Shown here: one piece after another, positions 1 through 64,000 of the stretch
Layout of the letters: every line of letters begins with the position of its first letter
Numbering within the stretch: position 1 is the stretch's first letter
NCBI RefSeq assembly: GCF_016481275.1
Contig: NZ_JAEMNW010000004.1
Span: forward strand, 62,001 to 126,000
Source of the DNA: Antrihabitans auranticaus
Lineage (GTDB): Bacteria > Actinomycetota > Actinomycetes > Mycobacteriales > Mycobacteriaceae
Reading direction: 5' to 3'
DNA: 64,000 nt
Notes under the pieces: generated by a model
Databases searched by the model: none
What the model was told of the DNA's origin: nothing
What the model saw: the letters and a program-made list of their open reading frames with translations, nothing else
Program-made: the position numbers and the translations under genes

Positions 1-219
1 CTGGCGAAGGTTGCGACGCAACAAAATTCGGACCTTCGGAAGATCTCCGCGATCGTTGCACTGGCTGCTGTGCCGACGATGTTCGCCGGTGTCTATGGCA
101 TGAATTTCGAGCACATGCCGGAGTTGTCGTGGACGGTCGGTTATCCGCTGTTGTTGACTCTCGTCGCCACGGTCTGCGTGGGGCTGTTCGTCGTATTTCG
201 CGTGAAGCGGTGGCTATAG
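1..219 (+). CDS. corA: CorA-family Mg2+/Co2+ transporter, C-terminal end (5' truncated)
   Basis: The frame is open from base 1 and stops at 217-219; only the last 72 residues are in the window. It contains the signature GMN tripeptide in the context VYGMNFEHMPEL, followed by a hydrophobic segment and a short basic tail (FRVKRWL). This is the usual end of CorA: TM1, the periplasmic GMN loop that selects hydrated Mg2+, TM2 and a cytoplasmic basic end. The family forms a pentameric inner-membrane channel for Mg2+ and Co2+. The next gene starts 9 nt downstream, so the two may be co-transcribed. Start and cytoplasmic domain lie outside the window. Confidence 0.92.
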   Translation: MAKVATQQNSDLRKISAIVALAAVPTMFAGVYGMNFEHMPELSWTVGYPLLLTLVATVCVGLFVVFRVKRWL

Positions 220-228
220 GAGGTTCGC

Positions 229-726
229 ATGACCAGCGGAACCAGGCGCGAAGTCAATCTGCGATTTCTCGCGGAACCCTCGGATGTGAACTTCGGTGGC
301 AAAGTGCACGGCGGCATGGTGATGAAATGGATCGACCAGGCCGGTTACGCCTGCGCGGCCGGCTGGAGCGGTTGCTACTGCGTCACGGTCTATGTCGGCG
401 GAATCCGCTTCATTCGCCCGATCCGCATCGGTGACCTCGTCGAAGTGCGCGCGCGAGTGATCTTCACCGGTAACAGCAGCATGCACATCGCGGTCGACGT
501 GAGCGCTGACGATCCGCGCAGAAGTGCCGCGGAGAAGACGACGCACTGCGTGATCGTCTTCGTCGCGATGGGCGAGGACAGCAGGCCGACGCCGGTGCCG
601 CACTGGGATCCGATCACCGAGGGCGATCGGGAACTCGAGCAGTACGCGCGCAAGCTCATGAGCCTGCGTACCAGCATCGACGCCGAGGTGGCTCGATTCC
701 TCGAACCTGCGCACGACGCGCGGTAG
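229..726 (+). CDS. acyl-CoA thioesterase, hotdog fold (YciA/ACOT type)
   Basis: A 165-residue hotdog-domain protein, the normal length for a single-domain acyl-CoA thioester hydrolase. Residues 17-40 carry the family's active-site block (PSDVNFGGKVHGG, then KWIDQAGY), where the Asn/Gly loop and the Asp after the central helix are characteristic. The start follows AGGAGG with good spacing. It is a cytoplasmic enzyme releasing free acid and CoA; chain-length preference cannot be read from sequence. It sits 9 nt after corA and is convergent with the glutamate dehydrogenase gene. A 4-hydroxybenzoyl-CoA-type thioesterase is less likely. Confidence 0.85.
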   Translation: MTSGTRREVNLRFLAEPSDVNFGGKVHGGMVMKWIDQAGYACAAGWSGCYCVTVYVGGIRFIRPIRIGDLVEVRARVIFTGNSSMHIAVDVSADDPRRSAAEKTTHCVIVFVAMGEDSRPTPVPHWDPITEGDRELEQYARKLMSLRTSIDAEVARFLEPAHDAR

Positions 727-738
727 GCCTGCGCGCCT

Positions 739-814
739 GTGCGCGGTCAGCGAGTCTATGGACTGAACAGAGTCTATGAACTGAACAGGGTCTAGGGACT
801 CGCCAACCGCGCAC
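739..814. repeat. imperfect inverted repeat between convergent genes (palindrome copy A)
   Basis: Arms at 739-756 (GTGCGCGGTCAGCGAGTC) and 797-814 (GACTCGCCAACCGCGCAC) pair with two mismatches. The 40-bp centre holds two near-copies of a GTCTATGRACTGAACAG unit. The element lies between the 3' ends of the thioesterase and glutamate dehydrogenase genes, where a bidirectional terminator would be expected. The same arm sequence recurs at 9471-9510 and 21122-21161. Confidence 0.7.
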
Positions 815-823
815 AAGCTCCGC

Positions 824-3472
824 TCAGGACCGCGCCAACTCCATCAGCTGCCGGACCGATCCGGCGAAGCGATCGAGTTCTGTGCTCGGGCGGGTTTGGT
901 CGCGGCGGTTTCGCAGCAACCAGGACGTCAGATGCTCGACGAGTTCGCGGACCTCGAGAAGTGCCTGCACCCGTTGGGTCTCGTCCATGCGCCCTTCGAG
1001 ACAGTCGGCCCACACCTCGTCGAGGTGGAGGATGCCTCGAACGATCGCGTATGCCCGCGCGACATCGGCGGTGGTGACGCCCAACCGCTCTTGCATGCGG
1101 AAGATCGTTCCGGGACCGACTCGGTTGATCAGCTCGTCGGCAACGCCCGTCGCGATGATCTCCCGCCGAAGTGGATGCGCTGCAATCAATTCGGCAGCAG
1201 TGTCCGCCACGACGCGGGGGAAGTACGCGATCAGGCGGTCCGCGAACATGTCTTCGTCGGGCACGGTCGAGTCGAGCAGCTCCTGGCACACAAGGTTTTT
1301 CGACTGCGCGAGCAGGATCGCGATCTCCGGCCGGGTCAATCCCGATGTTCGGTCCTTCAGTTCTGCCGGTGACGGCAGGCCTTCGAGCGCCGGATCGATA
1401 CCGCCCTCGGCCTCGAGGTTGCCTATCAACCGTGCATGCCGCTCGAGCAGATGCCTGGCCTGCGACGATGCGAGACTGATCGCGAGGATCTGATTCGCGC
1501 TGTCGCGCAGTACGCGACTTGCCACGTCGTCGGCCGCGTCGGCGAGCAACGCGTTGCGCTGCCCGAACGTGACCGCGCCCGACCGGACACCGGCGTCGAG
1601 GGCGATCTTCAGATTCACCTCGAGGTCGGAGGTCGCCACGCCTGCCGCGTTGTCGATGAAGTCCGCGTTGACGCGGCCACCGTGCAGAGCGAAGTCGATG
1701 CGCGCCTGCTGGGTGAGGCCGAGATTGCCACCCTCACCGATGACGCGGCAACGCAATTCGCGTGCCGCGACGCGGACGCGGTCGTTCGCCGGATCCTGCG
1801 CATCGACGTCGGACTCGGCGTCGGCTCGGACGTAGGTGCCGATGCCGCCGTTCCACAACAGGTCGACACGAGCACGAAGCAGCGCCTGGACCAATTCGTC
1901 GGGCGTGCACTCGGTTGCGTCGAGCGCGAGCAGCGCACGGACCTCGGTCGAGAGAGCAATCGACTTCGCCGTCCGTGGCCAGACCCCGCCGCCGGCCGAA
2001 ATCTTCTCGCGCGCATAGTCATTCCAGGACGATCCCGGCAGCATGGAGAGACGCTGACGTTCGCCGAACGAGACCTCCGCATCCGGTGTCGGGTCGAGGA
2101 AGATGTGCCGGTGGTCGAATGCGCCGACAAGCCTGATCTTGCGCGAGAGCAGCATGCCGTTGCCGAACACGTCGCCCGACATGTCGCCGATGCCGACGAC
2201 AGTGAACTCGTCCGCGTCGACGTCGAGGCCTGACTCGGCAAAGTGGCGGCGCACCGAGAGCCACGCGCCGCGGGCTGTGATTCCCATGGCCTTGTGGTCG
2301 TACCCGGCGGAGCCGCCGGACGCGAACCCGTCACCGAGCCAGAAACCGTATTCGGCTGCAATGGAATTCGCGAGGTCGGAGAACTTCGCCGTGCCCTTGT
2401 CGGCGGCAACGACGAGATACGGGTCGTCGCCGTCACGGCGGACCGTGCGCGCAGGTGACACGACGACGCCGCCGACGATGTTGTCGGTGATGTCGAGCAT
2501 CCCCTTGATGAACGTCCGGTAACCCTGTGCAGCAGAGGTACTCGCCGACCGGAGCACGAATGCACCCTTGGCTCCCATGGGCACGATCGGGGCATTCTTG
2601 ACGGACTGGGTCTTCATCAAGCCGAGGACTTCGGTTCGGAAGTCTTCGGTTCGGTCCGACCAGCGCAGGCCGCCGCGCGCGACGGCGCCACTACGCAGGT
2701 GAACGCCCTCGACATCGTCGGAGTGGACGAAGATCTCGCGGAACGGTACGACCGCGTCGCGCACCGACAACTGGGACGAGTCGATCTTGAACGAGACGTA
2801 CGACTTGTGCTGTCCGGCCGTGTCGAGCTGAAACCAGTTGGTACGCAAGACCGAGAGGACGAATGACTGCAGCGCCCGCCGGATGCGGTCCTCATCGAGC
2901 GTGCTTGCGCTCTCGACGAGCGAAGCAACTGCGCGCTCGGCGGCGGCGTCGTCGTAGCCACCCCGCGGATCGAGTCGGGCCTTGAACAAAACGACGATTG
3001 CCGACGCGAATTCCGGGTGCCGAACCAGCGAGTCGACGATGTAGTCCTCGGACAAGCCGAGCTTCGTCTGCCGCAGAAACCGGCAGGCCGCGCGGAGGAG
3101 AACGACTTCGCGCCACGGTAATCCAGCGGTCGCGACCAAACGGGCGTAGCGATCGATGTGCCAACTACCGGTCGCATGCGCGACACATGCGTCGGCGATG
3201 AGGGCCAGCACGGTCTCGTCGTGGGAGACGAATCCGAACTCGAAGGTGTGCGCCGAACCGACAGGCAGTTCGACCTCGCGATGGGCGGCCATGCGGAGTC
3301 CGAAGCTTTCGAACATCGTGCATACATCAGCGAGGAGCATCGGCTCTCCCGGCCACACTGTCATTCCCCGGGTGCCGGTGGCATCGGTCTCGAACCACAC
3401 ACGCGGCGAACCGCTTTCGATGGCCGCATCGATGCGGGCACCTTCCTGTGTGGCGAAGCTGGTCGAAGTCAT
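824..3472 (-). CDS. gdh: NAD-specific glutamate dehydrogenase, compact form lacking the large N-terminal domain
   Basis: About 882 residues of the large bacterial NAD-dependent glutamate dehydrogenase family, which deaminates glutamate to 2-oxoglutarate and ammonia. The catalytic-core block is plain near residues 266-310: ARGGLRWSDR, then LMKTQSVKNAPIVPMGAKGA with the substrate and catalytic lysines. A nucleotide-binding region (TVVGIGDMSGDVFGNGML) and a long helical C-terminus follow. Classical members are about 1,600 residues with N-terminal ACT-like regulatory domains; here roughly the first 700 are absent. Only about 30 nt separate the start from the upstream gabD stop, so no missing part lies upstream. 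An in-frame TTG at 3487 is an alternative start. As third gene after gabT and gabD it could recycle the glutamate made by GABA transamination. Confidence 0.85.
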   Translation of the reverse strand: MTSTSFATQEGARIDAAIESGSPRVWFETDATGTRGMTVWPGEPMLLADVCTMFESFGLRMAAHREVELPVGSAHTFEFGFVSHDETVLALIADACVAHATGSWHIDRYARLVATAGLPWREVVLLRAACRFLRQTKLGLSEDYIVDSLVRHPEFASAIVVLFKARLDPRGGYDDAAAERAVASLVESASTLDEDRIRRALQSFVLSVLRTNWFQLDTAGQHKSYVSFKIDSSQLSVRDAVVPFREIFVHSDDVEGVHLRSGAVARGGLRWSDRTEDFRTEVLGLMKTQSVKNAPIVPMGAKGAFVLRSASTSAAQGYRTFIKGMLDITDNIVGGVVVSPARTVRRDGDDPYLVVAADKGTAKFSDLANSIAAEYGFWLGDGFASGGSAGYDHKAMGITARGAWLSVRRHFAESGLDVDADEFTVVGIGDMSGDVFGNGMLLSRKIRLVGAFDHRHIFLDPTPDAEVSFGERQRLSMLPGSSWNDYAREKISAGGGVWPRTAKSIALSTEVRALLALDATECTPDELVQALLRARVDLLWNGGIGTYVRADAESDVDAQDPANDRVRVAARELRCRVIGEGGNLGLTQQARIDFALHGGRVNADFIDNAAGVATSDLEVNLKIALDAGVRSGAVTFGQRNALLADAADDVASRVLRDSANQILAISLASSQARHLLERHARLIGNLEAEGGIDPALEGLPSPAELKDRTSGLTRPEIAILLAQSKNLVCQELLDSTVPDEDMFADRLIAYFPRVVADTAAELIAAHPLRREIIATGVADELINRVGPGTIFRMQERLGVTTADVARAYAIVRGILHLDEVWADCLEGRMDETQRVQALLEVRELVEHLTSWLLRNRRDQTRPSTELDRFAGSVRQLMELARS

Positions 3473-3503
3473 TTTCTGTGTTCTCAATTCTCAGACGATG
3501 CGG

Positions 3504-4961
3504 TCACGGCAGAGCGATGTACTTGATTTCGAGGTATTCCTCGATGCCCTCGCTCCCGCTTTCGCGACCGATTCCGGATTCTTTGACGCCACCGAAAGGA
3601 GCGGCGACGTCGGAGATGATGCCGCGGTTCACGCCGACCATGCCCGACTCGAGTGCCTCTGCCACGCGGAGCGCGCGGTTGAGGTCCTGCGTGTAAATGT
3701 ATGCGGCCAAGCCGAATTCGGTGTCGTTCGCCGCTGCGATGCCTTCGGCTTCACCGTCGAAGCCGGTGATGGCCGCGACGGGTCCGAAGACTTCCTCGCG
3801 AAGGATTCGCGCGTCGGCGGGAACGTCGGCGAGCACGGTCGGCTCGTAGAAGTAGCCGGCGCCGGCGGGCGCCGAACCGCCCGTCGTGACAACGGCGCCC
3901 TTCGTCACTGCATCGCGGACGAGCTCGTCGACGCTGCTGCGCTGTTTCTCCGTGATGAGCGGTCCCACTTGTGTTCCCGTGATGTGGCCCGCCCCGATCT
4001 GCAGCGCGGCCATGCGAGCGGTCAGCTTCGCGGTGAACTCCGAACGCACCGAATTGTCCACGTGCATGCGGTTTGCCGCCGTGCACGCCTCGCCGGTATT
4101 GCGCATCTTGGCGGCCATCGCGCCGTCGACAGCCGCATCGAGGTCCGCATCCGCGAACACGACGAACGGTGCGTTTCCGCCGAGTTCCATCGACGTGCGC
4201 AGAACGCGTGTAGCCGATTGCGCGAGAAGCTTTTTGCCGACACCGGTGGAGCCGGTAAAGGTCACCTTGCGCAGCCGGTGGTCGGCGAACAACGGGTCCG
4301 TGAGCGCCGGAGCATCGGAGGTCGGCAGGATCGACAGGACACCGGACGGCAGACCGGCGTCGGCGAATACCTGCCCGAGCAGCAGCATCGTCAGCGGCGT
4401 CTCGGCGGCGGGCTTCACGATCATCGTGCAACCCGCTGCGAGGGCAGGCGCGATCTTACGAGTTCCCATGGCAAGCGGGAAGTTCCACGGCGTGATCGCC
4501 AGCGTCGGCCCGACCGGTTGCTTGGTGACGAGAATTCGGCCGTTTCCAGACGGTGACTGGGTGTAGCGCCCGTTGATTCGCACGGCCTCTTCGGAGAACC
4601 AGCGCAGGAACTCACCTCCGTAGGTGACCTCCCCGTACGCCTCGACGAGCGGCTTGCCCATCTCCAGCGTCATGAGAAGCGCGAAGTCGTCGCGTCGAGC
4701 CGCGACCAATCCCCATGCACGACGAAGTATTTCGGCACGGTCACGCGCGGGCATCGCGGCCCACGATGCCTGTGCCTCGGTCGCTGCCTCGAGTGCGCGC
4801 GCGCCCTCGATCGCACCGGCATCGGCAACCTCGACCAATACCTCGCCGGTCGCAGGGTTGTACACCGGGAACGTGTGTCCGGTGGCGGCAGGCATCTGCT
4901 TGCCACCGATCCACAGGTTGGTCGGAACCGATGCGAGCAGTCCGGCAATTTCGTCGTGCAT
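3504..4961 (-). CDS. gabD: NAD(P)-dependent succinate-semialdehyde dehydrogenase
   Basis: A 485-residue aldehyde dehydrogenase of the GabD type, oxidising succinate semialdehyde to succinate. The nucleotide and active-site elements are in order: TPWNFPLAM, the FTGSTGVGK loop, MELGGNAP with the general-base Glu, and NTGEACTAANR with the catalytic Cys. The C-terminal PFGGVKESGIGRE block is typical of SSADH and fits the normal length. The start is preceded by AAGGAG at 8 nt. It lies 24 nt after gabT and just before the glutamate dehydrogenase gene, giving a gabT-gabD-gdh operon. A role on glutarate semialdehyde is possible if 5-aminovalerate is also a substrate of the pathway. Confidence 0.93.
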   Translation of the reverse strand: MHDEIAGLLASVPTNLWIGGKQMPAATGHTFPVYNPATGEVLVEVADAGAIEGARALEAATEAQASWAAMPARDRAEILRRAWGLVAARRDDFALLMTLEMGKPLVEAYGEVTYGGEFLRWFSEEAVRINGRYTQSPSGNGRILVTKQPVGPTLAITPWNFPLAMGTRKIAPALAAGCTMIVKPAAETPLTMLLLGQVFADAGLPSGVLSILPTSDAPALTDPLFADHRLRKVTFTGSTGVGKKLLAQSATRVLRTSMELGGNAPFVVFADADLDAAVDGAMAAKMRNTGEACTAANRMHVDNSVRSEFTAKLTARMAALQIGAGHITGTQVGPLITEKQRSSVDELVRDAVTKGAVVTTGGSAPAGAGYFYEPTVLADVPADARILREEVFGPVAAITGFDGEAEGIAAANDTEFGLAAYIYTQDLNRALRVAEALESGMVGVNRGIISDVAAPFGGVKESGIGRESGSEGIEEYLEIKYIALP

Positions 4962-4985
4962 GGGGAGAATCTCCTTGGAATCGAA

Positions 4986-6332
4986 TCAGGCGCGAGCGGC
5001 GGAGCGGATGGTGTCGGAGATGACGGTCATGGCCTCGTCGAGCAACTCGTCGCTGATGACCAGCGGGGGCAGGAGTCGGATGACGTTGCCGTACGTGCCA
5101 CACGTCAGCAGCACGACGCCCTGTGCAAGTGCCCCGGCAGCAATGGTTTTGGTGAGAACGGGATCGGGCTCCGTGGTGCCGGGCTTGACGATCTCGATGG
5201 CGAGCATCGCACCACGGCCGCGAACGTCGCCGATCATACCGACCTCGGCCGCAAGGGCTTGGAGTGCAGGCTTCACGGTTGCCTCGATGTCGCGCGCACG
5301 GGCAGGCAGATCCAGCTCGCGCATGGCCTCGATCGTTGCGAGCGCGGCTGCACACGCGACGGGGTTGCCGCCGTAGGTGCCGCCGAGGCCACCCGCGTGG
5401 ACCGCGTCCATGAGGTCCGCGCGACCGGTGATCGCCGCGAGTGGCATGCCGCCGGCGATGCCCTTGGCCATCGTGATGATGTCGGGCACGATCGACTCGT
5501 CGTCGCTGGCGAACCAGGCTCCGGTGCGGGCGAATCCGGTCTGCACCTCGTCGGCGATGAAGACGACGTTGTTTTCCTTGGCCCAATTCACCAGTGTGGG
5601 AAGGAAACCGGGAGCGGGAACGACGAAGCCGCCCTCGCCCTGGATCGGCTCGATGATGATCGCGGCGAGCGAATCCGCGCCGATCTGCTTCTCGATCTGG
5701 GAAATCGTCTGGCGCGCAGCCTGTTCGCCGGTGAGGCCGACGGCGTCGCGATAGGGGTAGGACGTCGGCATCCGGTAGATCTCGGGCGCGAACGGTCCGA
5801 AGTTCGTCTTGTACGGCATCGACTTGGCGGTCAGCGCCATCGTGAGGTTCGTACGGCCGTGGTAGGCGTGATCGAATGCGACGACCGCCATCTTGCCGGT
5901 TGCCAGGCGCGCGACCTTGATCGCATTCTCGACTGCCTCGGCGCCGGAATTGAAGAGCACCGTGCGCTTTTCGTGATCGCCGGGGGTCAGCCTGTTGAGC
6001 TCTTCGGCCACCTGGACGTAGCCCTCGTAGGGGGTGACCATGAAGCAGGTGTGGGTGAAGTGGCGAGCTTGCTCGGCGACGGCTGCCGCTACCGCTGCAT
6101 GCGAAGCGCCGACGCTCGTGACCGCGATGCCGGCGCCGAGGTCGATAAGCGAGTTGCCGTCGACGTCGACGATCACGCCACCGTCAGCGTCCTGTGCGTA
6201 CACGGGCACGGAGGATCCAACGCCGGCTGCAACGGCGCTCGCACGGCGGGCTGTGAGGGCTGCCGACCGCGGGCCCGGCAGAGCGGTGACGATGTTGCGC
6301 TTCTGCGCGAGTCGATAGGCGAAATCGGTCAT
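4986..6332 (-). CDS. gabT: 4-aminobutyrate:2-oxoglutarate aminotransferase
   Basis: A 448-residue class-III PLP aminotransferase converting GABA plus 2-oxoglutarate to succinate semialdehyde plus glutamate. Visible features are the PLP-phosphate region (FNSGAEAVENA), the GEGGFVVP segment, FIADEVQTGFARTG, and ITMAKGIAGGMPL with the PLP-binding Lys. The chosen ATG follows GGGAG; a frame opening 105 nt upstream lacks a ribosome site and its extra residues look non-homologous. It is the first gene of the minus-strand gab operon, and its promoter region contains two exact TTTGTCCAAC boxes. It would be the collecting point for GABA made by the amine and guanidino modules elsewhere in the window. 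Confidence 0.94.
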   Translation of the reverse strand: MTDFAYRLAQKRNIVTALPGPRSAALTARRASAVAAGVGSSVPVYAQDADGGVIVDVDGNSLIDLGAGIAVTSVGASHAAVAAAVAEQARHFTHTCFMVTPYEGYVQVAEELNRLTPGDHEKRTVLFNSGAEAVENAIKVARLATGKMAVVAFDHAYHGRTNLTMALTAKSMPYKTNFGPFAPEIYRMPTSYPYRDAVGLTGEQAARQTISQIEKQIGADSLAAIIIEPIQGEGGFVVPAPGFLPTLVNWAKENNVVFIADEVQTGFARTGAWFASDDESIVPDIITMAKGIAGGMPLAAITGRADLMDAVHAGGLGGTYGGNPVACAAALATIEAMRELDLPARARDIEATVKPALQALAAEVGMIGDVRGRGAMLAIEIVKPGTTEPDPVLTKTIAAGALAQGVVLLTCGTYGNVIRLLPPLVISDELLDEAMTVISDTIRSAARA

Positions 6333-6373
6333 TGGTGGAGCTCCCGTCTCGTGGATTTCTCTTGTCCTGAGTC

Positions 6374-6415
6374 TTTGTCCAACGGGGATCTCGCACCAGC
6401 GCCGTTTTGTCCAAC
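6374..6415. promoter_or_regulatory. two direct TTTGTCCAAC boxes in the gabT/ATP-grasp divergent promoter
   Basis: TTTGTCCAAC occurs exactly at 6374-6383 and 6406-6415, start to start 32 bp, about three helical turns on one DNA face. The same 10-mer occurs inverted at 30072-30081 between the PucR gene and the aminobutyraldehyde dehydrogenase. This suggests an activator site for GABA genes. The binding protein is inferred, most simply the PucR at 30120-31646. Confidence 0.5.
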
Positions 6416-6579
6416 CGGGCAGGGTAGCGTGCGCCATTTCGGCAGATGTTCCGTCCGATTCGGACCAGCAGACTTATGTACAGATCGCAGCACACCACCA
6501 GCGCAAAGCAGCGCATGACCAGCGATCGAACCACTTGCTCACCGCCCCGCGGTGATCGAAACAACGGGAGATGCACATC

Positions 6580-8235
6580 ATGAGTGAAGCCACTCGTCGC
6601 TCTGTCGCCGCGGCGCGGAAGCGTACGGGCAGGTCCGTGCCGTCTGTTGCAGCCAAGCTGGCAGCGGAGAAGATCGTCAGTGCGCCGCTCGCCGAGGGCC
6701 TCGATCCTCGCGAAGTCAGCGTCGGCACGGATGCGGCTTTCGCATCGACCCCGTCCACCGCCCCGAAGAAGCGCGCACTGCGCAACATCTCCGAGGTGCG
6801 CCACTTCTTCCGCACCAACGACGTGCCGGTGTTCTTCTTCGGTGCGACGCCGTTCAACCTGCTGGGTCTCGATCGGTGGGTGCGCAACTTCTCCTACATC
6901 ACGTACTACGACGGCTGGGACGGCGCGCACCCGAACGTGTTCACGCCCCGGCACAAGCCCTACCAGGAGTTCGAGAGCGGCGAAGAGATCAACAACTGGT
7001 TGCTGACGAACCCCGAAGTCCGCGCGCACATGGCTCGCATGATTCCGGCCGGCGTCCGCCCGAAGATCGCCATGGTCTTCTTCGACGAGGAGACAGAGGG
7101 CATCTGCGCCGAGCTCGGCTACGACCTGATCCTGCCGTCGGCGGCCCTGCGTGAGCACCTCGACTCGAAGATCGTCACGACCAAGCTCGGAAACGAAGCC
7201 GGTGTGCCGAGTGTGCCGAATGTGCTGACCCGCGTAGCGGATTGGGACGGGCTCGTCGCCGCTGCGGAGGCGGCCGGACTCGGAAACGAACTCGTCGTCC
7301 AGACGCCGTACGGCGATTCGGGCAAGACGACGTTCTTCATCTCGTCGGAAGCCGACTGGCGTAAGCACAGCGCGGACATCGTCGGCCAGGACATCAAGGT
7401 GATGCGCCGGATCAACAACCAGCCGGTTGCCGTCGAGGCAGTGCTCACGCGTTGCGGAACCGTCGTCGGACCGTTCATGACCGAACTGACCGGCTACTCC
7501 AAGCTGACCCCCTACCGCGGTGGTTGGTGCGGCAACGAGATGCATCCGACCGTTCTGACCGCGGAGCGGCGCACGAAGGCGAACGAACTCGTTCGACGGC
7601 TGGGCGACCGATTGAGCGACGAGGGCTACCGCGGCTTCTTCGAGGTCGACGTTCTCGTGGACACCGACACCGACGAGGTGTACCTCGGTGAGCTCAACCC
7701 GCGCATCAGCGGTGCGTCTGCGATCACGAACGTGACCGCCGGTGCATACGCCGACGTGCCGCTGTTCCTGTTCCACCTGCTGGAGTACATGGACGTCGAT
7801 TTCGAACTCGACATCGACGAGATCAACCAGCGTTGGGAAGAGTTGGCGTCGGCGGATGTGTGGAGCCAGATGATCATCAAGGAGACATCGAACGTCGTCG
7901 AGCAACTGGAGTGGACGCCGCAGACCGGGGCGTACTCGCTGGATGCGGACGGCGCGCTCGTCTTCCGTCGCGCAGCGCTGGACTGGCACCAGCTGCAGAA
8001 CGAGTCGGAGGCATTCTTCCTGCGGATCTACGGTCCTCGTGACTACCGCTGGAAGGGTGCTGACCTCGGCGTTCTGGTGACCAAGGGACGGCTGCAGGTC
8101 GACTCGCCGGATGGGCGTTCGGCGCTGACAATCCGGGCCCGCCACTTCATCGATTCGGTGCGCGCGAACTACTCGGGTCGGCCGCTGGCCGAGCCCGCCA
8201 CGGCTAAACCGGCGGTCGGCTTCAAGTCCCTATGA
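6580..8235 (+). CDS. ATP-grasp ligase of unknown substrate (often annotated 'biotin carboxylase')
   Basis: A 551-residue protein with an ATP-grasp core. Residues about 190-400 show the nucleotide-binding pattern, including TPYGDSGKTTFF (phosphate loop) and GFFEVDVLVD...VYLGELNPRISGASAIT, whose Glu and Asn-Pro-Arg are the Mg-ATP ligands of the superfamily. No biotin-carboxyl-carrier domain or biotin attachment motif is present, so true biotin carboxylase function is unlikely. ATP-grasp enzymes join a carboxylate, via acyl phosphate, to an amine or thiol. The ATG at 6580 has CGGGAG 9 nt upstream; the ATG at 6571 is too close to it. The stop overlaps the next gene (ATGA). It is divergent from gabT, which suggests an omega-amino acid or its amide as substrate, but that is inference. 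Confidence 0.7.
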   Translation: MSEATRRSVAAARKRTGRSVPSVAAKLAAEKIVSAPLAEGLDPREVSVGTDAAFASTPSTAPKKRALRNISEVRHFFRTNDVPVFFFGATPFNLLGLDRWVRNFSYITYYDGWDGAHPNVFTPRHKPYQEFESGEEINNWLLTNPEVRAHMARMIPAGVRPKIAMVFFDEETEGICAELGYDLILPSAALREHLDSKIVTTKLGNEAGVPSVPNVLTRVADWDGLVAAAEAAGLGNELVVQTPYGDSGKTTFFISSEADWRKHSADIVGQDIKVMRRINNQPVAVEAVLTRCGTVVGPFMTELTGYSKLTPYRGGWCGNEMHPTVLTAERRTKANELVRRLGDRLSDEGYRGFFEVDVLVDTDTDEVYLGELNPRISGASAITNVTAGAYADVPLFLFHLLEYMDVDFELDIDEINQRWEELASADVWSQMIIKETSNVVEQLEWTPQTGAYSLDADGALVFRRAALDWHQLQNESEAFFLRIYGPRDYRWKGADLGVLVTKGRLQVDSPDGRSALTIRARHFIDSVRANYSGRPLAEPATAKPAVGFKSL

Positions 8236-9482
8236 TGGGGCGACTGGCTCGGAAGAAGAGAGCTCCGCACAAACAAATAGGAGATCCGGTGATCGGCGGT
8301 GATCCGGGTCGCGTCCCGTCCGGCGTGACCCTCGACAACTGGCAGTCGTCATCGCAGTTGCATTGGACGTTCCAGCATGTCGCCGAATTTCTGCCGACTG
8401 CGGTGATCTCACGTGGGGTCGGCCCGATCGCCAAACTGCGATCGGCGCCGGCTTCGCTGGCTGAAGTTGCGATGGTGCGGCCCGATGGGTTTCCGACGAC
8501 GGTCGGCGCTGTCATGGGTACGACGGCAACCGACGGCTGGGCGGTCGTCCGGGGCGACACCCTCCTCGTCGAGGAGTACTTCGGCGGGATGGTCCCGGAG
8601 ACGTCGCATCTGCTCATGTCGGTGAGCAAGTCGCTGGTCGCGAGTGTCATCGGCGCACTGAACGGCTCGGGACTGCTCGATGTCGATGCGCCGGTGACGG
8701 CATACGTTCCAGCGCTGGCCAGTTCCGGCTACGCGGGTGCGACCGTTCGGCATCTGCTCGACATGCGCTCCGGAATTTCCTTTTCGGAGAACTATCTCGA
8801 CCCTGCTGCCGAGGTACGCGTACTGGAGCAGGCAATCGGCTGGGCACCGCGGGTCAGTCCCGACGTGCCGGGAACGATGTACGACTTCCTGGTCTCGTTG
8901 CGGCAGAAGTCGGTTCACGGTGGTCCGTTCGAATACCGTTCGTGTGAAACCGATGTACTCGGCTGGGTATGCGAAGCCGCAAGTGGCGTCCGTATGCCTG
9001 AGTTGATGTCGCAGTTGCTGTGGGGCCGAATCGGCGCGCGTGGCGATGCGACCATCGGTATCGACTCGATGGGCACAGGGATGTTCGATGGTGGCATCAA
9101 TGCGCGCCTCGTCGACCTGATCCGTTTCGGTTCTCTGTATCTGCGCGAGGGTGTTTCGCTGACGGGCGAGCAGGTCGTGCCGGCAGCGTGGATCGCGGAC
9201 ACCTGGAACGGCGGCGTCGACTCGCGCGAAGCGTTTGCCACGAGCCCGGGCGACAACCGGATGCCTGGTGGTATGTACCGCAATCAATGCTGGTTCCCGT
9301 ACCCGGGTAGCAATGTATTGCTGTGCTTGGGAATTCACGGCCAGATGATCTACGTAAACCGGTCGGCGGGCGTTGTCGCCGCGAAGTTGTCGAGCTGGCC
9401 GGTGCCACAGGACGCGCAGATGCTGTTCTCGACCATCAGCGCGTTCGACGCAGTCTCGGCCGAGCTGGTCGTGCGCGGTTAG
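8232..9482 (+). CDS. beta-lactamase-fold serine hydrolase, 6-aminohexanoate-dimer hydrolase (NylB)-like
   Basis: A class-C beta-lactamase/esterase-like amidohydrolase of up to 416 residues. The SxxK nucleophile motif is in LLMSVSKSLVAS, and a Tyr-containing block (FEYRSCETDVLGW) takes the place of the YxN motif, as in NylB-type hydrolases. The C-terminal half (GGMYRNQCWFPY, GIHGQMIYV) also resembles 6-aminohexanoate-dimer hydrolases. No signal peptide is evident. The ATG at 8232 overlaps the ATP-grasp stop; a GTG at 8289 with AGGAG just upstream is an equally good start and removes a basic leader. Coupling to a putative amide-forming ligase suggests a make-and-break pair on one amide. Its TAG stop falls inside a palindrome. 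Confidence 0.75.
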   Translation: MMGRLARKKRAPHKQIGDPVIGGDPGRVPSGVTLDNWQSSSQLHWTFQHVAEFLPTAVISRGVGPIAKLRSAPASLAEVAMVRPDGFPTTVGAVMGTTATDGWAVVRGDTLLVEEYFGGMVPETSHLLMSVSKSLVASVIGALNGSGLLDVDAPVTAYVPALASSGYAGATVRHLLDMRSGISFSENYLDPAAEVRVLEQAIGWAPRVSPDVPGTMYDFLVSLRQKSVHGGPFEYRSCETDVLGWVCEAASGVRMPELMSQLLWGRIGARGDATIGIDSMGTGMFDGGINARLVDLIRFGSLYLREGVSLTGEQVVPAAWIADTWNGGVDSREAFATSPGDNRMPGGMYRNQCWFPYPGSNVLLCLGIHGQMIYVNRSAGVVAAKLSSWPVPQDAQMLFSTISAFDAVSAELVVRG

Positions 9483-9510
9483 GGAGTCCGGGGACTCGCT
9501 AACCGCGCAC
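9471..9510. repeat. 40-bp near-perfect palindrome containing the stop codons of both convergent genes (copy B)
   Basis: GTGCGCGGTTAGGGAGTCC (9471-9489), a 2-bp centre, then GGACTCGCTAACCGCGCAC (9492-9510), with one mismatch in 19 bp. The left arm supplies the TAG of the serine hydrolase (9480-9482) and the right arm the TAG of the PucR gene (9499-9501). There is no long T-tract, so it would act as an L-shaped or symmetrical bidirectional terminator. It is a mobile-looking dispersed element with copies at 739-814 and 21122-21161. Confidence 0.75.
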
Positions 9511-10686
9511 GGGCACAGAGCGTTTCGCTATTTCGAACGCCAGGCACAGCTCGGCGATGTCTCGCGGACGCGTCAGCGATCTGCCTGTCTTCTCCTCGAT
9601 GCGGTGCAGGCGATGCCGGACGGTGTTCGGGTGGCAGAAGATCTTGGTGGCGGTTTCGTTCGCGGAACCGCCACCTTCCACCCATGCCTCGAAGGTGTCG
9701 ACCAGGATCTTGCGTTCTTCGGGTGGTAGTTCGTCGAGTTGGCCGAGAATGTTCTTCCCGATTCTGGCCATCGCATCGGGTGCACTGACCGCCGCAAGTG
9801 CCAACGGCGACTCGTCGAAGACCGACACGAACGAGCCGTTATTACCGTTGCCGGCCATACGGGCGAACCGCAGTGCCTCGCTCGTGTCCGCCAAATCGTC
9901 GAACTGCGAGCTGATACCGACGTTCGCGGTCGCGACGGATTCGAGCGTGTCGATCAGAACGCGCAGTGTTTCCGGGCGGCGCAGCGACACGATCCCGACC
10001 TGTAGGTCCGGCAGCAATCGCCACGCCGACCGGATGTCGTGCACGTCCAGCCGACTCGCGATTTCCGGCAGACCCGATCGGCCTACGCCCGGAACTTGCG
10101 CCGCAACAACGACATACGGACCTTTGGCCGGAAGCCGTAAGATATCGGCCGCCTCCCACAAGCTCTGGGTATCGGTGATCTGGTGAAAGAGCAGTGCCTC
10201 GACGAGTGCGGACCGCTCTTCCTCGCGCCCGAGAATCTTGATCGTCACCTGTTGGCGGTATGCGGCCGTCATGGCTTGGGTGAACATGTCCTGTGCAACG
10301 AGAATGTTGGACGTCGCATCGAGGATCGACTCGGCCCGAATGCCGCGCTTTCTGGCTTCGGCGAGGGTCTTCTCCCACATGAACCTGAACCCGACACGGT
10401 AGGCCGCCATCACCGCGGGCAGTGGAATGCCCGCCGCAGCTCGCTCCGATCCGGTCGCCTCGGCGACCGACACGTCCATTTCGGCATGGCCGGTCAGCGA
10501 CGTGAAGACGTAGGTCATGTTCGCCGTGCAACTCGCCTGAACCTGTTCCTTGGCCACGACCGCGTTCGAACGATAGAAGTCGATGTCACGGCAGATGCGG
10601 TCGGCGAGCTCGGCGCCGAGTTCGCCTGCGCTCTCGAGCATCGCTTTACCGAGTTCGGCGATGTCGGCATCGGGTAGTCCACCCAT
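9499..10686 (-). CDS. PucR/CdaR-type helix-turn-helix transcriptional regulator
   Basis: A 395-residue regulator with an N-terminal all-helical sensor region (about 1-160), a degenerate GGDEF-like middle (about 170-300) and a C-terminal HTH of the PucR type. That HTH, near residues 345-390, reads GGSANETATKIFCHPNTVRHRLHRIEEKTGR, with the family's NTVRHRL recognition helix. It is divergent from the PHA/acyl-CoA operon, 143 bp away, with a perfect TGTGAGCGCTCACA palindrome between them, so it probably controls that operon and itself. The effector is unknown. Its C-terminal end runs into the palindrome that also ends the hydrolase gene. Confidence 0.85.
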   Translation of the reverse strand: MGGLPDADIAELGKAMLESAGELGAELADRICRDIDFYRSNAVVAKEQVQASCTANMTYVFTSLTGHAEMDVSVAEATGSERAAAGIPLPAVMAAYRVGFRFMWEKTLAEARKRGIRAESILDATSNILVAQDMFTQAMTAAYRQQVTIKILGREEERSALVEALLFHQITDTQSLWEAADILRLPAKGPYVVVAAQVPGVGRSGLPEIASRLDVHDIRSAWRLLPDLQVGIVSLRRPETLRVLIDTLESVATANVGISSQFDDLADTSEALRFARMAGNGNNGSFVSVFDESPLALAAVSAPDAMARIGKNILGQLDELPPEERKILVDTFEAWVEGGGSANETATKIFCHPNTVRHRLHRIEEKTGRSLTRPRDIAELCLAFEIAKRSVPVRG

Positions 10687-10716
10687 ACCGACACCTTAGG
10701 CCCGCGAGGCCTCCGA

Positions 10717-10730
10717 TGTGAGCGCTCACA
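10717..10730. promoter_or_regulatory. perfect 14-bp palindrome in the PucR/acyl-CoA ligase promoter
   Basis: TGTGAGCGCTCACA is fully self-complementary and lies 31 bp from the regulator start and 100 bp from the ligase start. It resembles a CRP-family site with a shortened spacer. It is a candidate operator for the divergent PucR protein or for a global CRP-like regulator; the two cannot be told apart from sequence. Confidence 0.5.
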
Positions 10731-10829
10731 CCGAGATCCCGTTCGTGTTGTTCGCGCCACCCTCGACCTTCGGCATGGTCCGGATCACCATTGAAGTAAG
10801 CGAAAAGCCGAAATCAACGGAGGTCGAAA

Positions 10830-12332
10830 TTGTCGAATCTGAGTCTGAATCTTGTTGCATCAGCACGAAATTACCCCACCAAGACCGCACTTCGGTGTGC
10901 CGATCTGGACGTCTCTTTCACACGGTTCGATTCCGCTGCGGCACGGGTCGCAACCCTGCTCGAGCGAGCCGGTGTCGAACCCGGCGACCGGGTCGGGCTG
11001 ATGTTGCCGAACACAACGGCGTTCGCTGTGGCGTTCTACGGCATCCTTCGCCGGGGCGCCGTGGCAGTGCCGATGAACCCATTGCTGAAGGCGCGGGAGA
11101 TCGAGTTCTACCTCGCGAATACGGGTGCCAAAGCACTCTTCGCGACGCCGGCATTCGCCGCCGAGGCCGCTGCAGCGACGGCTGCGGTCGGCGCGATCCA
11201 CTGGTCGGTCGACGACGCTGCCCTCACCGATTTGATTGCCGACCTCCCCGAACAGGGACAGCCGGTCGACCGCGCAGATACCGACACCGCCGTGGTCCTG
11301 CACACGTCGGGCACGACCGGTAAGCCGAAGGGCGCGGAGCTGACCCACGGCGGCTTGAACCGCAATCAGGAGGTGTGCGCCCGAACCCTCATCGAGGTCG
11401 GACCCGACGACGTCGTCATGGGCTGCCTCCCGCTGTTCCACGTCTTCGGCATGACGTGCGGACTCAATACCGCTGTTGCCGTCGGCGCGACCCTCACATT
11501 GATACCGCGATTCGACCCCCGAACCGCGCTCGAAGTCATCGAGCGCGACGGCGTCACCGTCTTCGAGGGTGTTCCGACGATGTACTCGGCCTTGCTCGGT
11601 GTCGGAGCCGGCGGCGCGGCAACGACGTCGCTGCGCGTGTGCGTCTCGGGCGGAGCGTCGCTACCTGTGCAGGTACTCAACGACTTCGAAAAGACCTTCG
11701 GCGCAATCATTCTCGAAGGGTACGGGCTGTCGGAGACGTCGCCGGTCGCATCGTTCAACCACCCCGGCATCGCGCGGAAGGCAGGTTCGATCGGCACCCC
11801 CATCGAGGGCGTCGAGATGCGAGTGGTCGACATGGCGGGAAACGAAGTGCCACAGGGTGAGCCGGGGGAGATTCAGATCCGCGGACACAACGTCATGAAG
11901 GGCTATTGGAATCTCCCGGATGCGACAGTGTCCGCCATCGACGCCGATGGCTGGTTCGCCAGCGGCGACGTCGGAAAAGTGGACGAGGACGGGTACTTCT
12001 ACATCGTCGACCGTAAGAAGGACTTGATCATTCGCGGTGGCTTCAACGTCTATCCGCGTGAGATCGAAGAGGTTCTGTACGAGCATCCCGCCGTCGCCGA
12101 AGCCGCCGTGATCGGACTCCCGCACGATTCGCTCGGCGAAGATATCGGCGCAGCCATCGTCGGAAAGCAAGGCGCCACAGTCGATATCGACGAACTGCGC
12201 GATTTCGTCAAAGCCCGCGTCGCGGCCTACAAGTACCCGCGCCACATCTGGCTGGTCGACGGTCTGCCCAAGGGGCCCACCGGCAAGATCCTGCGTCGCG
12301 AAATAACAGTCCCCACAATCGAAAGCAGCTAG
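10830..12332 (+). CDS. acyl-CoA synthetase (long/medium-chain fatty-acid CoA ligase)
   Basis: A 500-residue ANL-superfamily ligase, ATP plus fatty acid plus CoA to acyl-CoA. The P-loop-like motif is LHTSGTTGKPKGAELTH (about residue 155), followed by the A5 GYGLSETSP motif, GWFASGDVGKVDEDGYFYIVDRKKD (A7/A8 hinge) and the C-terminal catalytic Lys in PKGPTGKILRR. The start is a TTG preceded by GGAGG; no better ATG exists. It ends 2 nt before the PHA synthase gene, so it is the first gene of a five-gene operon. It probably activates free (hydroxy)fatty acids, including those released by the depolymerase in the same operon. Chain length is not predictable. Confidence 0.9.
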   Translation: MSNLSLNLVASARNYPTKTALRCADLDVSFTRFDSAAARVATLLERAGVEPGDRVGLMLPNTTAFAVAFYGILRRGAVAVPMNPLLKAREIEFYLANTGAKALFATPAFAAEAAAATAAVGAIHWSVDDAALTDLIADLPEQGQPVDRADTDTAVVLHTSGTTGKPKGAELTHGGLNRNQEVCARTLIEVGPDDVVMGCLPLFHVFGMTCGLNTAVAVGATLTLIPRFDPRTALEVIERDGVTVFEGVPTMYSALLGVGAGGAATTSLRVCVSGGASLPVQVLNDFEKTFGAIILEGYGLSETSPVASFNHPGIARKAGSIGTPIEGVEMRVVDMAGNEVPQGEPGEIQIRGHNVMKGYWNLPDATVSAIDADGWFASGDVGKVDEDGYFYIVDRKKDLIIRGGFNVYPREIEEVLYEHPAVAEAAVIGLPHDSLGEDIGAAIVGKQGATVDIDELRDFVKARVAAYKYPRHIWLVDGLPKGPTGKILRREITVPTIESS

Positions 12333-12334
12333 CC

Positions 12335-14026
12335 ATGACAACCACGATCAAGAGTCCTGACGAACTCGCGGCACCGCTCGATCTGTTGCTGACGAATTCG
12401 ACTCGCCCATTTGTCGGCAGAATGCTTCCCAACCAGGCGTGGACGAGGTTCGGCCTGAGCCTGGCCAAGCAGCCGCGCACGGTCGCCGACCGCGGCGGAA
12501 GCCTCCTGCGCGAACTTGCGACGATCGCAGCCGGCAACTCTGACCGCGCACCTGCGAAGGGCGACAAGCGATTTGTCGATCCGGCGTGGTCGGGCAACCC
12601 GTTGCTGAAGCGGACCATGCAGGCTTACCTGTCCGCTGCCGAGACGGCCGACAAGCTGTTCGCGGATGCGAATCTCGATTGGCGCGACGCCGAGAAGATG
12701 CGCTTCGTGCTCGACAACATCATCGAAGGCCTTGCACCGACGAACAACCCGCTGATCAGCCCACTCGGGTGGAAGGCACTGATCGACACCGGCGGTCTGA
12801 GCGCGGTGCGCGGGCTCAAAGCGTTCACGCGCGACATGCTGTCGAAGCCGCGAGTGCCCGCGATGGTGGAACCTGACGCGTTCGCAGTGGGGGAGACCGT
12901 TGCGACGACCAAGGGCGCCGTCGTGTTTCAGAACCGGGTCTTCGAACTGATTCACTATGCGCCGCAGACGGAGAAGGTCCGGTCCATTCCACTGCTGATG
13001 GTGCCGCCGGTGATCAACAAGTTCTACATCATGGATATCGCGCCGGGGCGAAGCATGATCGAGTACTTCCTGCAGCAGGGCCAGCAGGTCTTCGCGATCT
13101 CCTGGCGTAATCCGCAGAAGCGGCATCGCGATTGGGGTTTCGATACCTATGGTGCCGCCATCATCGAAGCAATGGCGGCGGTGCGCACGATCAGCGGGGC
13201 AGACAGCACCCACCTGCTCGCTACCTGTTCCGGCGGAATCCTCGCGTCGATGGTTGCGGCCCATCTCTCCGAGATCGGCGAGGGCGACCGGATTGCCGGC
13301 CTCACCCTAGCGGTGACGGTGCTCGACCAGACGAAGGCCGGATTCGCCTCTGCCGCTATGAGCGAGCGAGCCGCGGAGGCCGCAATCAAGTCGTCGGCGT
13401 CGAAGGGTTATCTCGACGGGCGGGCAATGGCAGAGATGTTCGCCTGGCTCCGGCCGACGGACCTCGTGTGGCGGTACTGGGTCAACAACTACGTCCAGGG
13501 CCGGTCGCCGGCGGCCTTCGACGTCCTCTACTGGAACGCCGACACGACGCGTATGGCGGCGGCCTTGCACAAGGACCTCGTGCTGATGGGTATGGAAAAC
13601 GCCCTCACCACGCCTGGCGCAGTGAGCATGCTCGGTACTCCGGTCGACCTTTCGAAGGTCACCGCGGATTCCTACGTCATCGGCGGCATCGCTGACCACA
13701 TCTGCCCGTGGCAGTCCACCTACCGCAGTGCACGTTTGCTCGGCCGCAAGGACAACCGCTTCGTGCTCTCGTCCAGCGGACATATCGCGTCCCTGGTCAA
13801 TCCGCCTGGCAACCCGCGGGCCTCGTTCCGGATCGCTCCGGTCGACAAGGACACTCCGGAGGAGTGGCTCGAATCCGCCGAGAGGGCCAAGGACTCGTGG
13901 TGGCCCAACTACGTCGAATGGCTCGGTGAGCGCAGTGGCCCCGAGGTCGACGCGCCCCAGACCCTCGGCGGCTCCGGTCTTCCCCCGCTGGCACCGGCAC
14001 CCGGCACCTACGTCCATCACAAGTGA
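12335..14026 (+). CDS. phaC: poly(3-hydroxyalkanoate) synthase, PhaC (class I/II length)
   Basis: A 563-residue alpha/beta-fold polymerase making PHA from (R)-3-hydroxyacyl-CoA on granule surfaces. The lipase-like box with the nucleophilic Cys is in LLATCSGGILASM (about residue 290), where Cys replaces the lipase Ser. The downstream Asp and His fit the GGIADHICPW and SSSGHIASLVNPP segments. The N-terminal extension with FVDPAWSGNPLLKR and the FYIMDIAPGRSMIEYFL block are family-typical. It lies between an acyl-CoA ligase and a MaoC hydratase, which can supply the activated and (R)-hydroxylated precursor. Long length and absence of a phaE/phaR partner argue against class III/IV. Confidence 0.92.
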   Translation: MTTTIKSPDELAAPLDLLLTNSTRPFVGRMLPNQAWTRFGLSLAKQPRTVADRGGSLLRELATIAAGNSDRAPAKGDKRFVDPAWSGNPLLKRTMQAYLSAAETADKLFADANLDWRDAEKMRFVLDNIIEGLAPTNNPLISPLGWKALIDTGGLSAVRGLKAFTRDMLSKPRVPAMVEPDAFAVGETVATTKGAVVFQNRVFELIHYAPQTEKVRSIPLLMVPPVINKFYIMDIAPGRSMIEYFLQQGQQVFAISWRNPQKRHRDWGFDTYGAAIIEAMAAVRTISGADSTHLLATCSGGILASMVAAHLSEIGEGDRIAGLTLAVTVLDQTKAGFASAAMSERAAEAAIKSSASKGYLDGRAMAEMFAWLRPTDLVWRYWVNNYVQGRSPAAFDVLYWNADTTRMAAALHKDLVLMGMENALTTPGAVSMLGTPVDLSKVTADSYVIGGIADHICPWQSTYRSARLLGRKDNRFVLSSSGHIASLVNPPGNPRASFRIAPVDKDTPEEWLESAERAKDSWWPNYVEWLGERSGPEVDAPQTLGGSGLPPLAPAPGTYVHHK

Positions 14027-14040
14027 TTCGAGGAAACGAC

Positions 14041-14493
14041 ATGACAACCCACCTCGCTCATCCGACCGGTCTGCTCGAACTCACCGGAAAGACCGTTGGC
14101 ACCACCGAGTGGCACGAGGTCACCCAAGACCAGGTGAATCGATTCGCCGATGCAACCGGCGATCACCAGTGGATCCACACCGACCCCGAGCGCGCGGCCG
14201 CCGGACCGTTCGGCGGAACGATTGCCCACGGCTACCTGACGCTGTCCCTCGCGCCGCAGATACTGGAAGAGGTCTTGACGGTGGACAACGTGACCGCCGC
14301 ATTGAACTACGGCCTCGACAGGGTCCGCTTCCCGGCACCGGTGCCCGTGGGCTCCAAGCTGCGTGCCACGGTGAACGTCACGTCGGCGCAGCAGAAACCC
14401 GCAGGTATCGAGGTCGTGTTCGGCATGACGTACGAGGTCGACGGCGGCTCACGTCCGGCATGCATTGCCGATGTCGTGGTGCTGTACCGGTGA
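14041..14493 (+). CDS. MaoC-like (R)-specific enoyl-CoA hydratase
   Basis: A 150-residue hotdog hydratase of the MaoC/NodN family. The hydratase-2 active-site block is FADATGDHQWIHTDPERA, where the Asp and His act on the enoyl-CoA double bond, followed by GPFGGTIAHGYLTLSL. The start has GAGGAAA 8 nt upstream. Members can convert trans-2-enoyl-CoA from beta-oxidation to (R)-3-hydroxyacyl-CoA for PHA synthase (PhaJ role), which its place directly after phaC supports. The final GTGA overlaps the depolymerase start. The role is inferred from context, since MaoC paralogs serve many pathways. Confidence 0.82.
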   Translation: MTTHLAHPTGLLELTGKTVGTTEWHEVTQDQVNRFADATGDHQWIHTDPERAAAGPFGGTIAHGYLTLSLAPQILEEVLTVDNVTAALNYGLDRVRFPAPVPVGSKLRATVNVTSAQQKPAGIEVVFGMTYEVDGGSRPACIADVVVLYR

Positions 14494-15305
14494 GCGACTA
14501 CGACGAGCGCTACCTCGCGGTCGCCGGGCAGCGCATCCGGGTCAGCGTCCGCCGCGGGACCGGTATCCCGCTCGTCCTGTGCAACGGCATCGGTGCGAGC
14601 CTCGAGGTCCTCGAGCCGCTGGTCGCAGCGGTCGATCCGGAGACCACGGTCATTCGCTTCGACGTCCCGGGTACCGGCGGTTCGCCTACCTCGGTTCTGC
14701 CGTACGGGTTTCCCTACCTTGCGTGGATGCTCGGTCGAGCGCTGTCGCAGCTCGGTTATGGCGTGGTCGATGTGCTCGGGCTGTCGTGGGGCGGTGCGCT
14801 GGCCCAGCAGTTCGCGTTCCAGAACCCCCGCCGCTGCCGCCGTCTGGTTCTCGTTGCGACCGGGACCGGCGCCGTGATGGTCCCCGGGCATCCGCGGGTG
14901 CTGGGAAAGATGCTGACGCCACGGCGCTTTCGCGATCCGAATTATGCGGCGTCGATCGCCGGCGAACTGTACGGCGGAAAGGTCCGTGAGCACGGCGACG
15001 ACGTGGCTCGAATCTTCCTCGCTCAGCTCCACGCCGGGTCTAAGGTCGGCTATATCCACCAATTACTCGCGGGCTCGGTCTGGACCAGTCTCCCCGCGCT
15101 GCCAATGATCCGGCAGCAGACCCTCATCGTCGCCGGCACCGATGATCCGATCATTCCAGTTGTCAACGCGCGCATCATGAACCGGCTGTTGCCGCATTCG
15201 CGTTTGCACCTGCACTCGGGCGGGCATATCGATCTTGTGACGAATGCCCCCGAACTAGCCCCGGTAATCGTCTCGTTTCTTCGAAATCCAGGAGTAAGTC
15301 CATGA
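14490..15305 (+). CDS. phaZ: intracellular poly(3-hydroxyalkanoate) depolymerase, alpha/beta hydrolase
   Basis: A 271-residue alpha/beta hydrolase. The lipase box GLSWGGALAQQFA carries the nucleophilic Ser, with the acid in GTDDPIIP and His in SGGHIDLV; this arrangement matches medium-chain-length PHA depolymerases. The GTG start overlaps the MaoC stop (GTGA) and its own stop overlaps the next ATG (ATGA). The frame is open far upstream, but that part is only a shadow of phaC. There is no signal peptide, as expected for granule-bound mobilisation of stored polymer to 3-hydroxyacids. A generic esterase cannot be excluded, but the location supports PhaZ. Confidence 0.85.
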   Translation: MSDYDERYLAVAGQRIRVSVRRGTGIPLVLCNGIGASLEVLEPLVAAVDPETTVIRFDVPGTGGSPTSVLPYGFPYLAWMLGRALSQLGYGVVDVLGLSWGGALAQQFAFQNPRRCRRLVLVATGTGAVMVPGHPRVLGKMLTPRRFRDPNYAASIAGELYGGKVREHGDDVARIFLAQLHAGSKVGYIHQLLAGSVWTSLPALPMIRQQTLIVAGTDDPIIPVVNARIMNRLLPHSRLHLHSGGHIDLVTNAPELAPVIVSFLRNPGVSP

Positions 15306-16486
15306 GTACCGCACCCGATATCGACACGTCGGACTTCTATTCGTTCGAACACCTTCTTTCCGAGGACGACCGGACGTACCTGCATTCGGTACGCGACTGG
15401 ATGACGGCCGACGTCGCACCCATCGTCAACTCGCACTGGGAAGCCGCGACGTTCCCGTTCGAGGTGATCCCCGGTTTCGCCGAACTCGGCCTGGGTGGGG
15501 TGCCGTACAAGGGCTACGGCTGCCGCGGTAGCAGTTTTCTGCTCGACGGCATGATCGCGATGGAGCTCGCCCGAACCGACTCGTCGATCGCAACCTTCAA
15601 CGGCGTGCACGGCGGTCTGGCGATGGGTTCGATCTACCTGTGCGGGTCCGACGAGCAGCGCGAACGGTTTCTGCCCGAGATGGCGCGCTACGAGAAGATC
15701 GGCGCCTTCGGGCTCACCGAACCGGATGTCGGATCGGGTGTTTCAGGTGGGCTGACGACGACCGCCGAGCGTCGCGGCGACACGTGGATTCTGAACGGTC
15801 AGAAGAAGTGGATCGGAAATGCGACCTTCAGCGACCTGACGATCATCTGGGCGAAGGATGTCGCGGATGGTCAAGTCAAAGGCTTTGTCGTGGAGAACAG
15901 TTCGCCAGGGTTCACCGCAGAGAAGCAGTCCCACAAGATCGCACTGCGGATCGTCCAGAACGCCCTCATCACGCTCGAGAACGTGGAGGTGCCGGAAGAG
16001 GACAGGCTGCAGAACGCAAACTCGTTCAAGGACACTGCGGAGGTGCTGCGTGTGACGCGCGCCGGTGTGGCGTGGATGGCGATCGGCTGTGCGCGGGGTG
16101 CCTATGAAAACGCGCTGCGGTATGCCTGCGAGCGTGAACAATTCGGGCGGCCGATCGGGAGTTTCCAACTCGTGCAAGACCTGCTCGTTCGCATGCTGGG
16201 CAACATCACCTCCTCGTTGGCGTTGTGCGCCCGCCTGTCCGCGCTGCAGGACGAGGGACATGCCGAGGATCGGCATTCGTCGCTCGCCAAGGCCTTCTGC
16301 ACGGTTCGCATGCGCGAGACTGTCGGCTGGGCAAGGGAATTGATGGGCGGCAACGGAATTCTCCTGGAACACAACGTCGGCCGCTTCGTCGCCGATGCCG
16401 AGGCGATCTACTCCTACGAGGGCACGCGGGAAGTGAACACCCTCATCGTCGGTCGATCCCTGACCGGTCGGGGCGCGTTCGTGTGA
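15302..16486 (+). CDS. acyl-CoA dehydrogenase (glutaryl-CoA dehydrogenase-like)
   Basis: A 394-residue FAD acyl-CoA dehydrogenase. Flavin and substrate motifs are AFGLTEPDVGSGVSG, KKWIGNATFSD and the C-terminal REQFGRPIGSFQL; the catalytic Glu lies in SYEGTREVN, the position used by glutaryl-CoA and medium/short-chain members. It ends the PHA operon, coupled to phaZ by an ATGA overlap, and could feed enoyl-CoA to the MaoC hydratase. Its last 44 nt are also coding on the other strand for the C-terminus of the convergent agmatine deiminase, an unusually long convergent overlap. The glutaryl-CoA assignment is weak; no decarboxylase-specific residue was verified. Confidence 0.85.
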   Translation: MSTAPDIDTSDFYSFEHLLSEDDRTYLHSVRDWMTADVAPIVNSHWEAATFPFEVIPGFAELGLGGVPYKGYGCRGSSFLLDGMIAMELARTDSSIATFNGVHGGLAMGSIYLCGSDEQRERFLPEMARYEKIGAFGLTEPDVGSGVSGGLTTTAERRGDTWILNGQKKWIGNATFSDLTIIWAKDVADGQVKGFVVENSSPGFTAEKQSHKIALRIVQNALITLENVEVPEEDRLQNANSFKDTAEVLRVTRAGVAWMAIGCARGAYENALRYACEREQFGRPIGSFQLVQDLLVRMLGNITSSLALCARLSALQDEGHAEDRHSSLAKAFCTVRMRETVGWARELMGGNGILLEHNVGRFVADAEAIYSYEGTREVNTLIVGRSLTGRGAFV

Positions 16487-17501
16487 GGGTCGGTTGGTGT
16501 TGCGTAATGCAGTGAATGCCACCACCTCTGGCGAAGATGTCCCGGGCAGGGACGGTGACGACCGTCCTTCCGGGATACGCTTCCGCCAGAATCTGCTGTG
16601 CCACAGAGTCGTTCGGATCGTCGAAGCTGCACGCGATCACGCCGCCGTTGACGACGAGATGATTGATGTAGCTGTAGTCGACCCAGCCCTCCTCGTCCTC
16701 CAGGGCCTTGGGTGCCGGCACTTCCACGATTTGGAAGAGCCGCCCGTCCGCATCGCGACTGTTGCGCAGGACGTCGATGATTTCGGCACTGACCTCGTAG
16801 TCCGGATGCGACGAGTCCTGTTGGCTGTGCACCAGAACGACACCGGGGGACGGAATCGCGGCGACGATATCGACGTGGCCCTTCGTCCCGAACTTCGCCG
16901 AGTCCCTGGTCAGCCCACGCGGTAACCAGACGGCGTGCGTTGCGCCGATCGTGCGCTCCAGTTCGGCTTCGACCTCGGCCTTGCCGAACGTGGGGTTACG
17001 CAGCGGATCGAGTTGCACAGTCTCGGTGACCAATACGGTTCCGCGACCGTCGACCTGGATGCCGCCGCCCTCGTTGACGAGGGCTGACGGAACGTGGTCC
17101 GCGCCGGACCGCGTCGATACCGCCCTGCCGATCTCTTGGTCGTTGCCCCACTGCGCCCACTCTTGCTGGCCCCAACCGTTGAAAACCCAGTCGACGGCGC
17201 CGAGTCGGCCGTCCTCGCCGAGCACGAAGGTCGGCCCGATGTCGCGCATCCAGGCGTCGTCGAGGCGCGCCTCGACGAGGTCGATGTGTACTCCGAGATA
17301 CTTCCGGGCGGCCTCGCGATCGGCAGGATCGACGACCATCGTGACCGGTTCGAAGTCGGCGACCGCATGCGCGACCCCACTCCACGCAGTGCGGGCCTCG
17401 TGCGCGCTCGCGTCGTCGGCCGTCATCGACGCACCGGCCGGAGGGAAGGCCATCCAGACCCGGTCCTGCGGCTCGGTCTCGCTGGGCATCCGCCAGTTCA
17501 C
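16443..17501 (-). CDS. aguA: agmatine deiminase (paralog 1)
   Basis: A 352-residue member of the agmatine deiminase/porphyromonas-type peptidyl-arginine deiminase family, converting agmatine to N-carbamoylputrescine and ammonia. Motifs: WMRDIGPTFV, the NEGGGIQVDG substrate loop, KGHVDIVA with the catalytic His, and GGGIHCITQHQP with the nucleophilic Cys. Its start overlaps the upstream amidase stop by 4 nt. Compared with paralog 2, which stops right after QHQPC, this copy has a tail of about 17 Arg/Thr-rich residues encoded antisense to the acyl-CoA dehydrogenase end, so the original stop was probably lost. The enzyme is cytoplasmic, last gene of permease-TetR-amidase-deiminase. Confidence 0.92.
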   Translation of the reverse strand: MNWRMPSETEPQDRVWMAFPPAGASMTADDASAHEARTAWSGVAHAVADFEPVTMVVDPADREAARKYLGVHIDLVEARLDDAWMRDIGPTFVLGEDGRLGAVDWVFNGWGQQEWAQWGNDQEIGRAVSTRSGADHVPSALVNEGGGIQVDGRGTVLVTETVQLDPLRNPTFGKAEVEAELERTIGATHAVWLPRGLTRDSAKFGTKGHVDIVAAIPSPGVVLVHSQQDSSHPDYEVSAEIIDVLRNSRDADGRLFQIVEVPAPKALEDEEGWVDYSYINHLVVNGGVIACSFDDPNDSVAQQILAEAYPGRTVVTVPARDIFARGGGIHCITQHQPTLTRTRPDRSGIDRR

Positions 17502-18481
17502 GACGACACCATCACCGGTGCGGGGCGGCCGAACGGATGTTCGTGATCGACGGGTTCCGTGAGCCGGCCGTAGGTGTCCGGGCGGCGCGTCGTCAGGAAC
17601 GGGAACAGCGCGAGCCAGTCTTTTCGCTGGTCGAGATCGAGGTCGGCAACCAAGACGGCTTCTTCGTCACGAGACGCCGAGACCAGCACGCGACCATACG
17701 GATCGGAGATGAACGAGGATCCGTAGAAGTGCACGCTGCCCTCGTCGCCACAGCGGTTCGGCACGATCATGAACGTCGCGTTGGTGATGCCGTTGCCGAC
17801 GATCACGTGCTGCCAGATGGGCTGCGTGTCGAAGTCGGGGAAGCTCGGCTCCGAGCCGATTGCTGTGGGGTAGACCAAGATCTCGGCACCACCGAGTGAG
17901 TACGCACGCGCGGCCTCGGGGAACCACTCGTCCCAGCAGGTCGGCAATCCGATTGCGGCGCCGTTCAATTCGGCGGGAGCGTAGACGGGATACGCGTCCT
18001 CGGCGGGTCCGCCGCGGAAGTAGGTGTCCTCGTAGTAGCCCACGCTGACGGGGATGTGCAGTTTCCGGGTCCGCGCGATGAGCTCACCTTCCGGTGACAC
18101 CAGAATGGCGGTGTTGAAGCCAAGGCCGTCGGGTCCGTCGGCGCGCTCGTAGAGGGATGCGTGCACGCAGATATCGTGTGCGCGTGCGGCATTAGCGGCG
18201 AAGGTGAACGTCGGTCCGGTGGTGAGGTCCTCCGCGTTGTCGCCGGGAGTGCCAGTTGCGCGCGTGTCTCCGGGGTACCGGGACAACGTGAGCTCGGGCA
18301 GGAACACGACCTTCGCGCCGAGTTCAGCGGCCGTCCCGATCGCGTCGGTCAGTTTGGTGCGCAACGCATCCGGGTCGGATGTCCACGCGTGCTGGACGAG
18401 TCCGACGCGGAGGGGTTCGCGGGTAGTTGCTGCGGCTCGGGCAGGTGACGGGGGAGGTGTGAGTGCGGTGGTGATGTTCAT
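17498..18481 (-). CDS. aguB: N-carbamoylputrescine amidase, nitrilase superfamily (paralog 1)
   Basis: A 327-residue carbon-nitrogen hydrolase with the complete Glu-Lys-Cys triad: FLPELTLSRYP, ARTRKLHIPVSVGYYEDTYF and GLPTCWDEWFPEAAR. The length is slightly over the roughly 290-300 of plant and bacterial AguB because of an Ala/Pro-rich N-terminus. The ATG at 18481 has AAAGGA upstream; a frame continuing 20 codons further has none. It hydrolyses N-carbamoylputrescine to putrescine, CO2 and ammonia. It is coupled by ATGA overlap to the deiminase, so the pair acts sequentially. Without that neighbour, beta-ureidopropionase would be an alternative. Confidence 0.9.
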   Translation of the reverse strand: MNITTALTPPPSPARAAATTREPLRVGLVQHAWTSDPDALRTKLTDAIGTAAELGAKVVFLPELTLSRYPGDTRATGTPGDNAEDLTTGPTFTFAANAARAHDICVHASLYERADGPDGLGFNTAILVSPEGELIARTRKLHIPVSVGYYEDTYFRGGPAEDAYPVYAPAELNGAAIGLPTCWDEWFPEAARAYSLGGAEILVYPTAIGSEPSFPDFDTQPIWQHVIVGNGITNATFMIVPNRCGDEGSVHFYGSSFISDPYGRVLVSASRDEEAVLVADLDLDQRKDWLALFPFLTTRRPDTYGRLTEPVDHEHPFGRPAPVMVSS

Positions 18482-18500
18482 GTCGGATCCTTTGGGGTGG

Positions 18501-19082
18501 TTAGGTCTCGGTGCCGGGGAACAGCGCGTCGATCGCCGCAAGGACGAACGATCGCGCTTCCGCGGTGGATACTTCGTGACAGAGCCAGCGGCCGGAGAGG
18601 CCTTCGACGAGAGCAGTCATGATGACCGCTGTGCTGTGGGGATCGATCCCCGTCGCGATCGATCCTTCGAGTTGGGCCTGTGAGATCGCCTCGGCGATAT
18701 CGGCAACCCATGCGGCGGTCGTGCGGGCAAGGGGTTCGCGGAGGGCGACTTCGTACACGGCCGATGCTCGTAATTCGTTCCAGGCCAATGAGTTCTCGAC
18801 GACGTCGGGACGCTCCTGGATCTCGCCGAGCAGTGCGTGCGCCAGCCTGGCGCGGGCCGAATCGGCCGACTCGTCACCTTCGGTTCGATAGGCACGCGCG
18901 CGGTCGTTGATGTATTTCAGTGCCGCGTCGAGAAGACCTTCGCGATCTTTGAAGTGGTAGTACAACAGTCCGGGCGAGACGCTTGCGACCTCGGCGACGT
19001 CGTTGACCCGAAGTCCGCGAATTCCCCGCTCGGCAATGGCTTTCGCACTTGCTCGTAGAATCGCGTCACGCTTCTCGCTCAT
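18501..19082 (-). CDS. TetR-family transcriptional regulator
   Basis: A 193-residue TetR repressor. The N-terminal HTH (about 8-52) reads ILRASAKAIAERGIRGLRVNDVAEVASVSPGLLYYHFKDREGL, with the typical YYHF turn. The rest is a helical ligand domain with no recognisable effector signature. The ATG at 19082 follows AAAGAGGAG. It sits between the NCS1 permease (20 nt upstream) and the amidase/deiminase pair, inside the minus-strand operon it most likely controls. The 20630-20643 inverted repeat upstream of the permease is the best candidate operator. Confidence 0.88.
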   Translation of the reverse strand: MSEKRDAILRASAKAIAERGIRGLRVNDVAEVASVSPGLLYYHFKDREGLLDAALKYINDRARAYRTEGDESADSARARLAHALLGEIQERPDVVENSLAWNELRASAVYEVALREPLARTTAAWVADIAEAISQAQLEGSIATGIDPHSTAVIMTALVEGLSGRWLCHEVSTAEARSFVLAAIDALFPGTET

Positions 19083-19102
19083 CGGAGTGCACTCCTCTTT
19101 CG

Positions 19103-20575
19103 TCAGTCGGTTTCGGTTACATGCTCGGGCCGCACTCGCAACGCGATCAGGTAGCCGACCACCGCGATGGCGGCCGATCCCACAAGACTCACATCGATGC
19201 CGCCGGCGAGGTCGGCAAACGGACCCGAATAGAGCGACGTGTCGACCGAGAGAATGCCGAACAGCGATCCGGCGATCCAGGGGATGACGGCGCGCAGGTT
19301 CCAGCCGCCGGTGAACCAGTACTTGCCGCCGCGGCGCCCCTGGTTGAAGACCTGGAGGTCGGCGGGGTCGTATTTGCCCCGTCGTGCGACGAGGAAGCCT
19401 GCCACGTTGATCGCGACCCATGGTGCGGCAAGTCCGTTGAGCACCAGCGTCATTGCGGTGATCGAATCGACGGCGTCGACCAAGAAGACCCCGATGTACA
19501 GGAGGGCGACTGCGAGTGCCGAGGTGATGAGCGTCGTATGGACCCGGCGCAACTTGGGGATGAGCGCTTCGAGGTCGAGACCGCTGGCGTAGACGTTCAG
19601 GACGCCCTGTCCCAAGCCGCCAGCCAGCGCGATCAGCACGATCGGCAGCACGTACCAGGATGGTGCCTCGGCAACGAGGTCGGCGACGTAGGAATCGCTG
19701 AGGTTGGTGAAGGTCGACGCGGTGAAAGAACCGAATGCCGCCGTCAAGAACAGCCCGAAGAAGATGCCGGCCATTGTTGCGGCTACGACCGACCGATCGC
19801 TGAACTTGTTGCGTGAGATGCGCCGGCTGTAGTCGCCGAGCGTCGGAGCGTAGGAGAGTGGTCCGCCGACAGCGAGGACGACCGCGAGTATCCAGGTCTG
19901 CCAGAACCCGCCGAGGAGGTAATCGCCGCCTGCTGCACCAGGATCGAACTTGCCGCCGAAGGCGACGACGCCCAGCAGCAGAAGGACGCCGACAACCGGC
20001 AGCACGAACTTCTGCAGCGTGACGACAGTGCCGTGGCCGAACAGAGCGACCGCGACGATTTCGGCTGCGATGATGCCGTAACCGATCGCCAGCATCGCGT
20101 CGTTGACGGGCGTGCCCAGCAGGCGATGTGATGCCGCGATGAGCGCGTCACCGGAGGTCCACACCGCAATTGCCGCGTAGGCCAGGGCAAACAGGAGCGT
20201 GAGCCCGGACCCGACCATTCGGCCCGTGACGCCGAAGTGTGCGCCGCTGGAGACGGTGTTGTTGGTTCCGGTCCGCGGTCCGAGAAGCGACATCGGCGCG
20301 ATGAGAATCGTGCCGAGCCCGATGCCGACCGCGCTGGCGGCCACCACGCTCGTCCAGCTGAGCCCGAATGTGATCGGCAACCAGCCGAACACGATCACGG
20401 AGAACGCGAGGTTGCCGCCGAAGAACACCGCAAGCATGTTCAGCGGCCGCGAGTCGCGCTCGGACTCGGGGATGTACTCCACGCCGATGGCTTCGATCTG
20501 GCCGAAGCGGTCGGCCGCCGGATCGGGCATCCGCACTTCCGGTGGTTGGGGGTCGGTGATCACAGTGAACCTCAT
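19103..20575 (-). CDS. NCS1-family (purine/cytosine/hydantoin-type) permease
   Basis: A 490-residue integral membrane protein with about 12 hydrophobic segments. The N-terminal region (GVEYIPESERDSRPLNMLAVFFGGNLAFSVIVFG) and GPRTGTNN, LGDYSRRI and PWVAINVAGF segments are typical of nucleobase:cation symporter-1. It starts the minus-strand operon permease-TetR-amidase-deiminase. NCS1 members carry nucleobases, hydantoins or vitamins; context suggests agmatine or a related guanidino/ureido compound, but that substrate is inferred. A pair of half-sites at 20630-20643 lies 55 bp upstream of the ATG. Confidence 0.85.
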   Translation of the reverse strand: MRFTVITDPQPPEVRMPDPAADRFGQIEAIGVEYIPESERDSRPLNMLAVFFGGNLAFSVIVFGWLPITFGLSWTSVVAASAVGIGLGTILIAPMSLLGPRTGTNNTVSSGAHFGVTGRMVGSGLTLLFALAYAAIAVWTSGDALIAASHRLLGTPVNDAMLAIGYGIIAAEIVAVALFGHGTVVTLQKFVLPVVGVLLLLGVVAFGGKFDPGAAGGDYLLGGFWQTWILAVVLAVGGPLSYAPTLGDYSRRISRNKFSDRSVVAATMAGIFFGLFLTAAFGSFTASTFTNLSDSYVADLVAEAPSWYVLPIVLIALAGGLGQGVLNVYASGLDLEALIPKLRRVHTTLITSALAVALLYIGVFLVDAVDSITAMTLVLNGLAAPWVAINVAGFLVARRGKYDPADLQVFNQGRRGGKYWFTGGWNLRAVIPWIAGSLFGILSVDTSLYSGPFADLAGGIDVSLVGSAAIAVVGYLIALRVRPEHVTETD

Positions 20576-20629
20576 TTGCTTTCCGTGGAGGTGACTGCCG
20601 TCACATCCGTTGGTTGAAATGTAGACCTA

Positions 20630-20643
20630 ACTGAAAATTCAGT
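20630..20643. promoter_or_regulatory. inverted repeat upstream of the NCS1 permease operon, candidate TetR operator
   Basis: ACTGAA-AA-TTCAGT, 6-bp half-sites with a 2-bp centre, in an AT-rich promoter-like stretch 55 bp before the permease start. The TetR gene second in this operon is the likely binder. Confidence 0.5.
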
Positions 20644-20652
20644 CAAGCTGTT

Positions 20653-20719
20653 CCCGCCGACTGTGCACCTGCTGCTGCATCGCCCGAGATCGGGCGACAG
20701 CAGGTGCACAGTCGGCGGG
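20653..20719. repeat. nested hairpin element (22-bp outer arms, 8-bp inner palindrome)
   Basis: The outer arms, 20653-20674 and 20698-20719, are perfect reverse complements (begin CCCGCCGACTGTGCACCTG). Inside, TCGCCCGA-GA-TCGGGCGA (20680-20697) forms a second hairpin, leaving one 5-nt bulge at 20675-20679. It lies just after the stop of the small membrane protein gene and upstream of the permease promoter, so termination is a natural role. There is no T-tract. The length and perfection exceed an ordinary terminator. Confidence 0.7.
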
Positions 20720-20730
20720 GTCGAGGTGAG

Positions 20731-21105
20731 TCAGGCGAACGCCCGCCGACGGATCAGCGTTGTCGCCGCACCGCCGATCACGACGATTTCGGCGACGATT
20801 CCTACCGCCATCGACACGGACATCAACCCGTCGAGGTCGATGGCCGGTTGCGACGGTCCCGCGGCGTGGTGGTGGCCGCGGGACTCGGTGGGACGGGGAA
20901 GGGCCATCAGTCCTGCGTGGAGCGCGATCATGCCGAAACCGCCCGCCGCGGCGAGCGACCACGTCCGTGGGGTTCCGAATTTCCACAGGTGAACCGCGCA
21001 GTGCAGACACCACGCGGACATTGCGCCGAGCAGAACCGCTGTGGCGGTGGATGTTCCGAGGTGCAGGACGGCGAGGACGAGATGTGATCCGGCTCCGAGC
21101 ATCAT
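20731..21105 (-). CDS. small membrane protein of unknown function
   Basis: A 124-residue hydrophobic protein with four probable membrane segments: LMMLGAGSHLVLAVLHLG, ATAVLLGAMSAWCLHCAVHLW, SLAAAGGFGMIALHAGLMAL and LMSVSMAVGIVAEIVVIGGAA. A His cluster (RGHHHAAGP) sits in the loop before the last segment, and several conserved-looking His/Cys residues lie within membranes. No ribosome site precedes either candidate ATG (21105 or 21102). It follows the agmatine module on the same strand, only 17 nt from a palindrome. No family was recognised; the hydropathy and lack of stops support a real gene. Confidence 0.55.
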   Translation of the reverse strand: MMLGAGSHLVLAVLHLGTSTATAVLLGAMSAWCLHCAVHLWKFGTPRTWSLAAAGGFGMIALHAGLMALPRPTESRGHHHAAGPSQPAIDLDGLMSVSMAVGIVAEIVVIGGAATTLIRRRAFA

Positions 21106-21121
21106 CAGAAAGGCTGCGCCT

Positions 21122-21161
21122 GTGCGCGGTTGGAGAGTCCAGGGACTCGCTAACCGCGCAC
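21122..21161. repeat. 40-bp near-palindrome (copy C), probable terminator of the second agmatine operon
   Basis: GTGCGCGGTTGGAGAGTCC (21122-21140), AG, GGACTCGCTAACCGCGCAC (21143-21161); two mismatches in 19 pairs. It is 16 bp beyond the stop of agmatine deiminase 2 and is the same element as 739-814 and 9471-9510. Confidence 0.7.
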
Positions 21162-21176
21162 GGGCACCGGGGGCGC

Positions 21177-22172
21177 CTAACACGGCTGGTGCTGCGTGAT
21201 GCAGTGGATCCCACCGCCGCGGGCAAACAATGGTCGCGCGTCCACTGTGACGACCGTGCGACCGGCATAGGCGTCGGCAAGGATGCCGGCGGCAACGGAG
21301 TCGTTGGGGTCGTCGTAACTGCACGCGATCACGCCGTTGTTGACGACGAGGTGATTGATGTAGCTGTAGTCGACGTAACCTTCGTCGTCGCGAATTGTCT
21401 TGGGCGCGGGCACTTTCACGACGTCGAAGTGCTCGCCGAGCAGATCGGCGAAGACTTTGCAGCGAGCGAAGTCCGGATGTTCCGGATCCTGCTGGTCGTG
21501 TACGAGGACGACGCCGGGCGCTGCGAATCCCGCGACGATATCGACGTGGCCACGGGTGCCGAACTCGTCCTCGTCGCGATGCAGGCCGTAGGACAACCAG
21601 ATTGCGTTCGTTGCGCCGATCGTGCGCGCAAGCTCAGCTTCGACGTCGGCCTTGGTGAGGTTGGGATTGCGTCCGGCATCCAGCTGCACCGTTTCTGTCA
21701 CCAGCACGGTGCCCTGACCGTCGACCTGAATGCCGCCGCCCTCGTTGACCATCGGCGACGAAATCAGTTCGGCCCCGGCAAGTTCGGCAACGAGTGCGCC
21801 GATCTTCGAATCCCGGTCCCACTGTGCCCACTCCTGCGCTCCCCAGCCGTTGAAGACCCAGTCGACGGCGCCCAGCTTACCGTTCTCATCGAGGACGAAG
21901 GTCGGCCCGATGTCACGCATCCAGGCGTCGTTCAGCGGAGCTTCGACAGTCTCGATGATGCTCGACAGGTACTTCTTCGCCGCCGCGGTTTCCTCCGGAT
22001 CGACGACGACGGTCACCGGCTCGAACTCGGCAATCGCGTGTGCGACGGCGGCCCAGGTGCTGCGAGCTTCGTGATGCTCTTCGGCGGTGTCGCCGAGGGA
22101 GTAACCGGCAGAGGGAAATGCCATCCACGTCCGGACCTGCGGTTCGCCCTCGGCGGGCATGCGCCAGGTCAT
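21177..22172 (-). CDS. aguA: agmatine deiminase (paralog 2)
   Basis: A 331-residue agmatine deiminase, close paralog of the 16443-17501 protein along its whole length. It has WMRDIGPTFVLDENGKLGAVDW, NEGGGIQVDGQGTV, RGHVDIVAGF and GGGIHCITQHQPC as the C-terminal end, so the catalytic Cys lies about 10 residues from the end. Its ATG overlaps the amidase stop by 4 nt, the same coupling as in pair 1, which points to duplication of a two-gene unit. Product and role are as for paralog 1; a different substrate preference among guanidino or carbamoyl amines cannot be excluded. No permease lies in this transcription unit. Confidence 0.92.
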   Translation of the reverse strand: MTWRMPAEGEPQVRTWMAFPSAGYSLGDTAEEHHEARSTWAAVAHAIAEFEPVTVVVDPEETAAAKKYLSSIIETVEAPLNDAWMRDIGPTFVLDENGKLGAVDWVFNGWGAQEWAQWDRDSKIGALVAELAGAELISSPMVNEGGGIQVDGQGTVLVTETVQLDAGRNPNLTKADVEAELARTIGATNAIWLSYGLHRDEDEFGTRGHVDIVAGFAAPGVVLVHDQQDPEHPDFARCKVFADLLGEHFDVVKVPAPKTIRDDEGYVDYSYINHLVVNNGVIACSYDDPNDSVAAGILADAYAGRTVVTVDARPLFARGGGIHCITQHQPC

Positions 22173-23134
22173 GACTGCCGTCCGATCGGCTTCGAGGTGG
22201 CGACGGGTGCGGTCAGATCGCCGTACGTATCGGGACGTCGCGTCATCAGGAACGGGAAGAGGGTGAGCCAGTCTTCGCGCTGCGCGAGGTCGAGATCGGC
22301 GACCAGAACGGCAGACTCGTCACGCGGAGCCTGAACCAGGATGCGCCCGTACGGATCCGAGATGAACGACGATCCGTAGAACGTGATGAGACCTTCGCTG
22401 CCGTGCCTGTTGGGCGCGATCATGAACGTGCCGTTGGCAATTCCGTTGCCGACGATGACGCTCTGCCACAGCGGCTGGCTGTCGAACTCCGGATGGTCGG
22501 GCTCGGAACCGATCGCTGTCGGGTACACGATGATTTCGGCGCCTCCCAGCGAGTACATCCGGGCGACCTCGGGAAACCACTCGTCCCAACACGTCGGCAT
22601 CGCGATCCGGGCACCGTCCAGAGCTTCGGGTGTGTGCACGGGGTAGGAGTCCTCTGCGGGCCCGGGCCGGAAGTAGGTGTCCTCGTGGTAGCCGGCCGTG
22701 ACTGGAATGTGCAGTTTGCGGGTGCGCGCCAACAGTTCTCGCTCCGGTGACACGAGGATTGCCGTGTTGTAGCCGAGGCCGTCCTCCGCCTCGGCCTTCT
22801 CGTACAGCGACGCGTGGACGAGCACGTTGTGCTGCTCGGCCGCGTCGGCGGCGAAGGTGAAGGTGGGGCCGGTCAGGAGGTCTTCGGCGAGTGCGCCGGG
22901 GTTCTCGCCCGCGCGGACGTCGGCGGGATAGCGCATCAGCGTGATCTCCGAAAGGAACACGACCTGTGCGCCGAGCGCGGCGGCCTGGCCGATCGCGTCC
23001 GTCAACTCCTTCTGCAGGAGTGCGGCGTCGTCATGCCAGAGATGCTGAACGACGCCTACGCGCAACGGCACTCGATCGGTATCGGTCACGCGGGTGAGAG
23101 ATACGGGCGGAGTGAGTGCGGTGATGGTCTGCAT
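22169..23134 (-). CDS. aguB: N-carbamoylputrescine amidase, nitrilase superfamily (paralog 2)
   Basis: A 321-residue nitrilase-fold amidase with the triad Glu (FLSEITLMRYP), Lys (ARTRKLHIPVTAGYHEDTYF) and Cys (AMPTCWDEWFPEVAR). It is strongly similar to paralog 1, including the N-terminal ITALTPPVS stretch, which supports a tandem duplication. It is the first gene of a two-gene operon with deiminase 2. The start is 95 bp from the divergent TetR gene, with a perfect 17-bp palindrome between them, so expression is probably repressed by that TetR. Confidence 0.9.
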   Translation of the reverse strand: MQTITALTPPVSLTRVTDTDRVPLRVGVVQHLWHDDAALLQKELTDAIGQAAALGAQVVFLSEITLMRYPADVRAGENPGALAEDLLTGPTFTFAADAAEQHNVLVHASLYEKAEAEDGLGYNTAILVSPERELLARTRKLHIPVTAGYHEDTYFRPGPAEDSYPVHTPEALDGARIAMPTCWDEWFPEVARMYSLGGAEIIVYPTAIGSEPDHPEFDSQPLWQSVIVGNGIANGTFMIAPNRHGSEGLITFYGSSFISDPYGRILVQAPRDESAVLVADLDLAQREDWLTLFPFLMTRRPDTYGDLTAPVATSKPIGRQS

Positions 23135-23165
23135 TGTGCTTCCTTGTGGGGATCCGATGGGCTAA

Positions 23166-23182
23166 AACGAATCTGATTCGTT
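23166..23182. promoter_or_regulatory. perfect palindromic operator between aguB2 and a divergent TetR gene
   Basis: AACGAATC-T-GATTCGTT: 8-bp perfect half-sites with a 1-bp centre, 31 bp upstream of the amidase ATG and 47 bp upstream of the TetR ATG. Its location and symmetry are typical of a TetR autoregulatory operator. Confidence 0.65.
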
Positions 23183-23229
23183 AAGTATGGTGTGCGAGAG
23201 CTCACAAATCAAGAGGTAAGGAAAAATCG

Positions 23230-23835
23230 ATGCCGCGTCCTTCGCAGCCGATCCTGTCGACGGCGATCATCACGACTGCCGCGCTGCGGGCAGTCGATGC
23301 TGCCGGTGATTTCACGATGCCAGGCATCGCGGAAAAGCTGGGCGTTCGGCCGTCGTCGCTGTACAACCACGTCAGCGGCCGGGCGGAGATCATCGAGCTG
23401 ATGCGTGGTCACGTCATGGCCGAAGTCTCGGTGCCGGGGGAGCGCGACGAGCGGTGGAGCGAGACCGTGACGAGGCTCGCTCGGGAGTACCGGCGCAGTT
23501 ATGCGAAACATCCGCGCTTGATCCCGTTGCTCACGTCGCAAACCGTTCGCACCGGGGTCGCTTTCGCGATGTACAACGCGCTCGCGCAAGCCTTTTCGGA
23601 CGGCGGATTCACGCCGGCGGACGTTCTGGCAGCGATCACGACACTGGACAGCTTCGTGCTCGGCTCGGCCCTGGATCTTGCTGCGCCCGAGGAAGTCTGG
23701 GCGCAGGTCGACGAGGCGAACGACGCGATGCGGGCCGCACTGGCAACGTCGGTCCCCAACCCGGCCCGCGCCGACACCGCCTTCGAATTCGGGTTGCAAA
23801 CCCTCGTCGCAGGGTGGTTGACGCAGGCGCAGTGA
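23230..23835 (+). CDS. TetR-family transcriptional regulator
   Basis: A 201-residue repressor with an HTH near residues 12-55 (IITTAALRAVDAAGDFTMPGIAEKLGVRPSSLYNHVSGRAEII) of the TetR/TetR_C class-1 type. The C-terminal domain contains FTPADVLAAITTLDSFVLGSALD, a common ligand-pocket pattern. AAGGAAAAA precedes the ATG. It is divergent from the aguB2-aguA2 operon and probably represses it through the 23166-23182 palindrome; the effector would be agmatine or a product, by inference. A short decayed coding remnant follows on the opposite strand. Confidence 0.88.
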   Translation: MPRPSQPILSTAIITTAALRAVDAAGDFTMPGIAEKLGVRPSSLYNHVSGRAEIIELMRGHVMAEVSVPGERDERWSETVTRLAREYRRSYAKHPRLIPLLTSQTVRTGVAFAMYNALAQAFSDGGFTPADVLAAITTLDSFVLGSALDLAAPEEVWAQVDEANDAMRAALATSVPNPARADTAFEFGLQTLVAGWLTQAQ

Positions 23836-23922
23836 TTACGCCCGGCGCGGGGTCTCCCACGTCGTCACTGCCCAGATGACGACGACGTCGAGCGCGATGA
23901 CAACGATCGACCAGAGTGGAAT
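23836..23922 (-). pseudogene. C-terminal remnant resembling a small DUF7144-type membrane protein
   Basis: The minus strand encodes 28 codons ending in TAA, with the hydrophobic core WSIVVIALDVVVIWAVTTW. This resembles the last transmembrane helix of the short actinobacterial DUF7144 membrane proteins. The codon before the fragment's first residue is in frame with a TGA, and no start or upstream half was found. It directly abuts the TetR stop. Family assignment is from memory of the motif and is tentative. Confidence 0.35.
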
Positions 23923-23939
23923 TCACCTCGTTCGGCGGT

Positions 23940-24036
23940 GATCACGAGTAAAAGGCTCGCGGGGTCGGTGTGTCGCTGACCCATTGTTCGGTCTCGCGCC
24001 GCCCGGCCTCGCTCGCCGAACCCTTTGCTCGTGATC
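23940..24036. repeat. 20-bp imperfect inverted repeat downstream of the APC permease
   Basis: Arms GATCACGAGTAAAAGGCTCG (23940-23959) and 24017-24036 match in reverse complement at 17 of 20 positions, with a 57-bp centre. It lies between the ends of the convergent TetR and APC-permease genes and may form a terminator stem; no other function is visible in this stretch. Confidence 0.45.
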
Positions 24037-24078
24037 GCCGCGGCCGGGGCAAGGACAGCGGCGACCACGAGCCCGTCG

Positions 24079-25659
24079 CTAGACCGGCGTCGACGGCTTC
24101 TCGATGCGGACGTCCTGTGCGTCGGCCGGGGCGGCGTGCTGCGTGAGCGTCCGACCGAGGAAGAAGTCCGGATTGCGGAAACGCATCACGACCATCAGGA
24201 CTGCGCCGAGCAGCAGGATTCCGAAGCCCATGTAGAACACGAGCCCGATACCACCGATAGCTGCACCGCTGGCGTTCTCCGGGTCCATGCTCTCGTGGAC
24301 CGAGATCACGAAGACGGTTGCCAGCATGAGACCGCCGAGCAGCGGGAAGAGGCCCTTGAACACGAAGTTGCGGACACTCGAGAACAGCTCTTTGCGGAAG
24401 TACCAGATGCAGGCGAAGGCCGTGATGCCGTAGTACCAGCAGATCATGATGCCGAGGGCAGCAATGGTGTCGAGCAGTGTGCGCTCCGACAGCAGGCTGA
24501 CGACCGTGTAGAAGATCGCCGTGATGACGCCTGCCACGACCGTGGCGTAGGACGGTGCGAGGAATCGCGGACTCACAGAGGCGAGCTTCTTCGGGAATGC
24601 ACCGTAGGCGCCCATCGCGAGCATCGTCCTCGCGGCGGGAAGGAACGTGGTCTGCAGACTCGCCACTGCCGATGCGAAAACGGCGAGCAACAGAACCGGA
24701 CCCCACCAGCTGCCGAGCACCGGATCGGCAAGTGCACCGAAGACGTTCGACGAGTTGTCCTCGTTGCCGAGTCCCAGGCCCTCCTCGCCGATGCCCGAAT
24801 ACATCATCACCGCAACGGCAACGAGGAGGTAGGTGGCCAGGATCGAGACGACGCAGAGCAGACCTGCGCGGCCCGGAACCCGCGTCGGGTCCTTGCATTC
24901 CTCACCGAGGGTCAGACAGGTGTCCCAGCCCCAGAACGCAAAGATCGATCCGGTGACGCCGATTGCGAACGCGCTGATCGCCAGTCCTGTGAACGGGTTG
25001 AACCAGTCGCTGTCGAAACCGATGTCGGCCGGCGCATCGCCGGAAGCGACCTTGGTCAGCGCAACGATCGCAAAGCCGATGAGCACGACCATCTGGAACG
25101 CGACGAGGACGTACTGAACCTTTTCGCTGGTCGTGATGCCGCGCATGGAGATCCATGTTGCAATACCGATGAACGCCAACGTCGAGACGATATTGATGAC
25201 GTCGTTGGTCGCCCAGTCTGCGATATCGGGGTTATCGAAAATCTCCGAGATGAACAGGTAGAAGAACTCGACGGCGATCGCTGCGAGGTTCGACAGCACG
25301 ATGATCGTCGCCATCACCATGCCCCAGCCGCACATCCAGCCGACATACGGACCGAATGCCTTGGTGGACCACGTGAACGACGCCCCGGCGTCAGGCGCGC
25401 GCGAGTTGAGCTCGCGGTAGGCGTAGGCGGTGAGGAACATGGGTACGAATCCGGCGATCAGGATGGCGGGCATCTTGAGCCCGACCGCCGCGACGATAAG
25501 CCCGATGCTCGCGGTGAGCGTGTAGCCCGGTGCGACCGTCGAAATACCCAGTACGGCACCGGTTATGGTGCCGATCTTGCCGGCGGCGAGCCCTTTCGAA
25601 ACCAGGCCCTCCGCTTCTTCGACCGACTTCAGTGCCTCGATCGCAGACTTATCAGTCAT
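24079..25659 (-). CDS. APC-superfamily amino acid/polyamine permease
   Basis: A 526-residue permease with about 12 membrane segments. The N-terminus (KIGTITGAVLGISTVAPGYTLTASIG) has the unwound TM1 glycine motif of APC transporters, and SRAPDAGASFTWSTKAFGPYVGWMCGW marks TM3. The C-terminal tail is hydrophilic. It is last in the minus-strand operon aldehyde dehydrogenase-amine oxidase-universal stress protein-permease and overlaps the stress-protein gene by 8 nt, so it probably imports the amine that the oxidase consumes, such as putrescine. Substrate is inferred from context only. Confidence 0.85.
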   Translation of the reverse strand: MTDKSAIEALKSVEEAEGLVSKGLAAGKIGTITGAVLGISTVAPGYTLTASIGLIVAAVGLKMPAILIAGFVPMFLTAYAYRELNSRAPDAGASFTWSTKAFGPYVGWMCGWGMVMATIIVLSNLAAIAVEFFYLFISEIFDNPDIADWATNDVINIVSTLAFIGIATWISMRGITTSEKVQYVLVAFQMVVLIGFAIVALTKVASGDAPADIGFDSDWFNPFTGLAISAFAIGVTGSIFAFWGWDTCLTLGEECKDPTRVPGRAGLLCVVSILATYLLVAVAVMMYSGIGEEGLGLGNEDNSSNVFGALADPVLGSWWGPVLLLAVFASAVASLQTTFLPAARTMLAMGAYGAFPKKLASVSPRFLAPSYATVVAGVITAIFYTVVSLLSERTLLDTIAALGIMICWYYGITAFACIWYFRKELFSSVRNFVFKGLFPLLGGLMLATVFVISVHESMDPENASGAAIGGIGLVFYMGFGILLLGAVLMVVMRFRNPDFFLGRTLTQHAAPADAQDVRIEKPSTPV

Positions 25660-26539
25660 GATCGGTCATCTCCTCTTTCGGAACCACGACCATGGGGACC
25701 TGAAGGACGCGAAGCATCTTCGCGGCGGTCGAACCAAGGAACAGTCGGCGGGGTTGGGCGAGTCGGCTGGAGCCGACCATGATCAAGTCGCCGTCATGCC
25801 AGTCCAACTTGTTGACGGCAGCCTCGACCGTCGGACCGTGGGTGATCTCCGAAGACACCGGAAAATTCTCCGGGAGAATGGATTTGGCGACTTCGAGAGT
25901 CTCGGCCGCGTGTGCCAGCGAACGTTCCCGAATGGTATCGGGCGTGTCGTCCGGACGCCGTGTCGTGTGCAGTGGATCGAGCGCGATCAGGGACACCAGA
26001 CGCAACGGGGTACCGGCGGCCTCGCTGGCGCGCACGGCCGTCCGCAACAGCACTTCGGCCCCCGGCCGGACTCCGATTGCGCAGGTGACTTCGCGGACTC
26101 GCTCGACAGCCGAGTGGCGAATTCCCCGTGGTGCCAATGCGACCGGAACCGGCGCCGAGTGCAGCAGTTCGTTCACTACGGACCCGAGTGAGTGGCTACC
26201 GATCAACCCGCCGCCGGCACCGCCGACGACGATTGCCTCGGACTCGAGTCGCAGTGCCTCGCCGATCAGGCCCTCCGCGAAGGACTCGTCGAAGACCACA
26301 TGGGTTGCAACCTCGACGTCGTCGGGCACGGTCGCGGCGGCCTCGGCCAGCCACTTGCCCGCCTGCTCGGCGAGCACATCTTCGTATCCACCGGTCGGCA
26401 CGAGTGCGGGCAGCACTCGGTCGGGCGGGAGGATCATACAAACGTCGAGTGCCGCGCCGAGAGTTCGGGCGAGCCGAACTCCGAGCGCGAGTGCGTCTGC
26501 GCCACCATCGGTGGCGAGATAGCCGACTACTAGCCTCAT
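25652..26539 (-). CDS. tandem universal stress protein (UspA family)
   Basis: About 295 residues containing two Usp domains. Each keeps the ATP-binding G-x2-G-x9-G-(S/T) pattern: VGGAGGGLIGSHSLGSVVNELL in the first and VGSSRLAQPRRLFLGSTAAKML in the second. The start at 26539 gives the conserved beginning MRLVVGYLATDGG; an ATG at 26590 would overlap the amine oxidase by 35 nt. It lies between amine oxidase and permease. A second Usp is also directly linked to a permease at 39673-40593, so this pairing is a recurrent arrangement and may reflect nucleotide-dependent control of transport. That function is inference. Confidence 0.82.
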   Translation of the reverse strand: MRLVVGYLATDGGADALALGVRLARTLGAALDVCMILPPDRVLPALVPTGGYEDVLAEQAGKWLAEAAATVPDDVEVATHVVFDESFAEGLIGEALRLESEAIVVGGAGGGLIGSHSLGSVVNELLHSAPVPVALAPRGIRHSAVERVREVTCAIGVRPGAEVLLRTAVRASEAAGTPLRLVSLIALDPLHTTRRPDDTPDTIRERSLAHAAETLEVAKSILPENFPVSSEITHGPTVEAAVNKLDWHDGDLIMVGSSRLAQPRRLFLGSTAAKMLRVLQVPMVVVPKEEMTDHD

Positions 26540-26555
26540 GTTGGGTCCGATCGGG

Positions 26556-28505
26556 TCAGTGATGGTGGTCGTGGTCGCCGGCGTCGGCATGGCACGCCTT
26601 GGGCGGGCTGGGCGCGACGTCGATGGATGGGTTGCGGTCGAAGAAGCCGACCGGTTTCAGCCAGAAGTTGACCGTGTCGACCGGCATGATCGGCCAGTCT
26701 TCGGGTCGCGTGATGTGGTGAATGCCGAAGACGTACCAGACGACGACGTCGGTGTTCTCGATCGACCTGTTGGCGGCGGTCCATTCGGGCAGGCCGTGGT
26801 CGACCTTGCTCTGGTTGACGAATTCGCCTGCGGGCCAACGTTCGTCGGGTGAGTTCGGCGTCACCCAGACGGTGTGCTCGATTGCTTTGCACCGCGCGAG
26901 GACTGGGGACTGCGGATCGAACATCGCAGGAATAGCCGCGCCGGGAACGAGCTTGTACGCAGGCGAGGTGCCGATCCCGTTCTTGGTGTTGTCGTTGACG
27001 ACCTTCCACGCCCGCTGCGTTTGCCAGTTGAAGTCCTGCTTGCCTTCTTCCTCGGTCCGCAACGGAGTGTTCTTCTGCCGCAACGAAAGTCCGTACGGAT
27101 TGTCCGGGCCCATGGGCTCGATCTCGGTTTCCGTCTGGTAGACGGTGTTGTCCGTGCCGTCGACGTCGAGGTCCATTCGCGCGACGAGGAAGTGCTGGTG
27201 ATACGGCGCGTAGGTGCGGTTGTCGACCAAAGTGCCGTGCGGGTGCGAACCGCCCTCGGGAAAGTGGCTCACAACCATGATTCCCGTTGCGCGAACCTCA
27301 CATTCGATGTTTCCATCCTGGTAGAAGCGCCAGTAGGTGAGGTATTCGTAATTCGCGACGGTGACGTGGAACGAGACCGTCAGCCGGCGCATGCGGCGAG
27401 TTTCGGCGCCCGCATGGTGGTCGACGTGCTTCCACAGGACAGCAGCGTCTTCCTCGTGAATGCAGATCGCATTCTTGATCGTGTACGGCTCGCCTTTGCT
27501 GTTGTGCAGCACGGCATCGAGGTAGCGGATCTCGCCGAGACAGTCGCAGCCCAGTTCGAGCGACGTCGTCATGAAACCTATGCCCCATTCGCCGATATCG
27601 AATGCGGTGCGGCGATAGTGGTCGTCGCAATGATCCCGGTACGGAACCATCATTTCGGCGAAGGACAGGCGGTTCGCGATCGAGCGGACGTTGCCGTTGT
27701 CGTTGTACTTCACCGCGTGCAGGGTCATGCCCTCGCGGTAGTTGAAGCCCACTCGCAGCGACCAGTTCTGCCACTCGAGCTTGTTGCCCTCGATGGTGAA
27801 CGAGGGTCCGTCCGATTGGGTGATGTCCAGCGGCTTCAGAGGTTCCCGGGTGCTCGCGTTCCGGATGCGCTCGGGAACGTGCCGCGGCACATACTCGCCC
27901 ATGATCTCGGGCTTGTCGACGCGGAACGTGTCCTCGATCTCGAGGAGTTCCATGGTGTTCACGTCGATGACGCAGTGGAAGCCGTTGACCGGACCGGCAT
28001 ACGGGTTTGCGCCGTCCGCGGCCTTGACCCACGTGTCCGACCAGCCGATTCGGCGATTCTTGTACTTCTCGGGCATCACGACGTCGCCGTAGGTCCAGGT
28101 GTCCATGAACACCATGCTCATGTCGGTGATCCCGCGTTCGGCCAGTGCCGCAATCACGTCCGGGTGATTGCGCAGGGCCTCATCGCATTCGACCCACTCG
28201 TCGACTGTGAAGTTCGCCTGTTCGCCGGGAATGTGGTCCCAGGAGACAACGGACTCCGACGTCAGCGATACCAGCGCCTTGTACGTCTTGTTCTCGGCAC
28301 GCTCGAAGCACACGACGTGTGCGCGCCGGTCCGGAGCGCTGCCGTCGGCGTCGAAGGCAGCAATCTCGGCCTTCGACGGTTCGGCGAGCTCGATCGACGC
28401 GAAACGCCAGCCGGGGCCGACGCCGTGGGCACTGCCGAGGATTGCGGCAGCCTTGGTGAATTCGTCTGCAACTAGGGGATCGAGTGGGTGGAAGGTGTCG
28501 GCCAC
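26556..28505 (-). CDS. copper-containing primary-amine oxidase (topaquinone)
   Basis: A 649-residue copper amine oxidase, oxidising R-CH2-NH2 to aldehyde, ammonia and H2O2. The topaquinone precursor Tyr lies in the N-Y-(D/E)-Y consensus as TVANYEYLTYW. The catalytic-base Asp region is RYLDAVLHNSKGEPY, and copper-ligand His residues follow at HQHFLVARMD. The chain ends in HADAGDHDHHH, an unusual His-rich tail that could help copper loading. No signal peptide is visible, so it is cytoplasmic, as in Arthrobacter oxidases. Together with the upstream aldehyde dehydrogenase it would take putrescine to GABA. Tyramine, phenylethylamine or histamine are alternatives. Confidence 0.92.
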   Translation of the reverse strand: MADTFHPLDPLVADEFTKAAAILGSAHGVGPGWRFASIELAEPSKAEIAAFDADGSAPDRRAHVVCFERAENKTYKALVSLTSESVVSWDHIPGEQANFTVDEWVECDEALRNHPDVIAALAERGITDMSMVFMDTWTYGDVVMPEKYKNRRIGWSDTWVKAADGANPYAGPVNGFHCVIDVNTMELLEIEDTFRVDKPEIMGEYVPRHVPERIRNASTREPLKPLDITQSDGPSFTIEGNKLEWQNWSLRVGFNYREGMTLHAVKYNDNGNVRSIANRLSFAEMMVPYRDHCDDHYRRTAFDIGEWGIGFMTTSLELGCDCLGEIRYLDAVLHNSKGEPYTIKNAICIHEEDAAVLWKHVDHHAGAETRRMRRLTVSFHVTVANYEYLTYWRFYQDGNIECEVRATGIMVVSHFPEGGSHPHGTLVDNRTYAPYHQHFLVARMDLDVDGTDNTVYQTETEIEPMGPDNPYGLSLRQKNTPLRTEEEGKQDFNWQTQRAWKVVNDNTKNGIGTSPAYKLVPGAAIPAMFDPQSPVLARCKAIEHTVWVTPNSPDERWPAGEFVNQSKVDHGLPEWTAANRSIENTDVVVWYVFGIHHITRPEDWPIMPVDTVNFWLKPVGFFDRNPSIDVAPSPPKACHADAGDHDHHH

Positions 28506-28560
28506 GGTTTCTTTCCTGCCAGGAGTGGATCGTCGGATAGCGAACGGTTTGCGGATCGGA

Positions 28561-29994
28561 TCAGTCGTGCGAGCTCATGACATGTTTGATACGGGTGTAG
28601 TCCTCGACACCGTAGGCCGATAGGTCCTTCCCGTATCCGGAATACTTGAATCCGCCGTGCGGCATTTCTGCGACGAGCGGTATGTGGCAGTTGATCCACA
28701 CTGCGCCGAAATCGAGTGCGCGGCTGAGTCGCTCGACAGTGCTGTGGTCCTTGGTCCAGACGCTGGACGCCAGGGCGAATCGAACGTCGTTGGCGTATTC
28801 GACGGCTTGGGCTTCGTCGGTGAACGGCTGGACCGTGAGGATCGGTCCGAACGTCTCTTCCGGGACGATGTCGTCGTGCTGCTCGACGCCGGTGATCACC
28901 GTCGGTTCGAAGAAGAAACCCTTGTCGCCCACACGGTTTCCGCCGGTGACTATCGTCGCGTGCGCGGGCAGATCGGCGACTTTCTTCGCGACCGTCGTGA
29001 AGTGGTTGACGTTGTTCAGCGGGCCGTAGAACGTGTCGGGATCGTCGGGCAGTCCTGGCTTGATTGTTGCGGCTTTCTTGACGAGGGCCTCGACCAGGTC
29101 GTCGTGGATCGACTCGTGGACGAGTACGCGCGTCGCGGCGGTGCAGTCCTGACCCGCGTTGAAGAACGCAGCTTCGGCGATGCCGCTGGCGGTCTTCTCG
29201 ATATCGACGCCCTCGAAGACCACTGCCGGTGCCTTACCGCCCAGTTCGAGGTGGGCCCGCTTGAGTTGCTGGGCCGCCGAGACTGCCACCGCGATACCCG
29301 CACGCACTGAACCCGTGATCGACACCAGGCCCAACGTGGGGTGTCCGACCAGGGCTGCGCCCGTTTCGCCGTTACCGAGAACGACGTTGAACACGCCGTC
29401 GGGCAAGATGCCCTTGGTCAGGCGGGCGAGAACGAGGGTGCTCTCGGGAGTCGTGTCGCTGGGCTTGAGCACGATCGTGTTGCCGGCAGCGAGAGCGGGG
29501 CCGATCTTCCAGATCGCCATCATGAACGGGTAGTTCCATGGGGTCACCTGCCCCACAACGCCGATCGGTTCCCGGCGGACATAGGAGGTGAAGCCCTCCA
29601 TGTACTCGCCGGCCGACTTGCCCTCCATAATGCGGGCGGCGCCGGCGAAGAAGCGGAGCTGATCTGCGCTGACGGAGATCTCTTCGGCCGCGATGATCGC
29701 CTTCGGCTGGCCGGTATTGCGGCACTGCGCTTCGACGAGTTCGTCGATGTTCGCTTCGATCGCGTCAGCCAGCTTCAGCAGCGCGGACTGCCGCGCGCTG
29801 GGAGTGGTCTTTCCCCAGGTCCGGAACGCGCGCTCGGCGGCCGCAACCGCGGCGTTCACATCTGCTTCGTTGGAGATCGGTGCTCGACCGACAACCGATT
29901 CGTCGACGGGATTGATCAGCTCGAGAGTCTCGGTCGCGGACGAGGCTACGAACTTCCCGTCTATGTAGTTCTCGAGCAAGGAGGGTGCAGGCAC
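28561..29994 (-). CDS. aldehyde dehydrogenase, probable gamma-aminobutyraldehyde dehydrogenase
   Basis: About 477 residues of the PatD/betaine-aldehyde dehydrogenase type. Motifs: TPWNYPFMMAIWKIGPAL, ITGSVRAG, LELGGKAP (catalytic Glu) and NAGQDCTAATR (catalytic Cys), and the C-terminal MPHGGFKYSGYGKD. A GTG start at 29994 gives the family N-terminus LLENYIDGKFV; an earlier GTG at 30051 has no ribosome site. First gene of the amine-oxidase operon, it should convert 4-aminobutanal to GABA, using NAD. It is divergent from a PucR regulator with a TTTGTCCAAC box between. Confidence 0.88.
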   Translation of the reverse strand: MPAPSLLENYIDGKFVASSATETLELINPVDESVVGRAPISNEADVNAAVAAAERAFRTWGKTTPSARQSALLKLADAIEANIDELVEAQCRNTGQPKAIIAAEEISVSADQLRFFAGAARIMEGKSAGEYMEGFTSYVRREPIGVVGQVTPWNYPFMMAIWKIGPALAAGNTIVLKPSDTTPESTLVLARLTKGILPDGVFNVVLGNGETGAALVGHPTLGLVSITGSVRAGIAVAVSAAQQLKRAHLELGGKAPAVVFEGVDIEKTASGIAEAAFFNAGQDCTAATRVLVHESIHDDLVEALVKKAATIKPGLPDDPDTFYGPLNNVNHFTTVAKKVADLPAHATIVTGGNRVGDKGFFFEPTVITGVEQHDDIVPEETFGPILTVQPFTDEAQAVEYANDVRFALASSVWTKDHSTVERLSRALDFGAVWINCHIPLVAEMPHGGFKYSGYGKDLSAYGVEDYTRIKHVMSSHD

Positions 29995-30071
29995 GGTCAA
30001 CCGTCTTTTCGTTGTCTGGAATCTTTCTAGAGTTAGTGTGCGCTGCACCACAGAATCGAGACCCCTGACAA

Positions 30072-30081
30072 GTTGGACAAA
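30072..30081. promoter_or_regulatory. inverted copy of the TTTGTCCAAC box in the ALDH/PucR intergenic region
   Basis: GTTGGACAAA, the reverse complement of the boxes at 6374-6383 and 6406-6415. Directly beside it are two TCTTCAAC direct repeats (near 30082-30108). This is a plausible site for the PucR encoded from 30120. Confidence 0.45.
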
Positions 30082-30119
30082 TCTTCAACCAGTCTTCAAC
30101 ATCTTGTACACTCCAAGCG

Positions 30120-31646
30120 GTGAGCGTCCCTGTTAACTGGGTGTTGGCGCAGACCGACTTGGGCCTGCAACTTCGCGGTGGAAAATCCGGAACCAACAGG
30201 GAGATCACGCTCGCGCTCGCGACCGAACTGCCCGAGCCCTTCCGCTGGCTGTCGGGCGGCGAACTCGTTCTCACCACCGGTATCCGATTGCCGACGGATA
30301 CGGCCGAGCGTGTCGCTTACTTGCGCGGGCTGGCCGAGTGCAACGTTGCCGCACTGGGTTTCGGCACTGGGCTGACCCATCCGCAGATCCCGGCCGACCT
30401 CGTCTCGGGTGCCGACGACATCGGTCTGCCGCTCTTCGAGGTCCCGCTGCGAACGCCGTTCGCCGCGGTCGTGAAGCGAGTTACCGCCCGCTTGGCAGAA
30501 CTCGAGTACGACGCGGTCCTTCGCGCATCGCGAGCGCAACCGAGAATGACGCGAGCCGTCGTATACGGCGGTGCGCGCGCGATCGTTCGCGAACTGGCCA
30601 GGTCGTTGACGTCGAAAGTGCTCGTGCTGAATCCGGCGGGCAAGGTCGTCGAGTGCCACCCTGAGGCGTTGGACGCGCCGCTGCTCGAAGCAGTGCGAGA
30701 GGCGGTTGCCGACGGTGCGTCGGCGCTGTCGTCGAGCGTCTCGATGGACCGGTCGGGTGCGGCGCTGACCTTTCAGCGCATCAGCGTGGGCAGCGCGGTC
30801 CATGGCGATCTCGTCGTCATCAGCAAAGCACCGCTGAGCCCGATCGACCAGATACTGCTCGGCCACGCGACGTCGCTTCTCGCTCTGGATTTCGAGAAGC
30901 CCGCCCGCCTCGAGGCTGCGCAGAACGAGTTGAACAGTCATGCTCTCGGCTTGCTGATGAGCGCCGACGTCGACCTCGGGCCGGCATGGACCCAACTTTC
31001 GCAGGCCGCCGACAATAGCGGCCGGATCCGCGTGCTCGTGATTACGTGCGAATCCGCGACGGCCGCGAAGGAGGCACAGAATGTGGTTGCCGCTGCGGTC
31101 GGCCAGTTGGGCCGGTCGCTGTTCATGCGGACGCAGGACCGGCAACTCACCGTTGTGCTGCCCGGCACCGAGGGGCCTGACTTCGCGCGCCGGATCGCCA
31201 CCGGCATCAGCAGCCCGATCCGCAAGCTCATTCGGGTCGGGTTGAGTGGCGCCCAGCAGGTCGACCAGCTTTTGCAAGCTGTCGACCACGCGAAGCTGGC
31301 GTCGTCGGCCGCAGAACGTGGTGGGCTGCCGCTCGAGTTCGCCGCGCTGACCGGACGCGCACTGCTGTCGTTCGATGCGAGCCGCGAAATTCTCAATGCC
31401 GTTGCTGACACCATGCTTACGCCGGTGATGGACTACGACCGCGCCCACGGAACCGAACTCGTCGAATCGCTGCGCGCTTTTCTCGAGGCGAACGGGCATT
31501 GGGAATCCGCCGCGGCGGCAACCGGCGTGCACCGGCACACGCTTCGGAAGCGAATTACGTTGGCGGAGTCGCTACTTGGCTGTAATCTCGATATTGCCCG
31601 CGTGCGCGCGGAGTTGTTGCTTGCGATCATTGCGCGCCAGCCCTGA
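30120..31646 (+). CDS. PucR-family transcriptional regulator (GABA/amine type)
   Basis: A 508-residue regulator with the N-terminal PucR domain (LQLRGGKSGTNREITLALATELPEPFRWLSGGELVLTTG), a central region, and the C-terminal HTH (FLEANGHWESAAAATGVHRHTLRKRITLAESLLG). The GTG start at 30120 has only modest upstream purines but gives the family N-terminus. It is divergent from the aldehyde dehydrogenase/amine oxidase operon. In Corynebacterium glutamicum, GABA uptake and catabolism genes are activated by the PucR-type protein GabR; the shared TTTGTCCAAC box at gabT suggests a comparable role here. That link is inference. Confidence 0.85.
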   Translation: MSVPVNWVLAQTDLGLQLRGGKSGTNREITLALATELPEPFRWLSGGELVLTTGIRLPTDTAERVAYLRGLAECNVAALGFGTGLTHPQIPADLVSGADDIGLPLFEVPLRTPFAAVVKRVTARLAELEYDAVLRASRAQPRMTRAVVYGGARAIVRELARSLTSKVLVLNPAGKVVECHPEALDAPLLEAVREAVADGASALSSSVSMDRSGAALTFQRISVGSAVHGDLVVISKAPLSPIDQILLGHATSLLALDFEKPARLEAAQNELNSHALGLLMSADVDLGPAWTQLSQAADNSGRIRVLVITCESATAAKEAQNVVAAAVGQLGRSLFMRTQDRQLTVVLPGTEGPDFARRIATGISSPIRKLIRVGLSGAQQVDQLLQAVDHAKLASSAAERGGLPLEFAALTGRALLSFDASREILNAVADTMLTPVMDYDRAHGTELVESLRAFLEANGHWESAAAATGVHRHTLRKRITLAESLLGCNLDIARVRAELLLAIIARQP

Positions 31647-31757
31647 TGTTCCGATCAGGGCACAACGGCCCGGTCGGGTCCGCAAAGTAGGTACGATCGA
31701 AGTTTCGCGCAGCTGAGTTCGGCTGTGTTTCGGATCGACTGTCTCGTTGGAGGTCAG

Positions 31758-32357
31758 GTGGCTGTGTCGGCGCATATGGGCGAGTCGGAGCCCGCTGCTG
31801 CCGTCGGTCTCCGGATCCGTGCGGTGCGTAAAGCGCAGCGGATGACGATCGAATCCCTCGCTGAGGCAAGCGGTCTCACGAAGAGCTTTCTCTCGAAAGT
31901 GGAACGCGGACGTTCGACGGCGTCTGTGGCCGCACTGCTGCGGGTCAGTGAAGCGCTCGGCATTCCGCTGTCGAATCTGTTCGAGACGACGGCGACGCGC
32001 AGCGTGATTCGCGCGGGGGAGTACCCGGCAATCTCGTTCGGCGGCCACGCTATTTCGGAGTATCTGCTGACTCCGCAATCCGAGCGGCGGATTCAGGTGC
32101 TGCTCTCCAAGATTGCACCGGGCGGCGGCAGCGGTTCGGAACCGTATCCGCTGCCTGGCGAAGTCGAGTTCGTTTTCGTCGTCGACGGTCTGCTGGAGGT
32201 GCACTTCGCGGACGGCATCGTGTCGCTCGAATCAGGTGACGCACTTACATTCGATCCGGCGTCGCCGCGCGCGTTCCTCGTGCCTCACTCCGCACCGAAA
32301 ACCACTGTCCTCTGGATGATCTGCCCCGCACTTCCGCACACAGCCGCCAAGCGATAG
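31758..32357 (+). CDS. XRE-family regulator with C-terminal cupin sensor domain
   Basis: About 199 residues: an N-terminal Cro/CI HTH (about 20-75, LRIRAVRKAQRMTIESLAEASGLTKSFLSKVERGRSTASVAALLRVSEALG) and a cupin (YPLPGEVEFVFVVDGLLEVHFADGIVSLESGDALTFDP). The GTG at 31758 or 31764 follows TTGGAGG; I prefer the first. Such proteins (PuuR/SutR-like) often govern amine or amino-acid catabolism. It follows the PucR gene on the same strand and is convergent with an amidohydrolase. The target genes are unknown. Confidence 0.85.
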   Translation: MAVSAHMGESEPAAAVGLRIRAVRKAQRMTIESLAEASGLTKSFLSKVERGRSTASVAALLRVSEALGIPLSNLFETTATRSVIRAGEYPAISFGGHAISEYLLTPQSERRIQVLLSKIAPGGGSGSEPYPLPGEVEFVFVVDGLLEVHFADGIVSLESGDALTFDPASPRAFLVPHSAPKTTVLWMICPALPHTAAKR

Positions 32358-32366
32358 GTCACCTTT

Positions 32367-33428
32367 TCAGACGGAAATTGCGTATACGCGTGCCGCATTG
32401 TCGCGGAACATCTTTCGCGGATCGAGCTGGTCCGCCAAAAGGTTCTGGAGTACCGCGACACTGTCGGACAGTCGTAAGGTCGGCTTGTCCATCGGGAAGT
32501 TCGACGCCCACAGCGTGCGGTCCGGGCCGAAGAGTTCCTGTGTGTAGGTCACGAGCGGGCCGAATGCGTCGGTGAGCTCGGATCTTGACTGCGCCGGACC
32601 ACCGCCGAGGATCGGCATGCCCAAACCCGAGTGCTTGGCGACCACGTTCGGCAATTCGGCTAACGCGCCGATCTCGTCACGCCACTGTTTCAAGATGTCC
32701 GCACGGTCAGCGGCGGTATGGCCCGTCTGCTTTCCGCGGGGTCCGAACAGGCCGACCGGAGTGGCGTAGTGATCGAGAACGAACGTCGTCTCGGGGTACT
32801 CCCTGGCGAGGATGACGGCATCGGGTAGTTGATGCGAATACAGCCAGAGTTCGAAGCTGAGGCGACGCTCGGCGAGCGCGGCGAACCCGGTCAGGAATGC
32901 CTTGCTCGTGAGCAGATGGCCGTCTGCTGCCCAGCTCTTCACGCCCGGATCGGGATGGTGGGACGCGGTGCAACGCACGCCCCGAACCAAGTTGCTCGCC
33001 GCGAGGTGCGCGTCCAGCACCGGACCGATGTCCGGCTCCGTCGGGTCCGCGTGCACGACAATCGCTCCCAGTTTCGGCGTATTCCCACCGAAGGGTAGAG
33101 CTGCGACCCACCGTGTTTCGTCCACACTCGCGGCGTGATTCTTGCCGTGCCAACCGGCTTCGATATGAACGATCGCCGACACCTGCAGAGGCTTTGCGTC
33201 ATTCGTGTAGTCGTCAGGTAGGTATGGCTTGATGGCGATATCGGGGTTACCGATGAATTCCCGGTCGCTCGCCGGAACCGCCTTCAGAAGAGCCCACTTC
33301 AGGAACGGAACGACACGCAAAATTTGTGCGGGGCGTGTTGCGGTACGCGGTGACGTGAACGGATCCCATTGGTGAATATGGGGATCGATCACCGGGAAGT
33401 CGGGCAGCGCTCGTTCGGGGTCCGTCAT
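32367..33428 (-). CDS. metal-dependent amidohydrolase (TIM-barrel, amidohydrolase_2)
   Basis: A 353-residue amidohydrolase-2 family hydrolase. The N-terminal metal-binding HxH is VIDPHIHQWDP; further elements are IVHIEAGWHG, GVRCTASHHPDP, FVLDHYATP and the C-terminal FGPDRTLWASNFPMDKP, a typical metal/acid region. This family includes lactonases and decarboxylases on cyclic or carboxylated substrates. It lies between the XRE-cupin regulator and the ureohydrolase, 66 nt from the latter and convergent with the former. It may act on a lactam or lactone side product, but no substrate can be assigned from sequence. Confidence 0.8.
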   Translation of the reverse strand: MTDPERALPDFPVIDPHIHQWDPFTSPRTATRPAQILRVVPFLKWALLKAVPASDREFIGNPDIAIKPYLPDDYTNDAKPLQVSAIVHIEAGWHGKNHAASVDETRWVAALPFGGNTPKLGAIVVHADPTEPDIGPVLDAHLAASNLVRGVRCTASHHPDPGVKSWAADGHLLTSKAFLTGFAALAERRLSFELWLYSHQLPDAVILAREYPETTFVLDHYATPVGLFGPRGKQTGHTAADRADILKQWRDEIGALAELPNVVAKHSGLGMPILGGGPAQSRSELTDAFGPLVTYTQELFGPDRTLWASNFPMDKPTLRLSDSVAVLQNLLADQLDPRKMFRDNAARVYAISV

Positions 33429-33494
33429 GGCTTTTCAGCGTAGTGGCAGTGTCACTCGGATCTCGACTCGATGGTCGCTGTGCGAGCTCCTCGA

Positions 33495-34451
33495 CTAAGT
33501 GCGGTTGGCCGCGAGGATCGAAATCAATTCGTACGCAACGTGAGCTGCTGCGACGCCGGTGATCTCTGCGTGGTCGTACACGGGCGCAACCTCGACGATG
33601 TCTGCACCGACGACGTTCAGGCCCTGCAATCCGCGCAACGTGTTGAGCAGTTCACGACTCGTGAGACCACCCGCTTCCGGCGTGCCGGTGCCGGGGGCGT
33701 GGGCGGGGTCGAGCACGTCGATGTCGATCGAGACGTAGACGGGTCCGTCGCCCAGTCGCGCGCGCATCCGATCGACCGCACCGCGAACGCCGTCGACCTC
33801 GTAGTCGTCGGCGCGGACGATCTGAAATCCGAGCGTTCTGTCGTCCTCGAGGTCGGCGGCGGCATAGAGCGGTCCGCGGATCCCCATGTGCTGGCAGTGC
33901 TCCAAGTCCAGGAGACCCTCCTCGCTTGCGCGGCGGAACGGAGTGCCGTGGGTGTAGGGCGCGCCGAAATAGGTATCCCAGGTGTCGAGGTGAGCGTCGA
34001 AGTGCAGCACGGAGATCGGGCCGTGCAACCGGCTCAGCGTGCGCAACAGGGGCAACGCGATGGTGTGGTCGCCGCCCAACGTCACCAGGGAGGCGCCGTC
34101 TTCGCACAGCTTCTCGGACTCGGCCTGAATCGTCGCGATCGCGTCCGAAAGATCGAAGGGATTCACCGCGATGTCGCCGGCGTCGGCGACCTGCTGCACG
34201 CCGAACGGGTGGACGTCCTGGGCGGGGTTGTAGGGCCGCAACAACTTCGACGACCCACGAATGTGGCCCGGACCGAACCGCGCACCAGGTCGGTAGCTGA
34301 CGCCAGAGTCGAAGGGCACACCGACAACGAGTACATCCGGTCGCGAGACTTCGTCAGCTCGCGGAAGTCGGGCGAAAGTGTCGGGTCCGCAGTAGCGCGG
34401 GATTCGCGTGGCATCCACCGGTCCGACAATTGCTCGCTGCTCTTCCGACAC
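33495..34451 (-). CDS. ureohydrolase, agmatinase/4-guanidinobutyrase family (copy 1)
   Basis: A 318-residue arginase-fold enzyme releasing urea. Binuclear-manganese motifs: [24 protein letters not shown] and [19 protein letters not shown]. The GTG start at 34451 has GAGAGG at 7 nt; a GTG 24 nt upstream is less good. Sequence motifs do not separate agmatinase from guanidinobutyrase. The divergent operon at 34745 encodes an amino-acid 2-monooxygenase and amidase, which from arginine would give 4-guanidinobutyrate; that makes guanidinobutyrase my preferred reading. It shares the divergent promoter with its long inverted repeat. Confidence 0.85.
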
Positions 34452-34510
34452 GACGCGACCTCTCTTCCGCGGCACCGCGCCGGTCGCGCGCAGCCTGAAG
34501 TTGTCCTCTA

Positions 34511-34613
34511 GTCAACTCGTGTGTCCTGAAGAAAGCAATGCATTACGGCAAGTTTGCCAATTTAGACCACGTCTGTATCCCGCATTGTGGCCTCTGAGGA
34601 CACAAGAGTTGAC
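34511..34613. promoter_or_regulatory. 17-bp inverted-repeat pair in the ureohydrolase/amidase divergent promoter
   Basis: GTCAACTCGTGTGTCCT at 34511-34527 and its reverse complement with one mismatch at 34597-34613 (AGGACACAAGAGTTGAC). The arms are centred 86 bp apart, about eight helical turns, and flank the middle of a 293-bp intergenic region. This is a plausible two-site operator controlling both transcription units, perhaps by looping. Confidence 0.55.
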
Positions 34614-34744
34614 AACGCGGCTCTTATCTCCCAGTATGGTCTGGGTCACACGCCGAAACCAGACTGATCTCCGATCTCGCGGGGGTCGAAATCCGAGGAT
34701 GAAGTGCGTTCAGCACACGCCCGCCGACGACGGGCACAGCCGTG

Positions 34745-35557
34745 ATGCGCGCGGCTCTCTATCAAGGGCCCGGTACTCCGGGCGATGTCTCCGCGAATGT
34801 CGCCGCAATCGCGGCCGCAGCAGCCCGGGCAGCCGCAGCCGGAGCGGACATTCTCATCACGCCTGAGATGTCTGCCACCGGCTACAACATCGGCGAGCTG
34901 TCCGCGCAGCGGGCAGAGCCTGCCCACGGCGCCCTGTTCGACGCGGTCGCCCGTATTGCCGTAAGCCATGGCATTGCCGTCGTTTACGGATATCCGGAAG
35001 CCGTCGCCGCCGGCAACTACAACACCGTCCAAGTGGTCGGTCCGCGCGGTGAAGACCTCGGTAGCCACCGAAAGACGCATCTGTACGGTGACCTCGATCG
35101 GGGACTCTTCATCGAAGGGCACACGCTCGTGTCGCAGTTCGAGTTGTGCGGGCTGACCGTCGGTCTCGCGATCTGTTACGACATCGAGTTTCCCGAAGTC
35201 GCCCGCGCGCACGCCCTCGCCGGCACCGATGTGCTGCTGGTGCCGACCGGGCTCATGGCGCCGTTCGAGGTCGTCAGCAAAATACTCGTACCGGCACGCG
35301 CTTACGAGAACCAGCTCTACGTCGCGTATGTGAACCGTTGCGACGTCGAAGCCGAGCTGCAGTACTGCGGCCTCACCTGCGCGATCAGCCCCGACGGCGC
35401 CGACGTCGCTCGGGCGGGTGGCGCCGAGGAACTGCTCGTCGTCGACTTCGATCCCGCCGCTCTCGCAACCGGGCGAGCAATCAACACCCACCTACCAGAC
35501 CGTCGAAACGACCTGTACAGCACTGTGTCACAAGAGAATTCGAGGAGCAGCAGATGA
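34745..35557 (+). CDS. nitrilase-superfamily amidase (5-aminovaleramidase / 4-guanidinobutyramidase type)
   Basis: A 270-residue carbon-nitrogen hydrolase, the length of Pseudomonas DavA. The triad is Glu (LITPEMSATGY), Lys (LGSHRKTHLYG) and Cys (LAICYDIEFPEVAR). An ATG at 34745 is used; a GTG directly before it is an alternative. Its stop overlaps the monooxygenase start (ATGA), so the amide produced by the monooxygenase is its obvious substrate. If that enzyme uses arginine, the reaction is 4-guanidinobutyramide to 4-guanidinobutyrate; if lysine, 5-aminovaleramide to 5-aminovalerate. Confidence 0.88.
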   Translation: MRAALYQGPGTPGDVSANVAAIAAAAARAAAAGADILITPEMSATGYNIGELSAQRAEPAHGALFDAVARIAVSHGIAVVYGYPEAVAAGNYNTVQVVGPRGEDLGSHRKTHLYGDLDRGLFIEGHTLVSQFELCGLTVGLAICYDIEFPEVARAHALAGTDVLLVPTGLMAPFEVVSKILVPARAYENQLYVAYVNRCDVEAELQYCGLTCAISPDGADVARAGGAEELLVVDFDPAALATGRAINTHLPDRRNDLYSTVSQENSRSSR

Positions 35558-37242
35558 CCGTCCCCATCGGACCCGAGGGGATTCACGACGCAGCGGGCGC
35601 GCCGCCCCTGACCATGTTCGGTCCGGACTTCCCCTTCGCGTACGACGATTACGTCCGTGATTCCCGCGGAATCGGTTCGGTACCCGCGCAGGCCTATGGG
35701 CAGCGCGTCGCCGTCATCGGCGGCGGACTCTCCGGAACGCTCGTCGCGCGCGAACTGCTGCGGATGGGCCTCGAGCCGGTTCTTTACGAAGCCGACGAGA
35801 TCGGCGGCCGGATGCGTTCGGTGTCTTTCGACGGCTATCCCGGCATCACGGCCGAGATGGGATCGATGCGGTTTCCACCCTCGTCGACGACGCTCTTCCA
35901 CTACCTCGACGAGATGGGTTTGCAGACCAGTCCGTTCCCGAACCCCTTGGCAGACGCCACGGCGAGCACCGTTGTAGACCTCAAGGGCGAAAAGCACTTT
36001 GCCCGCGCGCTCGCCGACCTCCCCGACATCTACGCGGAGGTCGCGCAGGCCTGGGCGCGCACCCTCGACGATCATGCCGAGGCCCAGGCACTCGGCGATG
36101 CCATCCGCAAACGTGACGTCGCACAGATCAGGGAAGTCTGGGGCGACCTCGTCCGGCGCTACGACGACGAGACCTTCTACGGCTTCCTGTGCAAGTCCGA
36201 GGCATTCGCGCGATTCTCGTTACGGGAGATCTTCGGCCAGGTCGGCTTCGGCACCGGTGGCTGGGATACCGACTTCCCGAACTCGATTCTCGAGATCCTC
36301 CGCGTGGTCTGTACAGCCGCGGACGACCATCACCGCGGCATCGTCGGTGGATCGCAGCAGCTCCCGCAACGACTGTGGAACACGCCTGTCGATGATGCAA
36401 AGCATTGGCCCGCGGGAAGTTCGGTGCAATCGCTGCACGAGGGTGGAGTGCCGCGGCCGCGCGTGACCGAGTTGCGTCGAACACATCCGGGCAACTTCAC
36501 CATCACCGATCAGTCGGGCCGCATCGACACCTTCCCGGCTGCCGTATTCACCGGCCAGGGCTGGATGCTGCTCAACACGGTTCGTTCCGACGAGCGGTTG
36601 ATCCCGATCGATCACTGGACGGCCATCGAGCGGACCCACTACATGGGTTCGTCGAAAGTGTTCGTTCTCGTCGACCGGCCGTTCTGGAAGGACATCGATC
36701 CTGCCACCGGACGCGAAGTCATGAGCATGACGTTGACCGACAGGATGAGTCGCGGAACCTACCTGCTCGATTTCGGTGACGATCGTCCCGGCCTCATCTG
36801 CCTCTCGTACACGTGGGCCGACGATTCGCTGAAGTTGTTGCCGCTCAGCCCAACCGAGCGGATGGACCTGATGCTGAAGTCGTTGCACGAGATCTATCCC
36901 GACGTCGACATCCGCAGTCACATCATCGCCTCGCCGGTGACGCTGTCGTGGGAGACCGAACGCGACTTCATGGGTGCGTTCAAAGCGAACCTGCCCGGCC
37001 ACTACCGCTACCAGCGCCGGCTCTTCACGCACTTCAAGCAAGACAATCTCGCGCCCGAATATCGGGGGTTCTTCATGGCCGGCGACGACGTCTCCTGGAC
37101 CGCGGGCTGGGCCGAGGGTGCTGTGCAGACTGCGCTGAACGCGGTCTGGGGCGTCATGAACCACTTCGGCGGCAGCACAGCCGAGGGCAATCCCGGCCCC
37201 GGCGACGTGTTCGATGACATTGCACCGATCGAGCTCGACTGA
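35554..37242 (+). CDS. L-lysine/L-arginine 2-monooxygenase (DavB-type flavin amino-acid monooxygenase)
   Basis: A 562-residue FAD enzyme of the amino-acid 2-monooxygenase family, oxidatively decarboxylating an amino acid to an amide. N-terminal MFGPDFPFAYDDY precedes the Rossmann fold (VAVIGGGLSGTLVARELLRMGLEPVLYEADEIGGRMRS). Further DavB-like segments are EMGSMRFPPSS, FGQVGFGTGGWDTDFPN, DRPFWKD, MTLTDRMSRGTYL and HYRYQRRLFTHF, and the FAD-binding C-terminus GDDVSWTAGWAEGAVQTALNAVWGVMNHFGG. GAGGAGCAG precedes the ATG; the frame stays open upstream but only in the amidase shadow. Resemblance to P. putida lysine 2-monooxygenase is extensive, yet a ureohydrolase next door favours arginine. Tryptophan is less likely. 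Confidence 0.88.
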   Translation: MTVPIGPEGIHDAAGAPPLTMFGPDFPFAYDDYVRDSRGIGSVPAQAYGQRVAVIGGGLSGTLVARELLRMGLEPVLYEADEIGGRMRSVSFDGYPGITAEMGSMRFPPSSTTLFHYLDEMGLQTSPFPNPLADATASTVVDLKGEKHFARALADLPDIYAEVAQAWARTLDDHAEAQALGDAIRKRDVAQIREVWGDLVRRYDDETFYGFLCKSEAFARFSLREIFGQVGFGTGGWDTDFPNSILEILRVVCTAADDHHRGIVGGSQQLPQRLWNTPVDDAKHWPAGSSVQSLHEGGVPRPRVTELRRTHPGNFTITDQSGRIDTFPAAVFTGQGWMLLNTVRSDERLIPIDHWTAIERTHYMGSSKVFVLVDRPFWKDIDPATGREVMSMTLTDRMSRGTYLLDFGDDRPGLICLSYTWADDSLKLLPLSPTERMDLMLKSLHEIYPDVDIRSHIIASPVTLSWETERDFMGAFKANLPGHYRYQRRLFTHFKQDNLAPEYRGFFMAGDDVSWTAGWAEGAVQTALNAVWGVMNHFGGSTAEGNPGPGDVFDDIAPIELD

Positions 37243-38237
37243 TGACCACACCACATGTTGTCGTCGTCGGATCGGGCGTCATCGGATTGTCGTCGGCGCT
37301 AGAGCTTGCCCGGTCGGGCAAACGGGTCACTGTGATTGCCGATCGTAAACCTGCAGAGACGGTTTCGGCCGTCGCGGCAGCAATCTGGGAGCCCTACGAC
37401 GCGTTTCCGCGCGATGCTGTGCTGCAGTGGTCGCTCGATGCTCTGGCCACCTTCACCGAGCTGGCCGCCGATCCGGCCACCGGAGTGCATCTGCGTGAAG
37501 GTGTCTCCGTGCAACGCGAGCCCGGCAAGAAGGCGTGGTGGGCGGGCGGTGTGGTCGAGGCCCGGCCTGCCCGTCCCGAGGAGTTGCCGGACGGCGCCGT
37601 TTCCGGCGAAGTCTGCACCGTGCCGGTGATCGTGATGCCGGTGTATCTGGAGTGGCTCATGCGTTCGTGTGAAGCGAACGGTGTGTTGTTCGAGTGGCGC
37701 ACGCTCGCGACGCTCGAGGAGGTCGGGCACGGATCGTCTCCGATAGTCGTGGCCGCAGGTCTGCGGGCAGGTGAACTTGTCGCCGGTGAGCAGTTGGTTC
37801 CGGTCCGGGGGCAGATCGTTCGGTTGGCCAACCCGGGCTTGACGCGGTGGTACATCGACGAAGACAACGCGGGTGGGTGCACCTACATCATTCCGCGCGT
37901 CGACGACGTGATCTGTGGGGGAACGAACGAACCGGGCGTCGCCGACAGCGTGCCGGATCCGGCTGTGGCCGAAGCCATTCTGGCTCGGGCTCGGCGTTTG
38001 GAGCCGCGTTTGGCCGACGCCGAGGTGCTCGCCGACGTGGTCGGATTCCGGCCAGGTCGAGAATCGGTTCGGTTGGACGCGACCGAGCACAGCGGTCGTC
38101 TGGTCGTGCACTGCTACGGGCACGGCGGTGCGGGCGTCACCACTTCGTGGGGCGCGGCGCGTGATGTTGTCCGACTCGTGGACGGCACTCCTATTCAGAT
38201 CTCTCATAACAGCAACTTCTCGAGGAGCGCGACATGA
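37242..38237 (+). CDS. D-amino-acid oxidase (FAD)
   Basis: A 331-residue flavoprotein, the usual DAAO length. It has the FAD-binding GSGVIGLSSALELARSGKRVTVIADR N-terminus, the central GQIVRL...YIIPRVDDVICGGTNEP segment, and the DAAO signature VHCYGHGGAGVTTSWGAARDVV. The start overlaps the monooxygenase stop by one base (TGATG). It deaminates D-amino acids to 2-oxo acids with H2O2. Coupled to a cationic amino-acid permease and the 2-monooxygenase, it may handle D-arginine or D-lysine, giving 2-ketoarginine that the ThDP enzyme at 43355 could use. No peroxisomal SKL-like end is expected or present. Confidence 0.9.
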   Translation: MTTPHVVVVGSGVIGLSSALELARSGKRVTVIADRKPAETVSAVAAAIWEPYDAFPRDAVLQWSLDALATFTELAADPATGVHLREGVSVQREPGKKAWWAGGVVEARPARPEELPDGAVSGEVCTVPVIVMPVYLEWLMRSCEANGVLFEWRTLATLEEVGHGSSPIVVAAGLRAGELVAGEQLVPVRGQIVRLANPGLTRWYIDEDNAGGCTYIIPRVDDVICGGTNEPGVADSVPDPAVAEAILARARRLEPRLADAEVLADVVGFRPGRESVRLDATEHSGRLVVHCYGHGGAGVTTSWGAARDVVRLVDGTPIQISHNSNFSRSAT

Positions 38238-39676
38238 CGTTCGCCCAGCAATTACTGCGCCGCAAACCCGTTCGGCAAATGGAAGACGAGACCGGTGCCG
38301 ACACGGGCAAGAGCGAGTTGAAGCGCACAATCGGGCTGACTCAGCTGGCGAGCTTCGGCATCGGTGCCACCATCGGTACGGGCATCTTCTTCGTCCTGTC
38401 AGAAGCCGTACCGATCGCCGGACCCGCCGCCATCATCTCGTTTGTCATTGCCGGTGTGGTCGCGGGCCTGACTGCTCTTTGCTACGCGGAGTTGGCGGGC
38501 GCGGTCCCGGTGTCAGGATCGTCCTACTCGTACGCATATTCGACGCTGGGCGAACTCGCCGCCGTCGTCGTCGGTGCCTGTCTGCTACTCGAGTACGGTG
38601 TGTCGGCAGCAGCGGTGTCGGTCGGCTGGTCGCAGTACCTGAACCAGTTGCTGAACAACGTGTTCGGATTCCAGCTGCCGGATGCGATTTCACTTGCACC
38701 CGAGGAGGGCGGCGTGGTGAATCTGCCGGCCATCATCCTCATCTTGCTGTGTGGCGTCCTGCTGATCCGTGGCGCCAGTGAGTCCGCGAAGACCAACGCG
38801 ATAATGGTCGCCATCAAGCTCGGCATCCTTGCAATGTTCATTGTGATCGGTGTCTTCGGTTGGAACAGCGATCATTTCGAGAACTTCGCGCCCTTCGGCC
38901 TCACCGGAATCACGTCGGCGGCGGGCATCGTCTTCTTCTCCTACATCGGCCTCGATGCGGTATCGACCGCAGGCGAGGAGGTCAAAGATCCGCACCGAAA
39001 CATGCCGCTCGCGATCCTCATCGCCTTGGTCACCGTCACCGGTGTGTACGTCGCGGTCGTTGCGGTCGCCATCGGTGCACAGCCTGCGGAAGAGTTCGAG
39101 GACCAAAAGGCAGGTCTTGCAGCAATTCTCGAGAACATCGTCGGTTCGACCTGGCCAGGAACCGTGATTGCTGCGGGAGCTGTCATCTCGATCTTCAGCG
39201 TCACACTCGTGGTCATCTATGGCCAGACTCGAATCCTGTTCGCGATGTCGCGTGACGGCATGGTTCCGCCCGTGTTCCACAAGGTGAATTCGCGAACGTT
39301 GACGCCGATTCCGAACACGATCATCGTCTGCCTCGTCATCGGTGTGCTTGCCGGTTTCATTCCGATCAATTTCCTCGCTGCCATGACGAGCATTGGCACG
39401 CTTGTCGCGTTCCTTGTCGTCTCGATCGCAGTGGTGATTCTGCGTCGTACCGAGCCGAACCTGCCGCGTAGCTTCAAGGTTCCGCTGTACCCGCTGACAC
39501 CTATCCTGTCGGTCGCGGGCTGCATCTGGATCATCAAAGACCTGCGCCCGGCGACGATCTACGTGTTCTTCATCTGGGTGGGTGTAGCGATCGTGTGGTA
39601 CCTCGCCTACGGCATCCGGCACTCCGTCCTCGGCAGGGGCGAGAAGGCCGGCCTGCTCGCGAAAGACGAATCATGA
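38234..39676 (+). CDS. cationic amino-acid permease (APC superfamily, CAT-like)
   Basis: A 480-residue 12-TM permease. The N-terminus (SELKRTIGLTQLASFGIGATIGTGIFFVLSEAV) and CYAELAGAVPVSGSSYSYAYSTLGEL are hallmarks of the CAT/YfnA branch, which carries arginine, lysine and ornithine, and FFSYIGLDAVSTAGEEVKDPHRNMP is its TM6-7 motif. It overlaps the DAAO stop (ATGA) and is itself overlapped by a universal stress protein gene. This is the best direct hint that the operon's amino acid is cationic. Exact substrate needs transport data. Confidence 0.87.
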   Translation: MTFAQQLLRRKPVRQMEDETGADTGKSELKRTIGLTQLASFGIGATIGTGIFFVLSEAVPIAGPAAIISFVIAGVVAGLTALCYAELAGAVPVSGSSYSYAYSTLGELAAVVVGACLLLEYGVSAAAVSVGWSQYLNQLLNNVFGFQLPDAISLAPEEGGVVNLPAIILILLCGVLLIRGASESAKTNAIMVAIKLGILAMFIVIGVFGWNSDHFENFAPFGLTGITSAAGIVFFSYIGLDAVSTAGEEVKDPHRNMPLAILIALVTVTGVYVAVVAVAIGAQPAEEFEDQKAGLAAILENIVGSTWPGTVIAAGAVISIFSVTLVVIYGQTRILFAMSRDGMVPPVFHKVNSRTLTPIPNTIIVCLVIGVLAGFIPINFLAAMTSIGTLVAFLVVSIAVVILRRTEPNLPRSFKVPLYPLTPILSVAGCIWIIKDLRPATIYVFFIWVGVAIVWYLAYGIRHSVLGRGEKAGLLAKDES

Positions 39677-40593
39677 CGTACGTCGTCGGCTATGCCGCGG
39701 ACGGAAAGAGCAAGGCGACAATTCATCTCGCGGCGTTGCTGGCGAGGTCGGCGGGTGAGCCCTTGGTGGTCTGCGCGGTAGTACCTGCAGCCCCGCTGCC
39801 GAGTATGGCGCGCGTGGACGACGAGTTCCGTGAGTTCACACGCGACGAGGCCGAGCAGGCCCTTGCGACGGCGCGAAGTTTGATGCCGGCTGATGTGAAC
39901 GCGACTTATGTTGTGCACGAAGCACGTTCGACGTCGTCAGGGATACTGGCAGTCGCCGATTCGTGTGACGCGGGTCTGATCGTCCTTGGCTCGTCGTCTG
40001 CGGGAGTCTTCGGGCACATCGCCCTCGGCAGTGTCACGTCACGGCTGTTGTATAGTTCGCCGATTCCAATCGCTCTGGCGCCAAGAGGTTTTCGTGCTCG
40101 CAGTGGCGAGGTCGTCGCTCGGGTGACCGCGGCCTACGACGGCTCACCCGATCAGGACGAACTCGTCCTCGCCGCCGCAGCAGTCGCCGCACGGGTCGGC
40201 GCGCAGCTTCGACTGGCAGCGTTCGCGGTTCGCGTGCCTGCGCCGTATCCGACGCGGCTCGGGACAGAGGGCGATTCGCCCGTCGAGGCCGAGTGGACCG
40301 AGGCGGTCGAGCGGGAAACGGCGGCGGCGTTGAAGCGGGTTGCCGCGTTACCCGAGGTGCCGGACACCACCGAGTCCGTCATCGGCTACGGCCGGAACTG
40401 GGCCGAATCGCTCGACGACGTGGAGTGGTTACCGGGCGACGTTCTCACGATCGGGTCGAGTTCGTCGGGTCCGGTGGCGCGGGTGTTCCTGGGCTCGCGA
40501 GCCGCAAAGATCGTGCGGCATTCGCCGGTGCCGGTTGTCGTAGTGCCGCGGTCGGCGGCTGAGCGGATCGTCGACGACGCGGTCGCTGGCTGA
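39673..40593 (+). CDS. tandem universal stress protein (UspA family)
   Basis: A 306-residue protein with two Usp domains: MTYVVGYAADGKSKATIHLAALLA begins domain 1, whose ATP motif is VLGSSSAGVFGHIALGSVTSRLL; domain 2 ends in IGSSSSGPVARVFLGSRAAKIVRHSPVPVVVVP. It starts within the permease stop (ATGA), so the two are translationally coupled. In some actinobacterial and archaeal permeases the Usp domain is fused to the transporter's C-terminus, so this unfused coupling suggests a regulatory partner. It is the last gene of the operon, followed by the 205-bp repeat array. Confidence 0.84.
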   Translation: MTYVVGYAADGKSKATIHLAALLARSAGEPLVVCAVVPAAPLPSMARVDDEFREFTRDEAEQALATARSLMPADVNATYVVHEARSTSSGILAVADSCDAGLIVLGSSSAGVFGHIALGSVTSRLLYSSPIPIALAPRGFRARSGEVVARVTAAYDGSPDQDELVLAAAAVAARVGAQLRLAAFAVRVPAPYPTRLGTEGDSPVEAEWTEAVERETAAALKRVAALPEVPDTTESVIGYGRNWAESLDDVEWLPGDVLTIGSSSSGPVARVFLGSRAAKIVRHSPVPVVVVPRSAAERIVDDAVAG

Positions 40594-40623
40594 GCGGGTC
40601 GGGTGCGCGCTGAGTTTGTCCCG

Positions 40624-41450
40624 TCAGCCGCACCCCTTTTCGGGATCCGCACTCCGACTTGCCGGGTGACACGCCGGGGTTCCCCGGAAAAGGGGTGCGG
40701 CGGAGGGGGAGTGGCGGGTTCGTATGTCGACGAGGCTGGTGCGGGTCGGGGTTGTGGGGTGATGTTCAGGTATCCGCCTGGTCGGCGGAGTCGCCCGGTG
40801 CGTCGTGTGGCGACACGCCGGAGCTCGGTCAGCCGCACCCCTTTTCGGGATCCGCACTCCGACTTGCCGGGTGACACGCCGGGGTTCCCCGGAAATGGGG
40901 TGCGGCTGAGGGGGAGTGGCGGGTTCGTATGTCGAAGAGGCTGTTGCGGGTCGGGGTTGTCGGGTGATGTTCAGGTATCTGCCTGGTCGGCGGAGTCGCT
41001 CGGCGCGTCCCGTGGCGACACGCGGAGCTCCGGTCAGCCGCACCCCTTTTCGGGATCCGCACTCCGACTTGCCGGGTGACACGCCGGGGTTCCCCGGAAA
41101 AGGGGTGCGGCTGAGGGGGAGTGCAACCCGCGCCGCCGACCCAGCCGCCGACGGCGCGAGGTTGTCGGGTGATGTTCAGGTATCCGCCTGGTCGGCGGAG
41201 TCACTCGGCGTGTCCCGTGGCGACACGCCGGAGCTCCGGTCGGCCGCACCTCTTTTCGGGATCCGCACTCCGACTTGCCGGGTGACACGCCGGGGTTCCC
41301 CGGAAAAGGGGTGCGGCTGAGGGGTGTGGCGGGTTCGTATGTCGAACAGGCTGTTGCGGGGCGGGGTTGTGGGGTGATGTTCAGGTATCCGCCTGGTCGG
41401 CGGAGTCACTCGGCGCGTCCCGTGGCGACAGGCGGAGCTGAGGGGGAGTG
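40624..41450. repeat. tandem array of a ~205-bp unit containing an 81-bp palindrome-ended element (4+ copies)
   Basis: An 81-bp element begins at 40624, 40829, 41034 and 41240 (ends 40704, 40909, 41114, 41320), so the period is 205, 205 and 206 bp. Each begins TCAGCCGCACCCC and ends GGGGTGCGGCTGA, near-perfect inverted ends; the interior includes CTCCGACTTGCCGGGTGAC. The ~124-bp spacer carries GATGTTCAGGTATCCGCC and GTCGGCGGAG and is altered in the third unit. A partial fifth unit runs to about 41450. It fills the space between the 3' ends of the Usp gene and ureohydrolase 2. No coding gene is evident, only frame-shifted repeat ORFs. Confidence 0.85.
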
Positions 41451-41492
41451 CAACCCGCGCCGCCGACCCAACCGCCGACGGCGCGGGGTGAA

Positions 41493-42482
41493 TCAGTTCG
41501 CCGCCAACCCCGCGTACCAGGACACGAATTCGTAGGCCAGGTGGGAGGCTGCGACACTGGTGATCTCGGCATGGTCGAAGGCGGGGGCGACCTCGACGAC
41601 GTCGGCGCCGACGAGGTTCAATTTCCGCAGTCCGCGCAGGATTTCGAGCAGTTCGCGGCTGGTCATGCCGCCGGCCTCGGGGGTGCCGGTGCCGGGAGCG
41701 TGGGCCGGATCGAGGACGTCGATGTCGATGGACACGTACAGCGGACGGTTGCCGATGCGGTCACGCAGTGCGTCGACGATTTCGTCGACGCCACGACGGA
41801 ATACGTCGGCGGATGTGTAGATGCCGAAGCCGAAGCGGCGGTCGTCCTCGAGATCCTTCTTGCCGTACAGCGGACCGCGGGTGCCGACGTGCGCGAGCGC
41901 CTCGGTATCGACGATGCCCTCTTCGACTGCACGCCGGAACGGGGTGCCGTGGGTGTATTCGGCACCGAAGTAGGTGTCCCAGGTGTCGAGGTGAGCATCG
42001 AAGTGCAGCAACGCAACCGGGCCGTGGACCGACGCCACGGAGCGCAGCAGCGGTAGCGCGATCGTGTGGTCGCCGCCGATCGTGACGAGCTTCGTGTTGT
42101 CCTGCGCGAACGCCGTGGAAGCGCCCTCCAGGGTCTCGATAGCCTCGTGAATGTTGAACGGATTCAGTGCGACATCACCGGCGTCGGCAACCTGCAGTTC
42201 TGCGAAGGGGGAGATATCGACCGCCGGGTTGTACGGTCGCAGAAGGCGACTCGCCTCGCGGATCGCCGCCGGACCGAACCGGGCGCCGGGGCGGTAGGAG
42301 ACGCCGCTGTCGAACGGAACGCCGAGCACCGCGACGTCGGCGGCGGGGACTTCACCGAGCATTGGAAGGCGCGCGAATGTCGCCGGACCGGCGAAGCGGG
42401 GCATCAGTGACGAGTCGATCGGGCCTACCCGACCGCCTTCGGTGATGCGTGGAACCTGGAGGGCTGCGAGGCTTTTCTGCAT
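41493..42482 (-). CDS. ureohydrolase, agmatinase/4-guanidinobutyrase family (copy 2)
   Basis: A 329-residue arginase-fold hydrolase, clearly paralogous to the 33495-34451 protein. Manganese motifs are [24 protein letters not shown] and [19 protein letters not shown]. It is divergent from the aldolase-ThDP enzyme-RidA-aldehyde dehydrogenase operon across 83 bp that contain a TATATCAAGTGGTATA palindrome. If the ThDP enzyme decarboxylates 2-ketoarginine, the aldehyde dehydrogenase product 4-guanidinobutyrate would be its substrate, giving GABA plus urea. Agmatinase activity is the conventional annotation; the choice is not visible in the sequence. Confidence 0.87.
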
Positions 42483-42503
42483 GTGACGAGTCTAGCATTG
42501 TTT

Positions 42504-42519
42504 TATATCAAGTGGTATA
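42504..42519. promoter_or_regulatory. AT-rich palindromic operator shared with the symporter/LysR promoter
   Basis: TATATCA-AG-TGGTATA, 22 bp upstream of ureohydrolase 2 and 46 bp upstream of the aldolase start, in an otherwise unusually AT-rich stretch. It matches the site at 48972-48987 (reverse complement TGTATCAAGTGATTTA) at 13 of 16 positions. Confidence 0.55.
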
Positions 42520-42565
42520 TTTAACAGCGAAAACCTTTCCGACGCTTTCCGAACAAGGAGCACGG

Positions 42566-43342
42566 GTGACCGCAACTCTTATCGACTCCACTGCGATCGG
42601 CACCACTGCCGCCGAGGCGCAACTGCGCCGCGAGCTCGCGGCCGTTTACCGTCTCCTTGCGCACTTCAAAATGACCGACCTCATCTTCACGCACGTTTCC
42701 GTTCGGATTCCCGGCCCGGAACAGCACTTCCTGATCAACCCGTACGGGCTCCTGTTCGAGGAGATCACCGCGTCGAACCTCATCAAGATCGGGCCCGACG
42801 GCGAACTGGTGGAACCTTCCGAATACTGCGTCAACCCAGCGGGATTCGTGATTCACGGTGCGATCCACGCGTCCCGTGCTGATGCGCATTGCGTGCTGCA
42901 CACGCACACGAAGGCCGGCTGCGCGGTTGCTGCGCAGGAGCACGGACTCCTTCCGGTGAACCAGATTTCGATGGAGTTTCACAATCGCGTCGGCTACCAC
43001 GATTACGAGGGCATCGCGCTCAACAACTCCGAGCGTGCACGCCTGGTCGCCGACCTCGGTGCCAACCCCGCGCTGATCCTGCGCAATCACGGGCTGCTGA
43101 CCGTCGGCGAGACACCGGCACAGGCGTTCCTGCGAATGTTCTACCTGGAGAAGGCATGTGAGATTCAGGTGACCGCGCAGGCGGGTCTGCTTCGGCTGCC
43201 GAGCGAAGAACTCGCCGAATACACGGCCCGCCAGTTCGCAGGCGAAGTGAAGGACGACTTCGCCGACGACGACGCATACGACCTCGCCTGGGCCGCGTTG
43301 CTGCGCATGCTCGACCGCAGCCAGCCCGACTACAAGAACTGA
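42566..43342 (+). CDS. class II aldolase/adducin-family protein
   Basis: A 258-residue zinc aldolase-fold protein. The zinc/active-site features are HVSVRIP, the HTHTKAGCAVA segment (two His ligands) and NHGLLTVG (third His), with a catalytic Glu in EFHNRVGYHDYEG. The GTG start has AAGGAG at 5 nt. It is the first gene of the operon with a ThDP enzyme 12 nt downstream. Family members cleave or decarboxylate 2-oxo or hydroxy acids and sugar phosphates. In this context a 4-hydroxy-2-oxo acid (for example 4-hydroxy-2-ketoarginine) would be a possible substrate, but that is speculation. Confidence 0.8.
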   Translation: MTATLIDSTAIGTTAAEAQLRRELAAVYRLLAHFKMTDLIFTHVSVRIPGPEQHFLINPYGLLFEEITASNLIKIGPDGELVEPSEYCVNPAGFVIHGAIHASRADAHCVLHTHTKAGCAVAAQEHGLLPVNQISMEFHNRVGYHDYEGIALNNSERARLVADLGANPALILRNHGLLTVGETPAQAFLRMFYLEKACEIQVTAQAGLLRLPSEELAEYTARQFAGEVKDDFADDDAYDLAWAALLRMLDRSQPDYKN

Positions 43343-43354
43343 GCAGGAGAACCC

Positions 43355-44977
43355 ATGACTCGCAACGGTGGCGACCTCGTCGTCGAAACGCTCGAAAGAC
43401 TCGGGTACGAAATGGTTTTCGGCATCCCGGGCCAGCACGCGCTCGGCCTGTTCGATGCACTGACTCGGAGTAAGCTGGAATTCGTCAGCTCGCGAATCGA
43501 GAACAACGCCGCGTTCGCGGCAGATGGTTATGCGCGGACCAGCGGCCAACCTGCGGCACTCTTCGTGTCGACGGGTCCGGGCGCGCTCACTGCGCTATCG
43601 GGTCTGCAGGAGGCGTACGCCACGTCGGTGCCGATGGTTGTCGTCTCCAGCCAGGTTCCGTGCGCCGGTTTGGGCGGGAAGCGAACCGGCCACCTGCACC
43701 AACTCGACGATCAGAGGCTCGCCGCGCGTAACGTCGTCAAGTCCACCACGCTCATCCAGCAGAGCGCGGAGATCCCGTCGGCGATCGCTCGCGCCCACGG
43801 TGAAGCCGTCTCGCATCCGCAGGGTCCGGTGTGGATCGAGATCCCGCAAGACATCCTGCTCGCGGAAACGACTGTGCCGCCGGTGGTGGACGTGCACACG
43901 CACATCGTCCCCGTCACTGCGCGTGCAGAACTACTCGATGCGGCGGCGGCCGCACTCGACTCAGCGACGCGACCCGTCATCATCGCCGGCGGTGGAGTAC
44001 GGCGCTCCGGCGCCGAAGCGGAACTGTTGGCGCTCGCTGAAACTCTGCGTGCGCCGGTCGTTACCAGCCCGGGTGGCAAAGGCGCCTTTCCCTGGACGCA
44101 TCCGTTGTCGATGCAGTCGTGGATCGAGGACCGCTATACGACCGAGATCCTGGAGAACGCCGACGTTGTCGTCGCGATCGGCACAGCCCTGGGTGAGGTC
44201 ACGAGCAACTACTTCACGATGCGGCCGAAGGGAACCTTGATCCACATCGACGCCGAACATCGGGTCCTGGAATCGCATGTGCCCGCCATGGCCATCCACG
44301 CCGATGCGCGGGAGGCGCTCGCGGGCCTCGTCGCACGGGTGCGGACGCGAGCATCCGACGGTGTCGCCGAGAAGGTGACCCGTGAACTTCTCTCCAAGGT
44401 CGCAGCGCGACTGCAGGGCCAGGACCTCGCGAAAGAGCTCGGAATTCTCGCCGCAATCAGAGACGGCGTTCCCGACGATGCAGAAACTTTCTGGGACATG
44501 ACGATTGCCGGGTACTGGGCATGGTCGTGCTGGGACGTGCGTGCCGGTCAATTCCATTCCGCGCAAGGTGCGGGAGGGATAGGTTGGGGTTACGGCGCCG
44601 CGCTGGGCGGCGCTGCGGCGAACAACGGCCGCGTTCTGGCCGTCAGCGGTGATGGTGGTGCCATGTATTCGATCGCGGAACTCGCGGTGGCGCGTCAGCA
44701 CAACCTGCCCGTCACGTGGCTCATCGTCGACGACGGCGGTTACGGAATCCTCCGGGAGTACATGAACGCAACATTCGGCAAGGCAACCGCGACCGAACTC
44801 TCGCGACCGGACTTCGTCGCGCTCGCCAACTCATTCGGCGTGCCGGCGCAGACAGCCACACCCGCGGATCTGGCTGCGGTGCTTGCGGACTGCTGGCGCG
44901 CGGACGGGCCTAATGTTGTTGTCCTGCAAGAACATTTGTCGATGTTCGCGCCCACTCACCTGGAGTTGCCCGCATGA
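43355..44977 (+). CDS. ThDP-dependent enzyme, acetolactate-synthase fold; candidate 2-ketoarginine decarboxylase
   Basis: A 540-residue thiamine-diphosphate enzyme. The N-terminal Pyr domain has FGIPGQHALGLFDAL and the activating Glu in SSRIENNAAFAADGYAR; a middle domain follows (ADVVVAIGTALGEVTSNYF), then the PP domain with AVSGDGGAMYSIAELAVARQHNLPVTWLIVDDGGYG, the Mg-ThDP GDG...DD motif. This architecture is shared by acetolactate synthase, benzoylformate decarboxylase and Pseudomonas AruI. Neighbouring ureohydrolase, aldehyde dehydrogenase and RidA make AruI-like 2-ketoarginine decarboxylation attractive, yielding 4-guanidinobutanal. Biosynthetic acetolactate synthase is unlikely because no IlvN partner is present. 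Confidence 0.82.
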   Translation: MTRNGGDLVVETLERLGYEMVFGIPGQHALGLFDALTRSKLEFVSSRIENNAAFAADGYARTSGQPAALFVSTGPGALTALSGLQEAYATSVPMVVVSSQVPCAGLGGKRTGHLHQLDDQRLAARNVVKSTTLIQQSAEIPSAIARAHGEAVSHPQGPVWIEIPQDILLAETTVPPVVDVHTHIVPVTARAELLDAAAAALDSATRPVIIAGGGVRRSGAEAELLALAETLRAPVVTSPGGKGAFPWTHPLSMQSWIEDRYTTEILENADVVVAIGTALGEVTSNYFTMRPKGTLIHIDAEHRVLESHVPAMAIHADAREALAGLVARVRTRASDGVAEKVTRELLSKVAARLQGQDLAKELGILAAIRDGVPDDAETFWDMTIAGYWAWSCWDVRAGQFHSAQGAGGIGWGYGAALGGAAANNGRVLAVSGDGGAMYSIAELAVARQHNLPVTWLIVDDGGYGILREYMNATFGKATATELSRPDFVALANSFGVPAQTATPADLAAVLADCWRADGPNVVVLQEHLSMFAPTHLELPA

Positions 44978-45363
44978 CAGACCTGAACCACCCTTACTTG
45001 AACGCGACATCTCCGGTCGGCAATTTCAGTTACGCGCGCCGAATCGGCCCGTTCACACAGGTTTCCGGTCAGCTCGGCCTCAGCGCGGGCGCCACCACCA
45101 TCGCGGGCCAGACCGCCGAAGCACTCGAAAAGGTCGAAGCCATCCTCACTTCCGCGGGGCTGAGCTGGTCGGACGTGCTGACGGTGCGCGTGCACCTGGC
45201 GTCCGATGATCTGTTCGACGACTTCGACGCGGCATACGCAGCGATCGTTCCCCCGCCGTTCCCCGCGCGAGTGACGGTCTCGTCAGGGCTCGCGCCCGGC
45301 GCTCTCGTCGAAATAGATGCACTTGCAGTTACCCCCAACTCGCTCAACGCCGCAATCGCCTGA
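44974..45363 (+). CDS. RidA-family reactive imine/enamine deaminase
   Basis: A 129-residue YjgF/YER057c/UK114 protein. It has NFSYARRIGPFTQVSGQLGL at the N-terminus, ALEKVEAILTSAGLSWSDVLTVRVHL in the middle, and PARVTVSSGLAPGALVEIDALAV at the end, with the conserved Arg and Glu. It overlaps the ThDP enzyme stop (ATGA). Members hydrolyse reactive 2-imino/enamine intermediates to 2-oxo acids and ammonia, so it may quench imines formed in arginine oxidation before decarboxylation. Some members are reported as 2-aminomuconate deaminases; nothing here suggests that. Confidence 0.88.
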   Translation: MTDLNHPYLNATSPVGNFSYARRIGPFTQVSGQLGLSAGATTIAGQTAEALEKVEAILTSAGLSWSDVLTVRVHLASDDLFDDFDAAYAAIVPPPFPARVTVSSGLAPGALVEIDALAVTPNSLNAAIA

Positions 45364-45378
45364 CCCGAGGAGAGAGAA

Positions 45379-46731
45379 ATGACCGAATACGCCGTCACCG
45401 ATCCTGCGACCGGTGAGGTCGTCGCCGAGTACCCGACCGCAACGGATGCGGAGATTTCCGCCGCGATCGCCGCGGTCGCGGAAACGGGACGTCGTTGGCC
45501 GCGGGAAACGTCGGTGGCCGACCGCGCCGCGCTGATTCGACGCGTCGGTGAACTCCACGCCGAACGACGCGAGCAGCTTGCGGACGTGATCGTCCGGGAG
45601 ATGGGTAAGCCGCGCGACGAGGCCCTCGGCGAGGTCGACTTCTGCGTCGCGATCTACGAGTACTACGCCGATAACGCCGAAACCTTCCTCGCCGACGAGA
45701 CGATCACGCTGCTCGACGGCCACGGCAGCGCCGTGGTGAAGCGGGGTCCGATCGGCGTTTTGCTCGGCATCATGCCGTGGAACTTCCCCTACTACCAGGT
45801 CGCGCGCTTTGCGGGACCGAATCTGGTGGTAGGCAACACGATTCTTCTCAAGCACGCACCGCAGTGCCCGGAGTCGGCGGAGCTGCTCGCGTTGCTGTTC
45901 CTCGAGGCCGGGTTCCCACAGGGTGCCTACGTCGATATTCGTGCAACCAACGATCAGGTGGCGACGATCATCGCCGATCCACGTGTCGCGGCGGTCTCAC
46001 TGACCGGCTCGGAGCGGGCGGGTGCCGCAGTCGCCGAGATTGCCGGTCGCAACCTCAAGAAATGCGTGCTCGAACTGGGTGGATCGGATCCGTTCATCGT
46101 GCTTTCCTCCGACGACCTCGACGCGACCGTCGACGCCGCAACGGCTGCGCGCCTGGACAACACCGGTCAGGCCTGCAATGCCGCCAAGCGTTTCATCGTC
46201 GCAGACGACCTCTACGACTCTTTCGTGGAGAAGTTCACGGCAAAGCTGCTCGCGAAGGGCGACGGCATCGCCCCGTTGTCGTCGGTCCGCGCTGCCGAGA
46301 CTCTGGAGGAGCAGGTGGCCACCGCGGTATCGAACGGGGCGACGATCCAGTCCGCCGGTGAGCGCCGCGGCGCCTACTACCCGCCCGCCGTCTTGACCGG
46401 AGTCACGTCCGACAACCCGGCGTATCAGCAGGAGTTCTTCGGCCCGGTCGCGACTGTCTACCGCGTCGGCTCGGAAGACGAGGCAGTCGCCGTTGCAAAC
46501 GACACGCCCTTCGGGCTGGGGTCCTACGTGTTCACCACCGATGCCGATCAGGCTGCCCGCGTGGCGGACCGCATCGAAGCAGGCATGGTGTTCGTCAACG
46601 GAGTCGGCGCCGAGGGCGCTGAGCTGCCATTCGGCGGCATCAAGCGGTCCGGGTTCGGGCGCGAACTGGGCAAGTACGGAATCGAAGAGTTCGTGAACAA
46701 GAAGATGATTCGAACGATCACCGGTAGCTGA
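45379..46731 (+). CDS. aldehyde dehydrogenase (SSADH-like; candidate 4-guanidinobutyraldehyde dehydrogenase)
   Basis: A 450-residue NAD-dependent aldehyde dehydrogenase. Motifs: GIMPWNFPYYQVARFAGPNLVVGNTILLKHA, LTGSERAGAAVAEIAGR, LELGGSDPF (catalytic Glu) and NTGQACNAAKR (catalytic Cys), ending in PFGGIKRSGFGRELGK. Near-relatives are annotated succinate-semialdehyde dehydrogenase, but gabD already exists in the gab operon. Here it is the last gene of aldolase-ThDP-RidA-ALDH, so oxidation of 4-guanidinobutanal (the Pseudomonas KauB step) is a reasonable prediction. A strong hairpin terminator follows. GAGAGAG precedes the ATG. Confidence 0.88.
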   Translation: MTEYAVTDPATGEVVAEYPTATDAEISAAIAAVAETGRRWPRETSVADRAALIRRVGELHAERREQLADVIVREMGKPRDEALGEVDFCVAIYEYYADNAETFLADETITLLDGHGSAVVKRGPIGVLLGIMPWNFPYYQVARFAGPNLVVGNTILLKHAPQCPESAELLALLFLEAGFPQGAYVDIRATNDQVATIIADPRVAAVSLTGSERAGAAVAEIAGRNLKKCVLELGGSDPFIVLSSDDLDATVDAATAARLDNTGQACNAAKRFIVADDLYDSFVEKFTAKLLAKGDGIAPLSSVRAAETLEEQVATAVSNGATIQSAGERRGAYYPPAVLTGVTSDNPAYQQEFFGPVATVYRVGSEDEAVAVANDTPFGLGSYVFTTDADQAARVADRIEAGMVFVNGVGAEGAELPFGGIKRSGFGRELGKYGIEEFVNKKMIRTITGS

Positions 46732-46741
46732 CAGCGCAACA

Positions 46742-46784
46742 ACAATCGACCCTGGCCGCGAAGGCCGGGGTCGATTGTCGTTTC
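46742..46784 (+). terminator. Rho-independent terminator after the aldehyde dehydrogenase
   Basis: A 16-bp stem pairs 46742-46757 (ACAATCGACCCTGGCC) with 46763-46778 around a GCGAA loop, with one T-G wobble, followed by CGTTT. It lies 11 nt past the ALDH stop and before the convergent TetR gene. Confidence 0.8.
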
Positions 46785-46812
46785 GGTAGGGGGGCCGCGT
46801 GTTCAGGAGGGC

Positions 46813-47430
46813 TCAGCCAGTTCGGACAACCGCCCGCTGCACGGCGATGTCGACGAAGCGGGGGATCGCGCCCTTCGCGCGGATCGCCTTCATCGCAGCC
46901 TGGTCCAGGATCGACTGCATTGCCAGTCCGTCGGTGAGTGCGACCAATTGCATTGTGACGGAATCTGGGTCGAGGTCGGCGGGGATCGAGCCTTGCTCTT
47001 GCGCCGCGACGACGGTGTCACGCACGACGCTTCGCCACCGGGCGAGGAAGCCCGCGATCTCGGTGCGGGCTGCCTCTTCGGCGGCACCTTCGGCGTAGAA
47101 GAACAGGTAGATACGCGTCATCGCCAGGCGCCGCTTGTCGAGCGGCAGGACGCTGGCGGTGATGTTGTGCAGTTTGTCGAGCGCTGGTACATCGGCGGCG
47201 TCGAGGATTGAGCGGTACTGCTCGCCCTGGATATCGCCCGCTCGCCGCAGAGCCGCGAGGAGGAGATCGTGCCGAGAGTCGAAGTAGTGGTTCAGGACTC
47301 CAGTCGACCAACCGCTCTCGTCGGCAACCGCTCTGGTGGTGACGGCGGAGACGCCGTCGCGCGCGAGAAGCGCCAACGCGGCGTCTGCCAGCACGCGTCG
47401 GCGCTCCTCGTGATCGACGATCTTGGGCAC
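46813..47430 (-). CDS. TetR-family transcriptional regulator (BetI-like)
   Basis: A 205-residue TetR repressor. The HTH near 10-55 reads RRVLADAALALLARDGVSAVTTRAVADESGWSTGVLNHYFDSRHDLL, close to BetI-type sequences with the VLNHYF turn. The C-terminal domain ends in PRFVDIAVQRAVVRTG. It begins 4 nt after the symporter stop on the same strand, so it is the second gene of a symporter-TetR transcript and probably regulates that transporter or the aldolase operon. The ligand is unknown. Confidence 0.87.
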   Translation of the reverse strand: MPKIVDHEERRRVLADAALALLARDGVSAVTTRAVADESGWSTGVLNHYFDSRHDLLLAALRRAGDIQGEQYRSILDAADVPALDKLHNITASVLPLDKRRLAMTRIYLFFYAEGAAEEAARTEIAGFLARWRSVVRDTVVAAQEQGSIPADLDPDSVTMQLVALTDGLAMQSILDQAAMKAIRAKGAIPRFVDIAVQRAVVRTG

Positions 47431-47434
47431 GTTG

Positions 47435-48910
47435 TCAGGCTATCCGTGCAGGTTCCGGGGCAGCGACTGGCTCGGGCTTTCCGGATGAGCGTGCCGTCCA
47501 GATGGCCATCACGTTCGCCGGCGTCGGCTTCGTCAGCAGGCTGACCGCGACGAATGCGGCAAGCGCGGTGATCAATCCGACGTACACGGGTTCGTTGGCG
47601 AGGACGTCGCCGAGGACCCACATCGTGGCAAGGGTTGCGACGGTTCCGACCGCCATAGCTACCATCGCACCCGCGCCGGTTGCGCGCTTCCAGAAGAGCC
47701 CGCCGATGATGGGGACCAGCAACCCGCCGACGAGGATGTCGTAGGCAATCGTGAGTGCGGAAACGATGTCGTTGATCAGCGCGGCGATCACGATGCTGAC
47801 CAGTCCGATCGCGATGACGAAGATGCGGTTGCCGCGAACGTCGTGCTCCGGGTCGCCGGTGTCCAGCTCGGGCCGCGTGCGACCGAACAGCTGTGCAAGC
47901 AGGGGCAGAACGTCCTGGCGCGCAACGGTTGCCGTCGCGATGAGGGCACCGGATGCGGTCGACATCATGGCCGCGACGGCGGCGGCGAGCACGACGCCGC
48001 TCAACCCGATGGGCAGCACGTGGAGTGCGACGTCGGCGTAGACGTCGTCCTTGGCGGTGATGTCAGGGATCAAAGCGGACGCGGCGAGCCCGATCAGCGC
48101 GCCCGCGACGCCGTAGAGCAGGCAGTAGACGCCGGCAGCGATGCCGCCCCAGCGTGCAACCTCGGGTGACTTCGCGGTGAAGACGCGCTGCCAGATGTCT
48201 TGGCCGATAAGCAGTCCGAGCGTGTAGACGACGAAGAAGGTGATGATCGTGCCGGTGCCGATGGTGCCGAAGCTGAATGCGGCGTCGCCGACGCGTTCCT
48301 TGATGCCGTCGTAGCCGCCGGCCTTGACCCAGGTGAACGGCAGGAGGAGGAAGAAGATGCCGATGGTCTTGATGACGAACTGCACCACGTCGGTGAGCGT
48401 GATCGACCACATGCCGCCCATCGCCGAGTAGGCGACGACGATCAGTCCGCCGAGCACCACGGACAGCGTGCGGTCGAAGCCGAAGAGCACGTTGAAGATC
48501 GTCGCGTACGCGATGGTGGAGGTAACGGTGAGCATGAGCGTGTACGCCATCATGACGATGCCGGACGCGCCCGTTGCGTCGATTCCGTAGCGCAGCTTCA
48601 ACATTCCCGAAACGGTGTACACCTTGAGGCGCTGAATGCGCGACGCGAAGAGGGCGCTCAAGAGCAGTACGCCGGTCGCGATCGCGACAACGAGCCACAT
48701 GCCGGAGATGCCGTACTTGTATCCGAGGCCCACGCCGCCGACGGTGGACGCTCCGCCGATGACCACAGCTGCCATCGTGCTCGTGTAGAGAACTCCGCCG
48801 AGGCGACGGCCCGCGACGAGGTACTCGCTGGAGTTCTTGGCGCGGCGTTTGCCCCACCAACCGAAGGCCAGCATCGCGCCTAGGTAAATGAGGATTATCG
48901 AAATGTCCAT
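47435..48910 (-). CDS. sodium:solute symporter (SSS family)
   Basis: A 491-residue transporter with about 13 membrane segments. The N-terminus (MDISIILIYLGAMLAFGWWGKRRAKNSSEYLVAGRRLGG) and VIGGASTVGGVGLGYKYGISGMW are typical of SSS/SLC5. The sodium-site motif region is AAMMSTASGALIATATVARQDVL. The ATG at 48910 has AAGGA upstream. It is divergent from a LysR gene with a shared operator 62 bp before its start, and that operator also occurs at ureohydrolase 2. The substrate is therefore probably the one degraded by the 41.5-46.7 kb genes, perhaps a guanidino or 2-oxo acid; proline/urea-type transport is possible. Confidence 0.87.
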   Translation of the reverse strand: MDISIILIYLGAMLAFGWWGKRRAKNSSEYLVAGRRLGGVLYTSTMAAVVIGGASTVGGVGLGYKYGISGMWLVVAIATGVLLLSALFASRIQRLKVYTVSGMLKLRYGIDATGASGIVMMAYTLMLTVTSTIAYATIFNVLFGFDRTLSVVLGGLIVVAYSAMGGMWSITLTDVVQFVIKTIGIFFLLLPFTWVKAGGYDGIKERVGDAAFSFGTIGTGTIITFFVVYTLGLLIGQDIWQRVFTAKSPEVARWGGIAAGVYCLLYGVAGALIGLAASALIPDITAKDDVYADVALHVLPIGLSGVVLAAAVAAMMSTASGALIATATVARQDVLPLLAQLFGRTRPELDTGDPEHDVRGNRIFVIAIGLVSIVIAALINDIVSALTIAYDILVGGLLVPIIGGLFWKRATGAGAMVAMAVGTVATLATMWVLGDVLANEPVYVGLITALAAFVAVSLLTKPTPANVMAIWTARSSGKPEPVAAPEPARIA

Positions 48911-48971
48911 CGGGGAAGTCCTTCGAGTAAGTGTGCTGTGACTTCGACCATAGAGGGCCATTGACTTGTTT

Positions 48972-48987
48972 TAAATCACTTGATACA
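48972..48987. promoter_or_regulatory. palindromic operator in the symporter/LysR promoter, matching 42504-42519
   Basis: TAAATCA-CT-TGATACA; its reverse complement TGTATCAAGTGATTTA matches the 42504-42519 site at 13 of 16 bases. It lies 62 bp before the symporter start and 57 bp before the LysR ATG. Confidence 0.55.
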
Positions 48988-49043
48988 AATAATCACATCA
49001 GAAATTCGTGAAGTATCCACGTGATCGTGGCGAAGGGTCATAT

Positions 49044-49934
49044 ATGCGCACTTCCCTGCCCGACCTCAAGCTTCTGCAGATATTCGCCTGCGTCGTGCGT
49101 CATCAAGGCTTCGCGCCCGCGCAGCAGGAGTTGGGTTTGTCGGCATCGGCAATCAGTACATACATGAGCCAACTCGAACGTCATCTCGGGATCGTGTTAT
49201 GCCATCGCGGCCGCAGTGGTTTCAGTCTTACCGCGAAAGGCGAGCTCTACCACAAGGAATGCCTGCGAATCCTGGGTGAACTCGAAGGATTCGAGCGCTA
49301 CGGCGCCGCGCTGCAGGGGGAGTTGCGCGGGACGCTCACGATCGGTGTACTCGATTCCACGGTCACGGACACCACGTTGCCTCTCGCAGGTGTAATCGGG
49401 CAGTTCGTCAAAGAGCATCCCGGCGTCTATCTCGACCTCACCATTCAAACACCGCACGAGCTGCAGGTCGGCGTGCTCGACGACCGCATCGACCTCGCTA
49501 TCGGTGCATTCGCATCGCCGATGAACGGTCTGCTGTCTCATGCGTTGCACCGCGAACAGCACTGGCTCTACTGCAGCGACAAGCATCCGCTCTTCGTGAG
49601 CAACCGCATTCCGCCTGACGTCATCACGCAGCAGCGCATGGTCACACGCGGATACTGGAGCGAAGCCGAATTGGCCCGGCAGGGGTTCACCCAGCGGTCG
49701 GCAACGGTGGAGAACATGGAGGCGCAGCTCATGCTCGTCCTGTCCGGCGGCTACATCGGGTATCTACCCGAGCACTATGCGCAACACTGGGTGGACCAGG
49801 GTCGCTTGCGGCCATTACTGCCCGCGTCGTTCGGCTATCAGGCGCCGTTCTCGTTGATCTATCGGCGTGGCCGCGCGCGGGAGCCGCTGGTGCTCACGTT
49901 CCGCGAACTCGTCCGGACGAGCGTCGACAGCTGA
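49044..49934 (+). CDS. LysR-family transcriptional regulator
   Basis: A 296-residue LysR regulator with the N-terminal HTH (DLKLLQIFACVVRHQGFAPAQQELGLSASAISTYMSQLERHLGIVLCHRGRSGFSLT) and a periplasmic-binding-like effector domain (LRGTLTIGVLDSTVTDTTLPLAGVIGQF). The ATG at 49044 has a GAAGGG purine run; an ATG 36 nt upstream is less convincing. It is divergent from the symporter, the classic LysR position. The shared TATCAAGTG operator suggests it activates both the symporter and the aldolase operon promoters. Confidence 0.87.
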   Translation: MRTSLPDLKLLQIFACVVRHQGFAPAQQELGLSASAISTYMSQLERHLGIVLCHRGRSGFSLTAKGELYHKECLRILGELEGFERYGAALQGELRGTLTIGVLDSTVTDTTLPLAGVIGQFVKEHPGVYLDLTIQTPHELQVGVLDDRIDLAIGAFASPMNGLLSHALHREQHWLYCSDKHPLFVSNRIPPDVITQQRMVTRGYWSEAELARQGFTQRSATVENMEAQLMLVLSGGYIGYLPEHYAQHWVDQGRLRPLLPASFGYQAPFSLIYRRGRAREPLVLTFRELVRTSVDS

Positions 49935-49935
49935 G

Positions 49936-50589
49936 CTATCGGACGATGTGAAAGATCGTTGCGACCGCAATGAAGCCGAGCAGCAAAGCCGCGGATGCGC
50001 GGTAGACCCGCCACCAAAGACCGCTGTTGCCAAGCAATTCGGCGAGCGATTCGGTGACGCCGGGAAAGCGCTCGTCGAGTTCGCGTTCGGTGACGCTGCC
50101 GATCTCGACCGGAAATCGGCCGAGGCGTTGCCACAGCGCCTGGAGATCCTTCTTCCGCCATTCGCCGTGCAGCACGATCGGGCGCTCCTTGGTCCCCGCC
50201 ACCACGAACACCGTCCGCGGTAGTTTGGGGACGCTGCTTGCGGCGGCGCCCGGTGGTAAGTAGCCGTGCCAGACGCCGGTGATCGACTGCAGCGGGATGC
50301 TGCGTACAGGCTGGCCGCTTTCGTCCAGCAGACGTAATTCGTACTGTGTGAGAACAACTTCGATGTTGCGTGCACCCTGCAAACCCAGTGGGAGAAGGAC
50401 GACGAGGAGCGGACCGACCAGTGCGCAGACAACGGCGCCGACGACGAACACGACGTCCACGTCGAATGACATGAGGAAGAAGACACCGGCAATCATGCCT
50501 ATGCCGCACGGCGCGGCGACCAGCACGCCGTAGGCGATCGTCACTGCCCTCGACGAGGCTGCGGGACGCAGGATCAGGTCGCCGGTCAT
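49936..50589 (-). CDS. PH-domain-like membrane protein of unknown function
   Basis: A 217-residue protein with two N-terminal membrane segments (ITIAYGVLVAAPCGIGMIAGVFFLM, VVFVVGAVVCALVGPLLVVLLPLG), a soluble beta-rich middle (VVLTQYELRLLDESGQPVRSIPLQSITGVW) resembling a bacterial PH-like fold, and a C-terminal segment (ALLLGFIAVATIFHIV). It is joined to the FUSC gene by ATGA overlap, so it may be an accessory protein of that transporter. It is convergent with LysR, only 1 nt apart. No family name is assigned confidently. Confidence 0.6.
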   Translation of the reverse strand: MTGDLILRPAASSRAVTIAYGVLVAAPCGIGMIAGVFFLMSFDVDVVFVVGAVVCALVGPLLVVLLPLGLQGARNIEVVLTQYELRLLDESGQPVRSIPLQSITGVWHGYLPPGAAASSVPKLPRTVFVVAGTKERPIVLHGEWRKKDLQALWQRLGRFPVEIGSVTERELDERFPGVTESLAELLGNSGLWWRVYRASAALLLGFIAVATIFHIVR

Positions 50590-52658
50590 AGTCGGGTCGT
50601 CGCTTCACCGAGCGCACGCTGGAGGTTGTTCAGCGAGCGGACTGCGCCACGGACCGGGCCGCGTGTGCCGCTCGAGGTGCGCATGACGTCCAGAATCATT
50701 GTCTGACTTATCTTTTCGGGTGGCTCGACCTGGTCCCCGTGGACGACGCTGCGCACAGCACCGACCGTCAGGCGTGCAGTGTCCGCCGCTTGCTGCAGAG
50801 CCTTGGCGGTCTCAGCGGACGGAGGATCGTCGCCATCTGCACGCGAAGCGTTCACCCCCGCCCTCGCAAGAGCGTGAGCAGATCGGTTGCTGATCTGGAG
50901 GACTCGCAGTAGTCGCTTGGCGCCTCGCCTGCCGCGACTGGTGGGTCTCAGCTCGAGCGGCTTTCCTGCGACGAGGACGGCGCTGAGAGCCTTGTCCAGT
51001 TCGCGGGTGTGCGCAACGAGTTCGGTGTGGCCGCCCGGAGCCAGGACCGAGCCGACACCCTCATCGATGACAGCGAGCATTCGGTCGAGGTAGTCGTCGA
51101 CCTTGTCGATCAGCGTCGAACGAGTGCCGGTCGAAAAGATGAAGAACGCCGCAGCCATACCGACAGCGCCACCCGCGACGGTCTCGGCGATACGGAGCTG
51201 GAGCACATCGATGCTGAATTCGCCGAGCAGGCCGTACAACATCGCGAGCAAGACGGTGACGAAGAACGTCAACAACGCATACGCAACCGTGACAAGGTAG
51301 GCGGCGCAGAATACGCAGATCAGGAGCAGCGCGATCTGCACCGGCCTGTTGTCGCCGACCAACGCCGCGAGACCGACGCCCGCCACCACACCTGCGATGG
51401 TGCCTACGATCCGGTGCCCGGCTCTGGTGAGAATCTCGCCGCGAGACGACGCGCCGGTGAAGACGATGAATGCCGTGAGCACCGCCCAGTACCAGCGATC
51501 CGGTGAAATGAGTTCGCCCAGAATCGTTGCGGCGCTCGTCGCAACAGCGACCTGAATGGCGGCCTTCGTACTCGGGTCGAGGCCAGGCTGCGGTTCCTTC
51601 TCGGGACCCGGCTGCACCGGTGCGGGAGGTGGCGCTTCGGTACGTATGGCGTGGGTTGTGATGTGGTGAATCGCTATGTGCGCCTGCGCGGCGCGCTGTG
51701 CGGCGATGGTCGCGATGCCCGTCGGCGTCGTCGCGTCGGCTTTGTCCGCCGCAGCGGCAGCGACCTTGCGCGCTGCCCGGAGTTGCTCCTCCGACGGGTG
51801 GTCCTGAAGGCACGACCCGAGCGCGGTCGTCGCCCGACCGAGTCCCGGCGGCCACGGCTTCTGCGGATCGAGTGCCCACAATGCGCTGACGAGCTGTTCG
51901 GTCGCGATCTGGGCATCGAACACGCGGAACGAGAGGTCCTCGTTGGTGACGTTGAGCAACTGGGCCGCGTTGTGCCGGTCGAGCCAGTCGTCGATCATCA
52001 TGCCGGTTTGGCCGAGCCGGCCGAGCCTGCGTCGCAGCAATTCCACGTCGCGGTCTTTCCTGTTGGAGGCCGTCTCCAAGACCGACAGCGAAGCCGCGCG
52101 CAGTGCCCGGACGAGCCGGCGCACCTCGACCCGCGGCCGGTCGGGAAGAACGAGAGCGCGCACGAACAGCGTCGCCGCCAGCCCGATCGCCACGGCCAGG
52201 GCGAGAATCGGCAACTGGTGCGGCTTCGCATGAATGAACAGTGCGAAAAAGTACGAGATGAACGCAATCATGCCGAGCGCATTGCCACGCGGCCCGTACC
52301 GGCGCACCCACACGGCAGCGAAAAGTACCGCGACGAATCCGACGTCGCCCACGTTTCCGAAACCGGAAAGGATTGCTGCAAGCGTCACCGCGCCCATGGC
52401 GGGCAGGAACAACAGAAGCGTCGTGATCACTCTGCTGCTCTGCTGGCGGTCTTTCACGGCCGTCGCCGACTGCATTGCGACGATCGTGCCGAGCATCGCA
52501 ACGGTCAGGGGTTGATCCGCAACGTGAACGAACGTCAGGAGCGCAACCGTTGCGAGGATCACCGACAGAGTCACCGATGTCGCACTGCGTAAACGCAGTC
52601 TCCCGGGATCGGAGACCGTCAGAAATCGAGTCGCGCGCGCGAGTGGCGATAGGGCCAT
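50586..52658 (-). CDS. FUSC/aromatic-acid exporter-like integral membrane protein
   Basis: A 690-residue protein with two blocks of membrane helices (about 20-170 and 370-530), separated by a soluble region, a layout shared with YccS/AaeB and other FUSC proteins. The first block has VTLSVILATVALLTFVHVADQPLTVAMLGTIVAM, and the second has WYWAVLTAFIVFTGASSRGEILTRAGHRIVGTIAGV, where the latter is the most conserved FUSC segment. Such proteins are thought to help export aromatic acids or other toxic compounds. It is coupled with a PH-like membrane protein. Substrate unknown. Confidence 0.78.
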   Translation of the reverse strand: MALSPLARATRFLTVSDPGRLRLRSATSVTLSVILATVALLTFVHVADQPLTVAMLGTIVAMQSATAVKDRQQSSRVITTLLLFLPAMGAVTLAAILSGFGNVGDVGFVAVLFAAVWVRRYGPRGNALGMIAFISYFFALFIHAKPHQLPILALAVAIGLAATLFVRALVLPDRPRVEVRRLVRALRAASLSVLETASNRKDRDVELLRRRLGRLGQTGMMIDDWLDRHNAAQLLNVTNEDLSFRVFDAQIATEQLVSALWALDPQKPWPPGLGRATTALGSCLQDHPSEEQLRAARKVAAAAADKADATTPTGIATIAAQRAAQAHIAIHHITTHAIRTEAPPPAPVQPGPEKEPQPGLDPSTKAAIQVAVATSAATILGELISPDRWYWAVLTAFIVFTGASSRGEILTRAGHRIVGTIAGVVAGVGLAALVGDNRPVQIALLLICVFCAAYLVTVAYALLTFFVTVLLAMLYGLLGEFSIDVLQLRIAETVAGGAVGMAAAFFIFSTGTRSTLIDKVDDYLDRMLAVIDEGVGSVLAPGGHTELVAHTRELDKALSAVLVAGKPLELRPTSRGRRGAKRLLRVLQISNRSAHALARAGVNASRADGDDPPSAETAKALQQAADTARLTVGAVRSVVHGDQVEPPEKISQTMILDVMRTSSGTRGPVRGAVRSLNNLQRALGEATTRL

Positions 52659-52746
52659 CGCTCGATTGTCGGCTACCTGGGCAGTGTTCGGCGCATCAGG
52701 CCTGACCGTGTTCTGTCGACAGTCCGATGGGCGCGCTGGTCCGCGA

Positions 52747-53055
52747 TCACTCGATCCGGTGACTCAGCTGCGCAACGCGGCTCGGACCGATGTGCCGGTT
52801 CCGCTGCGGGTTCGCGCGCGGGTGTGCCGCGCGCCGATGCGATCCGCCGCGGTTGGTTGCTGGTGTCGAGGCGATTCCCAGTGCAAGCAGCGCGACCCCG
52901 TAGAGCAGCGGTAATCCGATGAACGCCAGGCCGACGTGCCACATCGATGGCGCTACCAGCAAGGTTCTGCCGCCCGGTGACAGCGATGCCCAGATAGTCG
53001 GTTCCGCGAGAATCGTTGCGGCACTTGCGGCCCATAGGGCGAGAACGTTGTTCAT
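52747..53055 (-). CDS. small two-helix membrane protein of unknown function
   Basis: A 102-residue frame starting at an ATG at 53055. It has two hydrophobic segments (NVLALWAASAATILAEPTIWASL and SMWHVGLAFIGLPLLYGVALLALGIA), followed by a basic tail rich in Arg, His and Gly. It lies upstream of the FUSC gene on the same strand, 88 nt away. No family is recognised; support is hydropathy and a reasonable start. Confidence 0.45.
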   Translation of the reverse strand: MNNVLALWAASAATILAEPTIWASLSPGGRTLLVAPSMWHVGLAFIGLPLLYGVALLALGIASTPATNRGGSHRRAAHPRANPQRNRHIGPSRVAQLSHRIE

Positions 53056-53276
53056 GTCACATCCCAACGTGTCGAGGCCAATTGCGTTCCTCCGGGACCC
53101 ACTGTGCCGTGGGCGCATACGTATTCGCTGACGTCGAGCTGAACTTTGGGTTAACAAGTGGCTTTGCTCGTGCACGGAGGGTGTGAGTTTGCGGCGAGTT
53201 TGCTATCGACGGCTATTGTGGCTGTCGGGTCGGGATGCGCTGGTCGTAGAGCGCGCGCCTGAGCAGGGGGCAAACT

Positions 53277-54818
53277 ATGCGTACGTCGTCGATGTCGCGT
53301 CTCGGGTGGACGCTGGGTGCTGTCGTGCTGGTCGTCGCCCTGGCGGGCTCGGGGCTGCTGTCGAAGCGCGACAGTGTGTTGCTCGATGACGTTGCCCAAT
53401 TGGCTGGGGGTTCGACAGCAACTGCAGTTTGCTGGTGGACTGCGCGCCGACGGCTGGGAGCCGAACGCCGCTGGCGATTGTTGATGGCCATCGGAATGGC
53501 TGGTTGGACGGTCGGGATGGTGTTCTGGGCGCTGTATCGGTCGGTGTTGCATGTCCCTTTGCCGTCGCCGTCGATCGCTGATCTGGGATTCTTCACCCTG
53601 CCGCTGATGGCCTTGCCCGCGCTGTTCGTGCTGACCGGCGAGACGCCGTGGCGTGCCGAAGTCGGTTCTCGTCATGTGTGGGCGGTGTCGTTACTCGACA
53701 GTGCGGTGATCGTCGGCTCGATGTTCGTCGTCGCATGGGCGACCACCCTCGGCGCGGTTGTGCACGCCGGTGCCGAAACGACCCTGGGGCTGGTCGTCGC
53801 TATGTGCTACCCGGTTACCGACTTCGTCATGGTGACCGCCTTCGTCGGGTTGTGGGCCATGGGTCGCATTCCTGCGCGGTTCCGATCGCAGACTCGCCTG
53901 CTCGGGGCGGGCATGGTCATGCTGGTTTTGTCCGACGGCGCCTTTGCCTATCTCGTGGCAAGCGGCGCCACCGAGATTCCCACCCTCGCGGACGCCGGCT
54001 TCATCGCCGGTCCGGTATTGATCGCCTTGGCTGCCGCGACGCCGGCGGATCAGGTGGTTGCGGAGGGTGATTCCCGGACGATGTCGCTACAGCGAACGCA
54101 CTTGGTGCTCCCGTACATGTTGGTCGCAGTGCTCGCATCGGTTGCGACGTGGCGGCTCGTCGCGGGCCATACGGTCGACGCGCTGACGGTCTTCGCGGGC
54201 TGGTTCATCGTGTGTTGTCTGCTCGCGCGTCAAGTTCTCATCGTCGTCGAAAACAACGCGCTCGTACGGCAGATATCGGCTGCCCAGGCGGAGCTCACCT
54301 TTCGCGCTCATCATGATCCGCTGACGGGACTTGCCAATCGCGCGCTTCTCGACGAAAAGTTGGACGCAGCGCTGGAGCGGCATCGCCGCGACGGGGCCGG
54401 CGTGGCGCTGTTGGTAATCGACCTGGACGACTTCAAACCGATCAACGACACGTTGGGTCACGGCGTCGGCGACGAGCTGCTGAAAATCGTCGGGCAGCGA
54501 ATGGTCGGTTGTGTTCGCGGGTCGGATACGGTCGCCCGGCTCGGCGGTGACGAGTTCGTGGTCCTGCTCGACACCACGACGGTCACAGCGCTCACCGTGA
54601 TGGCTCGCATCGAGGCTGCGTTGGCCGAACCGTTCGCGGTCGACGACTTCGTCCTGGCTGTGCGTGCCAGCATCGGTCTAGCCGAAGCCGATGCGGATTC
54701 GGGGGAGTCGGCGAGCGATTTGATTCACCGGGCCGACTCGGCGATGTATGAAGGAAAGCGCAGCGACAAGGCTCGACGGATTCGCCGCAGCCACCCCGCG
54801 CGAGCGGAACGGACATAA
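53277..54818 (+). CDS. membrane-anchored diguanylate cyclase (GGDEF domain)
   Basis: A 513-residue protein: eight or nine predicted membrane helices over about 1-310, then a GGDEF domain (about 345-505). The catalytic motif is intact (RLGGDEFVVLLD), and RGSD five residues before it fits the inhibitory RxxD I-site, so c-di-GMP product inhibition is expected. The linker AQAELTFRAHHDPLTGLANRALLDEKL is typical. No EAL domain is present. It makes c-di-GMP, and the membrane part may sense a ligand. Neighbours give no pathway clue. Confidence 0.9.
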   Translation: MRTSSMSRLGWTLGAVVLVVALAGSGLLSKRDSVLLDDVAQLAGGSTATAVCWWTARRRLGAERRWRLLMAIGMAGWTVGMVFWALYRSVLHVPLPSPSIADLGFFTLPLMALPALFVLTGETPWRAEVGSRHVWAVSLLDSAVIVGSMFVVAWATTLGAVVHAGAETTLGLVVAMCYPVTDFVMVTAFVGLWAMGRIPARFRSQTRLLGAGMVMLVLSDGAFAYLVASGATEIPTLADAGFIAGPVLIALAAATPADQVVAEGDSRTMSLQRTHLVLPYMLVAVLASVATWRLVAGHTVDALTVFAGWFIVCCLLARQVLIVVENNALVRQISAAQAELTFRAHHDPLTGLANRALLDEKLDAALERHRRDGAGVALLVIDLDDFKPINDTLGHGVGDELLKIVGQRMVGCVRGSDTVARLGGDEFVVLLDTTTVTALTVMARIEAALAEPFAVDDFVLAVRASIGLAEADADSGESASDLIHRADSAMYEGKRSDKARRIRRSHPARAERT

Positions 54819-54865
54819 TGGACAGTGACCCCGCCCGGCTAGACCCAACAGGAAGGCCTTAGCTG

Positions 54866-55846
54866 ATGGACGTCACACCCCTTGTATGGGGCGTCACCTG
54901 CGTCGTAATTCTCGGCCTGTTCGTCTTCGACTTCTTCGCCCATGTGCGCACTCCGCACGAGCCGACCTTCCGCGAGTCCGCGACGTGGTCGGCGGTGTAT
55001 ATCGCAATCGCGCTCCTCTTCGGCGTCATCGTGATCTGGGCGTGGGGCGGTACCTACGGCGGGGAGTACTACGCCGGCTACGTCACCGAGAAAGCACTCT
55101 CGGTCGACAACCTCTTCGTCTTCGTGATCATCATGTCGACCTTTGCAGTACCGCGGCAGTACCAGCAGAAGGTGCTGCTGATCGGCATCGTGATGGCACT
55201 CGCCATGCGCGGCATCTTCATCGCGGTGGGCGCAGCGGCGATCAATGCGTACAGCTGGGTCTTCTATCTGTTCGGTCTGTTCCTCGTGTACACCGCGTAC
55301 AAGCTGATCCGCGAGGCCGGTCACGAACAGGAAGCCGAGGAGGAACGCGACAACCGAATCATCCGGCTCGCGAAGCGGTACCTGCCGACGACCGAAGAAT
55401 TCGACGGCGACAAGCTGGTTACCAAGATCAACGGCAAGCGCCTCGTGACTCCGCTGCTGCTGGCACTGATCGCGATCGGGTTCACCGACATCCTGTTCGC
55501 ACTCGACTCGATTCCGGCGATCTACGGCCTCACCGAGCAGCCGTACATCGTCTTCACGGCCAATGCCTTCGCGCTCATGGGACTACGTCAGTTGTACTTC
55601 CTGATCGGCGGACTGCTCGAGCGTCTGGTGTACCTGTCCTACGGACTCTCGCTGATTCTCGCGTTCATCGGCGTGAAACTCGTACTCCACGCGTTGCACG
55701 AGAACACCTTGCCGTTCGTCAATGGTGGTGAAGCAGTGAGCGTGCCCGAGATCTCGACGGGGCTGTCACTGCTGGTGATCCTGGGGGTATTGGTCGTCAC
55801 CGCCGTGGCGAGCCTGTTGAAGACCCGAAACGCCACGAAGGCCTGA
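54866..55846 (+). CDS. TerC-family membrane protein
   Basis: A 326-residue integral membrane protein of the TerC/Alx family, with about nine hydrophobic segments. Signature regions: AGYVTEKALSVDNLFVFVIIMSTFAVP and GFTDILFALDSIPAIYGLTEQPYIVFTANAFALMGLRQLYF, with the membrane Asp residues implicated in metal (Mn/Ca) transport. AGGAAGG precedes the ATG. Members are linked to tellurite resistance and to metal export to secreted enzymes. It is followed by the second repeat array, with no clear operon partner. Confidence 0.9.
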   Translation: MDVTPLVWGVTCVVILGLFVFDFFAHVRTPHEPTFRESATWSAVYIAIALLFGVIVIWAWGGTYGGEYYAGYVTEKALSVDNLFVFVIIMSTFAVPRQYQQKVLLIGIVMALAMRGIFIAVGAAAINAYSWVFYLFGLFLVYTAYKLIREAGHEQEAEEERDNRIIRLAKRYLPTTEEFDGDKLVTKINGKRLVTPLLLALIAIGFTDILFALDSIPAIYGLTEQPYIVFTANAFALMGLRQLYFLIGGLLERLVYLSYGLSLILAFIGVKLVLHALHENTLPFVNGGEAVSVPEISTGLSLLVILGVLVVTAVASLLKTRNATKA

Positions 55847-55865
55847 CGGTTCGGTTGGCGTCACC

Positions 55866-56455
55866 TCAGCCGCACCCCTTTTTGGGGGAGCCCCGGCGTG
55901 TCGTTCGGCAAGTCGGGGTGCGGGTCCCGAGAAGGGGTGCGGCTGAGGGGGTGCTTGGCGTGTGAACCCGCGACGCGCCGGGTTACCCGCCGACCAGGCC
56001 CTTAGCGGAGCGTCGGCCGGGTAGATCGCCCCGGATCATCCTGTTCGGCTGGCGAACCCCGTGTGGTGCTTTGAGCCGCAACCCTTTTTGGGGGAGCCCC
56101 GGCGTGTCGTTCGGCAAGTCGGGGTGCGGATCCCGAGAAGGGGTGCGGCTGAGTGAACCCGCCGACCAGGCCCTTAGCGGAGCGTCGGCCGGGTAGATCG
56201 CCCCGGATCATCCTGTTCGGCTGGCGAACCCCGTGTGGTGCTTTGAGTCGCACCCCTTTTTGGGGGAGCCCCGGCGTGTCGTTCGGCAAGTCGGGGTGCG
56301 GATCCCGAGAAGGGGTGCGGCTGAGGGGGTGCTTGGCGGGTGAACCCGCGACGCGCCGGGTTACCCGCCGACCAGGCCCTTAGCGGAGCGTCGGCCGGGT
56401 AGATCGCCCCGGATCATCCCGTTCGGCTGGCGAACCCCGTGTGGTGCGGCTGAAG
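55866..56455. repeat. second array of the ~205-bp repeat, inverted relative to the 40.6-41.4 kb array
   Basis: 81-bp elements at 55866-55946, 56072-56152 and 56244-56324 begin TCAGCCGCACCCC (variants TGAGCC/TGAGTC) and end GGGGTGCGGCTGA. Interior GGCGTGTCGTTCGGCAAGTC reads as the reverse complement of the first array's interior. Spacing is 206 and 172 bp; the spacer contains AGCGGAGCGTCGGCCGGGTA. A fourth position near 56445 keeps only a GTGCGGCTGA end. Reverse-complemented spacers share GCCTGGTCGGCGG and CGGCGCGTC with the first array. The whole stretch between the TerC and RDD genes is repeat, with no gene apparent. Confidence 0.83.
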
Positions 56456-56582
56456 GGGTACTCGGCGTGTGAACCCGCTGCGCCAGGGTGCGGAATTCAC
56501 CACCTCTGGGTCCTGTTGTGCGACGCAACTACGTTCGAGACTGAATTCGGCACTATTCCGGCGAATCCGAACGTAGGTCTCA

Positions 56583-57080
56583 ATGAACAATTCGACAGTT
56601 TCACCTCGGCGCAGCGGGTTCCCCGCTGATGCGTTAATTCGGTTCGCCGCACGGATGATCGATATCGTGATCGTCGGGGCTGTGTTGTGGATCGTCGCAA
56701 TACCGCTCGGCATGATGGACAACGGTTTGCCGAAGAAAGCCCTGGCAGCCACACTCTTCGCCGTCCTGATGTTGACCTACTTCGTCGGCTTCGAGGTCAC
56801 CAAAGGCACCAGTCCCGGCAAGAAACTGCTGGGCCTATACGTGTGTGGCCCAGGTGGGGCACACAAACCCGATTTTCACGCATCGGTGCTGCGGAACAGT
56901 TTCGTGTTGCTGATCCTCTTTTATGCAGTGCCGATCATCGGTGACTGGCCTTGGGGCATTGCCGTCACGGTCATCGGCATTTCGATCTTCGCCAGCCCGG
57001 CGAAGCAAGGACTGCACGACAAAATTGCCGGTGGCACACAGGTGATCGATGTCCGCCATGGGGCGGCAATGCGCGCTTAG
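56583..57080 (+). CDS. RDD-family membrane protein
   Basis: A 165-residue protein with about four membrane helices. The RDD signature is RFAARMIDIVIVGAVLW (Arg...Asp), followed by SPGKKLLGLYV and a C-terminal DKIAGGTQVIDV, typical of this family. Members are putative ion antiporters or uncharacterised membrane proteins. It follows the repeat array and is convergent with the mycothiol-dependent dehydrogenase, 3 nt apart. No pathway link is apparent. Confidence 0.82.
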   Translation: MNNSTVSPRRSGFPADALIRFAARMIDIVIVGAVLWIVAIPLGMMDNGLPKKALAATLFAVLMLTYFVGFEVTKGTSPGKKLLGLYVCGPGGAHKPDFHASVLRNSFVLLILFYAVPIIGDWPWGIAVTVIGISIFASPAKQGLHDKIAGGTQVIDVRHGAAMRA

Positions 57081-57083
57081 GCG

Positions 57084-58169
57084 CTACAGCACAACTACCG
57101 AACGCAGGACCTCACCCGCGTGCATGGCGTCGAATGCCTTCTCCACTTGGTCGAGTGCGATGCGTTCGCTGACGAACCGGTCGAGCGGCAACCGGCCCTG
57201 GGCGTGCAGGTCGATGAGCATGGGGAAGTCGCGCTCGGGCAGGCAGTCGCCGTACCAGGACGACTTCAGCGCGCCACCGCGGGAGAAGAAGTCGATGAGT
57301 GGCATCTCGAGGGTCATGTCCGGAGTCGGCACGCCGACCAGTACGACGGTGCCCGCGAGGTCGCGAGAGTAGAACGCCTGCTTCCACGTTTCCGGCCTGC
57401 CGACCGCATCGATCACGACGTCCGCGCCGAAGCCGTCGGTCAACTCCTGGACCGTCTCGACCACGTCTTCGGATCCCGCATCGAGGATGTGCGTCGCACC
57501 GAACTGCTTCGCCCACTCCAGCTTTCGTGGGTCGCGGTCGATCGCGATGATCATCCTGGCGCCTGCCAGCCGAGCGCCGGCGATTGCAGCATCCCCGACG
57601 CCGCCGCAGCCGATTACGGCGACCGTGTCACCGCGGGACACGTTGCCGGTGTTCATGGCCGCACCGATGCCGGCCATTACGCCGCAGCCCAGGAGGCCGG
57701 CCACGGCCGGGTCGGTGTCGGCGTCGACCTTCGTGCACTGGCCCTCGTGCACGAGCGTCTTGTCGGAGAACGCACCGATTCCGAGCGCCGGGCTCAGTTC
57801 GGTGCCGTCGGCGAGCGTCATCTTCTTGCTCGCGTTGTGTGTGGCGAAGCAGTACCAGGGGCGACCGCGCTTACATGCTCGGCAATCGCCGCATACCGCG
57901 CGCCAGTTCAGGATGACGAAGTCGCCGACCCCAACGTGTGTGACAGCCTCGCCGACCGTCTCGACCACGCCGGCCGCCTCGTGCCCCAGCAGGAACGGGA
58001 ACTCGTCGTTGATGCCGCCTTCGCGGTAGTGCAGGTCGGTGTGGCATACGCCGCACGCCTGCACCTGGACGACCACGTCTTGCGGGCCGGGATCGGGAAT
58101 GACGATCTCGACGAGCTCGACCGGTGCTCCTTTGCTGCGAGCGATGACGCCGCGCACGGTCTCGGGCAC
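57084..58169 (-). CDS. S-(hydroxymethyl)mycothiol dehydrogenase (formaldehyde detoxification)
   Basis: A 361-residue zinc-containing class-III alcohol dehydrogenase relative. Catalytic and structural zinc motifs: [26 protein letters not shown], and [15 protein letters not shown]. The NAD-binding [18 protein letters not shown] is intact. The mycothiol-specific form is favoured because mycothiol replaces glutathione in actinobacteria. The GTG start has AGGAGG at 5 nt. It is the last gene after Rieske ferredoxin and reductase, and would remove the formaldehyde released by betaine demethylation and sarcosine oxidation. Confidence 0.9.
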
Positions 58170-58178
58170 AAAATCCTC

Positions 58179-59357
58179 CTACGTCAGGGGTGCGGCGACT
58201 GGGCGTCGCTCGATCTGCTTGCGATACCGCGTGAACACGCGGGGGCTGTCGATGGCGAATACGGCGACCGGTTCGCCGGCTCGCTCGTATACGGCCGTAA
58301 AGGTAGCTGTGGACGGGTCGCCTTCGACGAAGCGGACCTCGTCGGTCGGGCTGCACCGACCTGCGAATTGGAGCATTCGGCCGTATTGCCGCGACCAGAA
58401 GTACGGCGCTCCGGCGGCCTTGTGCGTCGCGCCGACGATGGCGGCGGCCGCGATTCTTGCTTGTGCGGTGGCGTTGGTCCAATGCTCGGAGCGATGGTGC
58501 GAGCCGGCGGACTCGTCGTAAGAGCGGGCGCAGTCGCCGATCGCATAGATGCCGGGAACCGATGTACGGCAGAGCGGATCGGTGACGAAGCCGTTGTCGA
58601 TGTGCAGCTGCGAGCCGTTCGCCCATTCGGTGTTGGGGACCGCGCCGATCCCGACGACGACCACGTCGGCGGGCACAACCGTTCCGTCCGTCAGCTGGAC
58701 TGCCCCGACCCGCTTGTCGCCGACGAACCGGTCGACCGCCACGCCGGTGAGCAGTCGAACGCCGTTGGCTGCGTGCAGGCCCGCGCAGAGGGACCCGATG
58801 TGCGGGCCGAGGATCGACTCGAGCGGCGCGGAAGAAATCTCGATGACCGTGACCGAAAGACCGTGGGCAGCCGCGCTCGATGCAACCTCGGCGCCGATGA
58901 ACCCGGCGCCGACGACTACCAGCGATCGCGCCGAGCGCAGGGAAGTGCGGAGCGCGCGAGCATCGTCGACGGTTCGGAGCGTGTGGATGCCGTCGAGTGC
59001 GTGCGCGCTCGGCAGGGTTCGAGCGCGAGCGCCGGTCGCGATGACGACCGATTCCGCTGCGAGTCGCGTCCCGTCCTCGAGAATGACGACATGCCCACCG
59101 AAATCGGTCGAAATTTCGATCGCCCGCCGCCCGAGCAGCCACGTGGTGTCGGCGTCCGCCTCATCGTCTTCGCCGCCGAGTGAAATGTCGATGTCGTCGT
59201 GCAGGAATTCCTTCGACAGCGGCGGCCGGTCGTACGGCGGATGCAGTTCATCGCCGACCACGGTGATCGGTCCGCGGTGCCCCTGCTCGCGCAGTGCGCG
59301 CACCGCTGACAATCCGGCGAGGGATGCGCCGATCACGACCACAGAGCTGGAACTCAT
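58179..59357 (-). CDS. FAD-dependent NAD(P)H ferredoxin reductase of a Rieske oxygenase system
   Basis: A 392-residue reductase of the BphA4/PdR type. N-terminal FAD motif VVVIGASLAGLSAVRALREQG; LVVVGAGFIGAEVASSAAAHGLSVTVIE is the NAD(P)H fold; and GIYAIGDCAR is the FAD-binding block of this family. The C-terminal domain (GAPYFWSRQYGRMLQFAG) is also characteristic. Start overlaps the Rieske ferredoxin stop by 4 nt. It probably passes electrons from NAD(P)H via the ferredoxin to the betaine oxygenase across the divergent promoter. Confidence 0.88.
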   Translation of the reverse strand: MSSSSVVVIGASLAGLSAVRALREQGHRGPITVVGDELHPPYDRPPLSKEFLHDDIDISLGGEDDEADADTTWLLGRRAIEISTDFGGHVVILEDGTRLAAESVVIATGARARTLPSAHALDGIHTLRTVDDARALRTSLRSARSLVVVGAGFIGAEVASSAAAHGLSVTVIEISSAPLESILGPHIGSLCAGLHAANGVRLLTGVAVDRFVGDKRVGAVQLTDGTVVPADVVVVGIGAVPNTEWANGSQLHIDNGFVTDPLCRTSVPGIYAIGDCARSYDESAGSHHRSEHWTNATAQARIAAAAIVGATHKAAGAPYFWSRQYGRMLQFAGRCSPTDEVRFVEGDPSTATFTAVYERAGEPVAVFAIDSPRVFTRYRKQIERRPVAAPLT

Positions 59358-59698
59358 GACACCGCCACCCGAATAGCACCGTCGACGACGTAGACGGGAT
59401 GGGTGCGCACGCCGACCTTCGCGGGCGGTCCCGACACCTGACCGGTCCGCAGATCGAAGCAGGACTCGTGCAGCGGGCACTCGACGGTGCAGTTCTCGAC
59501 CCAGCCGTCGGCGAGGGATGCGTCCTGATGGGTGCACGTGTCGTCGATCGCGTACAGACCTTCGTCGGTGTTGAAAACTGAAATCGGTTCGCGGCCAACG
59601 GGTCGCAGCGTGACGACCTCGCCGACCGGCAAGTCGTCCAGGCGTGCGACGAACAGGTCTGTGCTCAGCACGTCCGGGACGTGTGCGATGGAATCCAT
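59354..59698 (-). CDS. Rieske [2Fe-2S] ferredoxin component
   Basis: A 114-residue Rieske ferredoxin: the cluster ligands lie in CTHQDASLADG and CPLHESCFDLRTG (CxH...CxxH). Length fits toluene/biphenyl-type ferredoxins. The ATG at 59698 has GGAGGG at 6 nt; an upstream ATG adds residues without a ribosome site. It is first in the minus-strand operon Rieske ferredoxin-reductase-formaldehyde dehydrogenase. It is divergent from the betaine enzymes and should be their electron carrier. Confidence 0.9.
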   Translation of the reverse strand: MDSIAHVPDVLSTDLFVARLDDLPVGEVVTLRPVGREPISVFNTDEGLYAIDDTCTHQDASLADGWVENCTVECPLHESCFDLRTGQVSGPPAKVGVRTHPVYVVDGAIRVAVS

Positions 59699-59711
59699 CA
59701 ACCCTCCATTG

Positions 59712-59873
59712 AGTTGCGTATAGCGCAACTACAAGCGCATTACGCAACAGTCTCCTAGACCTCCCGCATCTCGTCAACCCCGGGAAGGTGGGTAAAAATC
59801 CCCAGGCTGCAGCGGTTGACAGACGAATGCCGGAGGATCACCATTTGTTGCGTAATGCACAGGCGTTGCGCAA
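59712..59873. promoter_or_regulatory. four related GTTGCG(T/C)A(A/T) operator motifs in the betaine divergent promoter
   Basis: AGTTGCG-TATAG-CGCAACT (59712-59730); GCATTACGCAAC (59737-59748); GTTGCGTAATGC (59847-59858), the exact reverse complement of the second; and GTTGCGCAA (59865-59873) with a perfect TTGCGCAA core. The cluster spans the intergenic region between the ferredoxin and the DMG oxidase starts. It suggests cooperative binding by one regulator not encoded in the window. Confidence 0.6.
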
Positions 59874-59895
59874 TAAGCAACATCGGAGGATAGCC

Positions 59896-62349
59896 TTGGC
59901 TCAGCCGAAAGTCGTCGTAATCGGCGCCGGAATCGTCGGGACGTCGCTGGCGGACGAAATCACTGCGCGGGGCTGGACCGACGTCACCGTGCTCGACCGC
60001 GGACCGCTCTTCGCCACCGGCGGATCCACTTCGCACGCACCGGGATTGGTGTTCCAGACGAATCCGTCGAAGACGATGACGGAGTTCGCGAAATACACCA
60101 CCGAGAAGTTCGGTGCCTTGACGCACCCCGACGGGTGGGCGTTCAACGCGGTCGGCGGTCTGGAAGTCGCGACGACCCCGCTGCGCATGGCCGACCTGCA
60201 CCGCAAGGCCGGCTGGGCCAAGTCGTGGGGGATCGAGGGCCGGTTGCTCGACGCCGCGGAGTGCGCCGCGCTGCATCCTCTGCTCGACGCCGATCGCATA
60301 CTCGGTGGCTTCCACACTCCGGCGGACGGTCTGGCCAAGGCGCTGCGCGCGGCCGAGGCGCAGGCGCGGCAGGCGACCGCCCGCGGCGCTACGTTCCGCC
60401 CCTATCAAGAAGTCTTGGGCATCGTGTCGCGCAATGGGCGGGTGGCGGGCGTGCAGACGGCCGACGCGATCATCGACGCGGACATCGTCGTGTGCGCAGC
60501 GGGCTTCTGGGGTGCCCAGCTCGCGAAGCAGGTGGGCCTCGTCGTGCCGCTCGTGCCGATGGCGCACCAGTATGCGAAGACCGGGCAGGTCGCCCCGCTG
60601 GTCGGTCGGAACACAGAGGTCGGCGAAGCGAGCCTGCCGATCCTCCGGCACCAGGATCAGGACCTCTACTTCCGTGAGCATGGTGACCGGATCGGAATCG
60701 GTTACTACGGCCACAAACCGATGCCCGTCGACATGTCCACACTGCTCGCCGACACGGCGGGCGAGGCGATGCCGTCGATGCTGCCCTTCACCGACGAGGA
60801 CTTCGCACCCGCATGGCGCGAGTCCATGGAACTTCTTCCAGTGCTGGGAGATTCGAAGGTCGAGGAGGGTTTCAACGGCATCTTCTCGTTCACGCCGGAC
60901 GGCTTCTCTATCATGGGTGAGCATCGGGAACTTGCCGGCTTCTGGGTTGCCGAGGCGGTCTGGGTCACGCACTCCGCAGGTGTGGCCAAGGCGATGGCGG
61001 AATGGATAATCGAGGGCGCACCGCACACCGATGTCCACGAATGCGATCTGTACCGGTTCGAGGAAGTCGCGCGTAGCGACAAGTTCATCCTCGAGACGAG
61101 TTCGCAGGCATTTGTCGAGGTCTACGACATCGTTCACCCGCATCAGTACCGAACAGCGTTGCGAGGCTTACGAACAAGCCCGTTCTATCAGCGTCAGCAG
61201 GAACTCGGCGCCTACTTCTTCGAGGGTGGCGGCTGGGAGCGTCCGGCCTGGTACGAGGCCAATGCCGAACTGGCGCAGCGACTTCGCGACGATGGTGTGC
61301 CCTTCCCCGAGCGCGACGACTGGTCGAGCCGGTTCTGGTCGCCGATCTCGATCGCCGAAGCAAAGTGGACGCGTGAGCGCGTCGCGATGTTCGACATGAC
61401 GCCGCTGACCCGCTACGAGGTGAGTGGCCCCGGTGCGCTCGAGTTGCTGCAACGGCTGACGACGAACAATTTGGACAAGACTGTCGGCTCGGTCACCTAC
61501 ACCCTGCTGCTGGACGAAAACGGCGGCATACGCAGTGATCTCACCGTCGCTCGCCTCGCACCGACGTTGTTCCAGGTCGGTGCGAACGGTCCGCTGGACT
61601 TCGATTGGATCACCCGTCACCTGCCTGCCGACGGGAGCGTGACCCTGCGCGACAGCACCGGCTCGACCTGCTGTGTCGGTGTCTGGGGGCCCGCGGCGCG
61701 AGAGTTGGTGCAGCCGTTGTGCGCCGACGATCTGTCCCATCAGGCGTTCAAGTACTTCCGTGCGCTGCAGACCTACCTCGGCGCGATTCCGGTCACCATG
61801 ATGCGCGTGTCCTACGTCGGCGAACTCGGTTGGGAGATCTACACGACTGCCGAATACGGCGCCGCGCTATGGGACCTCCTCTGGGCAGCGGGTCAGGCGC
61901 ACGACGTGATCGCCGCAGGCCGAATCGCATTCAACAGCCTGCGAATCGAGAAGGGCTACCGCGGCTGGGGGAGCGACATGACCACCGAGCATCTACCCGC
62001 GGCGGCCGGTGTCGACTTCGCGGTCCGAATGACCAAGGACGACTTCGTCGGCAAAGAGGCTCTGGAGAGGGCTGCGCCGCCCGCAAAGATCTTGCGCAGC
62101 ATCGTGTTCGACGAACCGTCGGCAGTCGTGCTCGGCAAGGAACCGGTCTTCGTCGGCGGAGAGTGCGCAGGCTACGTCACCAGTGCCGGCTACTCCGCGA
62201 CCATCGGCCGGAGCATCGCCTACGCGTGGTTGCCAGCAGCGACCGCGCCAGGAGACCCCGTCGAGGTCGACTATCGCGGCACCCGCTACACCGCCGCCGT
62301 CCATGCGGAGCCCGTCGTGGACCCCGACATGTCCAGAATTCGGAGGTAG
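59896..62349 (+). CDS. dimethylglycine oxidase/dehydrogenase (FAD + tetrahydrofolate)
   Basis: An 817-residue two-part enzyme. The N-terminal FAD oxidoreductase (about 1-370) begins [46 protein letters not shown]. The C-terminal half (about 430-810) is GcvT-like: [40 protein letters not shown] and [19 protein letters not shown], with folate-binding segments. This is the DMGDH/sarcosine dehydrogenase architecture and matches the roughly 830-residue Arthrobacter DMG oxidase. The TTG start at 59896 has GGAGGA at 5 nt. It should make sarcosine and methylene-THF. Direct sarcosine dehydrogenation is an alternative. Confidence 0.88.
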
Positions 62350-62353
62350 CGAC

Positions 62354-63502
62354 ATGGCACATGCGACCTCCGGCTACGACGTCATCGTCATCGGGCTCGG
62401 CGGAATGGGAAGCGCCGCTGCGTATCACCTCGCCGCGCGCGGTCAGCGCGTGCTGGGCCTGGAGAAGTTCACGCCTGCGCACGACAAGGGCTCGAGCCAC
62501 GGTGGTTCTCGCATCATCCGGCAGTCCTATTTCGAGGACCCGGCATACGTTCCGCTGCTGCTCCGGTCCTACGAACTCTGGGAGAAACTGGCGCACGATG
62601 CCGAGCGTGAGGTGTACCGCCTGACGGGCGGACTCTTCATCGGACCGCCGGACTGCCTCACGGTCGCGGGCAGCCTGCGCGCAAGCCGTGAATGGTCTTT
62701 GGAGCACGAGGTTCTCGACGCCGGGGAACTGCGGCGGCGCTTCCCGAACTACACGCCGAACGACGGTGATCTCGCTGTCTACGAAGCCAAGGCCGGCTTC
62801 GCACGGCCGGAGCTGACCGTGCAGGCGCACATCGACCTCGCCCTTCGCGCCGGTGCGACGTTGTCCTTCGGTGAGGAGGTGCTCGGCTGGAAGGAGACCG
62901 GTACCGGCGTCACCGTCACGACGTCACGCGCTACCTATTCTGCTGGCCAGGTGGTGATCTGTCCCGGCGCGTGGGCGCCACAGTTGTTGGCGGAGTTCGG
63001 AATTCCGATCACCGTCGAACGTCAGGTGCTCTATTGGCTCGAGCCGGTCGGCGGTACGGCCGCGTTCGAAGGCCAGCCGATCTTCATCGACGAGAACGCT
63101 TCCGGGATGCAGATCTACGGGTTCCCCGCCATCGACGGACCTGCCGGCGGCGTCAAGGTCGCCTTCTTCCGCAAGGGCATCGAATGCACTCCGGAGACGA
63201 TCGACCGCGTCGTACACCCACACGAAATACAGGAAATGCGCGACCGGGTCGGTGAGCTGCTGCCCGCGCTCGACGGTCCGAGCGTTCATTCGGCAACCTG
63301 CATGTACTCGAACACCCCCGACCAGCACTTCGTCATCGCCCGCCACCCGGACTGCGCGAATGTGACTGTCGCGTGCGGATTCTCAGGACATGGCTTCAAG
63401 TTCGTCCCGGTTGTCGGAGAAATCCTCGCCGACCTCGCGACCGACGGGCGGACGAAGCACCCCATCAAGCTCTTCGATCCGCAAAGGCTGGTGACCGTGT
63501 GA
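62354..63502 (+). CDS. monomeric sarcosine oxidase (SolA/MSOX type)
   Basis: A 382-residue flavoprotein. The FAD motif is [22 protein letters not shown], followed by [14 protein letters not shown], and the covalent-FAD Cys is in the [11 protein letters not shown] block, as in MSOX and N-methyltryptophan oxidase. The length is normal. CGGAGG precedes the ATG. It oxidises sarcosine to glycine, formaldehyde and H2O2, the last step before glycine. N-methyl-L-tryptophan oxidase would be a possible family alternative, but the betaine context favours sarcosine. It is coupled to the Rieske oxygenase gene by a GTGA overlap. Confidence 0.9.
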
Positions 63503-64000
63503 CCGCGGCCGAACTGCCGCCCCTGACGGCACCCGCTCTGATCCCGACCCTTGGTGGCGAGTATTACTGCAGCGAAGAGATTTTCGCTGCAGAACAAGAA
63601 CACGTCTTCGAATCGATGTGGTTCTGTGCGGTGCGGACGAGTGATCTCGCGGAGCCGGGACAGTTCAAGAAGGTGCAGGTCGGGCGCGAGAGCGTGCTGA
63701 TCGTCCGGGGTAGGGACAAGGGGCTGCGCGCGTTTCTGAACATCTGCAGGCATCGGGGCGCGATGTTGTGTACCGAGTCCGAAGGTCAGGTACGCCGAAA
63801 CCTGCAGTGCCCGTACCACGCGTGGACCTACGGCCTGGACGGCAAGCTCGTCGCGGCACCGAACATGTCGACGCTCAAGGACGAGACAGGCGCGGACATC
63901 GACCGCGTCCGATATGGACTCGTGCCGGTCGCGTTGCGCGAGTGGCTCGGCTACGCCTGGGTGTGCTTGGCGGACCAGCAGCCCTCGTTCGAAGAAGAAG
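63499..64000 (+). CDS. Rieske oxygenase alpha subunit, probable glycine betaine demethylase (3' truncated)
   Basis: The first 167 residues of a Rieske mononuclear-iron oxygenase. The GTG start overlaps the sarcosine oxidase stop (GTGA). The Rieske cluster is complete: CRHRGAMLC and CPYHAWTYG (CxH-x17-CxxH). The N-terminal segment [26 protein letters not shown] resembles GbcA-type betaine demethylases. The catalytic iron domain is beyond the window. It likely converts glycine betaine to dimethylglycine plus formaldehyde. Carnitine or another quaternary amine is a possible alternative. Confidence 0.85.

Follow-up and report, generated by a model that had tools for sequence, protein, structure and literature searches.

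Organization of the locus

We analysed 64,000 nucleotides of an Antrihabitans auranticaus contig (NZ_JAEMNW010000004.1, positions 62,001 to 126,000), hereafter the window. Open reading frames and profile searches delineated a cluster at 33495-40593, in which a ureohydrolase gene (UH1) on the minus strand is divergent from plus-strand genes for an amidase (AMI), an L-amino-acid 2-monooxygenase (AMO), a D-amino-acid oxidase (DAAO), a permease and a tandem universal stress protein (Usp; Table 1). Stop and start codons overlap in the sequence as ATGA at 35554-35557 (AMI/AMO), TGATG around 37242 (AMO/DAAO), ATGA at 38234-38237 (DAAO/permease) and ATGA at 39673-39676 (permease/Usp). A preliminary description of this DNA had given the same gene content, the 1- to 4-nt stop/start overlaps and the divergent ureohydrolase, and all were found in place. 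The permease was closest to 5oqt among solved chains ('amino acid transporter', 386 bits), with cationic amino acid transporters next (217 bits), and among NCBIfam models it scored higher on BcaP (484 bits) than on the cationic model (300 bits), both under their own cut-offs; previously called a cationic amino-acid permease, it belongs to the APC superfamily, and a cationic substrate is plausible. No Rfam family matched positions 23000-50000 at the gathering threshold, and scans for promoters (0 vs. 1.0 in shuffles) and terminators (5 vs. 4.0, sd 2.4) stayed within the shuffles.

Table 1 Features of the cluster and its surroundings, in window coordinates
Feature	Position	Strand	Basis
gabD	3504..4961		
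gabT	4986..6437		
HTH-cupin regulator, candidate binder of operator-like motif	31725..32357	+	HTH_3 and Cupin_2
UH1, ureohydrolase, predicted 4-guanidinobutyrase (guanidino-acid hydrolase)	33495..34475	-	PF00491, 312 bits; start codon uncertain
Operator-like site GTCAACTCGTGTGTCCT	34511..34527	+	Arm of inverted repeat
Second operator-like site GTCAACTCTTGTGTCCT	34597..34613	-	Other arm of inverted repeat
AMI, CN-hydrolase amidase, predicted 4-guanidinobutyramide hydrolase	34742..35557	+	PF00795 CN_hydrolase
AMO, FAD L-amino-acid 2-monooxygenase, predicted arginine 2-monooxygenase	35554..37242	+	PF01593
DAAO	37242..38237	+	PF01266; solved DAAOs matched over whole length
APC-superfamily permease	38234..39676	+	Solved-chain and NCBIfam matches
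Tandem universal stress protein (Usp)	39673..40593	+	PF00582, two stretches
UH2, second ureohydrolase, 65% identical to UH1	41493..42482	-	Sequence matches; absent from the preliminary description
Class II aldolase-superfamily protein	42449..43342	+	PRK07044 over cut-off
TPP enzyme, candidate 2-ketoarginine decarboxylase	43355..44977	+	PRK07524, PRK08266, each under cut-off
RidA-family imine deaminase-like protein	44974..45363	+	TIGR00004 under cut-off; RidA structures match
Aldehyde dehydrogenase, SSADH-like	45379..46731	+	PF00171; NF006915 467 bits, under cut-off

Neighbourhood and co-occurrence in other genomes

We found a UH1 homologue within 5 kb of AMO in all 12 Rhodococcus/Rhodococcoides loci, and none of the 12 genomes held any further ureohydrolase of this type (E ≤ 1e-30). 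A Tsukamurella plasmid carries ureohydrolase (UH), permease, AMI and AMO genes in one direction, with 4-nt overlaps between UH and permease and between permease and AMI, while the order is AMI-AMO-UH in Haloechinothrix, and in Blastococcus UH1 lies near AMO. AMI was within 300 bp of AMO in 58/68 and 75/80 loci. Physical linkage to UH was scarcer: only 4/68 class-wide loci had UH in the fetched stretch, and of 68 named non-Rhodococcus loci only two had it at 5 kb or less. Across genomes, UH was present in 60/65 with AMO and in 65/329 without it (raw counts, kinship ignored). All 115 genomes with AMO in a Streptomyces sample (n = 121) also had UH, and the four genomes lacking UH lacked AMO as well. 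The five AMO genomes without UH comprised two with lysine-type enzymes, one with AMO beside polyketide synthase (PKS) genes, one with it beside fatty-acid-type genes, and one with a divergent AMO.

According to PMC5082578, S. lividans is without an arginine monooxygenase and required fed 4-guanidinobutyramide. Given an AMO homologue in 115/121 Streptomyces genomes, if S. lividans has one, the amide was not supplied by AMO there.

Active-site residues and phylogeny of the monooxygenase

The closest solved relative of AMO was the L-amino-acid oxidase/monooxygenase 3we0 (711 bits, compared with 203 bits for tryptophan 2-monooxygenase), with 298/551 aligned residues identical (54%). AMO belongs by sequence to the L-AAO/MOG (lysine 2-monooxygenase) family, with whole-length homology and the substrate-anchoring Arg102, Tyr416 and Asp238 present, but it lies outside the lysine 2-monooxygenase subclade and is without the Ala515/Gln349 pattern. 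An active-site comparison had been proposed in the preliminary description; run against the AIU 813 lysine enzyme, it showed Asp238 kept (D240 in AMO) and glycine in place of Ala515 (G518), while A256 and H260 align with Cys254 and Gln258. Ala515 and Gln349 co-occurred in the identical 10 of 166 alignment rows: seven come from loci on alphaproteobacterial plasmids, two from actinobacterial loci that lie near GabT in genomes lacking UH, and one is the AIU 813 enzyme itself. These ten sequences formed one lysine-type clade (support 100/100) that excludes the window AMO. Unlike these two residues, Gln258 extended beyond the lysine clade (17/166 rows). Glycine at the Ala515 position is found in enzymes with a wider pocket (PMC5832979).

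AMO could instead serve a DavB/DavA-type route, in which L-lysine would pass through 5-aminovaleramide to 5-aminovalerate and GabT-like transamination, with the ureohydrolase an unrelated neighbour. The identity to the lysine enzyme 3we0, the retained Asp238 and a gabT gene within 5 kb of AMO in 5/12 Rhodococcus loci are compatible with that route. It is nevertheless very unlikely, as the lysine-type enzymes form their separate clade and no ureohydrolase was seen in their loci, whereas in several genera UH1 lies near AMO and has an operator-like motif in common with it; we set it aside on the tree and the residues.

A broad basic amino-acid monooxygenase, taking arginine, ornithine and lysine while the ureohydrolase serves the arginine product only, overlaps with an arginine pathway, and we consider it possible, if rather unlikely. 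The characterised AIU 813 lysine enzyme takes all three, with monooxygenase kcat/Km values of 74 (Lys), 200 (Orn) and 24 (Arg) s−1 mM−1 in Table 2 of PMC5832979; since the solved lysine enzyme accepts arginine and ornithine too, the residues of AMO cannot prove substrate preference. The lack of any AMO without UH in the Streptomyces sample, however, suggests arginine as the main substrate.

Assignment of the ureohydrolases

A genome-wide PF00491 search (E ≤ 0.001) returned UH1 and UH2 and nothing else. Among solved enzymes, UH1 scored 275 bits on GbuA, 266 on GpuA, 252 on proclavaminate amidinohydrolase, and 202 and 197 on agmatinases. Both UH1 and UH2 carry tyrosine at the position of GbuA Met161, which we take to be the chain-length specificity site, as does guanidinopropionase (GpuA). 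The metal motifs GGDH, DAHxD and SxDxDxxDP (PMC4737276) are present in UH1, which also retains GbuA Arg72 within RPYN, a residue that E. coli SpeB is without and that caps the carboxylate in guanidinobutyrase (PMC9772407). UH1 is predicted to be a guanidino-acid hydrolase that may prefer the four-carbon acid.

UH1 also exceeds the cut-off of the curated 'agmatinase' model TIGR01230 (231.5 vs. 174.3 bits), falls slightly under that of PRK02190 (297 vs. 302 bits), and lies near genes for a Cu amine oxidase and an aminobutyraldehyde dehydrogenase (26556-30051). That it is an agmatinase partnering these upstream genes, with AMO close by incidentally, is nonetheless highly improbable: UH1 scores higher on GbuA and GpuA than on agmatinases, Arg72 is present, and the AMO linkage holds in 12/12 Rhodococcus loci, none of whose fetched stretches contains an amine oxidase. 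A human 'agmatinase', moreover, proved to be a guanidino-acid hydrolase (PMC9772407). We set the agmatinase assignment aside on Arg72 and the neighbourhood.

Operator-like motif and candidate regulator

The two operator-like sites form an inverted repeat, located between the UH1 and AMI transcripts, whose arms are 94% complementary and 69 nt apart. The relaxed form GTCAACNNNNGTKTCCT had exactly two exact matches in the genome, both of them these sites; with one mismatch its seven hits did not surpass the 10 of a reversed-pattern control, and counting within the genome was therefore restricted to exact hits. Because GTCAACNNNNGTKTCCT had been fitted after hits in linked loci were known, its counts (22 hits in 21 linked loci vs. 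3 in 131 other loci) are non-independent, and the unfitted, window-derived GTCAACTCNTGTGTCCT was rerun on loci of other genera. At up to two mismatches it gave 11 hits in 9/18 UH1-linked loci and none across the 2.6 Mb of the 131 other AMO loci, and at up to three, 19 hits in 13/18 linked loci vs. 8 in the 131 others, such that the motif was missing from half of the linked loci at two mismatches and from 5/18 at three.

In rhodococci, the gene for an HTH-cupin homologue separates UH1 from AMI/AMO and has the motif alongside. UH1 and the amidase operon are probably under common control via the inverted pair, with the HTH-cupin protein most likely its regulator. The motif was not found near gabT/gabD or the UH2 cassette in the window at one mismatch. 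The preliminary description had the pathway feeding gabT/gabD; these genes do lie within the window, but about 27-29 kb from UH1 and without the motif, and the link would be metabolic only.

Proposed catabolic pathway

Monooxygenase, amidase and guanidinobutyrase-like genes occur together at the locus, and gene content, overlaps, conserved neighbourhood, motif, residues and tree are all read directly from the sequence. We consider it highly probable that the cluster encodes a catabolic arginine 2-monooxygenase (oxygenase) pathway, from permease uptake to GABA and urea. L-arginine would be imported by the APC permease and decarboxylated by AMO with O2 to 4-guanidinobutyramide, which AMI would hydrolyse to 4-guanidinobutyrate and ammonia; UH1 would then release GABA and urea, and gabT/gabD, encoded elsewhere, could take GABA on to succinate. 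UH1 and the amidase operon would be co-controlled at the inverted operator-like pair, with the HTH-cupin protein as likely regulator. We infer the reactions, the substrate of the permease and the identity of the regulator from sequence. The preference for arginine over lysine and the union of AMO, AMI and a guanidinobutyrase in one pathway had been put forward in the preliminary description, and neighbourhood, motif, co-occurrence, active-site residues and tree argue for both.

AMO could also make a 4-guanidinobutyryl starter unit, as for arginoketides, and related AMO copies do lie beside polyketide synthase genes in four loci, with a fifth locus also matching the PKS query. This biosynthetic role is exceedingly improbable for the window AMO, which falls in the UH1-linked clade and is accompanied by a permease; it was set aside on the lack of a PKS among the window proteins scanned (a subset of open reading frames), among which there was no CoA ligase either.

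DAAO and a possible 2-ketoarginine branch

DAAO showed whole-length homology to solved DAAOs (127 bits to 1an9), but was seen beside AMO solely in its own genus; the closest homologue from another genus (48% identical) is distant from AMO in its genome. We rejected DAAO as a general, conserved pathway component, since none of 148 AMO loci, some truncated by contig ends, gave a match (E ≤ 1e-3). An arm for the D-isomer had been suggested earlier; the homology holds, but the enzyme is genus-limited beside AMO and would turn D-arginine into 2-ketoarginine rather than the amide, thus requiring another decarboxylase.

The adjacent TPP enzyme scored 348 bits on PRK07524 ('5-guanidino-2-oxopentanoate decarboxylase'; cut-off 500), which we take to be the AruI-type 2-ketoarginine decarboxylase, and 370 bits on PRK08266, also under cut-off; it was the top of nine PRK07524 matches in the genome, none above cut-off. 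The locus might be a two-branch arginine funnel, in which an oxidase side activity that AMO may have and DAAO acting on D-arginine would both yield 2-imino/2-ketoarginine, salvaged to 4-guanidinobutyrate and GABA by the adjacent cassette (RidA, TPP decarboxylase, aldehyde dehydrogenase and UH2). In 44/47 genomes the TPP gene had a UH gene no more than 4 kb away, AMO was present in 39/47 TPP genomes, and the AIU 813 enzyme has an oxidase/monooxygenase kcat ratio of 0.26 on arginine (PMC5832979). We regard this second branch as unlikely, because another genome of the genus (G396) keeps DAAO, UH2 and the aldolase, but genes for the TPP enzyme, RidA and a matching aldehyde dehydrogenase were not seen next to these, which lowered our estimate.

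Comparison with known systems

The activity of the arginine oxygenase route was recognised decades ago, and van Thoai and colleagues reportedly worked out in the 1960s a pathway via 4-guanidinobutyramide. Its intermediates (the amide, 4-guanidinobutyrate, GABA and urea) are predicted to be shared here, whereas the present system is a gene cluster with a permease, a common operator-like motif and a genus-limited DAAO. A 1966 paper on the route appears in the reference list of PMC2242806. The pathway itself is already known; the largely open-access literature searched gave no description, for Rhodococcus or its relatives, of a catabolic gene cluster that unites an arginine monooxygenase with a guanidinobutyrase. 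In an annotated Tsukamurella record, the likely catabolic genes are labelled only 'NAD(P)/FAD-dependent oxidoreductase' and 'agmatinase'. If the arginine pathway is correct, it would supply testable genes for the oxygenase route, including the homologue in 115/121 sampled Streptomyces genomes, a residue pattern that may tell monooxygenases for arginine from those for lysine, a candidate regulator and operator, and ground for re-testing ureohydrolases named agmatinase.

The TPP enzyme, aldehyde dehydrogenase and ureohydrolase of the window cassette would suit the reaction order of the AruI-type 2-ketoarginine route, but PRK07524 is below cut-off, the annotated cassette genes include no transaminase, and the class II aldolase is not accounted for by it. 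Compared with the AIU 813 enzyme of Pseudomonas sp. and DavB/DavA, AMO belongs to the same family (54% identity) and has equivalents of Arg102, Trp235, Asp238, Tyr416, Trp418, Phe473 and Trp516 (PMC5832979); it differs in the changes Ala515 to Gly, Cys254 to Ala, Gln258 to His and Gln349 to Ile, and in the adjoining ureohydrolase. UH1 shares the ureohydrolase motifs and the capping Arg72 with Pseudomonas aeruginosa GbuA and GpuA (3nio, 3nip), but belongs to a different clade and, like GpuA, has tyrosine where GbuA has Met161. The PKS-linked AMO copies found here fall outside the lysine clade. In azalomycin biosynthesis (PMC5082578), an arginine monooxygenase and a 4-guanidinobutyramide hydrolase carry out the same first two reactions as predicted for the window; there a CoA ligase and a polyketide synthase take up the product, whereas here it would go to a ureohydrolase.

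Gene content and flanking elements

The preliminary description had placed six genes here and read them as an arginine 2-monooxygenase pathway. The genes lie at the positions it gave, with the overlaps it described, according to sequence and domain searches, and its core interpretation has support, but from sequence evidence only. The arginine pathway itself is already known; no description of a catabolic cluster with an operator-like motif was found in the literature searched. Only two arginase-family matches occurred in the 6.51-Mb genome, both inside the window: the predicted 4-guanidinobutyrase UH1 and a second ureohydrolase (UH), UH2, absent from the earlier gene list and 65% identical to UH1.

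Features of the locus and its surroundings (window coordinates)
Feature	Position	Strand	Remark
Putative amine-oxidation run	24079-30051	-	
HTH-cupin protein	31725-32357		
Amidohydrolase-2 family protein	32367-33428	-	beside UH1
UH1	33495-34475	-	
Operator-like sites (two, 17-bp)	34511-34527, 34597-34613		inverted orientation; between UH1 and amidase
Amidase	34742-35557	+	
Monooxygenase (AMO)	35554-37242	+	
D-amino-acid oxidase (DAAO)	37242-38237	+	
APC permease	38234-39676	+	
Usp	39673-40593	+	
205-nt repeats	40623-41442		between Usp gene and UH2
UH2	41493-42482	-	
Aldolase	42449-43342	+	
TPP enzyme	43355-44977	+	
RidA-like protein	44974-45363	+	
Aldehyde dehydrogenase	45379-46731	+	
SSS symporter	47435-48961		
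S-(hydroxymethyl)mycothiol dehydrogenase	57084-58169		above curated cut-off

The amidohydrolase-2 gene has the same position in the same-genus genome G395 and was not seen adjoining UH1 in the same-genus G396. The repeats are four head-to-tail copies that carry inverted-repeat arms and match the first copy at 100, 92, 83 and 66%, and a 96-nt piece of the unit had 52 genome matches (E<=0.001), several in tandem at ~205-nt spacing. The run encoding an APC permease, a protein that no NCBIfam model matches, a copper amine oxidase and an aminobutyraldehyde dehydrogenase, adjoined by a PucR-type regulator, is likely an amine-oxidation operon, which, we infer, could also supply 4-guanidinobutyraldehyde from agmatine.

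Predicted substrate specificity of the monooxygenase and UH1

The closest solved relative of AMO was 3we0, the L-amino-acid oxidase/monooxygenase of Pseudomonas sp. AIU 813 (711 bits, compared to 203 bits for tryptophan 2-monooxygenase); the two share 298 of 551 aligned residues. In the solved enzyme (PMC5832979), Asp238 grips the basic substrates (lysine, ornithine or arginine) at their positively charged end and Ala515 forms part of the pocket lining, Gly at that position accompanying wider pockets. Comparison of the active sites, proposed earlier as a check on arginine versus lysine, agreed with the arginine assignment: the Asp is kept as D240 and Gly518 replaces Ala515. Further swaps are Ala256 for Cys254 and His260 for Gln258.

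GbuA and GpuA ranked top by score against UH1, followed by proclavaminate amidinohydrolase and then agmatinases, and in the alignment UH1 retains Arg72 of GbuA, which caps the substrate carboxylate (PMC9772407). NCBIfam assigns UH1 to agmatinase, above cut-off; the same paper reports that human 'agmatinase' acts on guanidino acids, not agmatine. UH1 resembles GpuA in having Tyr at the GbuA Met161 position, and may prefer either three- or four-carbon substrates.

Conservation and co-occurrence

AMO was present in 65 of 394 genomes in a class-wide search, and for 68 of its matches elsewhere than in the own genome a stretch of up to 20 kb was fetched. A named set holds the best 80 loci from a contig scan; seven second AMO copies from Streptomyces genomes were added, and plasmid records (9 of 11 with >50% identity taken in) added Tsukamurella, Arthrobacter and alphaproteobacterial copies. 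An amidase lay within 300 bp of AMO in 58/68 class-wide and 75/80 named loci. Among these best 80 named loci, UH was within 5 kb of AMO in all 12 from Rhodococcus and in 2 of the 68 others, while 4/68 class-wide loci had UH inside the fetched stretch and one more just beyond its edge. None of the 12 Rhodococcus genomes holds another such ureohydrolase (E<=1e-30) besides the linked UH; at these 12 loci GabT was within 5 kb of AMO in five and the amidase was missing from two. In Rhodococcus loci L109 and L111, which carry UH1, the HTH-cupin gene and AMO, the fetched stretch gave no match to the amidase. Gene orders vary, being divergent in rhodococci, UH-permease-amidase-AMO in Tsukamurella and amidase-AMO-UH in Haloechinothrix.

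UH (E<=1e-70) occurred in 60/65 genomes with AMO compared to 65/329 without, and in 12/15 genera with AMO compared to 35/123 others. In a Streptomyces sample, UH was present in 117/121 genomes and AMO in 115/121. All these counts are uncorrected for shared descent and include some incomplete genomes. Every Streptomyces AMO genome had UH, and all four UH-less genomes lacked AMO. Of the five AMO genomes without UH, two are lysine-type, a third has AMO next to a polyketide synthase (PKS), a fourth has it next to fatty-acid-type genes and the last is divergent.

Operator-like motif

The unfitted window pattern GTCAACTCNTGTGTCCT matched 11 times at <=2 mismatches, in 9 of the 18 UH1-linked loci from other genera, and nowhere in the 2.6 Mb of 131 other AMO loci; at <=3 mismatches there were 19 in 13/18 linked loci compared to 8 in the 131 others, with L058 and L204 among the 18 near-identical and the rhodococci sharing descent. 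Gene maps put all 11 next to UH1, the amidase operon or the HTH-cupin gene. A relaxed form that was fitted only later had 22 matches in 21 linked loci, three of them same-genus stretches (16/21 carry one), compared to 3 in the 131 others; five composition shuffles gave no more than 1 match apiece. One match sits between AMO and GabT, and the two window sites are the only exact matches in the own genome. Because a homologue adjoins the motif in rhodococci, the HTH-cupin protein is a candidate regulator.

DAAO and the UH2 cassette

DAAO adjoins AMO in its own genus only: AMO occurs in two of the three further genomes of that genus, both with DAAO beside it, and no DAAO was seen in any of the 148 AMO loci L035-L182, whose named part is the best 80. 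DAAO would convert D-arginine to 2-ketoarginine. The cassette adjoining its operon encodes a TPP enzyme, a RidA-like protein, an aldehyde dehydrogenase and UH2. The second-best NCBIfam model for the TPP enzyme was 5-guanidino-2-oxopentanoate decarboxylase (348 bits, below the cut-off of 500), and the TPP gene and UH lay less than 4 kb apart in 44/47 genomes, 39/47 also having AMO. G395 has all cassette genes, like the window, while the G396 stretch (L185) has DAAO, UH2 and the aldolase but showed none of the TPP, RidA and matching aldehyde dehydrogenase genes, which counts against a tie between DAAO and the cassette. A 2-ketoarginine branch feeding into 4-guanidinobutyrate is the boldest reading left, though an unlikely one, and does not yet account for the class II aldolase. 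In the Streptomyces-group locus L192 (7842-12016), an SSS symporter, UH2 and a TPP enzyme form a tight run in which the UH2 and TPP frames meet; the window also has an SSS symporter.

Monooxygenase clades and known systems

Ala515 and Gln349 occurred in the same 10 of 166 alignment rows, the remaining 156 having Gly515; Gln258 was in those 10 and seven more, and therefore fails to tell the groups apart. A tree built from 53 selected rows united the ten in a single clade (support 100/100), the lysine clade, made up of the AIU 813 enzyme, seven alphaproteobacterial loci and two actinobacterial ones near GabT. The window AMO fell inside another 10-row clade (100/99) with rhodococci, G314 and Tsukamurella, every other member having UH1 near AMO.

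Also outside the lysine clade are the AMO copies of L090, L092, L196 and L202, which adjoin PKS genes and, with that of L200, have diverged to 59-64% to the window AMO; the L092 and L200 stretches also carry a UH2-related ureohydrolase. These five loci are candidate arginine-primed biosynthetic clusters. The place of the PKS-linked copies outside the lysine clade would fit the arginine monooxygenases reported from arginoketide producers (PMC5082578, PMC10322714 and PMC4737276).
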